Source: a virus
DNA length: 32,391 nucleotides
IMG/VR virus record: IMGVR_UViG_3300042882_000535
Coordinates: 1-32,391 of that record
Reading direction: 5' to 3' (one strand)
The notes under the pieces were generated by a model, which worked only from the letters and a program-made list of their open reading frames with translations, was not told where the DNA came from and did not search any database. This document shows positions 1 to 32,391 of the stretch, piece after piece. A program made the position numbers and the translations under genes. Numbering within the stretch: the stretch's first letter is position 1; every line of letters starts with the position of its first letter.

Positions 1-157
1 TGGACCAATTTTGAGTATCCAAAACCAAGTCCAGATTCTTTACAGCACGAGCTCCTTCGCAGAATGCTCTTATACGTTTCCAAACATTTATATTGTTGCG
101 ATATGTCTTGTGGAAGACAGAGACGTCTCCAAAGACATCTGACTTGGTATTCTTCAT
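1..157 (-). CDS. Possible portal (head-tail connector) protein, N-terminal fragment
   Basis: The reading frame opens with ATG directly after the stop codon of the upstream spike gene and stays open to the window edge, giving 52 residues (MKNTKSDVFG...). The pattern of an initial aromatic/basic stretch (FHKTYRNN), then W-K-R-I-R, then EGARAVKN resembles the N-terminus of phage portal-like proteins of the DUF4055 type, which begin with a helix containing W-x-R-I-R-D and G-x-x-A-V. That is a weak resemblance from memory over a short piece. No portal, capsid or scaffold gene is seen elsewhere in the window, so such genes would be expected further left. It could instead be any other virion protein. 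The gene is real with good probability; the function is tentative. Confidence 0.5.
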   Translation of the reverse strand, partial: MKNTKSDVFGDVSVFHKTYRNNINVWKRIRAFCEGARAVKNLDLVLDTQNWS

Positions 158-1717
158 TTATAGCACCATACTATAATTTTCACTCAACTGGTACGAAATA
201 CGCCCGACATGATCTGACTTATCTTCTATGACATATTCATTTACAATAGATGCAGTAGGCTCTATCGCAGCTATCGCTGTAGACAACGAAGAGTAGTTAA
301 CGCCAGCTTTGCTGATCACTGTAGCGGGGAGTACGGCAGTATCTAAGATGTTATAGACAGACTGGTACATCGTCACATCTTGGGATGCTTGTATATCTAC
401 AAGTTTACCAGAAATAGCACCGCTTGCATGAAAGATATTGCCTGTAGCAGTGCACCCAGTATTGTTCGTGGCACCGTCTGCATTAGCAATTAATCCCACT
501 CCTACATTACCGTCTAAGTAAATATGTACACCGTCCATACTAGTATTAGTACAACCTTTCAACTGTAAGTGTGATTGCTTACAATTTCGAGTCCTACCCC
601 CAACAGCTTTAGCTCCGGTAGTTCTTTTGAATAGTAAGCCTATACCAGAGGATACTATGTCAATACCCGTAGTTAATCCATTTTGATTAGAGCCCTGCAT
701 AACGCCGTGTCCAGCACTGGGAGCATCTCTGAATTTAAGACCTCCAACAATCCTGGTACCGCTTATAAATCCATTATTGGATGTATTGTCGTAAGCGTTG
801 GCACCATCATGGCCAATCAATACTGCGATACCACCATTGACATCTATATCAACCGTACCACCTATCACTTTAGCTCTATGTGCGGGATACGTTACGTTAT
901 CACAATCAACATGCACCCCATAAGCCGTCCCAGTTGCTGACAACGTCCTTAGTGAGATCTCTGGCTTATAAACAAGAGGACTGTCTACATTTTTAATACT
1001 TATTCCATAATCTTGCTGAGCAGGAAACGCTGCGAAGTGTTCTATTTCCACTTTAGGTTCAAGGAGTGTGACTTTAACCCCAGCACCTGTTGCTACAAAA
1101 TTAAACATAGCCCGGCCGACTTGCTTAACTAGACATCGTGCGATAGGACTACTCAAGGTTATTGACGAATTATTACCTAAGGTTAATGCATCAATCCCGC
1201 CACGATTAGAAGTAAGATCAGGAGAACCTAATAAGTGGATCTCAACAGTATTTGCGCTAGTAATATTCACTGGGTAGAATGTAGCGGTAGTCACCCGCAC
1301 AGCACCTAAATCAAACGTAAATGGACCAGCAGTAGGTGTTAATAGTATTGCATCATTTTGAACAACACTGCCCCCTCCTAGATTTATGCCGTTAGGTCCG
1401 AATCCTGCAGTTTTATTTGCCATCGCAGCTGATACCCGATAGACAGCTACCGTGCTGCTGGATTGTAAAGTAGCACCATACGCATTTACAGAATCTATGA
1501 ATATTGACTTCTGGTTTGTAAAGTAGCCAAGCCCTGCTGAGGATTCTATTTCAGAAGGAGTATATACTCCATCGTCAAACAGGATCGTGTCACCGTCTAC
1601 TGCTAATTCATATGCTCCACTATCTACACCACTATCAAACATGGTACGTTTTGCCAATGCCAACGTTAATCCTGAGTTTGCATTATTACCGTGCTTTGCT
1701 ATAAATATTGTTGCCAT
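158..1717 (-). CDS. Tail spike, beta-helix type
   Basis: This 519-residue protein starts at an ATG overlapping the stop of the anchor gene before it (TGATG), so the two are probably translationally coupled. An in-frame GTG just upstream is an alternative start. The sequence is rich in Gly, Asn, Thr and Ser with short alternating hydrophobic strands (for example GVHIYLDGNVGVGLIANAD), as in right-handed parallel beta-helix spikes. The N-terminus (IFIAKHGNNANSG, then DTILFDDGVYTPSE) looks like the first coils of a pectate-lyase-like fold. No signal peptide or membrane segment is seen. Such proteins are trimeric receptor-binding or capsule-degrading spikes. No catalytic residues can be assigned, so enzymatic activity is unknown. 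Confidence 0.75.
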   Translation of the reverse strand: MATIFIAKHGNNANSGLTLALAKRTMFDSGVDSGAYELAVDGDTILFDDGVYTPSEIESSAGLGYFTNQKSIFIDSVNAYGATLQSSSTVAVYRVSAAMANKTAGFGPNGINLGGGSVVQNDAILLTPTAGPFTFDLGAVRVTTATFYPVNITSANTVEIHLLGSPDLTSNRGGIDALTLGNNSSITLSSPIARCLVKQVGRAMFNFVATGAGVKVTLLEPKVEIEHFAAFPAQQDYGISIKNVDSPLVYKPEISLRTLSATGTAYGVHVDCDNVTYPAHRAKVIGGTVDIDVNGGIAVLIGHDGANAYDNTSNNGFISGTRIVGGLKFRDAPSAGHGVMQGSNQNGLTTGIDIVSSGIGLLFKRTTGAKAVGGRTRNCKQSHLQLKGCTNTSMDGVHIYLDGNVGVGLIANADGATNNTGCTATGNIFHASGAISGKLVDIQASQDVTMYQSVYNILDTAVLPATVISKAGVNYSSLSTAIAAIEPTASIVNEYVIEDKSDHVGRISYQLSENYSMVL

Positions 1718-2019
1718 CACTCAGCCCTAATAGAAATATTAATTACTTTACCAAAGGACCAATCAAATGTTTTTACGACACCATTTCCTGTCACTTGATA
1801 TAACAATCCATTCTGATAAGTAGCAGTATATGGTATATTTTTGTCAAGCCAAGACACTGGCCCGTATGGTCCATAAAGGACATCACTCAAGAGCGAGGCT
1901 CCTTTCTTCCGCATGACTTCGAAAGCAACTAACGTTCCTGTAAAGGTCTCTGGCCCATTAACTGCTACAACATTCGTACCGTCATTTGAAACTAACGTCC
2001 AATCTTCTGAATTAAGCAT
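1717..2019 (-). CDS. Spike adaptor carrying the shared anchor module
   Basis: A 100-residue protein whose N-terminal 40 residues (NSEDWTLVSNDGTNVVAVNG...FEVMRKKG) match the start of two other tail proteins here, at 3871-5463 and 7110-7730. The remaining 60 residues differ. It overlaps the stop of the gene before it (TAATG) behind a good ribosome site (GGAGAGG) and is followed with overlap by the beta-helix spike. The 7110-7730 gene plus its beta-helix partner has the same arrangement. I infer that it attaches the following spike to the tail or baseplate. No named family is recognised. Confidence 0.7.
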   Translation of the reverse strand: MLNSEDWTLVSNDGTNVVAVNGPETFTGTLVAFEVMRKKGASLLSDVLYGPYGPVSWLDKNIPYTATYQNGLLYQVTGNGVVKTFDWSFGKVINISIRAE

Positions 2020-2219
2020 TAGCCTCTCCGTAATATATTAAACTCTTCCATTGTGCCTTTAAAACACCCAGCTAACTCGTGCTCTGCAATAATATTATCG
2101 CCATCACTACGGATGTTCCAGTCAGATGGGATGGTTGCCGCCATGAGTTTCTTAGAAGGATTGATATGCTTGATCACTTGTGTTTCTGGGGCTTTTATAT
2201 CGGGAGTTGTTATTGTCAT
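2019..2219 (-). CDS. Small tail-associated protein with a divergent anchor module
   Basis: A 66-residue protein with AGGA nine bases before its ATG. Its second half (DWNIRSDGDNII...FKGTMEEFNILRRG) aligns by eye with the anchor module of the neighbouring spike proteins: D-W, S-(N)DG-x-N, then F/W-x-G-x-(L/M)-x-x-F-x-x-x-R-x-x-G. The first 30 residues are unrelated, proline- and lysine-rich. It is the most divergent copy and carries no further domain, so it may be a free docking peptide or a remnant of a spike lost by exchange. Confidence 0.65.
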   Translation of the reverse strand: MTITTPDIKAPETQVIKHINPSKKLMAATIPSDWNIRSDGDNIIAEHELAGCFKGTMEEFNILRRG

Positions 2220-2236
2220 TTTTTTTGTTCCTAAAG

Positions 2237-2581
2237 TTATCTTGTTAAAAATCTAATGCGATCTATGATATTCACAGTCCTGCGAACCTCACCTGCTGCT
2301 TTATGTCGTTCAAATGTGGCAGTTACTAGTTGTGGCTCGTTTTCTATAAGCCTCAAAAACAAGTCTAATTGATGATGTCTTTCAAATTCACCCTCATGCA
2401 TCGACATTGCCGTTATATGACAATTGTCACCTATTATATGAATTGTGCAGGCTCCAGCATACTGTGGTAATGTTCTATAACAAGCAGTGACACTCATAGG
2501 CTCGTTGTAAAAACGTGCAGTATATAGTCTACCATCCACACATCCACTACACTTTTTCTCTAACAAGGTATAAGAGTTCAT
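2237..2581 (-). CDS. Hypothetical protein, 114 aa, Cys-rich N-terminus
   Basis: I chose the ATG at 2581 because it overlaps, as ATGA, the stop of the small membrane-protein gene at 2578-2721. A longer frame from 2659 exists but would overlap that gene almost entirely and has no ribosome site. The product starts MNSYTLLEKKCSGC and later contains paired cysteines and histidines (CYRT, CTIHIIGDNCHI, HHQLD). No membrane segment or known motif is seen. Its position directly after holin-like genes could point to lysis, but there is no lysozyme, amidase or peptidase signature. Confidence 0.6.
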   Translation of the reverse strand: MNSYTLLEKKCSGCVDGRLYTARFYNEPMSVTACYRTLPQYAGACTIHIIGDNCHITAMSMHEGEFERHHQLDLFLRLIENEPQLVTATFERHKAAGEVRRTVNIIDRIRFLTR

Positions 2582-2721
2582 GGTGAGATCAATGCATGTA
2601 GGTAGACTAGACTTGCCCAGCCTGCAAATAAGACACTCATTGCTACTACTTGACTCCATTTATTAATAACATCTGTGCTTCTACGAGATGCTCGTCGTCT
2701 ATCTAGTTTACACTGACTCAT
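2578..2721 (-). CDS. Small membrane protein in the lysis-like cluster, 47 aa
   Basis: A short gene whose ATG lies inside the last codons of the holin candidate (the stop of the latter is within the first 14 bases here) and whose TGA overlaps the ATG of the next gene. The protein has a strongly basic N-terminal half (CKLDRRRASRRSTD) followed by one hydrophobic segment (about residues 26-45, VVAMSVLFAGWASLVYLHAL), so the basic part should be cytoplasmic. The double overlap and clear topology argue that it is real. It could be a second holin, an antiholin or a spanin-like protein; the sequence does not decide. Confidence 0.6.
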   Translation of the reverse strand: MSQCKLDRRRASRRSTDVINKWSQVVAMSVLFAGWASLVYLHALISP

Positions 2722-3079
2722 CTGTCACTTCCTTAATCAGCCTATTAGTTATTACCTTATGGGCCTTTCTAAAGATAGTCAAAGTCTCTTCTGCAAAACA
2801 GGCAAAGAAGCCTGCTAGTACTGTAGCGGGATGCGGCGGTAAAGCCATCCAACCAGCTACGCTAACCATCATAAATGATATACCTGTGGCCATTATGAAA
2901 AATCGCATCCAGCGTTTGAAACAAGCAAGATGAGATGAGCCACATGCGGACTCAAAAGCAGTTCTTGTGAAACTAGCAACGAATGCAATCACAAGAGCAC
3001 CCCAATAAGGCCCAGTAAAGAAGCTAACGACGAGACCTGTACCAATCGAAATGACAGCTTCTTCTGTCTGTGTTTGCAT
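2708..3079 (-). CDS. Putative holin
   Basis: A 123-residue protein with about three hydrophobic segments: roughly residues 9-36 (ISIGTGLVVSFFTGPYWGA and onward), 58-80 (RFFIMATGISFMMVSVAGW) and a shorter one near 82-95. It ends in a charged tail (RKAHKVITNRLIKEVTDESV). Small size, multiple membrane segments and charged C-terminus fit class I holins, which form holes in the inner membrane at lysis. A GAGAGGT ribosome site precedes the ATG. Neighbours are a 37-aa gene before and a small membrane protein after, a typical phage lysis arrangement. No endolysin is visible in the window, so the call rests on topology only. Confidence 0.6.
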   Translation of the reverse strand: MQTQTEEAVISIGTGLVVSFFTGPYWGALVIAFVASFTRTAFESACGSSHLACFKRWMRFFIMATGISFMMVSVAGWMALPPHPATVLAGFFACFAEETLTIFRKAHKVITNRLIKEVTDESV

Positions 3080-3089
3080 ACGACCTCTC

Positions 3090-3203
3090 TTATGGTTGTT
3101 TATCGAACAGGAGGAGCTCTTTCAACTCCTCACTAATATAGTATTTATATGCACCTAGTGACCAAAGGTTAAGAGGCGGTAGTTTAGGATCAGGCCAGCT
3201 CAT
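3090..3203 (-). CDS. Small hypothetical protein, 37 aa
   Basis: A short frame whose ATG lies within the end of the preceding 70-aa gene. The product begins MSWPDPKLPPLNLWSLG and continues with YKYYISEELKELLLF. The proline-rich W-P-D-P-x-L-P-P-x-N-L start followed by an amphipathic helix is, from memory, typical of tiny conserved phage proteins found beside morphogenesis genes. It fills the otherwise empty space before the holin candidate. There is no strong ribosome site, so translation probably depends on coupling. Confidence 0.6.
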   Translation of the reverse strand: MSWPDPKLPPLNLWSLGAYKYYISEELKELLLFDKQP

Positions 3204-3402
3204 AAATTGTTTGCATTACTTTTCGATGAGATGCACCACTATTGATTATACTTAACCAGTCAATCTGTGGTTTAAATAGTAATTTAGTGATATGAGCTCT
3301 AGGTAAATCACCTACAGGCATTTCTATATGAATATTAATGACGCCTTCAGTGTCAATGTTAAGTAATTTACAAACATCCTCATTTGTTAGAAAACGATTC
3401 AT
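3190..3402 (-). CDS. Hypothetical protein, 70 aa
   Basis: A small soluble protein (MNRFLTNEDVCKLLNIDTEG...). The first 25 residues (LTNEDVCKLLNI) resemble the start of a helix-turn-helix excisionase-type fold, but the rest does not confirm it. Its ATG overlaps the stop of the basic protein before it (AAATGA), and its own end overlaps the 37-aa gene. Function unknown. Confidence 0.55.
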   Translation of the reverse strand: MNRFLTNEDVCKLLNIDTEGVINIHIEMPVGDLPRAHITKLLFKPQIDWLSIINSGASHRKVMQTIYELA

Positions 3403-3827
3403 TTCTTACCCTGCATACGTTTTCCAATCTTTTGCATACGCTTACCGATTCGTTGCGTAATCTTGCTCTTCCTGGCAAAAAGTTTTTGACCGACTGAAGA
3501 GGCAGCTACTACTGGTATCGCACCTCCTAAGAATGAACCTACATTGCCACCAATCTTAGCGGCAGTCGGACTTCTTGTAGCCACATATGCTAGCGTAGCT
3601 CCGGTGCCTCTGGCATAGTAGTCGATTTTCTTAGCATTGGCCAATGTTGCTCCAAATCCTGCGCCTGTAGAGGCTGCTATAAGACTCCGGCCAACCTTGC
3701 CAGCGAACCTCATGTTTTCCACCTTCTTACCTGTGTTTTCCAAGCGGCTGCCAGCACGATTTCGTCTTTTCAAACCTTCTGATATAGCCTTTTTCCAGGC
3801 TGCATCCATTTTCCTTCCTACACTCAT
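3399..3827 (-). CDS. Basic protein, paralogue of the 13335-13853 product
   Basis: A 142-residue, very basic protein. The N-terminus (RKMDAAWKKAISEGLKR, then NRAGSRLENTGKKVE) is nearly the same as that of the 172-aa protein beside the terminase gene. Both proteins have Gly/Ala-rich middle segments able to form hydrophobic helices (about residues 47-65 and 90-112 here). Both also share a Lys/Arg-rich end with M-Q-x-x-G-K-R (IGKRMQKIGKRMQGKK here). A ribosome site AGAAGGTGG precedes the ATG. DNA binding, membrane interaction or a virion-injected role are all possible; no family is recognised. Confidence 0.65.
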   Translation of the reverse strand: MSVGRKMDAAWKKAISEGLKRRNRAGSRLENTGKKVENMRFAGKVGRSLIAASTGAGFGATLANAKKIDYYARGTGATLAYVATRSPTAAKIGGNVGSFLGGAIPVVAASSVGQKLFARKSKITQRIGKRMQKIGKRMQGKK

Positions 3828-3840
3828 ATAACCACCTTCT

Positions 3841-3855
3841 ACAATAATTTATTGT
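3841..3855. promoter_or_regulatory. Perfect 15-bp palindrome before the basic-protein gene
   Basis: ACAATAATTTATTGT is a perfect 7+1+7 palindrome lying 14 bases before the ATG at 3827, in a 43-base gap with an AT-rich flank. It could be an operator or a small hairpin affecting translation. AT-rich palindromes of this length also arise by chance in such DNA. Confidence 0.3.
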
Positions 3856-3870
3856 TTACAATATACAAAA

Positions 3871-5463
3871 TTAAAATGCTCTATATTTCTGAACGAAAGA
3901 TGGAAAGGTCATTGCATCTACTGTTCCGGCATCGATCCGCGTTTTAATACCTGCTGCAAAAATAGCAGCTTCTGCCTGAGAAAGTTCAGCCAATGTATGC
4001 CAGTAAAAAATAGCAGCTGATTGTCTGGCAATTGCCTTATCTACTGTTGCTAGCGCGGCAGCAGCATTCGCTGGACGACTGGAGTTTATTTTGTAAGCAT
4101 TAGCGATACCACCATTAACGATATTTTCCAAATCATTATTTGATATCGATTCATGTGTATTACTAGCATCGTTACGGTTTAAACCAGAGATAGACCTGCA
4201 GCCTAAAAATCCATATTTTATCGCACTATCAATCGTAGTATCGTTGAAAGTGCCATTCGGATATGACAAATAGTTATAACCTTGTTCTCGCACAAATCCA
4301 TTATCGATCAACCACTGTCTATTCTCCCGCATTTTTTCAGGAGAAACAACAAACTCATTAGTAACGTTACCATGGACACAAATCGCGTTACCTCTGTCGT
4401 AAATCTCCTTAAGCTGCTCAAGAGTTTGATAACCAGGCTGCGTCTGATGGCTATCTATGAAATCTTTTATCACAAAGGATGTCGTTGGAATTCCATATGA
4501 ATTCATGATACGCGTTAATAGTATAGATTCCTCATTACTATCATCGAATGTCACAACCACAGGTGCTTTCTTGTTTTCTGCAAAACCACCAACAAACAAC
4601 GAATCAATATAGAATGGATTACCTGTATAAGAGGCGTCAGGTGTGAACCTAATTTGTGCTCTTTTTACTGTTGACCAATTTACGTGAGCAGTGCCTCCTA
4701 TTTGTATCGTGAAGTCTGTCTTTGTTACCCTAATGTTATTCCAGCCGCGACGAAAACTTCCACCGCCCACACCGCAGATATTACAACCACTGGCATTCGC
4801 CATCGTAGCATCACCGAGAGCCAGCAAAACGGAGGAACCCACAGAACTTCCCGAATTAGCTAAAGGGCCATCACAATAAACCCATAAGGAAAAACCATCG
4901 ACACCGCTTAAATCATAAGTGTTCTGTAAATCCTTGTATTTCCCATGAACTGTAGATACGCCTGCAATGTTTCCTTGCTTAATAGTTGCAGTATTAAATT
5001 TTGTAAACAAGGTAGATTGTTCAAAAATCGGGCTATTACTACCGTTCTGCGACGGAGTCCAGCCTGCTATGTCGATGAATTTAGAGCCAGCGACATCAAG
5101 ATTATGTCCATCTAGTTGCATTCCAAACAATGCCCGCTTAGGACTGTAATTTTTCCTGAATGATGTCGTGCTATCACCATCAGAGCTGTACAAATCACTG
5201 CCAATCTGTGTAAGGCCTACTCCAGGTTTTATCTGAGTTGCCTGCCTCACATTCAACTTTGAGGATTCTTCCAAAGATTCGCTAAGAAACTCTTGATGCA
5301 CTAGGCTTTTAAACACGGGGGCGTCATCTATAATTTCAGGATCACCTAATAGCCTTAGTGATTCAAAATCCGCTAGTTTGCCTGACCAAGTTTTCGATCC
5401 GTTAATTGCTGTTACGTTTGTACCGTCGTTACTGATCAAAGACCAGTCTGAATTTTTTAACAT
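3871..5463 (-). CDS. Tail spike fused to a polysaccharide deacetylase domain
   Basis: A 530-residue protein in three parts. Residues 1-40 are the shared anchor module (LKNSDWSLISNDGTNV...). Residues of about 150-295 are beta-rich and look like a carbohydrate-binding jelly roll (FSLWVYCDGP, FYIDSLFVGGF). Residues of about 300-500 are a NodB-type polysaccharide deacetylase: VVVTFDDSNEES (metal and catalytic Asp), CVHGNVTN (His), YPNG, and FYWHTL (final His). The second His of the usual H-x3-H metal motif is replaced by Thr, which is unusual. Such spikes deacetylate capsule or O-antigen for host entry. I chose the second ATG (5463) because it is better spaced from AAGGAG and matches the MLKNS start of the paralogue at 7730. 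Confidence 0.85.
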   Translation of the reverse strand: MLKNSDWSLISNDGTNVTAINGSKTWSGKLADFESLRLLGDPEIIDDAPVFKSLVHQEFLSESLEESSKLNVRQATQIKPGVGLTQIGSDLYSSDGDSTTSFRKNYSPKRALFGMQLDGHNLDVAGSKFIDIAGWTPSQNGSNSPIFEQSTLFTKFNTATIKQGNIAGVSTVHGKYKDLQNTYDLSGVDGFSLWVYCDGPLANSGSSVGSSVLLALGDATMANASGCNICGVGGGSFRRGWNNIRVTKTDFTIQIGGTAHVNWSTVKRAQIRFTPDASYTGNPFYIDSLFVGGFAENKKAPVVVTFDDSNEESILLTRIMNSYGIPTTSFVIKDFIDSHQTQPGYQTLEQLKEIYDRGNAICVHGNVTNEFVVSPEKMRENRQWLIDNGFVREQGYNYLSYPNGTFNDTTIDSAIKYGFLGCRSISGLNRNDASNTHESISNNDLENIVNGGIANAYKINSSRPANAAAALATVDKAIARQSAAIFYWHTLAELSQAEAAIFAAGIKTRIDAGTVDAMTFPSFVQKYRAF

Positions 5464-5466
5464 CAT

Positions 5467-5516
5467 TTCTCCTTAATTGAGGAGGCCTCTCAACCAAGAC
5501 ACTCCTCATGTTTAAA
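5467..5516 (-). promoter_or_regulatory. Hairpin just before the deacetylase spike start
   Basis: In the short gap before the ATG at 5463 the minus strand carries TGAGGAG, a loop of about 17 bases, and CTCCTCA (7 bp stem). The actual ribosome site AAGGAG follows closely. The stem could reduce readthrough or compete with the ribosome site. There is no T-run, so it is not a typical terminator. Confidence 0.35.
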
Positions 5517-7109
5517 TTAGTTCGCGTAGAATACGTTCTTCGGATGCTTAGAGTGTAATGTGCTCTGCACCCCACCCCAATCTATATATTCTTCAGGAAA
5601 TGGATTTTGATGCCCATCACAAGGTTTTTGACACTGACTCAGACCCGCAATAGGAAACCTTGATGCCCAAAATTTTGAAGCTGAACCTATAAGCGCCGTA
5701 GGAGACTCCTTGGTCAACCTGAAGTTCGAATCCAATTTAGGATCACTAGTAATCGAGTTAGCAGATGGCGCAATAGCGGCAGCTGCCCGATAACTATAAA
5801 TCCTACTTGCAGTGCCATAATAAACATTATCACCTATAGTATCGCGCTCTGAAATTAGATTGTACTGGCTTCCAACACTACCAGTATTAATGCAAATATT
5901 CTTATCAAAGATCACAGGACTTGCTGTATCAATTGCATCAGACCCAAAAGCCTTTTTATAATTATACCCATTCTCAGAGTTAGATCTTTGTAAGGTGTTG
6001 TGATAGAATGCAATTCCCGTAACAGCGGTTTTTGCCCCATCATTTCTCAATTCTATGTTGTTATATCTTGCATCAGTGAATAGGTTACCTGCACCAAAGA
6101 AGTTGAATGTAAGTGCTGTATTAGTTTCAGTATTCAACACTAAAGAATGGTATCCACCTTGTACATTATTACCAACAGCTGTCACATCGTTTGCAGCAAA
6201 GTACATACCAACATTGACTGTTGCCATCCTAAAGGCTTTGACTGTATTTCTAACAGCTAATCCACCGGTCACTCCAGCATTTAATGTAGTCACAATTATG
6301 CAATGCTTAGTGTCGGATGTAGAGTGATCAACATAATTGTCGTGAATATAGAAGTTGCTTGAGTATCCCGACAACTGGATACCATCACCTTGACCAATTC
6401 CATCTGACGCTTGTAAGAACATACCTACATTTGTCATATAGTTATAGCCCGCTTCAGCGTTTGCACCATTCATCCAAATAGCGTCTACACCAATATTATT
6501 CAGTTTATTATTGATCGCCCTTATATTTGAACCATATAAGTAGATGCCTGACTCGTGAGTACCTTCGTTAAATAACGAATCATGTAGATTACAATTTTGT
6601 ACAACAACACCGGAATGTACATTAGGAGTGGCGGAAGAGTTAATAATCATCTTACCACGCATATTAGAGCAATCCATGTGGTCAACTATTACATTTGTCG
6701 CATTTACAAAGATAGCGCTCGTGACTGCAGTTGATGCAACGCCGGTGGCTGTTGTGTCCGAATTACCTACAAAACGCGGCATATTAGGATCCGCGTTAAT
6801 AGTCGGCAATATACCATCCCCATAATAGCTAATCAATACTGGTTTTGTTGCATCGTCTGAGCTGAGTTCCCATCGAATCGCAGAAAAGTCGTTGCCTGTT
6901 CCATAAGGATTTCGCGTATTGATAACAGAACCTGTCTTGATTAGAAATTTACAATTCAGATATATATTACCTCCACCAAAACCAGGCCACCACCCTCCAC
7001 TAACAGCATAAGGAGATACTCGATTGAAAGGAGTCTCAGGTGTCAAGCCATTTCCCATAGTAGGCGCTGATGGATCTATATAATATGTCTTATTTGATAC
7101 GTAAGCCAT
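5517..7109 (-). CDS. Tail spike with right-handed beta-helix
   Basis: A 530-residue protein with an ATG behind a strong site (GGAGGTG). It starts like secreted or phage beta-helix enzymes (TYYIDPSAPTMGNGLTPETPF). Repeating coils follow over roughly residues 130-400, such as NVIVDHMDCSNMRGK, VVVQNCNLHDS, NIRAINNKLNNIG and NFYIHDNYVDHSTS. The N-x-(I/V)-x-x-N-x-(I/V) spacing is typical of pectate-lyase-like parallel beta-helix proteins. Phage spikes with this fold bind and often cleave capsule or O-antigen; no active site can be assigned with confidence. The gene directly follows the anchor-bearing gene at 7110-7730 with no gap, suggesting the two products assemble together. Confidence 0.8.
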   Translation of the reverse strand: MAYVSNKTYYIDPSAPTMGNGLTPETPFNRVSPYAVSGGWWPGFGGGNIYLNCKFLIKTGSVINTRNPYGTGNDFSAIRWELSSDDATKPVLISYYGDGILPTINADPNMPRFVGNSDTTATGVASTAVTSAIFVNATNVIVDHMDCSNMRGKMIINSSATPNVHSGVVVQNCNLHDSLFNEGTHESGIYLYGSNIRAINNKLNNIGVDAIWMNGANAEAGYNYMTNVGMFLQASDGIGQGDGIQLSGYSSNFYIHDNYVDHSTSDTKHCIIVTTLNAGVTGGLAVRNTVKAFRMATVNVGMYFAANDVTAVGNNVQGGYHSLVLNTETNTALTFNFFGAGNLFTDARYNNIELRNDGAKTAVTGIAFYHNTLQRSNSENGYNYKKAFGSDAIDTASPVIFDKNICINTGSVGSQYNLISERDTIGDNVYYGTASRIYSYRAAAAIAPSANSITSDPKLDSNFRLTKESPTALIGSASKFWASRFPIAGLSQCQKPCDGHQNPFPEEYIDWGGVQSTLHSKHPKNVFYAN

Positions 7110-7730
7110 TTAAACACCTCCAGTCACTTTTACTGAATTTGTACCAGTAATTGAAACTAGTCCAAACATTCTACAGCCTGTGCCTATCTCAAATACATTG
7201 GAGTCTCCTGCGTCTACCTTAATAGCACCAGCTTTTGTCAAGTCAGATAGGCTATCTCCTACAACATTTGGAAATTCGTTAAACGCAATGTATATAGGAT
7301 TTGCTCCAGAATTTACGACTTTCAACTTTGACACCCATTCTGCAATAGTATCTAGGACGACTGCCTGTAGAACTGAGTAAGTTGTGTTAAACACAGTAGG
7401 AATGAATCCTCCACTATTAGCATAGTAAGTCCCGTCACATTTTACGAATTTATCGCCTATTTGTGCAATGCCAACGCCAAACTCTGCAGGAGCAGATAAT
7501 GTAGATACCTGTTGAACATTAGCCTTAAACTGTTGTTCTAGGTATTCACTTAGAAAGTCCTGATGAGCAGCATTCTTGAAGACGGGAGCTCCATTTACGA
7601 TCTCAGGGTCGCCTAGTCGTTTTAAGGCTTCAAAGGCAAGTAATGTGCCTGACCAGTTTCTAGAGCCATTAACTGCAGTGACGTTAGTTCCATCATTGCT
7701 GGTCAATAACCAATTTGAATTTTTTAACAT
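7110..7730 (-). CDS. Tail spike adaptor with the shared anchor module, 206 aa
   Basis: Residues 1-45 (MLKNSNWLLTSNDGTNVTAVNG...FEALKRLGDPEIVNGAPVF) match residues 1-55 of the deacetylase spike closely, including the next segment H-Q-(D/E)-F-L-S-E-x-L-E. The following region (GVGIAQIGDKFVKCDGTYY) also has a counterpart there (GVGLTQIGSDLYSSDG), so homology extends to about residue 110. The last 90 residues are beta-rich and end without an enzyme domain (SVKVTGGV). A good ribosome site (GAGGAG) precedes ATG. I infer a tail or baseplate attachment protein for the beta-helix spike encoded immediately after it. Confidence 0.75.
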   Translation of the reverse strand: MLKNSNWLLTSNDGTNVTAVNGSRNWSGTLLAFEALKRLGDPEIVNGAPVFKNAAHQDFLSEYLEQQFKANVQQVSTLSAPAEFGVGIAQIGDKFVKCDGTYYANSGGFIPTVFNTTYSVLQAVVLDTIAEWVSKLKVVNSGANPIYIAFNEFPNVVGDSLSDLTKAGAIKVDAGDSNVFEIGTGCRMFGLVSITGTNSVKVTGGV

Positions 7731-7745
7731 TAAGTCTCCTCTAAA

Positions 7746-8057
7746 TTATTGTAAGTTCTTTTCCACGACAAATTCACCTATCTCGCTACTCCAGCTGCCG
7801 CTAGGTAACGTAACCTTACCCTGGACTTTCCAAGTACGATCTTGGTCTAGAAATCCAGCTTCAGTAACGTACCTAATCAGCCCATCAGAACCGTTAGTGG
7901 AAAATTGTGCGGTCTTCACAACAACAGATCTATCAGGTTTTTGAAAGATTAATTGTTTAATGGTAGCAGTAGATAGGCCAGAAAGAGGTTGTCCATTTTC
8001 AAGCAGCTCAACCTCAATAACTGTCCCAGTATCGCCTACATGAAAATCTGCTGGCAT
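7746..8057 (-). CDS. Tail/baseplate Ig-like protein (BppU N-terminal-like)
   Basis: A 103-residue, all-beta protein: FHVGDTGTVIEVELLENGQPL, then (I/K)QLIFQKPDRSVVVKTAQF, then TWKVQGKVTLPSG and IGEFVVEKNLQ. The order of D-x-G-(T)-x-(I/L) start, K-P-D-(G/R)-S hairpin, T-W-x-(V/I)-x-(G/A) strand and G-x-F-x-V-E end is, from memory, the pattern of the small domain at the N-terminus of baseplate upper proteins and of free-standing phage tail proteins. Position between virion proteins and spikes supports a baseplate or spike-anchoring role. Confidence 0.65.
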   Translation of the reverse strand: MPADFHVGDTGTVIEVELLENGQPLSGLSTATIKQLIFQKPDRSVVVKTAQFSTNGSDGLIRYVTEAGFLDQDRTWKVQGKVTLPSGSWSSEIGEFVVEKNLQ

Positions 8058-8059
8058 TA

Positions 8060-8929
8060 TTATGACTCCAAATGTAATGTTAAACGCTTATTAACAGCTA
8101 GTAATAATTTAGTTCCAGTGCTCAGCATCGTGATATTACTAATTCGTAATGTCTTCTTAATTAGCAGCTCTTGGCTTAAAGATCTGGAGATCACGCTAGT
8201 AGACCTTTTACTGCGACCAATTGTTGATCCAATTCTCGAGGAACGATTAACTACCAGGCTGAATCTTTGTATATCTGCTGGGGCTACTTGTGAAACACCT
8301 ACTTCACCAGAGGTAACTTCGTTATTTTGAGAAGCATCTGCGCCTGTCAGCACGTGTGATTGAGCAATATCACCCACTGATGTCTGAGAATCTTGGATGC
8401 CACTGTCACCGGCTAGACCGTGAAGTTGAGAAAGTGTGTCTACTGAGGATTCAGCAGATTGCTCAACGCTGTCCCCAGTCAAAGAGACTATACTAGTGAT
8501 AGAAATTTGACCATCGGTTGCACTACTATCTTGAGCTGAATTCAATCCAGACAATATATTGATCTGTTCTATAGCCGCTGAACTCGCAGAACTATCTTGA
8601 CTAGCTGATTGTCCAGCTAAGTCGAATATTTCACCAATAGCCCCTACACCTGATTCTGCAACTTGTATAGCATCGAGACCGGTAAGGTCTATTATCTGTG
8701 ATATACTGCCAACAGAAGCTTCATTGTTCTGTAAGGAATTAGCACCAGTTAAGTCTACTGAAGTAATTGCATTGTATATAAACGCAACCTCACCACCAAG
8801 CAGTAGTGAGATTTTTGAGGGATACGTTGTTGTATTTAGTATCTGTGCAGAAGCTTTTTCCAACACTAGTGATGTAGGAGTGATTGCTGCTGGAGACAGT
8901 TTAAATACTACATCACTACTTATTTGCAT
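8060..8929 (-). CDS. Virion protein with seven 22-residue repeats
   Basis: A 289-residue protein. Residues 59-214 consist of seven consecutive repeats of 22 residues (the fourth has 24). They begin at residues 59, 81, 103, 125, 149, 171 and 193. Each repeat starts with (D/G/V/S)-L-(T/A/S)-G and has Q at the ninth position (for example LTGANSLQNNEASVGSIS). Similar L-T-G-based repeats occur in structural proteins of marine and T7-like phages, as far as I recall. The N-terminus is unique and the C-terminus (about 220-289) is basic with strand-like segments. Probably an extended fibre or tail component; the copy number of repeats may vary between relatives. Confidence 0.7.
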   Translation of the reverse strand: MQISSDVVFKLSPAAITPTSLVLEKASAQILNTTTYPSKISLLLGGEVAFIYNAITSVDLTGANSLQNNEASVGSISQIIDLTGLDAIQVAESGVGAIGEIFDLAGQSASQDSSASSAAIEQINILSGLNSAQDSSATDGQISITSIVSLTGDSVEQSAESSVDTLSQLHGLAGDSGIQDSQTSVGDIAQSHVLTGADASQNNEVTSGEVGVSQVAPADIQRFSLVVNRSSRIGSTIGRSKRSTSVISRSLSQELLIKKTLRISNITMLSTGTKLLLAVNKRLTLHLES

Positions 8930-8930
8930 T

Positions 8931-11084
8931 TTAGGTTGCGCTCACTTTCGCGTATATCTCAACACCATTTGGCAAACCAGCTGATGGTATGAAGCGTCTT
9001 CTGAGACCAGAAGTATTTCCACCAAGCCCATTTACCCATGTAGTACCGTTGTGATACTGCCAATTTCCATTAGCAGTGCTATTACTATCTTGTACGAGCA
9101 CTGCTGCGTTAGTATCAGCCCGATAATAGGTAATTGAAAGACTCGTCAAAGTTGTGAATACAACAGATTGAACAACTCCGAGTGTGCCATCAGCATTGTT
9201 TGAATCACTCAAATTCCAGCGAAGTTCTGGTGGTAGTGAATCGTCTGCATCATACAACACACCTAGCGAGTGTATTCTTGCTGGAATAGCACTAGCACCC
9301 ATTGTTCTAAATTCAAACATGAATTGTATATATGCGCTCCCATCTACACCAGATAAATCTCCGTCATTGTCCACTAATGTCCATGCTCCAGAGTTATCAG
9401 CAATACCCGCAGTTCTATAATAGAGTTTATAAGGTTCAGGCGGTATACCTAAGTTACTCCCAGAAGCTGCTCCAATTATACGATCACTGGCTGTAAATGC
9501 TTTTGAAAACTTATTAACACCTGGCACCGCAATTCTTGGGCTTATAATCCTACAACCTGTTGATGCAGCATATTCCCAATCTGCCCCAATCGGGGAGCCA
9601 TATAGCCAACCGAATGTTGTGCTATTATTCGCTAGGTACGCCATACCGCCCTCGACCCAAGGTTGTAAAGCTGCTGAGGTGTGTATGCTAATGGGAGCGT
9701 CGGGTGACGCGTTAGTGCCATTTTGTAATCTTGATGTATTGTAGACCATGCGATCGAAAGGAGAAGAGTCTGTCTTATACTCAGTAAGAAAACTGCCCCA
9801 TATAACACCGGAAGGTGTGGTCGTTGTGATTAAGAACTTATCTATTGATGAAGCGTAATCAAACGCCGACAATGCACCCGATGAAGCCTGTGTTGCGCTC
9901 CCTCCAGTAGCAATTTCTACCATCATATCTCCAGCCGATATAAAAGTAGTATCTCCTGTACCTATCAGGCTTAATGCTTTTGTTCTATATAATCGAGTGG
10001 TGGTTATGAAATATAGGCACTCTACTCCCATTCCAGGGCCATGTCCTGCACTAACAACCTTTGCATTAGATGTTTGTGCAACGGTGCCTGTTAAAGTAGC
10101 AGAAACAGCAGTAGAATATTGAAATGCTGTAGTATCAGCTCCAGAAGTCAACGTAAGTGCTGCTCTTATATTAAACTTGAATAGCTGACATGTAGAAGTA
10201 CCATTTGCAAACCAAGCCATTTGCGATTGAAAACTAGTTTTCGTCTGCAACCCAATACCGGTATTAACGGTTTCGGTGATAGTTGCAGCAGACTTTAACC
10301 AATAGCAAGCTCTTATATTATCTACAGTTGTAGCAGCGGGTATTGCGAGACCACCAGACAAGAAGTTCTCAACTCTTAAGCCTTTAACTACAAACAATCC
10401 ACCATTAGTAGTAGTTGCATTCGTGTTTCCGAGAATCAACCGCAGGTCTTCAATCACATACGGCGTACCAGCGGCAATGGTCCCTGCTGAAGCTGTCAGT
10501 GTGATTCCTGTATTGGAACCAATAGCACTTATCTCATACCATGTCGTAATTTCAGATGGATCAGTTGATCCGAAGCCTATTCTATTTCCAACACAAGCTC
10601 TGTCTGTTTGCCAAGAGGTTCCTACACCTGTTACAGCAGTACCACTTGCGGAAATTGTTCCAGCAGTGTGTAGGTCGTAGGTATTGCATAAGGAAACGAT
10701 AGAAGCATTCGTAGCTACAGGAAAAGTTACTGTAATAAATCCTTTCCAAGTAAGAGTAGCCGTTAATCTGTCTTCTTCATAAAGAACAATCCTACGTGTC
10801 GCGCCAGCAGTTGCATTGTCGGCAAAGAACACCCAATCTTTCATACTGGTGGGTGTGTTGCTCCAACGCATCGCTGTAGGTGCGCGTAAAGGTATTGCAG
10901 TACTGGCTTCTAGAGGCCTACCTAGCTGTAATGGTAAGGGGCCTGTCCAGTTATCTTCTGGAGTAACCCCACTCATTTGCGTCATTAATGGACCTAAGCC
11001 TAATTTGTCAGGGTCGTAAGTCTCCATGCCTAACCGATAACTCAGTAAGTTACCAAAATCTATTTTTTCCGCTGCATAGCTCAT
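8931..11084 (-). CDS. Large virion structural protein, 717 aa
   Basis: A long protein rich in Thr, Ser, Ala and Gly with many short beta-strand patterns (for example TATLTWKGFITVTFP and ASGTAVTGVGTSWQTD). The segment GTISASGTAVTGVGTSW resembles the G-T-x-x-x-x-G-T-x-V-T-G-x-G-T-x-(W/F) beta-stretch common in phage tail and neck proteins. The start ATG overlaps the stop of the preceding gene and has AGGAGAG upstream. It lies between terminase-linked small genes and the repeat protein, consistent with a tail or tail-fibre component. There is no known enzyme motif, signal or membrane segment. Confidence 0.65.
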   Translation of the reverse strand: MSYAAEKIDFGNLLSYRLGMETYDPDKLGLGPLMTQMSGVTPEDNWTGPLPLQLGRPLEASTAIPLRAPTAMRWSNTPTSMKDWVFFADNATAGATRRIVLYEEDRLTATLTWKGFITVTFPVATNASIVSLCNTYDLHTAGTISASGTAVTGVGTSWQTDRACVGNRIGFGSTDPSEITTWYEISAIGSNTGITLTASAGTIAAGTPYVIEDLRLILGNTNATTTNGGLFVVKGLRVENFLSGGLAIPAATTVDNIRACYWLKSAATITETVNTGIGLQTKTSFQSQMAWFANGTSTCQLFKFNIRAALTLTSGADTTAFQYSTAVSATLTGTVAQTSNAKVVSAGHGPGMGVECLYFITTTRLYRTKALSLIGTGDTTFISAGDMMVEIATGGSATQASSGALSAFDYASSIDKFLITTTTPSGVIWGSFLTEYKTDSSPFDRMVYNTSRLQNGTNASPDAPISIHTSAALQPWVEGGMAYLANNSTTFGWLYGSPIGADWEYAASTGCRIISPRIAVPGVNKFSKAFTASDRIIGAASGSNLGIPPEPYKLYYRTAGIADNSGAWTLVDNDGDLSGVDGSAYIQFMFEFRTMGASAIPARIHSLGVLYDADDSLPPELRWNLSDSNNADGTLGVVQSVVFTTLTSLSITYYRADTNAAVLVQDSNSTANGNWQYHNGTTWVNGLGGNTSGLRRRFIPSAGLPNGVEIYAKVSAT

Positions 11085-11509
11085 GCAAACTCTCCTGTTT
11101 CAATGAATTGTGCCTGAAATGCACAAGAAACACCGTCTGCATTTTGGACTTCTACTAAAGCTGTTGATGCGTACGTGCCTGTTGTTTTTACAACCCAAGA
11201 AGCATCATGAAAACAAGGCTTTCCGCTACTAAGCACAATAGTTGGAATTGCTAAATCACCTTCAACTATTGATCCCAGTATTTCATCTGCTCTGCCTGGA
11301 GATAATAATCCCGCTGCTTCAAAAGCATGTACTCCAGCAATAACAGAAGGCTCACTAGTGTCAATTGCAGTCCCATCGCTGTCTGGCGTTAAATTGTTAA
11401 ATTTAAATAACCACACCTCAATAGCCGACACAGTCTTTTCTGCAGCTAGTATAGCAGTAACTTCTTCAGTTGTGAATCTATTAATGAACTGTTGCTTAGT
11501 CAGTCTCAT
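11081..11509 (-). CDS. Hypothetical virion-associated protein, 142 aa
   Basis: Begins MRLTKQQFINRFTTEEVTAILAAEKT, an amphipathic helical start, then EVWLFKFNNLTP, a proline/serine-rich linker, and a C-terminal beta-rich part. Four bases separate it from the stop of the gene before, and it overlaps the start of the 717-aa protein, so it belongs to the same transcription unit. The N-terminal pattern (T-x-x-E-x-x-x-I-x-x-A) is, as far as I recall, seen in small phage structural proteins. Function not known. Confidence 0.6.
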   Translation of the reverse strand: MRLTKQQFINRFTTEEVTAILAAEKTVSAIEVWLFKFNNLTPDSDGTAIDTSEPSVIAGVHAFEAAGLLSPGRADEILGSIVEGDLAIPTIVLSSGKPCFHDASWVVKTTGTYASTALVEVQNADGVSCAFQAQFIETGEFA

Positions 11510-11514
11510 TTGAG

Positions 11515-11901
11515 TTACACGGGTTGTTTATTTGTGTATGTCAGTGAGGGAAATGTAGTAATATTCCCAACAGTAACTGTCTGTCCTGAGCTTTCAGTTG
11601 TCACCCATAGGACTTTAGAGTTTGCAGTATCTACAAAAGCGAAGTGTGTAGGATCACCTGTATTATTAGCAGCGGTATCCTGCTTACCAGCTGAGAAAGT
11701 CAATACACGATCATTACCACTAGTACTTAGTACGAAATCTCCGGATGTTAGTGTAGCCTCTGCTACAATATTTCCAGCTGTCATAACTGTGGCATAGCTA
11801 TCACCACTCGTATAAGCTATCACTGCGACAACTTTGTTACAATTATTCTTTATATAGTTCAGACCATTGTCTAAAACATCTTGATGTGCCCATTTAGCCA
11901 T
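11515..11901 (-). CDS. Hypothetical virion protein, 128 aa
   Basis: Starts MAKWAHQDVLDNGLNYIKNNC, a pattern I recall from small structural proteins of podoviruses and siphoviruses, followed by an all-beta body (GDFVLSTSGNDRVLTFSAGK, KVLWVTTESSGQTVTVGNI). AGAGG lies just before the ATG. It is the first gene after the large terminase. A decoration, head-completion or tail role is possible; nothing in the sequence decides. Confidence 0.6.
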   Translation of the reverse strand: MAKWAHQDVLDNGLNYIKNNCNKVVAVIAYTSGDSYATVMTAGNIVAEATLTSGDFVLSTSGNDRVLTFSAGKQDTAANNTGDPTHFAFVDTANSKVLWVTTESSGQTVTVGNITTFPSLTYTNKQPV

Positions 11902-11916
11902 AAAACCTCTTGTGAC

Positions 11917-13338
11917 CTAATAATTCTTACTTTTATGAGACCCTGCTCTACCGAGCAAGATAGGATATTTGTATTCACAGAAGTATCGCACACCATCAGA
12001 GAAATGTTCTTCACCTTCTGTCTTATCAATGATTGCACCATCTTTATCTGCCCAGACAGTACGCTCCATAGAACGAATTGTTTTAACTTGTTTGGGAGAG
12101 AAATACATAGAAGTCTCGCCACTAGCTGTCAATAGTTTACGATTAACCGCATTAGCACTATCCACAATAGGAGGTGACTTCTTATGAGCCAACACCGTAA
12201 ATCCCATTGATTGCAAGATTGATAAATCAGTCCTGCCAACAGGTGTAGATGTCTTGCGAGATTTGCCAGTAGGGTCTGGATAAGCATATACTTTAAAAGG
12301 CAAGCCATTAACTCTTCGTTTAATAGCTTCCGGTGAGGAAGTATCTAGATTTGGAATAAAGCGATTTAAAATGGCAATGCCTAGTGTCTCTGTGTCAGGA
12401 TGCCCAAAACACTCATCAATGCCAAGTATCACGTCATCACGTATGACATACATACTAGTGGCTTGGATATCAACGTTAAAGTCGATAGCGCAATGTACAT
12501 CCTCATCAGGAAATCTTTCCAAATCTTCATCAAGCACATGAATCGCTCTATCGAAGCAGTAAAATACGCTCTTACCTGACTCTTTAAAATCAGCACCATA
12601 CTCAGATGACCAAGATACTGGATCCATCTCTGACTTGAGTGCTTCAATCTCAGCAGGATCAAGCTCAGGAGATGTCGTATAATCAAACTTATTGAACACC
12701 CACTCATTAGACACAGTGTGCATCTGACACAGATCATAGAAGAAATTGAATCCTTCAGGAGTAGATATCATCATACCCTTACCTGATGTAAGCTTAAGTG
12801 CTGCTTCTACATGTCTATCAGTAGACCTCTTATCATTCAAGATACGCTCTTTAATCGCTGATGTCTTCATCACAGACCAACGAGTATTGATGCAAGGTCT
12901 TATAATCTTCTCCCAAGCTTGCTTAGGTTTCATACCTTTCTTGCAGCTTGAGACTTCGTCCCATAACACAAAGAATGCACCTTTACCACGCATCCTTTCA
13001 ACACTCTCATATGAAATCAAACGTAATTTTGTGTTATTTGGAAATAATGCTCTACCATCACTTTCGGAAGAGCTTTTAGCTATTCTTGACAATTGTAACT
13101 CATCAAATAACACAGGCCAGTAGATGTCAACTGCCTGGTCAAATGTTGGTCCAATCACATATACACGCTTGTTAGGCACCCAAGCAGGTAACTCCATCAG
13201 TTGTTGAATAGCTATTCTAACCGCCGAAGCACCTGCATAGGTCTTACCCCAACCCCTTGAACAACAGTCAGTCGAAAACCTGGTATCTGTGAAGAGCAAT
13301 TGTCTGACAACACGAGATTGACCAGGATGCAACTTCAT
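11917..13338 (-). CDS. terL: Terminase large subunit
   Basis: A 473-residue DNA-packaging motor protein. Residues 27-33 (SRGWGKT) are the Walker A site, 122-128 (FFVLWDE) the Walker B site with catalytic Glu, and the MISTPEG stretch near 190-196 is the coupling motif. A C-terminal RNase H-like nuclease domain begins at about 283 (CAIDFNVD, first metal-binding Asp 286). It cuts concatemeric DNA and translocates it into the procapsid through the portal. The ATG overlaps the stop of the basic-protein gene (AAAATGA). Length is normal for podovirus-type terminases. Confidence 0.9.
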   Translation of the reverse strand: MKLHPGQSRVVRQLLFTDTRFSTDCCSRGWGKTYAGASAVRIAIQQLMELPAWVPNKRVYVIGPTFDQAVDIYWPVLFDELQLSRIAKSSSESDGRALFPNNTKLRLISYESVERMRGKGAFFVLWDEVSSCKKGMKPKQAWEKIIRPCINTRWSVMKTSAIKERILNDKRSTDRHVEAALKLTSGKGMMISTPEGFNFFYDLCQMHTVSNEWVFNKFDYTTSPELDPAEIEALKSEMDPVSWSSEYGADFKESGKSVFYCFDRAIHVLDEDLERFPDEDVHCAIDFNVDIQATSMYVIRDDVILGIDECFGHPDTETLGIAILNRFIPNLDTSSPEAIKRRVNGLPFKVYAYPDPTGKSRKTSTPVGRTDLSILQSMGFTVLAHKKSPPIVDSANAVNRKLLTASGETSMYFSPKQVKTIRSMERTVWADKDGAIIDKTEGEEHFSDGVRYFCEYKYPILLGRAGSHKSKNY

Positions 13339-13853
13339 TTTTGTAACCGTTTTCCCGCTCTTTGCATAGAGGAGCCAACACCTCGTACAATCGCAGAACC
13401 AAAGCTAGCTTCCACAGGTCTGGCAGCCCCCAACACAAATCCAGCAATTTTGCCTACTTTCTGTGATCTTCTTAGAAATTTAGTAGCATTCTTTACAGCG
13501 GCTTCTGCTTTCGCTTGCGCAGCTTTCGTGGCAGGCCTACTCAATTCACGTTGTAAAGCTTTATTAAAACTTACTACTGACTTCGCTTTATTCAACTCTC
13601 TAATCCCTTTTGGAGTGTATTTAACAAGTGCCTGTCCTTTACGAAGCTTATAAGCCATACCCAAGCTACCAATCACAGAACCAGCAATGAACCCTCTTGC
13701 AGTACCAGTGGCGATACTTGCTGCTTTTTGACTAGCTCGAGATCCAATAACTTTTCCAGAATTCTCGATGCCCTTACCAGCACCTCTCCTAGCACGTTTT
13801 AATCCTTCAGAGATCGCTTTCTTCCAGGCATCATCCATACGTCTTCCACTCAT
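13335..13853 (-). CDS. Basic protein, paralogue of the 3399-3827 product
   Basis: A 172-residue, highly basic Ala/Gly/Lys-rich protein between the small and large terminase genes. Its N-terminus (RRMDDAWKKAISEGLKR, then RGAGKGIENSGKVI) matches that of the 142-aa protein at 3399-3827, and both end in M-Q-x-x-G-K-R. A hydrophobic glycine-rich stretch (ATGTARGFIAGSVIGSLGMA, about residues 50-69) and a second (KIAGFVLGAA, about 137-146) could be membrane-active helices. The ribosome site GGAG lies upstream. The role may be DNA binding, ejection or assembly; no family is recognised. Confidence 0.65.
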   Translation of the reverse strand: MSGRRMDDAWKKAISEGLKRARRGAGKGIENSGKVIGSRASQKAASIATGTARGFIAGSVIGSLGMAYKLRKGQALVKYTPKGIRELNKAKSVVSFNKALQRELSRPATKAAQAKAEAAVKNATKFLRRSQKVGKIAGFVLGAARPVEASFGSAIVRGVGSSMQRAGKRLQK

Positions 13854-13856
13854 AAT

Positions 13857-13994
13857 TCACTCCAAGTCTCTCATCACTGTATCAAGTAATGCACTAAAAC
13901 AATCACGAATGTTTGAGCACACATTAGTACACAAACACATAAATATCCAACACAACCATATAAGGCTGACTAAAATTGCTCTAATTAGCTTCAT
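13857..13994 (-). CDS. Small membrane protein, 45 aa
   Basis: A short frame whose ATG overlaps the last codons of the probable small terminase and whose TGA ends two bases before the next ATG. It fills an otherwise empty 127-base gap. The product has one strongly hydrophobic segment near the N-terminus (KLIRAILVSLIWLCWIFMC) preceded by a lysine and arginine, then a soluble tail with several cysteines. Overlap at both ends and the clear hydrophobic profile support it; the lack of a ribosome site keeps it tentative. Confidence 0.5.
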   Translation of the reverse strand: MKLIRAILVSLIWLCWIFMCLCTNVCSNIRDCFSALLDTVMRDLE

Positions 13995-14412
13995 CTGTAA
14001 ATATTATTGGCAACATTGGTACATCTTCATCATCGTCACTAGTAACAACTTCTGTAACTCTGCCATAAGCAAAGCGCATAAGCTCTTTGGCAACATTCAC
14101 TTGTGCATTATCCACTGCCAACACATCCTCATTCTTAACATAGATTGGCTTTCCAGTTTTATTGTTGAGTTCCAAAACAGCACCAGATCTTCGTTGTTCT
14201 AGATATTGTCTTTCATTCTGCAATTCCATAAACTTACGTACTAGTGCTTCACAAGGATCAAAATCTAGCTGTTCTAAGCGTCTTCGAGAATCACGCTCCA
14301 ATCTTCGTTTTCTTGTTAACACAGCACCATTCTCATCGTAAGTTGCTGGTCTTCCAGGAGGCTCAGGGTTGTGTTGACTGAAGACCTCTTCAGGGTCTTT
14401 AAAATCAAACAT
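13981..14412 (-). CDS. terS: Probable terminase small subunit
   Basis: A 143-residue protein, first gene of the late block, preceded by GAGGTC and ATG. It begins MFDFKDPEEVFSQHNPEPPGRP, then a very basic helix (LTRKRRLERDSRRRLEQLDFDP) and a helical middle (CEALVRKFMELQNERQYLEQRR). The tail is acidic (VTSDDDEDVPMLP). The position just upstream of the large terminase, the charged helical region and the size suit a small terminase that recognises phage DNA. There is no clear helix-turn-helix, so this is inference from context. Confidence 0.5.
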   Translation of the reverse strand: MFDFKDPEEVFSQHNPEPPGRPATYDENGAVLTRKRRLERDSRRRLEQLDFDPCEALVRKFMELQNERQYLEQRRSGAVLELNNKTGKPIYVKNEDVLAVDNAQVNVAKELMRFAYGRVTEVVTSDDDEDVPMLPIIFTDEAN

Positions 14413-14452
14413 ATTGACCTCGACTAAGATATATTATTTAGATAACTAAATA

Positions 14453-14584
14453 AATAACTTAAGAATAAACAATTAATAACTTAAAAATAATATATTAATA
14501 ACTGAATAATAACATATTAACACTATATTAATAACTTAAAAATAACATATTAATAACTGAATAATAACTAAGAAGTAACTAGCT
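14453..14584. repeat. AT-rich 11-bp phased repeat array, about 12 units
   Basis: Units beginning AATAAC or a one-base variant recur every 11 bases from 14453: 14453, 14464, 14475, 14486, 14497, 14508, 14519 (degenerate), 14530, 14541, 14552, 14563 and 14574. On top of this a 42-bp stretch at 14472-14513 is repeated at 14527-14568 with a single mismatch. The array is almost pure A/T and lies at the border of the replication and late gene blocks. It could be a DNA-unwinding or origin element, a curved DNA site near the late promoter, or a protein-binding iteron array. The repeat is plainly visible; its role is unknown. Confidence 0.85.
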
Positions 14585-14612
14585 AATTTCGTTTAAGTTA
14601 CCTTCTTTAAGT

Positions 14613-14618
14613 ATTATA
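14613..14618 (-). promoter_or_regulatory. Candidate -10 box of a late promoter
   Basis: A perfect TATAAT on the minus strand about 200 bases before the small-terminase start. No convincing -35 box lies 17 bases upstream. In such AT-rich DNA the hexamer may be chance, so this is only a candidate. Confidence 0.25.
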
Positions 14619-14820
14619 TTAATATCCATATTGGTACTTCTTTAGTTATTTTCTAGAATAACTCATCTTCTTTAGCTAAGAAGAAGCAAAAAAAAAAAAA
14701 ACTCTTCTCGCTCCTCGCTCCATTAATTTACCTGCTGCTCCTTCTATCGTGTATTAGAAGCTTTCCAAAAATCAACTTATCGAACTTCCAGAAGGTCTTC
14801 AAAATACTGCCCTTCGCAAG

Positions 14821-14884
14821 AAAAAAAAAAAATAGTGAAAGAACCCACCCCAGAAGCCCGAAGGCCTCCAGAGTGAGTTTTTTT
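14821..14884 (-). terminator. Strong UUCG-loop terminator at the end of the replication block
   Basis: Just after the stop of the gene at 14888, the minus-strand RNA can form a 16-bp stem (14863-14878 with 14843-14858) closed by a UUCG loop, the stable C(UUCG)G type. Several pairs are G-U wobbles, so the stem is complete only in minus-strand RNA. It is followed by TTCTTT and, further on, a 12-T run. Seven Ts also flank it on the plus strand (14878-14884), so some bidirectional activity is possible. Confidence 0.75.
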
Positions 14885-14887
14885 AGG

Positions 14888-15091
14888 TTATTGCATTAGC
14901 CCTATTAACGCCTTAGCGTGTCCCATTGCTGCAAGGTTGGATCTATGCACCAAACCTCTTTCTAGAAGTAGATATTCTTTTCGGCTATCACCCCAGTTAG
15001 CTGTGGTAATGAGAGAGTCACTTGTAAGATTAAGGAAGTAGTACGTTTCACCAAATACAGGTTCAATTGTTACATGACATTCATAGTACAT
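14888..15091 (-). CDS. Hypothetical protein, 67 aa
   Basis: Last gene before the terminator. The ATG overlaps the previous stop (TAATG) with AGGAGAG seven bases upstream. The sequence (MYYECHVTIEPVFGETYYFL...) suggests a small alpha/beta fold. The start ECHVTIEP resembles the beginning of some 2H phosphoesterase-like or DUF proteins, but no second motif supports that. Function unknown. Confidence 0.6.
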   Translation of the reverse strand: MYYECHVTIEPVFGETYYFLNLTSDSLITTANWGDSRKEYLLLERGLVHRSNLAAMGHAKALIGLMQ

Positions 15092-15315
15092 TAGCAGACT
15101 CTCCTAGGAGTTATATTATATTGTTTACAATACTCAACAATACGTGGATCAAAACGATTTGTCGCATAGAATTTACCCGTACGATCTCTCATCACAGTGA
15201 AGTATTCAGGAGTGTATATCTTAGCACCCATTATATCTTCACCCTTACACCAAGCATCGGCAAGTCTTTGAGCATGCTCTTTTGAAATGGATGGATTTGA
15301 TTCATGTAGATTCAT
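15091..15315 (-). CDS. Hypothetical protein, 74 aa
   Basis: The ATG at 15315 overlaps the TGA of the previous gene, so I prefer it to an in-frame start 15 bases upstream. The soluble, mixed-charge product contains KEHAQRLADAWCKGED and ends in NITPRRVC. No domain is recognised. It belongs to the run of small genes at the end of the replication block. Confidence 0.55.
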   Translation of the reverse strand: MNLHESNPSISKEHAQRLADAWCKGEDIMGAKIYTPEYFTVMRDRTGKFYATNRFDPRIVEYCKQYNITPRRVC

Positions 15316-15716
15316 TTTACGATTTTCCAATTAGATTCTGGACTCAGCTCACGAGCAGCCACATACCTGGTACTAGTAGAGCGACGTTTTTCGTTTTGTC
15401 GAGCGTTACGTTCTTCTCTGGTCATTCTCACATCAGCACCTACTTTTGCATCTACAGACCGCCATATATGTAGCAGTTGTTTATCTGATAGACCTTCTAC
15501 ATAAGCATGGAATACTAGAGGAAAATAAGATGCTAACCAACGTATTGGATCACGAATATTCTGGTAGTCAGTTTTGGTAGGCGTTTTTGGACGATCAACA
15601 ATTGTATAAGGCTCCACGCCAAGCTGCCTTGCTGTGTAATTGACAATTCCACGAAGTTTCCAACCCTTCCTAACACATGGAAAGAAATTAGCCATAAACG
15701 TAGGAGTCTCATTCAT
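15312..15716 (-). CDS. Hypothetical protein, 134 aa
   Basis: The start is supported by a near-perfect ribosome site (AGGAGGT) seven bases upstream. The protein is basic, with an aromatic stretch near the middle (RWLASYFPLVFHAYVEGLSDKQ) and a charged helical C-terminal part (MTREERNARQNEKRR). It overlaps the next gene by four bases. No family recognised; nucleic-acid binding is possible from the charge but not shown. Confidence 0.6.
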   Translation of the reverse strand: MNETPTFMANFFPCVRKGWKLRGIVNYTARQLGVEPYTIVDRPKTPTKTDYQNIRDPIRWLASYFPLVFHAYVEGLSDKQLLHIWRSVDAKVGADVRMTREERNARQNEKRRSTSTRYVAARELSPESNWKIVK

Positions 15717-15717
15717 A

Positions 15718-15906
15718 CTAAAGACCTCCTAGTATTGGTATGAATTTTTCATGGAATTCTACGGCCTCACGAACGCGTACAGGCTCACCATGTATTGCCT
15801 TAGAATAGATAACAACAGGAGTCCCATCTCGTGAGTTTGTACAGTCAGTCCCTTCTGCCAGTTTAATATAAATTTCACCAGACTTTTTATTTCTATATTT
15901 CAGCAT
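15718..15906 (-). CDS. Small protein resembling DUF1653-type domains, 62 aa
   Basis: MLKYRNKKSGEIYIKLAEG, then CTNSRDGTPVVIYS and VREAVEFHEKFIPI. The order K-Y-R-x-K-x-G-x-(I)-Y, a central T-x-x-x-G-x-x-V-(V/I)-Y strand and a final R-x-x-x-x-F-x-E-K-F is similar in outline to small DUF1653 proteins and to short phage proteins I recall. The biochemical role is unknown. It overlaps the end of the coiled-coil gene. Confidence 0.55.
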   Translation of the reverse strand: MLKYRNKKSGEIYIKLAEGTDCTNSRDGTPVVIYSKAIHGEPVRVREAVEFHEKFIPILGGL

Positions 15907-16231
15907 TGTATCTTCCTGTGTTCTTTTGGCAGCCAGATAATCTCTGAAGATTTATTAGTTGTTGCATCGTTTCAGAATGACTGAGACGTTCTTTGGCTAA
16001 TGCTTCAGCCCATGATTTAACAGCAGCCTCACGCTCTCGTAGATCAATCTCTTTAGCGATTATCGTGAGTTTAAGCGACTCAATTTGTTCTCTGTATTGT
16101 GATAACAGCCGCTTATCAACAGGCCTCGCCAACTCTACTTCGATATCTTTACAAATTTGACAAATTTCGCTATTAAATTGACCAAGTTCTTCAAGACATT
16201 CGAGTGCCCTTCTCAATAGCTCATGACTCAT
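15893..16231 (-). CDS. Coiled-coil protein, 112 aa
   Basis: Predominantly helical with heptad-like patterns over about residues 45-95 (LSQYREQIESLKLTIIAKEIDLREREA). Two cysteines in the N-terminal third (CQICKD) could form a small metal or disulfide site. It overlaps both neighbouring genes by about a dozen bases. Many phages encode short coiled-coil proteins of unknown role between replication genes. Confidence 0.55.
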   Translation of the reverse strand: MSHELLRRALECLEELGQFNSEICQICKDIEVELARPVDKRLLSQYREQIESLKLTIIAKEIDLREREAAVKSWAEALAKERLSHSETMQQLINLQRLSGCQKNTGRYNAEI

Positions 16232-16487
16232 CAGACAACTCCATGTAAACCTCTTGAATCTTTTCCAGCTTACATATTCGTATCATCTGCTCGGAAGGTG
16301 GGGTTAGTGTAAACATCCGTTTACCTAGCGAATCCACAGCTGTCCATCCGATAGTTTGCATCACAGGAATAGAATCTATTTCTTGAAGTAACTCCTCGAC
16401 AATACCATCATCACCACACAGAAGATATTGTTCCAACCCCTCTTCCAAGAACTCTTTCATTCTGACTAATACATTAAATATTTTCAT
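16221..16487 (-). CDS. Hypothetical acidic protein, 88 aa
   Basis: The ATG overlaps the previous stop behind GAGGAG. The product (MKIFNVLVRMKEFLEEGLEQYLL...) is acidic and mixed alpha/beta, with no motif recognised. It lies in a chain of overlapping small genes and is probably co-translated with them. Confidence 0.55.
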   Translation of the reverse strand: MKIFNVLVRMKEFLEEGLEQYLLCGDDGIVEELLQEIDSIPVMQTIGWTAVDSLGKRMFTLTPPSEQMIRICKLEKIQEVYMELSDES

Positions 16488-16723
16488 ATTCTCCTCACAG
16501 CTAACCTGTTAAAAATACGCCTTATTATATAGGAGCGTAACAAAGACACAGCAGAGAATATTGCAACAAGTATACAGTTTTGTGACAAAGGCACCTCTAT
16601 CCCAAATAAAGGGTAGATATACGCCTGGATTGCTACTCCAAGCGCAAATCCTGTAACTAAGTTACAAATACTCTCCAAAGCACTATGACTGCGCTTTTGC
16701 ACGTTGAGCCAAGCGTCTTGCAC
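16484..16723 (-). CDS. Small membrane protein (DUF7220-like), 79 aa
   Basis: Two membrane segments: about residues 21-38 (NLVTGFALGVAIQAYIYP) and 48-66 (NCILVAIFSAVSLLRSYI), ending in a basic tail (RRIFNRLAVRRI). The order SALES-x-x-N-(L/V)-x-x-G, a P-L-F-G-I-(H/E)-V hinge, and F-(S/T)-A-V-S-L-x-R-S-Y is, from memory, that of the widespread phage DUF7220 family of unknown function. The start is a GTG at 16723; a second GTG at 16702 is also possible. Confidence 0.65.
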   Translation of the reverse strand: MQDAWLNVQKRSHSALESICNLVTGFALGVAIQAYIYPLFGIEVPLSQNCILVAIFSAVSLLRSYIIRRIFNRLAVRRI

Positions 16724-16925
16724 ACTCTCTTATACCTTGATGTGGGATAAATTTATTAGTAGATGCTTTATACCTCTTACTACCTTTGCTTTGTCCGCCG
16801 CGTTTCGTACGATCATGAAAAGGTGTATTACGCAACCGCAAAATTTCAGCATTGATATCCGGACCAGGCATAGATATCATCAGCAGTGGAACTAGCGCTC
16901 TTGTGATTTGTGATTTAGAAAGCAT
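16683..16925 (-). CDS. Basic hypothetical protein, 80 aa
   Basis: Lys/Arg-rich (RTKRGGQSKGSKRYKAST, ARRLAQRAKAQS) with a short hydrophobic N-terminal part. GAGG precedes the ATG. It overlaps the start of the membrane-protein gene by about 40 bases. The charge suggests nucleic-acid binding, but no fold is recognised. Confidence 0.5.
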   Translation of the reverse strand: MLSKSQITRALVPLLMISMPGPDINAEILRLRNTPFHDRTKRGGQSKGSKRYKASTNKFIPHQGIRECARRLAQRAKAQS

Positions 16926-16929
16926 ATTA

Positions 16930-17388
16930 TTACCTCGATTTGATTAATTCAGCAGCTGCCAACATTTGATTATAGCAAGCAGTGTCTGCAATTGAGTTGG
17001 CAAGATCCCCATTATGAGCACGTACCCACTCAAAATCTATATGGATACCCTCTTGCGTTTTTGAAACTAAAGCTGTCTTAAGCTCAATCCATAAATCTTG
17101 ATTCTTTACAGGCGACCCTGATGCCGTTTTGAAGTTGTTTTTGACCCACTTGGCAAACCATTTAGTTATACCATTACAAGCATACTGGGAATCAGTGTAT
17201 ATGATATTACTAGGTTCATTGACCAGCTTAACCGCTTCAATTATTGCCTGTAATTCCATTCTATTATTTGTAACGGTGGTACCTATAGCTGAGCCACTTT
17301 TAAGCACAATCATCTCATTACCATCCACTACGGCCCAGCCACCAACTCCTTTGACTAGATTACAAGAACCATCTGTATATAATAGCAT
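16930..17388 (-). CDS. rnhA: Ribonuclease HI
   Basis: A 152-residue RNase HI with all four catalytic acidic residues: Asp6 (YTDGSC), Glu45 (NRMEL), Asp66 (YTDSQY) and Asp135 (SIAD), plus the active-site loop His125 (HNGDLAN). It degrades RNA in RNA-DNA hybrids, so it probably removes primers made by the primase, together with the flap exonuclease. The ATG overlaps the stop of the upstream exonuclease gene (TAATG), suggesting coupled translation. Length is typical for the family. Confidence 0.92.
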   Translation of the reverse strand: MLLYTDGSCNLVKGVGGWAVVDGNEMIVLKSGSAIGTTVTNNRMELQAIIEAVKLVNEPSNIIYTDSQYACNGITKWFAKWVKNNFKTASGSPVKNQDLWIELKTALVSKTQEGIHIDFEWVRAHNGDLANSIADTACYNQMLAAAELIKSR

Positions 17389-17888
17389 TAGCCTAACGCC
17401 AATTTCATCATACGACGGTAAGCCTTTGCGAGTCTAATACTATACTCAATATCGGCTTCTGCGCGATGCTCTGTATTATCTTCCGCAACTTGAATTGGAT
17501 ATAATAATTTCAGAGACGTGGTATCCAGCACTTGATGGCTAAACTTAACATTCGGAAAATGGTGCTCTAACCAGTTTTTATCAAAGTTAACAGAACTGCC
17601 TAATAGGTGTATCTCAGTACTCGTATGTAATTTTAGCCAAGCTTCAAACTCACCTAAAGTGCTTGTAGGTCTGGCATCAAGCAACCCAGTACCTTCGGGG
17701 CCATGCATTTTAAGGATGAACTCACTTAACTCTGCTTTTACACCTTTGTACCCAAATACTTCATTGAAACGCGGACCAGTTTCTTGTAAATCTTCTGAAA
17801 GAGGGATCGCACACGCTTCCAGAATTACACCTTCAGCTGGTTTTAGACCTGTTGTTTCGAGATCAATTGCAAGAAATTTTGTTATCAT
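17388..17888 (-). CDS. DEDDh 3'-5' exonuclease, oligoribonuclease-like
   Basis: A 166-residue exonuclease with motif I Asp9/Glu11 (AIDLETTGL), motif II Asp103 (SVNFDKNWL) and motif III His141/Asp146 (HRAEADIEYS). The stretch VLDTTSLKLL after motif II, and H-R-A-x-x-D-I-x-x-S-I, are closer to oligoribonuclease than to DNA polymerase III epsilon as I remember the families. A role in degrading short RNA fragments or in recycling nucleotides fits the overlapping RNase HI gene. DNA substrates cannot be excluded. GGAG lies before the ATG. Confidence 0.82.
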   Translation of the reverse strand: MITKFLAIDLETTGLKPAEGVILEACAIPLSEDLQETGPRFNEVFGYKGVKAELSEFILKMHGPEGTGLLDARPTSTLGEFEAWLKLHTSTEIHLLGSSVNFDKNWLEHHFPNVKFSHQVLDTTSLKLLYPIQVAEDNTEHRAEADIEYSIRLAKAYRRMMKLALG

Positions 17889-17907
17889 TTATAACTCCAA
17901 AGTCAAT

Positions 17908-17932
17908 AAAAAACCCCCTCGCAGGGAGGGGG
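17908..17932 (-). terminator. Rho-independent terminator
   Basis: After the stop at 17951 the minus strand forms a 7-bp G/C-rich stem (17914-17920 with 17926-17932), a 5-base loop and a run of six Ts (17908-17913). A textbook intrinsic terminator closing the 17951-18730 gene, immediately before the exonuclease ribosome site. Confidence 0.9.
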
Positions 17933-17950
17933 CTTGAAAGGTATTACGTC

Positions 17951-18730
17951 TTATTCTGCAGAATCGTCTTCTTCTGCGGTTTCTTCTTCTTCAAATTCGT
18001 CTGGCAAGAAGGTATCTTTCAACTTGACCATAGCATCCGATAAGTAAGTATCGAATTCATGTTTCGCTTCGCCTGTCTCCAGATCATATAAGCGTTCAAT
18101 AGTTTTGTCAGCAATTGCTGCAGCAACAGCATTTTCCAAAGCTTCTTCGGTTTCGAAAGTATTACCAGCCAATATCTTCTCTAAGGCGTTTGCCAATTGA
18201 TAGATTTTAAGACCAGCTTTAGCTTTTGGATCAACTTCACGTTTAATGACACCGGCTTCGAAGGCTTTTAGGACAGCATCTTTATTGGCGATGATCCAAC
18301 TGACTACATCAACGTTGTTGTCCAGGGCAGCCATCAAAGTGTTTTTAGTTGCCAGCGCAGATTCTTCAGGAGACATCTTTTTGGTTGCAGGCCATTTGAA
18401 TGAGGTGACGATTGCTTCCGCATTAGTGGTCAGGAAGTCAAAACGCTTATCTTTCAATGTAGCGATTACATCCAGCGCTGTTTTCAGAGAAGCTTTTTCA
18501 TTTTTGGTTACACGACGAATCGTATCCGTACCAAAGGCATTCAACACAGTATCAGTGTTGTCAATCAGCCAATCTACCAAGTCTTGTGCGGCACCGAGCG
18601 CCAACAAAGCACTTGTGATCAACGGTTTACGTAAGAACATATCAGCTTCAGCTCTTGTATCGAAAGCAACCAGAGCACCAGTGTTAGGATCACGTACGCA
18701 AACAGCATTGAAAATTTGTGGTTGAGACAT
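17951..18730 (-). CDS. Abundant phage protein with internal duplication and acidic tail, 259 aa
   Basis: A helical protein with two similar halves: about residues 48-95 (DLVDWLIDNTDTVLNAFGTDTI, then RRVTKNEKASLKTAL) and about 139-185 (DVVSWIIANKDAVLKAFEAGVI, then KREVDPKAKAGLKIY). The last 20 residues are almost all Glu/Asp (FLPDEFEEEETAEEDD). The gene has its own promoter candidate and terminator and seems to use simple, regular codons, which suggests high expression. An acidic tail is a feature of single-strand DNA-binding proteins, but no OB fold is evident and the tail lacks a terminal aromatic residue. Function unknown. Confidence 0.8.
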   Translation of the reverse strand: MSQPQIFNAVCVRDPNTGALVAFDTRAEADMFLRKPLITSALLALGAAQDLVDWLIDNTDTVLNAFGTDTIRRVTKNEKASLKTALDVIATLKDKRFDFLTTNAEAIVTSFKWPATKKMSPEESALATKNTLMAALDNNVDVVSWIIANKDAVLKAFEAGVIKREVDPKAKAGLKIYQLANALEKILAGNTFETEEALENAVAAAIADKTIERLYDLETGEAKHEFDTYLSDAMVKLKDTFLPDEFEEEETAEEDDSAE

Positions 18731-18763
18731 AGTTATTACCTTTTATATTTAGATTATTGAGGG

Positions 18764-18801
18764 GTTATAGCATTAATTGCGTGACAATTGCCCAATATTG
18801 C
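18764..18801 (-). promoter_or_regulatory. Extended -10 promoter with three phased GCAAT repeats
   Basis: On the minus strand TGCTATAAC matches an extended -10 element (TGnTATAAT) about 35 bases before the ATG at 18730. There is no good -35 box at normal distance. Instead GCAAT occurs three times at 10-11-base spacing just upstream (18776-18780, 18787-18791 and 18797-18801 in plus coordinates), which could be an activator site. Confidence 0.5.
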
Positions 18802-18838
18802 ACAAAATTTGCAGCGACACTTATCAGTCAGTGAAAGC

Positions 18839-18896
18839 CGCGAGGCAGGCGGGGTGCTGTGACCCTCTTTTTCGGGCGAGCACCTGCGCGTTTTTT
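18839..18896 (+). terminator. GC-rich hairpin followed by six Ts on the plus strand
   Basis: The plus strand folds as CGC/GCG, GCA/TGC, GGTGCT/AGCACC and CCC/GGG (18839-18890) followed by TTTTTT (18891-18896), the form of an intrinsic terminator for plus-strand transcription. It is much more GC-rich than its surroundings and sits just after the stop codon of the minus-strand gene at 18895. On the minus strand the same stem lacks a proper U-tract. It could stop antisense transcription, act as a weak bidirectional terminator, or be a structured RNA. Confidence 0.5.
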
Positions 18897-19098
18897 AAGA
18901 GGCGTTCATAGGAATGTTTCCAGGGAATCCTATACGCCCTATAGATTTACCACACATCGTATAGAAATACAGACAACCTGTTTGATCTTTAAGCATCATC
19001 CTTTGAGATCTAGGATTGAACCTTAGTAATGCGAGTTCTGCGCCCATCTCACTTTTAAGGACATCGCCTACTTTATGATTGAATACTAATGTCTTCAA
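18895..19098 (-). CDS. Hypothetical protein, 67 aa
   Basis: There is no ATG at the front. A TTG at 19098 lies nine bases after GGAG and is my choice; another TTG at 19113 is possible. The product (LKTLVFNHKVGDVLKSEMGAE and onward) ends with FYTMCGKSIGRIGF and looks like a small beta-barrel. It overlaps the end of the nucleotidyltransferase-fold gene. No family recognised. Confidence 0.5.
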   Translation of the reverse strand: MKTLVFNHKVGDVLKSEMGAELALLRFNPRSQRMMLKDQTGCLYFYTMCGKSIGRIGFPGNIPMNAS

Positions 19099-19897
19099 AG
19101 TCTTCTTCTCCAAAGGCCTCGTCGAGGAGTCCTGTTATAAAGTTCAAATCCACGCTCTCATCTTCAGAGTTCAATGCAGCATCCAGGAACCCCTTTAGAT
19201 ACAACATATCTACACCTACTAATTGATCACGCAGAGTAGCCCTGTGTGTTAAATCTACTTCTGATACCTGCAGTATCATCTTTAATACCTGACCAGCTGA
19301 GATCTTCCAACCACGTTTTATAAATTTACGTATACGAAGGATGGAACATATCGGGTATAAAGAACCTTGATAATAGAGTTCTTTCGTCAAAATAGATTCG
19401 AGAGCTTTCTTTGGGGCTACTATCCCTGTTGAAGATGACCAATAGCATGTGCAATGAATGAAATCATAGTTCTTGAATATTTGTTCAGGTGTTCCATAGA
19501 ATCTGAGTATGAGTTGCACCTTGCCATTCAAAGAAATAGCATTATCCGAAAAGAACCTAGCAGAATATTTTGATTTCTCAGCAGTTGCAACCATACCGTC
19601 AGCAGCTTGCAGAAACACTCGGCTTTCAGATTCACCTTTTATATTAGTGAAAGGCGCTGAATACCAACCAACTACACCATTTTCTTTCTTGGTAAAATAA
19701 CTTAACACAGACCTTACTGCCTCGAAGCTGTCAAAGTAGAAGTCATAGTCATTCACCTTTGTACCCATCAGCATACTTGTGATAGCACCTCCAGCACATA
19801 TGGTATGATTACGAAGAATATCTTGTATATCGGGATGTTCAACACACAATGCTTCTACAACAGCATTTATGTTACCTGCAATAAACTGCAATTTCAT
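19073..19897 (-). CDS. Nucleotidyltransferase-fold protein
   Basis: A 274-residue protein. Residues of about 34-57 (CAGGAITSMLMGTKVNDYDFYF) hold the G-G-x-x-x-S...D-x-D motif of the DNA polymerase beta-like nucleotidyltransferase superfamily, as seen in phage members with the N-D-Y-D-(I/F)-Y-F signature. A third metal-binding residue is not obvious. The region from about 150 (FDFIHCTCYWS-like strand, then helices with KKALESILTKEL) resembles the all-helical second half of such proteins. Substrate unknown; tRNA or protein nucleotidylation are possibilities. The gene overlaps the ligase gene by four bases (ATGA). Confidence 0.65.
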   Translation of the reverse strand: MKLQFIAGNINAVVEALCVEHPDIQDILRNHTICAGGAITSMLMGTKVNDYDFYFDSFEAVRSVLSYFTKKENGVVGWYSAPFTNIKGESESRVFLQAADGMVATAEKSKYSARFFSDNAISLNGKVQLILRFYGTPEQIFKNYDFIHCTCYWSSSTGIVAPKKALESILTKELYYQGSLYPICSILRIRKFIKRGWKISAGQVLKMILQVSEVDLTHRATLRDQLVGVDMLYLKGFLDAALNSEDESVDLNFITGLLDEAFGEEDFEDISIQS

Positions 19898-21114
19898 AAT
19901 GGATACCTTTTCAATATGTCTTCCAGTGAGTCTGGTGATTTATCAAAACGCTCACCACCATACCGTGGCTCAAACAACGAATACTCACCTTTTGAGTTTT
20001 TGATTACATTCTTGAATTTGACAGATACTGCACTGTATTCAAACTTTTTCCAATTATCAACAATCTTTTTGCGTTCAGCATCTGTAAGGCCAGATACATT
20101 GACTCGTAAGTCGCCTTCCTCAGACACGCAAATTAGTGAACCAAAGGTATCAGACAGGCGTCCTTTACCAGCCATTAATCCGATTACACATAGACAAACC
20201 TCATGGACTTCCTTATCTTTTACCATCAAGCGCGACGTACCTGAAAACCAAGGTGCATATAGGTGCTTCAGAACTAGACCCTCACCCTCCTTACTATCTA
20301 CCACATGTTTACGTAGTGCTAATCTACCTTCGTTACTTGATACTGGATATGTTGTGATACATAGTCGTTTTGGAATACGGGCCAGCCTATCACCATATGG
20401 AGCAGAGTCCGTACGGTGATCTTTAATTGCATCCCATGCGGAATACACAAGCTCAAAACCACTCGGTAGTACACCACCTTGGGCAATAGAGTTGATCATT
20501 CCATTACTAATCGCACGATCAATTGTAACACCGTTAGGATCTTTGATCGTCAATTCACCTTGCCAAATAAAATTATTATGCAACTCTGGTATTTTTAGAG
20601 TATCCTCATAAAACAACACCTTACCTTGTCTAGAAAGATAGGCGGTGTTTCGCTTTTCAGCATATAGACCATCTTTCTTTGGTTGCGCCACCCAATCGCC
20701 TTTACTATAATTCAGAGTTTCAAGTGGAACTTCTTCTGGAGTGGAGCAACGCATATATGGCATTTCTTCAATCAGATTTCCAAACACCGAGTTGATTGTC
20801 TTAATTGCTGCTCCCATTTTCAGATCTTTATTGACAATCCTAGAGTAAAGGATACCAGAAGCTTTTGTCAGAGAATAATGCAAATCCATTGAGTATGGTC
20901 GATTCAAATCTTTCACCGATAACATTTCATTACCGTTACCAGGAACATCAGAGATGAATAATTTGCCAAAGACTCTATGAGGATCGTACGTAGCCTTCAA
21001 CACTTCACTGAAGAAAGAATCTTCTTTATACTGAGACAATAATTGCTGCTTTTTTAATCTTGATTTATGAGCTGCAATCTCTTCAATAGCAATAAATACT
21101 GAATCACTGTTCAC
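19894..21114 (-). CDS. ATP-dependent DNA ligase
   Basis: A 406-residue ligase. The adenylation site is KKDG at residues 146-149 (Lys146 nucleophile). Other nucleotidyltransferase motifs are visible: III-like WQGEL (184-188), IV EGEGLVLK (276-283) and V MVKDKE (297-302). The OB-like C-terminal part follows (VNVSGLTDAERKKI, FEPRYGGERFDK). It seals nicks, most likely between Okazaki fragments after RNase HI and flap exonuclease have removed primers. The N-terminal 120 residues are helical and longer than in T7 ligase. Start overlaps the previous gene by 11 bases. Confidence 0.92.
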   Translation of the reverse strand: MNSDSVFIAIEEIAAHKSRLKKQQLLSQYKEDSFFSEVLKATYDPHRVFGKLFISDVPGNGNEMLSVKDLNRPYSMDLHYSLTKASGILYSRIVNKDLKMGAAIKTINSVFGNLIEEMPYMRCSTPEEVPLETLNYSKGDWVAQPKKDGLYAEKRNTAYLSRQGKVLFYEDTLKIPELHNNFIWQGELTIKDPNGVTIDRAISNGMINSIAQGGVLPSGFELVYSAWDAIKDHRTDSAPYGDRLARIPKRLCITTYPVSSNEGRLALRKHVVDSKEGEGLVLKHLYAPWFSGTSRLMVKDKEVHEVCLCVIGLMAGKGRLSDTFGSLICVSEEGDLRVNVSGLTDAERKKIVDNWKKFEYSAVSVKFKNVIKNSKGEYSLFEPRYGGERFDKSPDSLEDILKRYPL

Positions 21115-21409
21115 CAGTCACCTCTTTAAATTTACTAATTATTAGACTAGATTCTTCAACAGAACCTGAAAGCACATTAGATACAAGCACTATCTCAGAA
21201 GGAGTGCACTTTGCCTGGGGACATACTATATTCAATTTAGATACTTCGGGTGGTAAGTTCAAACCTCGTATTACAGCAGCAGACACTATTATTTTATCTG
21301 TCCGTGAGAATGAGATAGTATTCGAAGTATTAGCCATTATAATCAGAGAACTACAAACAATTAAACACCCAATTATTACTAACAACCAGCCAATTGTATT
21401 TTTACTCAT
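21104..21409 (-). CDS. Membrane-anchored hypothetical protein, 101 aa
   Basis: The ATG at 21409 overlaps the end of the zinc-finger gene and has GAGGA upstream. One N-terminal membrane segment (NTIGWLLVIIGCLIVCSSLIIM, about residues 4-25) is followed by a soluble domain of 75 residues with two cysteines. The topology would place the C-terminal part in the periplasm. A lipobox is not convincing. Function unknown. Confidence 0.6.
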   Translation of the reverse strand: MSKNTIGWLLVIIGCLIVCSSLIIMANTSNTISFSRTDKIIVSAAVIRGLNLPPEVSKLNIVCPQAKCTPSEIVLVSNVLSGSVEESSLIISKFKEVTGEQ

Positions 21410-21635
21410 ACAAATCCTCGTAATCATCATAGTCATCATGGAAATCATTCTCTAAAAATATATCTAGGTCTTTGTTATCCTCTTTATCAAACACAGCAGG
21501 ATTTACACCAGAGCCAAGGCAAGACTGACAAAAGGATTCACACTCTGTTTGACTATTTCCAGTACCTTTACAATCTGGACACAGATACGCTTGTAAATTA
21601 TCATCATGTGTACTAGCTACATTAGCAGCATTCAT
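21402..21635 (-). CDS. DnaJ-type zinc-finger protein, 77 aa
   Basis: Two C-x-x-C-x-G-x-G motifs, CPDCKGTG and CQSCLGSG, as in the central zinc domain of DnaJ, separated by 14 residues; the tail is acidic (DDYDDYEDLYE). A perfect ribosome site (AGGAGGT) precedes ATG. Small phage proteins with only this domain are known but uncharacterised. A second protein with the same signature lies in the intron of the nrdJ gene. Confidence 0.7.
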   Translation of the reverse strand: MNAANVASTHDDNLQAYLCPDCKGTGNSQTECESFCQSCLGSGVNPAVFDKEDNKDLDIFLENDFHDDYDDYEDLYE

Positions 21636-21645
21636 TAGTTACCTC

Positions 21646-21894
21646 CTAAGGTATTGGACGCAAGTTAACAGGTAATTCAAGTTCTTCCAGAAATTCGTAT
21701 ACAGTATTCTTAGGAGTTTGCTCTTCTTCATCAGCAATCATCATAGAGACAACTGTACCTAATGTACCAGCATTTATATCAAAGTATGCTGTTTCTCCTG
21801 TAAGATGGTCGAGAATTGTACACGAATATAGGTCACCAACCTCAGATTTGGCCATTAATCGTGTATCTTCAGTAGTTACATCAACAATAAACAT
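21646..21894 (-). CDS. Hypothetical acidic protein, 82 aa
   Basis: GGAGTG is well spaced before ATG. The product (MFIVDVTTEDTRLMAKSEVG...) begins with beta strands and ends in an acidic helix (YEFLEELELP). No motif recognised. Confidence 0.6.
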   Translation of the reverse strand: MFIVDVTTEDTRLMAKSEVGDLYSCTILDHLTGETAYFDINAGTLGTVVSMMIADEEEQTPKNTVYEFLEELELPVNLRPIP

Positions 21895-21919
21895 TTATTC
21901 ACTCCAATTAGTAAAAGAT

Positions 21920-22075
21920 TTACCACCAATCTTCGTTTTTCTTTCCCAAGCCTATTACGAATGTTATGAAGGGAATAGAAATAGAAATCTCGAGTTGATA
22001 ATAAAAATTACACCATCTCACCCCAAAACCAATATGTCGTTCAAATATATAGTAAAATCTATCACATCTTCCCAT
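21920..22075 (-). CDS. Small hypothetical protein, 51 aa
   Basis: A short frame whose ATG overlaps the stop of the gene before it (TAATG) after a CAGGTG site. It fills an otherwise empty 180-base gap. The product is aromatic-rich (DRFYYIFERHIGFGVRWCNFYY) with a hydrophobic stretch (ISISIPFITFVIGL, about 30-43) and a charged end (GKKNEDWW). Possibly membrane-associated. The end leaves normal spacing to the next ribosome site. Confidence 0.55.
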   Translation of the reverse strand: MGRCDRFYYIFERHIGFGVRWCNFYYQLEISISIPFITFVIGLGKKNEDWW

Positions 22076-22320
22076 TAGACACCTGCATTAAAGAAAAGCT
22101 TCTTAATTTCAAGCTGACTATTCCTCGTGATTGCTTGTAGATGCTTATCTAGATCTGTTATCGAAAACTGCACATCTGTGATTCCATTATAACGATTCTT
22201 AAAGTAGCTAAAGGTGTAGTTAGCATGGTCTACTATTATGACAAAATGGAGAAACCGTACCAAACTATGCAGCCCTTCCGACTTAAACCAATGCTTTTCA
22301 ATCACTAAGAAATTATTCAT
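22075..22320 (-). CDS. Hypothetical protein, 81 aa
   Basis: The first gene after the terminator that follows nrdJ; GGAG lies seven bases before ATG. Sequence MNNFLVIEKHWFKSEGLHSL, then FVIIVDHANYTFSYF, suggests a small alpha/beta fold. No family recognised. Confidence 0.6.
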   Translation of the reverse strand: MNNFLVIEKHWFKSEGLHSLVRFLHFVIIVDHANYTFSYFKNRYNGITDVQFSITDLDKHLQAITRNSQLEIKKLFFNAGV

Positions 22321-22332
22321 TCTAACTCCAAG

Positions 22333-22359
22333 TTAAAAGCCCCCAAATTAATGAGGGCT
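22333..22359 (-). terminator. Rho-independent terminator after nrdJ
   Basis: On the minus strand a 7-bp stem (AGCCCTC with GGGGGCT; 22353-22359 with 22338-22344), an 8-base loop and a short T-run follow the stop codon of the reductase by eleven bases. One pair is G-U. A plausible intrinsic terminator, though the U-tract is short. Confidence 0.65.
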
Positions 22360-22370
22360 AGATCAACTAA

Positions 22371-23260
22371 TTAACGAATAGGACAAGCGCCTTTTTCGCA
22401 ATCTTCCGCAGCCAACTCTTCTTCAACACAAGTTGGTACTGAGTTAATCACGCGTGTACTTGCTACAAGCTTATTATATGCCTCTTCTGATATTTCTTCA
22501 TAAGGAGCTTGAAGGAAACCATGATCAGAATGCAGCATAAAACTAACAGTTTTTATACCATTAGTGTAATTCTTTTCCAGATACGAGCGTATGGCTGGTA
22601 ATTCTTCCGGCTTATAATACACAGTACAAGACACTGAATTATCAGACCAATTGGCTTGTAAGCGACTGATCATTTCCAACTGTTTAATAGCTGTGACATC
22701 TCTTGCCAGAACCGTACCATCCGGATATCTGAAAGGAAATGTAACAACACAAGTACCATAATTCAAACTACCGTCGAAATTCTTAGCGAACTCGACCGGA
22801 TAACCATGATCAGTACAAGTTGTTACTAACGGATGTTCAGCAGCTATCCGTATCCTTCTTAGCATAAACTGAGCAAATCCAGGATGGATACCGGGGGTAA
22901 CACCGGGCAGTAATGATAAGGTACCACTAGGTTTTACAGTTGTCAGTTTGATACTAGTAGGCCAACCACGTAATGCTGAGTATTCTTCATCAGTTGTACG
23001 TAGGAACTCGTAAGCTTCATTCAACCAACCCATCTGTAAGTCAGAAGCTTGACAAATACCAGTTAATCCAATACCCATCCTCAAATTACGATGTACAACT
23101 TCTTCTGTTTCTTTCTGATGGCTGCTTAACATCAGACTGTGTTTATTTAATCGATAAACCAGCTGGGATATATCAAGGAACTCACCCAAACTAGTAATAG
23201 CTGGAAGATTAATATCTGCTAGGCAGCATGTTTCAAAATCTTCCAAACTTTGTTCTGCAC
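22371..23260 (-). CDS. nrdJ: Class II ribonucleotide reductase (NrdJ), exon 2
   Basis: The 3' exon of the adenosylcobalamin-dependent ribonucleoside-triphosphate reductase. It begins with GT, which completes the TGT codon of Cys347, and continues A-E-Q-S-L-E-D-F-E-T-C-C. Here Cys347 is the predicted thiyl-radical residue, Glu349 the active-site acid and Cys358 the second redox cysteine, eleven residues on as in the Lactobacillus enzyme. The exon ends CEKGACPIR, whose two cysteines five residues apart match the C-terminal reductant pair of class II enzymes. Unspliced RNA would allow only a fragment starting from TTG at about 23246. The joined protein has 642 residues. A terminator follows. Confidence 0.9.
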
Positions 23261-23316
23261 CATTTTGTTCAACACGATTCGCTAATTCGTGCCCGTCTTT
23301 CGACTGCTACATATCA

Positions 23317-23529
23317 CTATGCAGATCGGACTATATCATCTTGTGACGCGCTTCCACCCGCTTGGGTGTACTCTACTCTTCTACGATTTGAGTTCTCTAA
23401 AAAGTCTGCCCAGGTGTCATTGCCGTCACCATTACAATGGGTACAGTAGATTACACCGTCTCCTGGTTTAGGCTGTTTTACTTTGGGATCTTTTCCCGTA
23501 CCACTACAGTTTGGGCATATACTTCTCAT
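23317..23529 (-). CDS. Intron-encoded DnaJ-type zinc-finger protein, 70 aa
   Basis: The ORF lies between the P7 5' strand and the P7 3' strand of the intron, so it is probably in the P8 or P3-P8 loop. Its last codons overlap the conserved S element. GGAG is well placed before ATG at 23529. Sequence CPNCSGTGKD and CTHCNGDGND are two C-x-x-C-x-G-x-G units; the tail (NRRRVEYTQAGGSASQDD) is soluble. It is not an HNH, GIY-YIG or LAGLIDADG endonuclease. It might assist splicing, be a remnant, or be a passenger. Confidence 0.6.
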   Translation of the reverse strand: MRSICPNCSGTGKDPKVKQPKPGDGVIYCTHCNGDGNDTWADFLENSNRRRVEYTQAGGSASQDDIVRSA

Positions 23530-23568
23530 TAACACTCTCCTATAGAATTTCGATAGTCTCTACACTTT

Positions 23569-23856
23569 CTAAACCCGCCAAGGTTTCTGTTTTAACTTAA
23601 ATCTTTTGTTATTAGCTCGTGAGCGTGTTCCATCTAAATATGTCACATTTGCTGTATCGTTATCCGAAAGTGATTTAGACACTTTGGCATAACGAACACT
23701 CTGAATGAATCTGAATTTAAAACCATCATCATCAAATAATGTATCAGAGATGTTTAGAACTATGTTTATAAAGTCACCTGTAAGCCGACTCCTCATAAGA
23801 GAGCCTACAGCTGGTTGAGTATTTATAGGTGTTTGTTTAAAAATCACTTGACGCAT
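23569..23856 (-). CDS. Intron-encoded hypothetical protein in the P6 loop, 95 aa
   Basis: A basic protein (MRQVIFKQTPINTQ, ending KRFKLKQKPWRV) coded within the loop closed by the 12-bp P6 stem. Its stop codon overlaps the P6 3' strand. A strong ribosome site (GAGGAG) precedes ATG. It has a beta-rich middle (FRFIQSVRYAKVSKSL). No endonuclease or maturase motif is recognised. The good start signal suggests that it is really translated. Confidence 0.65.
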   Translation of the reverse strand: MRQVIFKQTPINTQPAVGSLMRSRLTGDFINIVLNISDTLFDDDGFKFRFIQSVRYAKVSKSLSDNDTANVTYLDGTRSRANNKRFKLKQKPWRV

Positions 23857-23979
23857 TTATGACACTCCTCTAGTAGTCATGTCAGTTAATATACAACTTG
23901 GCGGGTCTAGCTTAGCTCGGGATTGCCTACGTGAGGTGTTCCCCGAATTCACGTCATTTTAAATCCGCCTGCTAGTGAA

Positions 23980-25018
23980 ACGGATTATATCCAACTACTT
24001 TTGGATCAGGATATCTAGTATCACCTAATCTACCAACTTTTCTAGAGAGTTCTGGGTTTATCAGACCATAACACTCTCCATTGCCTTTATAGCCTTCCCA
24101 GAAGTATTCGTGCAAATCCTCTAGATCGCTACAAGCAACACTGTTATTACTCATAGCGCGCCAAGGTGGAATATTGCCTAAGTCCCAACGTTTGGCCAAC
24201 AAATATTCAATATCATCAGGATCACCAATGCACAACAAAGCAGATCGCCTAACGTTGCCTGCAACTATTATTGCAGCAATGATATTCATGACATCCAAAC
24301 AATCGATAGGCCTTACACTACGACCGCGACGTTTCATCAAGACTTCTGAAATTTGCTGAAGACCTCTGCATAAATCTTCAGGCCCAGAAGCCACCCCGCC
24401 AAATCCTTTGATTGGTGTACCTTTACCACGTATAGCTTGTGTTGAGTACGTAAAGGTTCCCTTCTCAGCAGAATCACTCAAGAAAGCTGCTTTCAGGGTC
24501 TTACCTAAGAACCTTACCCAACCCTCACGCGAGTCTGGTATGATGAAATCAGCACCACCGTGATCAACTCGTGTAGGGGGTTTAAACCAAGATTTAACAG
24601 GAGGTAGCTTTTCAACATATTGTCGTTGAATGCTAAAACCTACACCGCAGCCTAATCCTAGCATATCCATGGCCCAACAGAAAGGTCTGACAGGGCTGTC
24701 TATCACCTTAAACGCGCAGTTTTGCAAAGAAGATAATCCTAAACGATCAACTGTAGGAGTTCCTAATTGCCACAAGAATCTGCCAGCAGGAAATGCTTTT
24801 AGCTGTAGCATATATTCTGCTAACCTTATTGCTTCATCTTTCGAGAAGACACCGCCTAGCTGGGTTTCAGAGGCGTTTATTATCCGTAATATCGTATCCG
24901 GCCATTCTTCTTGCTGACCGTTTTCCATTTTGCGACTATATGTTCGCTTGTAGGTAAGGTAACCGACAGTAGACCACGGAGTCTCAATTTTTGGCAAATC
25001 GTTAATAGTTAGTTGCAT
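23980..25018 (-). CDS. nrdJ: Class II ribonucleotide reductase (NrdJ), exon 1
   Basis: The 5' exon encodes 346 residues plus the first base of codon 347. In unspliced RNA the frame stops at 23972 after Y-N-P-F-H. It contains the redox cysteine Cys101 (LQNCAF), the NVRRSA and SNNSVA stretches conserved in adenosylcobalamin-dependent RTP reductases, and ends GYNP just before the radical cysteine. The enzyme reduces ribonucleoside triphosphates to deoxy forms using B12, without a second subunit, supplying dNTPs for phage replication. Absence of NrdB-like genes here fits the monomeric class, though the window is partial. Start overlaps the preceding gene by 17 bases; AAAGG lies upstream. Confidence 0.92.
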
Positions 25019-25304
25019 TCAATACCTTTTCTTTCATTAGCAATTGTATTTCATCCATGGTTGTTGGACCGGATTGCAAATCCCACTGCAAACCCAGGGC
25101 ATTCATTATACTATCATCTGTCATATGGAATACACCTAATTCTGTTTTCAATAACCAATCACCTATATATGCAATTTCTGAATCTGACTTGCCATATATT
25201 ATTGCTGCATTACCTTTGTACCAGCTACAAATACCATTACTAAAAGCAGCAGCTTCGTGTCGACTTTCATTTGTCAGCTTAAATCCTTGTAGATTTATTA
25301 GCAT
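25002..25304 (-). CDS. Hypothetical protein, 100 aa, paralogue of the next gene upstream
   Basis: The core GDWLLKTELGVFHMTDDSI...LGL matches GDVAFKSRLGIFHTSTHAL...LGM in the adjacent 97-aa protein, suggesting tandem duplication. The rest (AAAFSNGICSWYKGNAAIIYGKS) is soluble alpha/beta. It overlaps the reductase start by 17 bases, so the two may be co-translated. Function unknown. Confidence 0.6.
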   Translation of the reverse strand: MLINLQGFKLTNESRHEAAAFSNGICSWYKGNAAIIYGKSDSEIAYIGDWLLKTELGVFHMTDDSIMNALGLQWDLQSGPTTMDEIQLLMKEKVLNATNY

Positions 25305-25572
25305 ATATAAGATCGTTAAATTCTGGCATGCCTAGAGTATACAGCAAGGCATGTGTGGAAGTGTGAAATATGCCGAGTCGTGATTTAAAAGCAACATCAC
25401 CTACACATATGCGACATTCTTCATCATTCAACCCACGATACTCTATCTCACGTTTTATAGGAGGCAACCTAGTACCTTTTATCGATCCGTTAACGAAACT
25501 GACCATTTGGTCAAAATTATCAACTGTCAACATAAGGATTTCAAACTCTACAGTTAATTTTCTTATTTCCAT
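25279..25572 (-). CDS. Hypothetical protein, 97 aa, tandem paralogue
   Basis: Shares G-D-x-x-x-K-x-x-L-G-(I/V)-F-H-x-(S/T), then L-G-(L/M), with the product of 25002-25304. Its first half (VEFEILMLTVDNFDQMVSFVNG) is different and helical. It ends 26 bases inside the paralogue. The start codon has only a weak ribosome site. Unknown function. Confidence 0.55.
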   Translation of the reverse strand: MEIRKLTVEFEILMLTVDNFDQMVSFVNGSIKGTRLPPIKREIEYRGLNDEECRICVGDVAFKSRLGIFHTSTHALLYTLGMPEFNDLIYANKSTRI

Positions 25573-25594
25573 TTCTAATCTTGAATTATATATT

Positions 25595-25765
25595 TCACAG
25601 GTAACACACCGCTAGTGCCAACAACACTAAGGGCCAAAACAATATCCATATAAGTCTTGCAAATTTTCCATAGCGTTTAGAGATCTTGAAGAAATCTTCG
25701 CCAATACCTCTTCCGAAGTTGATGTATACTAGAAAGAACAATGTGCCCGAAATGAGTACATCCAC
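25595..25765 (-). CDS. Small membrane protein, 56 aa, GTG start
   Basis: A frame with no ATG that fills a 197-base gap. From GTG at 25765 it reads VDVLISGTLFFLVYINFGRG, a charged loop (EDFFKISKRYGKFARL) and a second hydrophobic segment (WILFWPLVLLALAVC). Two membrane segments joined by a basic cytoplasmic loop are convincing as protein, and no other frame in the gap is. The ribosome site is poor and the start is uncertain. Confidence 0.5.
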   Translation of the reverse strand: MDVLISGTLFFLVYINFGRGIGEDFFKISKRYGKFARLIWILFWPLVLLALAVCYL

Positions 25766-25769
25766 TAGA

Positions 25770-26012
25770 TTAATCCGTATCAGTCAGTGAATGTAAGCTA
25801 TCAGGCGTATCTGACAAGCTTGCTGGAATACGCTTGAAGCTATTTTCACACACAATACTTTCTACAACCTTCGCTATTTGAACACATTTGCCTCTCATCT
25901 GTTCTGTAGCGGCGGCTTCCTTTGCTATATCGAGGGCATCTGCAAAAGTATTAGCAGAGTCAAAGATTATACCTTCTCTTTCAGCTAGTACATAGTATTT
26001 ATTGGTAGACAT
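25770..26012 (-). CDS. Hypothetical protein, 80 aa
   Basis: A strong ribosome site (AGGAGG) precedes ATG, eight bases after the helicase stop. Sequence MSTNKYYVLAEREGIIFDSANTFADAL, then a helix and a serine/aspartate-rich tail (SLSDTPDSLHSLTDTD). The beginning resembles short phage proteins with a Y-Y-V-L strand and A-x-D-A helix; no named family. Confidence 0.6.
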   Translation of the reverse strand: MSTNKYYVLAEREGIIFDSANTFADALDIAKEAAATEQMRGKCVQIAKVVESIVCENSFKRIPASLSDTPDSLHSLTDTD

Positions 26013-26020
26013 GAATCCTC

Positions 26021-28648
26021 CTAATCAAATGAAGTTACTTGGGTATCCACTGGGTATAATCGACCAGTAGCTATTTTATAAGTTGCAGCTCCAGCCATTC
26101 CAGTTAAGCCAGTATATCTACATTTTAATACTGAAAATTGCATTGTGTTCTTTTCTTCAACAGTCTCAGCCATTAAGTTTCTAGCAAATCCGATAACATC
26201 AAATGAGATTTGCTTGATTGAGCCTGAGTTGTGAGTTATTATATGATTACCTAGTAGAAAACGGGAATTACCATCGAGTACAAAACCATAGTAAGGCTGT
26301 TTATCTAGCTTCTCTACAATTATGCCTCGTTTCAACGCATCACATGCTCTCAGAACCTTATTAGACTTTTGACAAGGTATTTTTGAAATATTACCAGATA
26401 TCATAACTTGATAGATAATAGTGCCATTTGAACTATAAGCACCCTTTATAGTCTGAGCACGTAAGTTGCTATACAAACCTAAGGACCTAGCGATATCACG
26501 AACATCACTTGCAAGTTTGTAATCTTTTTGGTAAAAGTAAAAATTCTCGTCTCTATTAGAGTAAGAACCGTCAGTGTCTAGTAGTCCAGCTAACAGTTGT
26601 AAGCGATCTTCGATAGAGCTATAACGATACTGCACAGGAATATGTTTGTTATTCAACACGTTAAGACTTCTTAACTTCTCCAACATCTCTCCTTTTTCAT
26701 TCGTTATGAAGTTGACATACTCTCTTTTACGGTTATTAGGCCAGGAAATCTTAGCCTCAATTTCATCAGCAACCCTTTGTGCAATGCCCAGCTCACTTGC
26801 ATCCATGATCCTAAATGCGGATTTTGAGCCATCACCAAGCCATGCTCCGAATGCATATGGTGGAATTAACAATTCTCTTTTAGGTAACTCATATCCAGAG
26901 GAATAATGCATCTTACAACGTTCTTGGTAGTTGGCAGATTTTTCTAAGAACTCCTTTACAGAAATATCAAAGATACGGTTGTTGTGTGAAAGCGTCAGCA
27001 CATGATCTTCATTACATATAAAAGAATCTTTAGAAGTCTTCATACTAATCCTATACATCTGCTGCTCCCCTCTAGCGAGTCTTAATACATTTCTAGGAGT
27101 ACCATCGTCACCCATTAGTTGCATTCCAACATCTACATCCTGTACAGGAATCTTGCTTCCATTGTATAACAATACCTTGGTATTAAGCGCTAAACAACCT
27201 TTTATGTCATCTAAGGAAGGCATCCGACCCTCTTCAAATGATTTACCACCAAATGAGGCTTTGCGTAAATGCGATATAAGTCCTATCCAAACTTCTGGAT
27301 ATTTCTTCACGAGACGTAATAAGTCATTCATTACTTTATCAATGGCTTCATTACCGGTAAGATCGCCTGCACCTTCAGATACAAGTATCGTAATATGATC
27401 CAAGTATATATGTTTACAACCTAACAATATCATATACTCTAGTTTGTCTACAATACCTTCATCATCAATAGAGCCTTGATGATCCAATAAGACAATCCGG
27501 TCATCTTTCCAAAGTTCATCAAAACCTTGTTTAAGATCTTCGATCGGTATTTCCTCATAAGCAGGATTTCGATTGATGGCCATGCCAGCCAATTTCCTAC
27601 CAGTCTCAGCTGGAGCTTCTTCCAGAGAAACTACACCGACCATATCATCAGTGATTTCCAAAGTATGTATTAAGTCTTCTCTCAATACCGTACTCTTACC
27701 TGTACTGGTTCCTGATATAAACAGCGCAATCTCACCACCACGCTTCCCTTTGGTCTTAGCGTTAACACCTCCGATACATGGTGGATACGGTATAGATTTT
27801 CGGGAGTTGTATTCGACTAGCTGCTTCCATACCTGATCACCTGTTAAAATGCCAGCAGGAGTTATTCTAGCAGCATCAAATACAGACTGCATAAGAGCTT
27901 TGGCACCCAAATTTCGCAATACATCTGACGCATCATTAAGCGGTAACTTTACTTTTCTTGCTTTGTCATACCCAATAACCTTCAGCAGTTCTGAAACAGC
28001 CTCTGCACCAGCCTCATCTTCATCCATCATTATTACAACTTCATCGAATGATCGTATGAATTCTCGATGAGCCATTGAAGATTTGTGAGCAATCGAGGAG
28101 GATGATAGGGCAACTACAGGATAGAATTTATTGTAATGCTCGAAAGATGCTTGAGCTACACTAAGACAATCTATTTCACCTTCTGTGATTACTAGACGTT
28201 TTCCACCAGGTTGAAATCGATCAATTCCAAATAAATTAGATGATTTACCATTTGCCCAATAAAAATTCTTATCAGCTACACGTCTCACCTTAAAGCATGT
28301 ATCTAACGCATACGGATAATGATGATGAGTAATATCGCCATCTTCATTAAATGCCAAAGTCACCTTATAAAATGCGGCAACTTCTTTTGATATCTTCCGA
28401 TCTCTAATGGCATGCGATTTGAATGCATCGGGATTGAACGGTGGCCGTAACTCCTTAGGACTTACAGGGGCTCTGGGAGCATCTCCAGTTTTATCTCTAA
28501 CATTTCCATCTAAATCAAAGTGACCAGGTCTCTCATAATGACCACAATCCGCAGCGTAACAATAAGCAGAGCCGTCATCGTATATCTTCCAGCCTTGCTT
28601 ACTATCACACTTGGGACAAGGTTGATCAGCTACAACTATCGTTCCCAT
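26021..28648 (-). CDS. Primase-helicase (T7 gp4 type) interrupted by an intein
   Basis: An 875-residue precursor; 552 residues after splicing, close to the 566 of T7 gp4. The N-terminal zinc finger has Cys11, Cys14, Cys30 and Cys35. The TOPRIM primase centre has TEGE (155-158) and MMDEDEAG (207-214). The helicase domain has Walker A GTSTGKST (313-320), a Walker B-type IYLDH (414-418), and ISHLRK (458-463). The intein occupies residues 485-807, between DDIKG and SGSIKQ, in the conserved DNA-contact loop. The enzyme unwinds DNA at the fork and makes RNA primers for the phage polymerase. Ribosome site weak; ATG overlaps the previous stop. Confidence 0.93.
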   Translation of the reverse strand: MGTIVVADQPCPKCDSKQGWKIYDDGSAYCYAADCGHYERPGHFDLDGNVRDKTGDAPRAPVSPKELRPPFNPDAFKSHAIRDRKISKEVAAFYKVTLAFNEDGDITHHHYPYALDTCFKVRRVADKNFYWANGKSSNLFGIDRFQPGGKRLVITEGEIDCLSVAQASFEHYNKFYPVVALSSSSIAHKSSMAHREFIRSFDEVVIMMDEDEAGAEAVSELLKVIGYDKARKVKLPLNDASDVLRNLGAKALMQSVFDAARITPAGILTGDQVWKQLVEYNSRKSIPYPPCIGGVNAKTKGKRGGEIALFISGTSTGKSTVLREDLIHTLEITDDMVGVVSLEEAPAETGRKLAGMAINRNPAYEEIPIEDLKQGFDELWKDDRIVLLDHQGSIDDEGIVDKLEYMILLGCKHIYLDHITILVSEGAGDLTGNEAIDKVMNDLLRLVKKYPEVWIGLISHLRKASFGGKSFEEGRMPSLDDIKGCLALNTKVLLYNGSKIPVQDVDVGMQLMGDDGTPRNVLRLARGEQQMYRISMKTSKDSFICNEDHVLTLSHNNRIFDISVKEFLEKSANYQERCKMHYSSGYELPKRELLIPPYAFGAWLGDGSKSAFRIMDASELGIAQRVADEIEAKISWPNNRKREYVNFITNEKGEMLEKLRSLNVLNNKHIPVQYRYSSIEDRLQLLAGLLDTDGSYSNRDENFYFYQKDYKLASDVRDIARSLGLYSNLRAQTIKGAYSSNGTIIYQVMISGNISKIPCQKSNKVLRACDALKRGIIVEKLDKQPYYGFVLDGNSRFLLGNHIITHNSGSIKQISFDVIGFARNLMAETVEEKNTMQFSVLKCRYTGLTGMAGAATYKIATGRLYPVDTQVTSFD
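26228..27196 (-). mobile_element. Intein with LAGLIDADG homing endonuclease
   Basis: Residues 485-807 of the primase-helicase precursor (323 aa). It begins CLALNTKVLLYNG (Cys1 nucleophile) and ends HIITHN followed by Ser, the standard His-Asn/Ser splice junction. Block B reads CNEDHV with His549, but has Asn where Thr is usual. Two LAGLIDADG-type motifs, AFGAWLGDG (599-607) and LAGLLDTDG (686-694), identify a two-motif homing endonuclease with both acidic residues retained. Splicing should join DDIKG to SGSIKQ. The site is near, but two residues from, the known site in cyanobacterial DnaB (by my recall). Confidence 0.93.
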
Positions 28649-29088
28649 ATCAATAAGTGCTCATGTTTGCCAATCGCTTTCCAAAAGCTATTCCAATTTT
28701 TCACAATAACCTTATTAATCTCCTCATTTACTTTGAAAGTTATACTCTCAATCCTTGTGTTATAAAATTCATTTGATAACGGTACACAAGAGAGTGTTTG
28801 AAGAAAAGTCTCAGCCCATGCTAGCCCGCCCAATGTAGTACATTCGCCTAAGACAATGAAGTCAAATTCAGAAGCAGGTCTGATTGCCAGATGATCCTTC
28901 AACTCTTTACAAGAAGTCTTATAAGTCCTCCAATCAGATTCTTCTCCCTTCTTCAAGCCTCTTTTAACTTTATAGGACTTCTTACCAATGTAGTACCGTT
29001 TAGCCCACTTATCATGCACTATGTATACAAAGCCTAGATAAGGTTTTTGTCCCATTTGGCGGTCGTATTTCCATACACCATTATTCAT
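28636..29088 (-). CDS. SegE-like GIY-YIG family nuclease
   Basis: A 150-residue protein with FVYIVHDKWAKRYYIGKKS near residue 20, a version of the G-(I/F)-(V)-Y...Y-I-G core, then YKTSCKELKDHL and GLAWAETFLQTL. This matches from memory the SegE-like GIY-YIG domain of T4-related phage endonucleases. The usual catalytic Arg and Glu may be R76-like and E105-like positions but cannot be fixed by eye. A position between flap exonuclease and primase-helicase suggests either a structural nuclease of recombination/host DNA breakdown or a free-standing homing endonuclease. AAGGAG lies before ATG at 29088, which overlaps the previous stop. Confidence 0.6.
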   Translation of the reverse strand: MNNGVWKYDRQMGQKPYLGFVYIVHDKWAKRYYIGKKSYKVKRGLKKGEESDWRTYKTSCKELKDHLAIRPASEFDFIVLGECTTLGGLAWAETFLQTLSCVPLSNEFYNTRIESITFKVNEEINKVIVKNWNSFWKAIGKHEHLLIWER

Positions 29089-29942
29089 CGCATCTCCTTT
29101 GCTACAGGCCACTCATCAAAAGAAAAGAAATCAGAAGGGTGTCGTAGTATGTGTAGCAATTTCGCATTTGATAGCAAGTACTCCGCCCACAAATTCTTAT
29201 ACTTATCGATATACATGCTAACAACTAACTCTTGCATGGCAGCTTCATTTCCAAGAGGTACACTCTTTATTAGCTTATCAGCTGTCTTTGGGCCGATACC
29301 GGGCAATCCGGGAATGTGATCCACTAAGTCACCCTGTAGCATTTGACCATAATACAGATCCAAAGCCTCTTCACGACTAATAGTATATCTAGTGCCTTTT
29401 ATAGGATTATGATGTCGACCTTCTATGCAGTTGAGATCTTTATCGCCTGAACATACAACAAAAGGCTTTCCAATAGCACGACACTGCTCTGCCCATATTC
29501 GTACTAGATCATCTGCTTCCATCCAATCTGCCTTTACCATGAATTCAGGAAACTCTTGTTCCATGTATTCAGTTAGCATTGCGACCCATTGATAGCGATC
29601 AGGGCTTCTATCTTGTCTAGCGAGTTTATAATCAGGAAAGATTTCTGATCTAAAGTTAGTGGAAGACTTTACGGCAAATAAATACTCATCTGTAAAGTAT
29701 GTCTCACATATCTCTGTAACCAAATCCATTACAGATTTTGCAGATTTTCTTATGAAAGAATGCACCTCATCATAGTCAAAAGATATATCTTCGAGTGCTA
29801 TCTCTGAAACATCTACTCCTGTTGCTTCTGCCAACTCTTTCTTCTTAACTTCATATATCGGTTTTAGAATTCTACGAGAGCCCTCATGCAATACCATGTC
29901 ACCATCAAATATTACTACAGTATCAGCGATTGACACGACCAT
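29085..29942 (-). CDS. 5'-3' exonuclease, flap/T7 gp6 type
   Basis: A 285-residue FEN-family nuclease. Metal-binding acidic motifs: FDGDMV (13-18), EADDLV near 143, CSGDKDL near 166, and GDLVDHIPG near 206. A helix-3-turn-helix DNA-binding element follows (GLPGIGPKTADKLI). It removes RNA primers and flaps and may degrade host DNA. Overlaps the MazG-like gene by 20 bases. The start must lie before FDGD, and the ATG at 29942 is the only good candidate. Confidence 0.9.
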   Translation of the reverse strand: MVVSIADTVVIFDGDMVLHEGSRRILKPIYEVKKKELAEATGVDVSEIALEDISFDYDEVHSFIRKSAKSVMDLVTEICETYFTDEYLFAVKSSTNFRSEIFPDYKLARQDRSPDRYQWVAMLTEYMEQEFPEFMVKADWMEADDLVRIWAEQCRAIGKPFVVCSGDKDLNCIEGRHHNPIKGTRYTISREEALDLYYGQMLQGDLVDHIPGLPGIGPKTADKLIKSVPLGNEAAMQELVVSMYIDKYKNLWAEYLLSNAKLLHILRHPSDFFSFDEWPVAKEMR

Positions 29943-30234
29943 TCTCGATTGCGATTTCTAGATATTTTGAATATGTCTGAAGTTTACCCCTAACATATTC
30001 AGCCTTTGGTAACAGGTCAATTCCTATAGAACTCTCAATATTACCAACCCATAAATATACATCTGATAATTCTTCAGATACTGCTTCATAATTAGTTTTC
30101 AAGGTCTTTGGAGATATTTCACTCCAACCAAAATATACAGTTTTTAATAAAGTTTTTTGGGCTCTGAGACAAGCCTCTGCAAGCTCCCCGAGCTCTTCAG
30201 CTGTCTTTGTTAGCACGTATTGCTCTTCTGTCAT
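29923..30234 (-). CDS. MazG-like nucleotide pyrophosphohydrolase
   Basis: A 103-residue all-helical protein with the EExxE...ExxD signature: EELGEL (13-18) and EELSDV (54-59), which binds magnesium in MazG-type enzymes. These hydrolyse nucleoside triphosphates, possibly cleaning the dNTP pool or reducing ppGpp. I chose the ATG at 30234 because GAGGAA lies directly upstream; an earlier in-frame ATG overlaps the stop of the preceding gene. It lies among replication genes, as in many phages. Confidence 0.7.
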   Translation of the reverse strand: MTEEQYVLTKTAEELGELAEACLRAQKTLLKTVYFGWSEISPKTLKTNYEAVSEELSDVYLWVGNIESSIGIDLLPKAEYVRGKLQTYSKYLEIAIENGRVNR

Positions 30235-30241
30235 AATTTCC

Positions 30242-30643
30242 TCAATATTTAGAACCATTTTTAGCTGTCTTCTTAAACAGCTTAACCCACTCTTGTACAT
30301 CAATAAGTGGGACTTTAATGAACACTGAGTATTTGGATTTCAATTTCACAAATACGTAACCTTTTTGGGATATCACCTCTACTATCAGATGTCTAATGAA
30401 GTTTGGTGCAAAATTAACCAAGAACGCATTTTTATTTTGGAGTATTGCCGTAATTTCATCGGATGGTGGTAGCTCATCCAAGGCTCTTTGATACGTAGAC
30501 TCCTTTATGAGTACGCTATCTTCAGTGTGCTCTGGTACAAGATACTTTACCATCCAGATAAAATTACCATCTGGCAATAGTATCTTATACGATTTATCAT
30601 TTTCAAATACAATTGAGCCTTTATGCCATTGATATTCACTCAT
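30242..30643 (-). CDS. Hypothetical protein, 133 aa
   Basis: The ATG at 30643 overlaps the stop of the polymerase gene (TAATG), with CAGGAG upstream, so translation is coupled. The product starts MSEYQWHKGSIVFENDKSYKILL and contains IVEVISQKGYVFVKLKSKY and a C-terminal helix (WVKLFKKTAKNGS). Mixed alpha/beta, soluble, basic end. It might interact with the polymerase, but that is only from position. No family recognised. Confidence 0.6.
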   Translation of the reverse strand: MSEYQWHKGSIVFENDKSYKILLPDGNFIWMVKYLVPEHTEDSVLIKESTYQRALDELPPSDEITAILQNKNAFLVNFAPNFIRHLIVEVISQKGYVFVKLKSKYSVFIKVPLIDVQEWVKLFKKTAKNGSKY

Positions 30644-32391
30644 TAGTGAGTCTCCTGCCAATTATTACCAATTTTAGAATCACCATCCATGATATCCACA
30701 CCTACTAATTTAGGGCCTTCTTTGAATGCAAGTTTAGCTAACCTAGCAGCTTCTTCTGCATCAGCTTCTTTCACCATAAATTGAACCTCATCGTGATACA
30801 TTATCAAAGGTACATATTCTATCTTTGCTGTATCTAAGTACTCCATTAATAGCATCAAGGCTAGACTACAAGTTATTTTCTCCAAAGATTGTAACAAGTA
30901 TACTAGTAGTTTATGAGGACTATCTACGTAAACCGGAGCACCACTTATTGATGGTACATATGGCTCCCCAAATTGTTTAGTGTAATTATAGGTGGACATT
31001 AATTTATTGACTAACGTTTCAAACCCTGGAACAGCTTTTGTAAATTCAACTTTAAGTACATTACCTTGTTTTGCATTAAACGATCCAAATATGTAAGACC
31101 AAAGTTTTTTACCAGAAGCACCAAATAAGAAAGCATACAAAACCCTTTTAGCAACAGAACGTGGTACTTGATGATCAATACCCATCTTTAACAAAGCATT
31201 TGTAAGAGCCTTAGCATTGAATGTATGAATATCCCCATTCAGTAATTCATGTGTGAATTCATCATTCTTTAGGTAGAATGCTAGACCTCTGGCTTGGTTT
31301 CCAGCTGAGTCGGCACCGATTATCTTCCAACCTTCAGGACAAGTGAACAAGCGTCTTATTTCAGGACCCCACAAAGAAACAGATTCACCGTCACCAGTGA
31401 TTTCTCCAGAGGGGATATTAGCTATCAATTTATGTCTAACACGGAAACTAGGAGTGCCAATCGTGAACACTTCGCCATGTAGATAATCTTTTTCATCTAA
31501 CGCCTCTAACCAACCAGTAAGAATAGCAAGTCGTGAATTAGTAGTTGAGTATCTTCTGTACAACTGACCATGGCCACCTAGCATCTCTAAACTTTCATCG
31601 GTTATTTTAGGAGATGTATTTACAGATTTACCATTAGCTTCTCTCTTTGTATTCCATTCAGTGGGAACCCAACCATTACGAAATAGGAATATTTTTACAT
31701 CTGCGGGGGAGCTCAATTTCAATTCTACTAACTCAACACGACAGTATGGGCCTTCTACTAAACGTTCTTCTCCTATCGCACCAGACCAGGGATCAACTCT
31801 AAACCACTTAGCTGTATGAGAGTCGTACTCACCTGTTTTTAACCATTTTGGCTTTTTGGAATCGTCTTTAGGATCTTTATTCTTGAATCGAACACCTAAT
31901 ACAGGTTCTAATTCCTCTTTGATCGCCTTCGATTCAGCGCTAAGTTTTAATAAAAGAGCCTCTCCTGCTACACGATCGAATAGCCAACCATGCATACGCG
32001 CTTTGGCACACCACTCTGCTACTGCATGCTCGGCCTTTAAATGAGTACGTATCAGGGGATTTTTATGGTACAGTACGGCATACTCTTCCATGAGTATCTT
32101 ATCAACTTTAGCGTTTATTTCAGTATCAGTTATACAGCGACTACGCATCTCAGGAGTGTATTTACTCCAATCTTCATGCTCTTGTTTAGGCATCCCTAAA
32201 TGATCACCCCAAGCTTCGATTGAGTGTCCTTTGTCACCAAATCGTCTATAGTTCAAGATCTGTGAAAATAACAAAGTGTCCTTTAACGCAGTTGTTTTGC
32301 TTGGTCTGAATTTGAATAGCTTATATAATAGTGGTAAATCATGTCCCATTAAATTGTGACAAGATATGCTGCTCGCAGCTCTGAGATGGGG
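30643..32391 (-). CDS. DNA polymerase, family A (T7 type), 5' end missing
   Basis: The frame is open to the right edge, so at least the first part of the exonuclease domain is outside. Inside, the proofreading region has SCHNLMGHD (exo II type H-N...D) and ITDTEINAK (exo III). The polymerase domain has motif A GADSAGNQARGLAFYL, motif B KRVLYAFLFGA and motif C MYHDEV (catalytic Asp-Glu pair). It copies the phage genome together with the primase-helicase. In motif A the usual Glu after Asp-x-Ser is Gln or absent, as in T7 where Ile-Gln stands there. At least 582 residues are visible. The end overlaps the next gene. Confidence 0.93.
   Translation of the reverse strand, partial: PHLRAASSISCHNLMGHDLPLLYKLFKFRPSKTTALKDTLLFSQILNYRRFGDKGHSIEAWGDHLGMPKQEHEDWSKYTPEMRSRCITDTEINAKVDKILMEEYAVLYHKNPLIRTHLKAEHAVAEWCAKARMHGWLFDRVAGEALLLKLSAESKAIKEELEPVLGVRFKNKDPKDDSKKPKWLKTGEYDSHTAKWFRVDPWSGAIGEERLVEGPYCRVELVELKLSSPADVKIFLFRNGWVPTEWNTKREANGKSVNTSPKITDESLEMLGGHGQLYRRYSTTNSRLAILTGWLEALDEKDYLHGEVFTIGTPSFRVRHKLIANIPSGEITGDGESVSLWGPEIRRLFTCPEGWKIIGADSAGNQARGLAFYLKNDEFTHELLNGDIHTFNAKALTNALLKMGIDHQVPRSVAKRVLYAFLFGASGKKLWSYIFGSFNAKQGNVLKVEFTKAVPGFETLVNKLMSTYNYTKQFGEPYVPSISGAPVYVDSPHKLLVYLLQSLEKITCSLALMLLMEYLDTAKIEYVPLIMYHDEVQFMVKEADAEEAARLAKLAFKEGPKLVGVDIMDGDSKIGNNWQETH

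Follow-up and report, generated by a model that had tools for sequence, protein, structure and literature searches.

The window analysed here is the whole of a 32,391-base virus record (IMGVR_UViG_3300042882_000535). On the minus strand, a group of tail-type genes is flanked on one side by the terminase large-subunit gene (11917-13338); on the other side, in the close relative L003 (source record IMGVR_UViG_3300035666_000015), stands a gene for a DUF4055-type portal (PF13264 match, E 5.1e-6). The features on which the analysis centers are the following:

158-1720, minus strand: module-less 520-residue protein, spike-like by sequence character and context, whose ORF is coupled to the 100-residue ORF
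1717-2019, minus strand: 100-residue adaptor-like protein, consisting of the module and a C-terminal five-strand region (residues 55-99)
1900-2019, minus strand: module, residues 1-40 of the 100-residue adaptor-like protein (from sequence comparison and AlphaFold2, AF2)
2019-2219, minus strand: 66-residue protein, member of the pre-portal small-protein family
2022-2135, minus strand: module, residues 29-66, the extreme C-terminus of the 66-residue pre-portal-family protein
3828-7470, minus strand: cassette exchanged en bloc in L003 (from comparison with L003)
4207-4575, minus strand: polysaccharide deacetylase domain (NodB, PF01522, E 3.6e-11), residues 298-420 of the 531-residue protein
5344-5466, minus strand: module at residues 1-41 of the NodB fusion protein
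5517-7109, minus strand: module-less 530-residue protein, spike-like by sequence character and context
7110-7730, minus strand: 206-residue adaptor-like protein, abutting the 530-residue spike ORF
7473-7730, minus strand: conserved anchor part of the 206-residue protein, approximately residues 1-86, comprising the module and a linker (L003 similarity stops here)

An N-terminal module of about 40 residues is common to the 100-, 206-, and 531-residue proteins, all encoded on the minus strand. It reads MLNSEDWTLVSNDGTNVVAVNGPETFTGTLVAFEVMRKKG in the 100-residue protein (1717-2019), MMLKNSDWSLISNDGTNVTAINGSKTWSGKLADFESLRLLG in the 531-residue protein (3871-5466), and MLKNSNWLLTSNDGTNVTAVNGSRNWSGTLLAFEALKRLG in the 206-residue protein (7110-7730). 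Pairwise blastp comparisons give E values of 3.7e-16 (100 vs 206 residues), 2.6e-16 (100 vs 531), and 8.5e-38 (206 vs 531), and the starts of the 206- and 531-residue genes have ~71% DNA identity. The shared motif that the initial annotation had placed at the start of the products of 1717-2019, 3871-5463, and 7110-7730 is therefore real (blastp E 1e-16 to 1e-38); for the 531-residue ORF, the start can be placed at 5466 (MMLKN). The module was also said to precede or be fused to three different spikes, and the gene layout agrees: the 100-residue ORF has a 4-nt overlap with the 520-residue ORF, the 530-residue ORF starts exactly at the end of the 206-residue ORF, and the third copy is fused to the NodB protein (PF01522). 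The 520- and 530-residue proteins have no match in Pfam, PHROG, or PDB, and appear to be spikes on the basis of their sequence character and genomic context. The window phage thus has an N-terminal segment common to at least two putative RBPs, namely the 100-, 206-, and 531-residue proteins.

Several other genes of the window and of its relatives merit description in their own right. Two small basic proteins, encoded at 3399-3827 in the tail-lysis region and at 13335-13853 (minus strand) just before the terminase gene, share an N-terminal segment (GRKMDAAWKKAISEGLKR / GRRMDDAWKKAISEGLKR, blastp E 1e-9); the L002 version of the 13335-13853 protein has an internal deletion (78 vs 172 residues). 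The 717-residue protein (8931-11084) has relatives at 32-46% identity in L006 (9953-12067), L007 (6141-8291), and L008 (10001-12049). The relative in L007 lies among baseplate-type genes of a myovirus-like contig, and those in L008, a 300-kb viral contig, are tandem paralogues, several with LamG-looking starts. The 289-residue protein (8060-8929) contains degenerate repeats of ~25-30 residues of the type LTGxxxxQxxxxSxGxIxQI, and similarly repetitive proteins are found in related fibre cassettes (L359 4661-5455 and L360 3702-5741). A 103-residue protein was considered as a relative of the L022 1555-1887 product and gave no alignment. In phage DSS3_VP1 (L014 4390-6410), the terminase large subunit gene is in two pieces, with an endonuclease VII-annotated ORF between them.

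The 66-residue protein differs from the other three in both the position of the module and its gene context. The initial annotation described it as carrying the module in degenerate form. Homology is upheld by a blastp match to the 100-residue protein (E 1.3e-5) and by a profile built without the 66-residue protein, with which it outranks 20,000 shuffles of itself (top of 20,001), although its own profile E value within the window is 0.019. Degeneracy is ruled out: against the profile of the wider family, the protein scores at E 2e-13, better than the three N-terminal copies, which a second-round profile built without them recovers at ~5e-5 to 5e-3, and it represents a conserved pre-portal family in this locus. 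Because of this match, the 66-residue protein is the regular form and the N-terminal copies of the window look derived. Nor does the module stand at the start of this product, as had been stated, but at its C-terminus (residues 29-66). The count of four tail proteins likewise needs correction, since the 66-residue protein belongs to a widespread pre-portal family whose role in the tail is not demonstrated.

This wider family surfaced only through gene position, via a portal search. A scan of viral contigs with a portal alignment yielded 80 loci, 60 of which have a usable portal start; in 47 of these 60, the ORF immediately ahead of the portal gene has a small product with the module as its last ~40 residues. 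In the window lineage, the 100- and 520-residue ORFs stand between the 66-residue gene and the portal. With further finds, the pre-portal family amounts to 59 distinct small proteins of 62-172 residues (median 87), in which the module ends 0-7 residues from the C-terminus and for which the consensus is ERVPSNWEITAEEDGIISATNSVTGEVFEGTMKEFNAALRG. The N-terminal tails are of low complexity (A 12%, E 11%, P 10.5%, V 10%, K 10%, T 9%), and the W, A, G, and F positions of the module are kept in at least 90% of 66 copies. Except for EBPR siphovirus 1, the relatives are uncultivated contigs, several of them fragmentary, sampled via portal or motif patterns.

Among cultured phages, the module has no match apart from a weak homologue in EBPR siphovirus 1, gp45 (JF412302, E 6.5e-5), which occupies the same pre-portal position. 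This 65-residue protein, annotated merely as hypothetical, is homologous to the 66-residue protein and has the C-terminal end CEWALTPSPKGLCARTGNFIWEGSVEDFNARNRQ. The phage, the nearest relative with a name, is related to the lineage in its TerL (48%) and portal (39%); the module was not found in the spike-region proteins of its partial record, a point against the docking reading given below. EBPR siphovirus 1 has a tape measure gene, which suggests long tails for the group.

Scans of 47 members against Pfam, PHROG, and NCBIfam return no family that covers the module, whether an anchor, a tail-fibre, or any other family, in agreement with the initial annotation, which named no family for it. 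A tblastn search of 50,697 phage records with the window modules and a consensus gives chance-level matches only, and a search of viral contigs with the window alignment recovers only two near-identical relatives. In bacterial and archaeal genomes, a degenerate DNA pattern finds no host or prophage among the matches listed; the profile matches among those listed are weak and fall on the TG-E-x-F-x-G-T core of long, unrelated-looking ORFs, and the pattern matches L333-L338 are below the profile threshold.

AlphaFold2 predicts a beta-beta-beta-alpha fold for the module from 66 sequences, with pLDDT of ~90 in a pre-portal member and 60-80 in the 100-residue protein, where the strands are at residues 8-12, 17-21, and 24-28 and the helix at 30-39. 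The N-terminal tail of the pre-portal protein is predicted as coil (pLDDT ~60). Foldseek finds no match at E <= 0.001 for either model, which does not in itself make the fold new. The best VIA matches (Z 2.4) are release-factor and other unrelated chains, and profile searches of the PDB give no significant match to the module. A likeness to Sm/LSM proteins is not significant: the match of the L137 module region (E 0.015) is below the Pfam cut-off, and the corresponding PDB profile matches have E values of 0.35 or higher.

The profile search of the module against phage proteins that had been proposed as a check finds it on NodB, GDSL-like, and fibre-like proteins in other phages. All sound copies that are not C-terminal start at residue 5-14 of other proteins, apart from one at residue 33. 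N-terminal copies are located (i) on a NodB protein in L089 (PF01522, E 1e-9), (ii) on a GDSL-like hydrolase in L052 (weak match, E 0.0023), (iii) at the head of two fibre-like proteins in L065, (iv) on an 820-residue protein that heads a fibre-type cassette in L360, and (v) on a 283-residue protein just after a tail-hub-like ORF in L359. Others are on small separate proteins, such as a 67-residue protein in L128, encoded a short way ahead of a pectate-lyase spike (phrog_11548, E 4.6e-73), and a 125-residue protein upstream of a 1043-residue protein in L059. In L137, L142, and L198, the protein that bears the module has 277 residues and is encoded ahead of a terminase of a different type. The window copies have an NDG(T/S) core, which recurs in L128, L089, L141, and L359. 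A 52-residue ORF in L052 (6019-6177), just upstream of a second GDSL protein, has the first half of the module alone and is possibly a decaying adaptor. Behind the kept N-terminus, the carbohydrate-active cargo varies and includes NodB, GDSL-like, and pectate lyase proteins as well as the cassette of L003.

Of 34 records searched whole, 32 carry the module at E <= 0.01. Both kinds of copy are present in seven of the 34 and an N-terminal copy only in two, while most have the pre-portal copy alone. A tree built from 67 modules places 11 N-terminal copies, drawn from six lineages, in one cluster (local support 0.86). The window tags fall among the N-terminal tags found in other phages, at local supports of 0.90 and 0.86, and the window’s own pre-portal copy stands apart from them. 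This grouping would fit tags that travel with spikes, although with 40 positions the resolution is limited and the tree is suggestive only.

Two close relatives record natural exchange and loss at the module boundary. Window positions 7471-17675 match L003 1-10260 at 98.6% identity up to a break that falls after ~86 codons of the 206-residue gene. Similarity resumes from window position 3827 downward at 91.6%. In between, L003 has a replacement block with a different adaptor tail and a 687-residue protein with a weak NodB match (E 0.022). As the match stops at approximately codon 86 and the block behind it is replaced, the anchor part is retained in L003 while what follows differs. In L015, which has a portal 99% identical to the L003 one, both the 100- and 520-residue genes are deleted, and a scar at 2190-2230 that consists of the first ten codons of the 100-residue gene lies directly before the portal start. 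The 66-residue gene is intact, which means that adaptor and spike were lost as a unit and the pre-portal gene was kept. The initial annotation had proposed a docking tag that lets the phage add or swap depolymerases. Its swap component is borne out by an N-terminal unit on carbohydrate-active tail-type proteins that is swappable, both here and independently elsewhere, with a natural replacement (L003) and a loss (L015) that respect the module boundary.

A docking element best fits the terminal placement of the module, the position of the exchange point just behind it, and the loss of the adaptor together with its spike. The best reading of the sequence data is that the module represents a new docking-module family for modular spikes, used either fused or as a separate adaptor. 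We assign a probability of roughly 60% to its being a docking plug for different polysaccharide-active spikes at one common virion site. The ~37-40-residue beta-beta-beta-alpha mini-domain would then serve as the standard plug by which interchangeable spikes are mounted on a shared site. Two modes of mounting are envisaged: (i) the plug is fused to the N-terminus of the enzyme, as in the 531-residue NodB protein, and (ii) the plug is a small separate adaptor, as in the 100-, 206-, and 164-residue proteins, encoded directly upstream of a module-less spike that presumably binds the C-terminal part of the adaptor. Cassettes would be swapped or lost at the module boundary, such that the plug stays and the enzyme changes.

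The spikes and the pre-portal protein probably have one socket in common, some component of the virion or of its assembly, because the same domain ends a small portal-adjacent protein in most phages of the lineage. Since most records have the pre-portal copy alone, spike docking cannot be the general role of the module and may be a secondary use of the domain. A more specific, and doubtful, version of the docking model has the pre-portal protein and the spikes use the same socket, a spike-docking site close to the neck or portal at which the pre-portal protein would serve as placeholder, gauge, or resident occupant; adaptor genes would let any module-less enzyme be mounted.

The alternative that survives best, although it is unlikely, is that the module primarily belongs to the pre-portal protein, which would act like T7 gp7.3 as an assembly factor or tail-completion element, and that the spikes borrowed it, which would place their assembly not at the tail tip but at the neck or the portal-tail junction. 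The gene for T7 gp7.3 adjoins the portal gene, and the pre-portal gene does so in 47 of the 60 loci. The protein gp7.3 is described as located at the adaptor-nozzle junction, with its C-terminal loop resolved, and as required in assembly and adsorption (PMC11784390); a short segment at its C-terminal end attaches it to the tail. The two are alike as small portal-adjacent proteins with an N-terminus of low order and an ordered C-terminal segment, here by AF2 only (coil-like tail with pLDDT ~60, well-predicted domain with pLDDT ~90), and the retention of the pre-portal gene in L015, where adaptor and spike are lost, is also consistent with such a role. However, gp7.3 is a podophage protein with an N-terminus described as mostly positive (PMC11784390), whereas the tails here are a mixture rich in A/E/P/V/K/T and these phages look like siphoviruses, as judged by the tape measure gene of EBPR siphovirus 1. 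The assembly-factor explanation is also compatible with docking, as it mainly names a socket; a pre-portal protein behaving like gp7.3 could share one socket with the spikes near the portal or tail.

That the module is instead a carbohydrate-binding accessory domain, tethering enzymes to host or matrix glycans like a small lectin, is very unlikely. It is carried by carbohydrate-active proteins and has weak PDB profile matches to OAA-type lectins (E 0.17 and 3.9), one of which spans the conserved Trp, but these matches are not significant and lectins are absent from the reported fold matches. Moreover, the N-terminus is normally the virion-proximal end of spikes, and in dozens of phages the module also forms the C-terminal end of a pre-portal protein that is not an enzyme and would have no obvious use for glycan binding. 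Local duplication, by which copies of the 66-residue gene spread in the locus and persist as a passive linker with no shared binding function, would account for several copies in one locus and for the ~71% DNA identity noted above, but has very little likelihood given that the window N-terminal copies resemble those in other phages more closely than the pre-portal copy of their own locus, that the W, A, G, and F positions are so widely conserved, and that terminal placement is consistent across lineages.

The docking reading has counterparts in characterized phages. Short conserved N-terminal docking peptides and anchor domains are found on multi-depolymerase phages, including the Klebsiella KP32, KP34, Menlow, and phiK64-1 groups and SP6/K1-5 (PMC6872550). 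In these systems, as here, a short N-terminal segment is common to otherwise unrelated spikes of one phage, and the enzymes are exchanged behind it. The present module differs in that it has no PHROG or Pfam match, is often a separate small ORF, and is also the C-terminus of a pre-portal protein; furthermore, no T4gp10-like branching domain was identified here. In siphophage Sf11, the tailspike adaptor is the adaptor region of the distal tail protein (PMC12724387). Both cases involve enzymatic tailspikes on a long-tailed phage with a small adaptor element, through which the spikes would be mounted here. In Sf11, the distal tail protein provides the adaptor as a helical extension, whereas the present module is a predicted beta-beta-beta-alpha domain on spikes or separate proteins.

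A few groups of cultured phages are already known to mount spikes in a modular way, and each uses anchors of its own. The module described here adds a recognisable domain family without a name, which marks genes for spikes, adaptors, and pre-portal proteins in a large, almost wholly uncultivated siphovirus-like lineage, in which natural exchange and loss are visible at the domain boundary. It raises the question of why a portal-adjacent protein bears the same plug as the spikes, and it provides a sequence handle for host-recognition enzymes in metagenomes.

Follow-up and report, generated by a model that had tools for sequence, protein, structure and literature searches.

Introns in phage ribonucleotide reductase (RNR) genes are well known, and a further one is not new in kind. 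Split RNR genes were reported in 16 of 128 RNR-containing phage genomes, two nrdJ genes among them, and phage Twort carries two nrdE introns at or near conserved RNR residues (PMC3653736; here and below, PMC numbers refer to the accessible parts of these papers). More than 100 group I introns have been curated in the RNR entries of RNRdb (PMC2795772), and a likely intein in the NrdJ of phage G20c has been mentioned, with no position given (PMC6459318). Conserved codons are considered good homing targets in which only exact loss is tolerated (PMC2814812), and many group I introns have an early in-frame stop, seen as stalling ribosomes so that the intron can fold (PMC3984707). We studied a stretch of viral DNA of 32,391 nucleotides, hereafter the window (IMG/VR record IMGVR_UViG_3300042882_000535, positions 1 to 32,391), in which nrdJ (25018-22371, minus strand) is split by a 719-nt element at 23979-23261. 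We consider it very probable, from sequence comparison, that this element is a group IA-type self-splicing intron splitting the codon for the catalytic cysteine of a class II phage reductase. An earlier note on this DNA had implied a greater rarity than is warranted, since phage RNR introns have been published (PMC3653736, PMC2795772) and eight other phages were found interrupted at the same codon (see below). The gene is arranged as follows (a slash marks a junction).

23980 to 25018, minus strand: nrdJ exon 1, an open frame of 346 codons followed by T, which opens the Cys347 codon
23261 to 23979, minus strand: predicted group IA-type intron, 719 nt, terminal G at 23261 (empty site in relatives, covariation, blastn matches to phage introns)
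22371 to 23260, minus strand: nrdJ exon 2, starting with the GT of the Cys347 codon

Joining 23980 to 23260 produced a single open frame of 642 aa in which NPCAEQ corresponds to residues 345-350 and the Cys347 codon is split T/GT, with T from exon 1 and GT from exon 2; without splicing, the frame runs for two codons of intron and then stops (NPFH, stop). The spliced NrdJ matched the Lactobacillus leichmannii enzyme RTPR (1L1L) at E=1e-68 (phmmer), and the alignment placed NPCAEQSLEDFETCC of the window NrdJ opposite NPCGEISLANGEPCN of 1L1L. Cys347, the Glu at +2 residues and the Cys at +11 residues all matched, with NPCAEQ opposite the NPCGE loop, and the C-terminal Cys pair was conserved (CEkGACP). 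Both PF17975 and PF21995 scored above cut-off (Pfam). The gene thus presents the marks of a monomeric class II NrdJ, namely the N-x-C-x-E loop, the second active-site Cys, the C-terminal Cys pair and the insertion domain, and by its sequence it is a class II (monomeric, B12-dependent) ribonucleotide reductase gene, nrdJ. We take the aligned residues in the L. leichmannii enzyme to be Cys408, Glu410 and Cys419; Cys408 of that reductase forms the thiyl radical. Identity of the spliced NrdJ was 65-69% with six phage relatives and 36% with two others. Over 306 codons of exon 1, the near relative L040, which ends before the splice site, showed 64 synonymous and 2 nonsynonymous codon differences, which argues that the reductase has been kept by purifying selection. 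The same sequence was present in two further contigs, one identical over 8645 bp (L038) and the other with 1 mismatch (L037).

The elements recognised in the intron, in 5' to 3' order of the transcript, were:

23962 to 23968, minus strand: P1 internal guide GCGGAUU, which pairs with exon AAUCCGU (23986-23980) in 7 pairs, with U.G at the 5' splice site
23950 to 23956, minus strand: P3 5' strand UGACGUG (both sides change in 4 of 7 pairs, 13 introns)
23917 to 23946, minus strand: P4-P5 region, UCGGG...CCCGA, with P5 CCU/AGG (both sides change in 1 of 5 P4 pairs and 2 of 3 P5 pairs)
23897 to 23910, minus strand: P6a 5' strand CUAGACCCGCCAAG, 14 bp, present in the minimum free energy (MFE) fold of the trimmed core
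23569 to 23582, minus strand: P6a 3' strand CUUGGCGGGUUUAG, doubling as coding sequence for the end of ORF1 (PWRV, stop)
23553 to 23558, minus strand: P7 5' strand GACUAU, complementary to the 3' strand, invariant in 13 introns
23379 to 23547, minus strand: predicted P7.1, UUCUAU (23547-23542) with GUAGAA (23384-23379), its loop containing most of ORF2
23355 to 23368, minus strand: P7.2 hairpin CACCCAAGCGGGUG, found in the core comparison
23344 to 23350, minus strand: P3 3' strand CGCGUCA, pairing with UGACGUG, with covariation
23335 to 23343, minus strand: CAAGAUGAU, 9 nt between P3' and P7' at the P8 position, with no P8 hairpin
23329 to 23334, minus strand: P7 3' strand AUAGUC, complementary to the 5' strand, invariant in 13 introns
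23273 to 23324, minus strand: P9 (23324-23307), P9.1 (23304-23295) and P9.2 (23291-23273); in P9 both sides change in 5 of 7 pairs

P7.1 and P7.2 between P7 and P3' are a mark of IA group I introns, and PMC3984707 counts them among the features of the class. No P2 was seen in the window intron. A motif scan for P7.2 retrieved 95 stretches of viral contigs, and covariation was evaluated on 13 cores without their ORF loops, one near-duplicate (L103) having been dropped from 14. The named structure (33 pairs) was paired in 98.4% of 429 cells and both sides changed in 12 of the 33 pairs, most of the covariation coming from P3 and P9. None of 500 shuffles scored as high for paired percentage, pair count or covariation score, and one of 500 did so for the number of pair types; when the 33-pair structure was slid, pairing dropped to 30-44%. 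P3, P4, P7 and P9 were fully paired in all 13 sequences, the window intron included, and P5 in only 82.1% of cells. A first P3 pairing, GUGAAUUC with GAGUACAC, contained an A.A mismatch and was discarded, the relatives giving the covarying UGACGUG/CGCGUCA instead. The trimmed core, with GAAA replacing both ORF loops, folded at z = -5.6. In its MFE fold the guide pairs with the P7'/P9 region and P1 is not formed, which counts slightly against the assignment. Note that in this fold the guide and P1 loop (23979-23962) can pair with about 23333-23313 (P7'/P9), an alternative that would hide the guide.

Blastn with the intron found matches in 250 phage records at E<=1, with the element of PPWS1 and the DNA polymerase intron of PhAPEC5 among the matches listed. 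The Rfam scan of the window returned nothing at or above threshold: RF00028 scored the intron at 21.3 bits (E=0.0058), below its gathering threshold of 50. This score is not decisive, because the ORF-carrying relatives PPWS1 (24.7 bits) and PhAPEC5 (38.0 bits), each with an endonuclease ORF, were also below 50 and the ORF-free introns of L105, L110 and L119 reached 78-87 bits. The earlier note had named the lack of a group I covariance hit as an outcome that would speak against it; at face value the sub-threshold score goes halfway to that outcome, but two ORF-carrying relatives fall short as well. Its central claim, that a group I intron splits the predicted thiyl-radical Cys codon of a class II reductase, was supported by the spliced frame, the alignment to 1L1L and the covarying core. 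Its junctions at 23980 and 23260 were exact, its Cys, Glu and second Cys at the L. leichmannii spacing were aligned in phmmer, and the P1, P6, P7 and terminal G that it named were all present; P3, P7.1, P7.2 and P9-P9.2 as well as the absence of P8 come in addition to its list.

P8 is a usual core helix of group I introns, and is not defining by itself. In the window intron and its near-copies L090 and L158, 15 nt separate the P7.2 motif from P7' and the longest stem there is 2 bp, versus 23-45 nt and a stem of at least 4 bp in all the other parsed copies of the subfamily (91 of 91), many of which are related and hence do not amount to 91 independent cases. The count covers all 95 stretches and the window, in total 99 copies with 5 unparsed, four of these five being one sequence with an apparent stem. 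The loss of P8 could impair splicing. No phage precedent for group I introns without P8 was recognised in the accessible parts of the literature.

Two ORFs lie inside the intron, each start preceded by a predicted ribosome-binding site, AGGAG:

23569 to 23856, minus strand: ORF1, 95 aa, in the P6 loop, belonging to a phage gene family but shortened (HMM E=4e-12)
23317 to 23529, minus strand: ORF2, 70 aa from ATG (72 from GTG at 23535), CxxC zinc-finger-like, weak DnaJ_CXXCXGXG match

In L012, whose nrdJ is uninterrupted, the gene that directly follows nrdJ (144 aa) matched ORF1. When that gene was used as query against whole records of 50 nrdJ loci (48 records), it was found in 7 of the 48 at E<=0.1, two of the seven being near-copies of the window; in L315, L316 and L318 the family member stood among other ORFs and no intron was seen around it. 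An HMM built from the four free-standing homologues placed ORF1 at the top of 457 window frames (E=4e-12, 41.4 bits; hmmsearch), the next frame being at 0.77. Compared with these four relatives ORF1 lacks 43-51 residues, the C-terminal part being absent, and its last codons also form the 14-bp P6a on the 3' side. No second ORF1 copy was present in the near-copies G001 and G018. ORF1 had no Pfam match at E<=1 and no PHROG match at E<=0.1; its best PDB match by sequence had an E of 0.44, and AlphaFold of ORF1, run with two sequences, gave a mean pLDDT of 48. ORF2 starts in the P7.1 loop, then crosses P7.2, P3' and P7' and ends in P9. Its match to DnaJ_CXXCXGXG (E=0.0012) was below the Pfam cut-off, and its matches in the 48 phage records were identical copies or else had E values of only 0.02-0.04 and were disregarded. 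A second small CxxC protein is encoded downstream of nrdJ (window 21402-21635, minus strand) and matched phrog_6060 (anti-termination protein Q-like) at E=1.2e-5. Neither ORF1 nor ORF2 matched an endonuclease family in Pfam or PHROGs. In close-match scans of viral contigs both were found beyond the window only in two near-identical contigs, and tblastn detected neither in 50,697 phage records. Two regulatory signals were considered and set aside: an ORF1 ribosome-binding site hidden in a hairpin (z -2.3 in the 25-mer, but z -0.9 in the 51-mer), and a promoter within the intron (one match versus 2.5 expected, on the other strand). The accessible parts of the literature yielded no phage precedent that we recognised for non-homing cargo in introns.

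The Cys codon was found interrupted in eight other phages: L044, L045, L053, L272, L273, L282, L287 and Pseudaeromonas phage KLEP7. The insertion lies within the codon in L044, L273, L282, KLEP7 and, as far as seen, L287, and flush before it in L045, L053 and L272. All have U at -1, and the seven seen whole have a terminal G, L287 being cut by the contig end. When the Pro codon is CCG (window, L044, L282 and KLEP7 among the cases) the junction is CCG-T/GT, inside the Cys codon, with guide GCGG; when it is CCT (L045, L053, L272) the junction is CCT/TGT, one base earlier, with guide GGGG or GGGA (pairing by eye). Junction and guide thus shift with the Pro codon so that U-1 is retained. The insertions of L044, L045, L053, L272, L273 and L287 are mutually alike (67-76% over 562-796 nt), and those of L282 and KLEP7 share shorter stretches with these six. 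Similarity between the window intron and the same-site insertions is limited to 30-34 nt around P7'/P9, so that, judged by sequence, the same codon is occupied by two intron lineages with little in common.

The L045 insertion carries a LAGLIDADG ORF (PF03161, E=4e-17), and those of L282 (249 nt) and KLEP7 (230 nt) are too compact to encode an endonuclease. Seven of the eight insertions were scanned with Rfam. RF00028 scored 30.8-43.8 bits on L044, L045, L053 and L272 and 31.5 bits on L273, all below 50; L282, without a match at E<=0.1 in an earlier scan, scored 37.1 bits when 321 nt were scanned (E=3.8e-8). The KLEP7 insert gave no match, even in a 301-nt scan, and its case therefore rests on the junctions and on 69 nt that match L273 at 81%. 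It was deposited as part of a locus with two reductase genes, yet the sequence reads as one interrupted gene:

L326 1145-1375 (OM654377.1): KLEP7 insert of 230 nt inside that Cys codon; the deposited record has gp198 and gp197 as two separate reductase genes

Relatives carry the exact uninterrupted site. Two (L053 and L273) of 112 distinct sequences across the site, from the loci of the NrdJ scans, were interrupted. In an unbiased set of 80 loci, six were interrupted, 73 uninterrupted and one ended short of the site; this is the only set neutral on interruption, the others being ranked so that uninterrupted genes are favoured, and its query was an intron-bearing gene whose own contig is among the six. 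On a FastTree phylogeny of 99 NrdJ the nine interrupted rows required nine changes, the scatter that homing would be expected to leave, with long branches and with the position of L326 above all uncertain.

Other mobile elements were found at or near the corresponding residues. In Thermus phage G20c NrdJ (L312) the same cysteine is immediately preceded by an intein, NP/CAE. In Staphylococcus phage SEP9 (L325 2488-3394) an intron with a GIY-YIG ORF is inserted in the class I nrdE flush after the codon of the NLC cysteine (SSNLC/TEIAQ), which we take to be the catalytic one; it matched the window intron and the same-site nrdJ introns over short stretches and gave no RF00028 match at E<=0.1. Other inteins or intein-like insertions were seen elsewhere: a second nrdJ interruption, an apparent intein, in the KPSG/T motif of L272 (6648-7732) and L282 (6093-7177), where the Cys-codon intron is present too; an intein-like insertion at the Cys pair just past the NPCSEQ loop of a distant NrdJ (L056 3254-4266); and, in the window, a LAGLIDADG intein at 26228-27196 in a primase-helicase gene (26021-28648, minus strand; DDIKG/C...HN/SGSIKQ; Hom_end_hint E=1.6e-21).

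Guanosine-initiated splicing in the cell would join T to GT and restore NPCAEQ; unspliced RNA would give an N-terminal fragment ending in NPFH, without the catalytic cysteine. In making dNTP supply depend on splicing the earlier note goes beyond the evidence, a step that would also need the phage to rely on its own enzyme and not on the host's. Reuse of the site may reflect homing elements that target, and persist in, DNA that cannot change, the empty site presumably being regained only through exact loss. The window intron, with no recognisable homing endonuclease, houses a phage gene family member in its P6 loop and a zinc-finger-like ORF in its P7.1 loop. Ribosomes translating ORF2 would pass through the 3' half of the ribozyme core and unfold it, so any one RNA should face a competition between ORF2 translation and splicing. 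Tentatively, and with considerable doubt, we suggest that a P8-less intron traded its homing endonuclease for ordinary phage genes, holding the sole detected copy of a gene that relatives carry free-standing, and that ribosomes on ORF2 block splicing, each transcript giving either NrdJ or the nested proteins.

The absence of P8, against a stem in 91 of 91 other parsed copies, together with a shortened ORF1 and no recognisable endonuclease within the intron, would also be expected of an intron in decay that has lost P8 and its homing endonuclease and splices poorly or not at all, NrdJ becoming a pseudogene. We regard this as quite improbable: both nrdJ exons are intact with their active-site residues aligned, the differences from L040 in exon 1 are 64 synonymous to 2 nonsynonymous, P3, P4, P7 and P9 are fully paired in 13 of 13 sequences, the window included, and the sequence is common to three contigs. 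That the two halves might be translated separately and assemble with no RNA splicing is conceivable given the working split reductase reported for nrdA of Aeromonas phage Aeh1 (PMC3653736), and a TTG in exon 2 can open a 291-aa ORF; since the Cys codon is split, however, neither half would have the catalytic cysteine, no ribosome-binding site was seen before this TTG, and a group I core lies between the halves, all of which makes such an arrangement extremely unlikely.

A different matter, compatible with splicing, is how the intron moves. Its endonuclease could be encoded elsewhere, for instance by the free-standing gene at 28636-29112 (minus strand), which matched SegE_GIY-YIG (PF19835) at E=1.1e-15, and collaborative homing of this sort has been described for endonuclease-less introns (PMC2814812). 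However, SegE-like genes are also present in L026, L007 and L019, where nrdJ is uninterrupted, so their presence does not track the intron and we think this source of mobility quite unlikely. A codon for an irreplaceable residue that has been hit by two intron lineages, and elsewhere by an intein, offers a natural setting in which to test why mobile elements stay at immutable sites. The window intron further makes it possible to ask whether P8 is dispensable for a working group I core, and whether ordinary genes can come to be housed in phage introns as they are in fungal mitochondrial ones (PMC3562157).

We recognised no report of a group I intron in the catalytic Cys codon of NrdJ in a literature coverage mostly without subscription papers, which does not establish absence. 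Three aspects appear new to us: another intron lineage at this codon, inside it or immediately ahead of it, in eight phages, plus the G20c intein; a P8-less intron in a subfamily that otherwise has a stem there; and an intron with no recognisable homing endonuclease whose P6 loop houses a shortened version of a phage gene found free-standing in relatives. Among the blastn matches listed, the introns of PPWS1 and PhAPEC5 share the core motifs of the window intron (identity of 73.8% across 20% of the query for PPWS1 and 84.2% across 9% for PhAPEC5) and, by our own reading, P7.1, P7.2 and an ORF in the P6 loop; the PhAPEC5 element is annotated as an intron and that of PPWS1 is not. They differ in lying in other host genes and in having annotated endonucleases and a P8 hairpin, whereas the window intron has neither endonuclease nor P8. 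The same-site nrdJ insertions differ from it in carrying a LAGLIDADG ORF (L045) or in being compact (L282, KLEP7). The SEP9 nrdE intron is likewise at or near a conserved RNR residue, but in a class I enzyme, two bases downstream and with a GIY-YIG/I-TevI-like endonuclease. The G20c intein shares the Cys boundary of the window intron, but is removed by protein and not RNA splicing. A parallel for the cargo is the fungal mitochondrial LSU rRNA intron with a ribosomal protein S5 gene, which, in the accessible part of its description, is also an endonuclease-free group I intron with an ordinary gene in a peripheral loop (PMC3562157); there the setting is mitochondrial rRNA and the P8 loop, whereas in the window it is a phage protein gene and the P6 loop.
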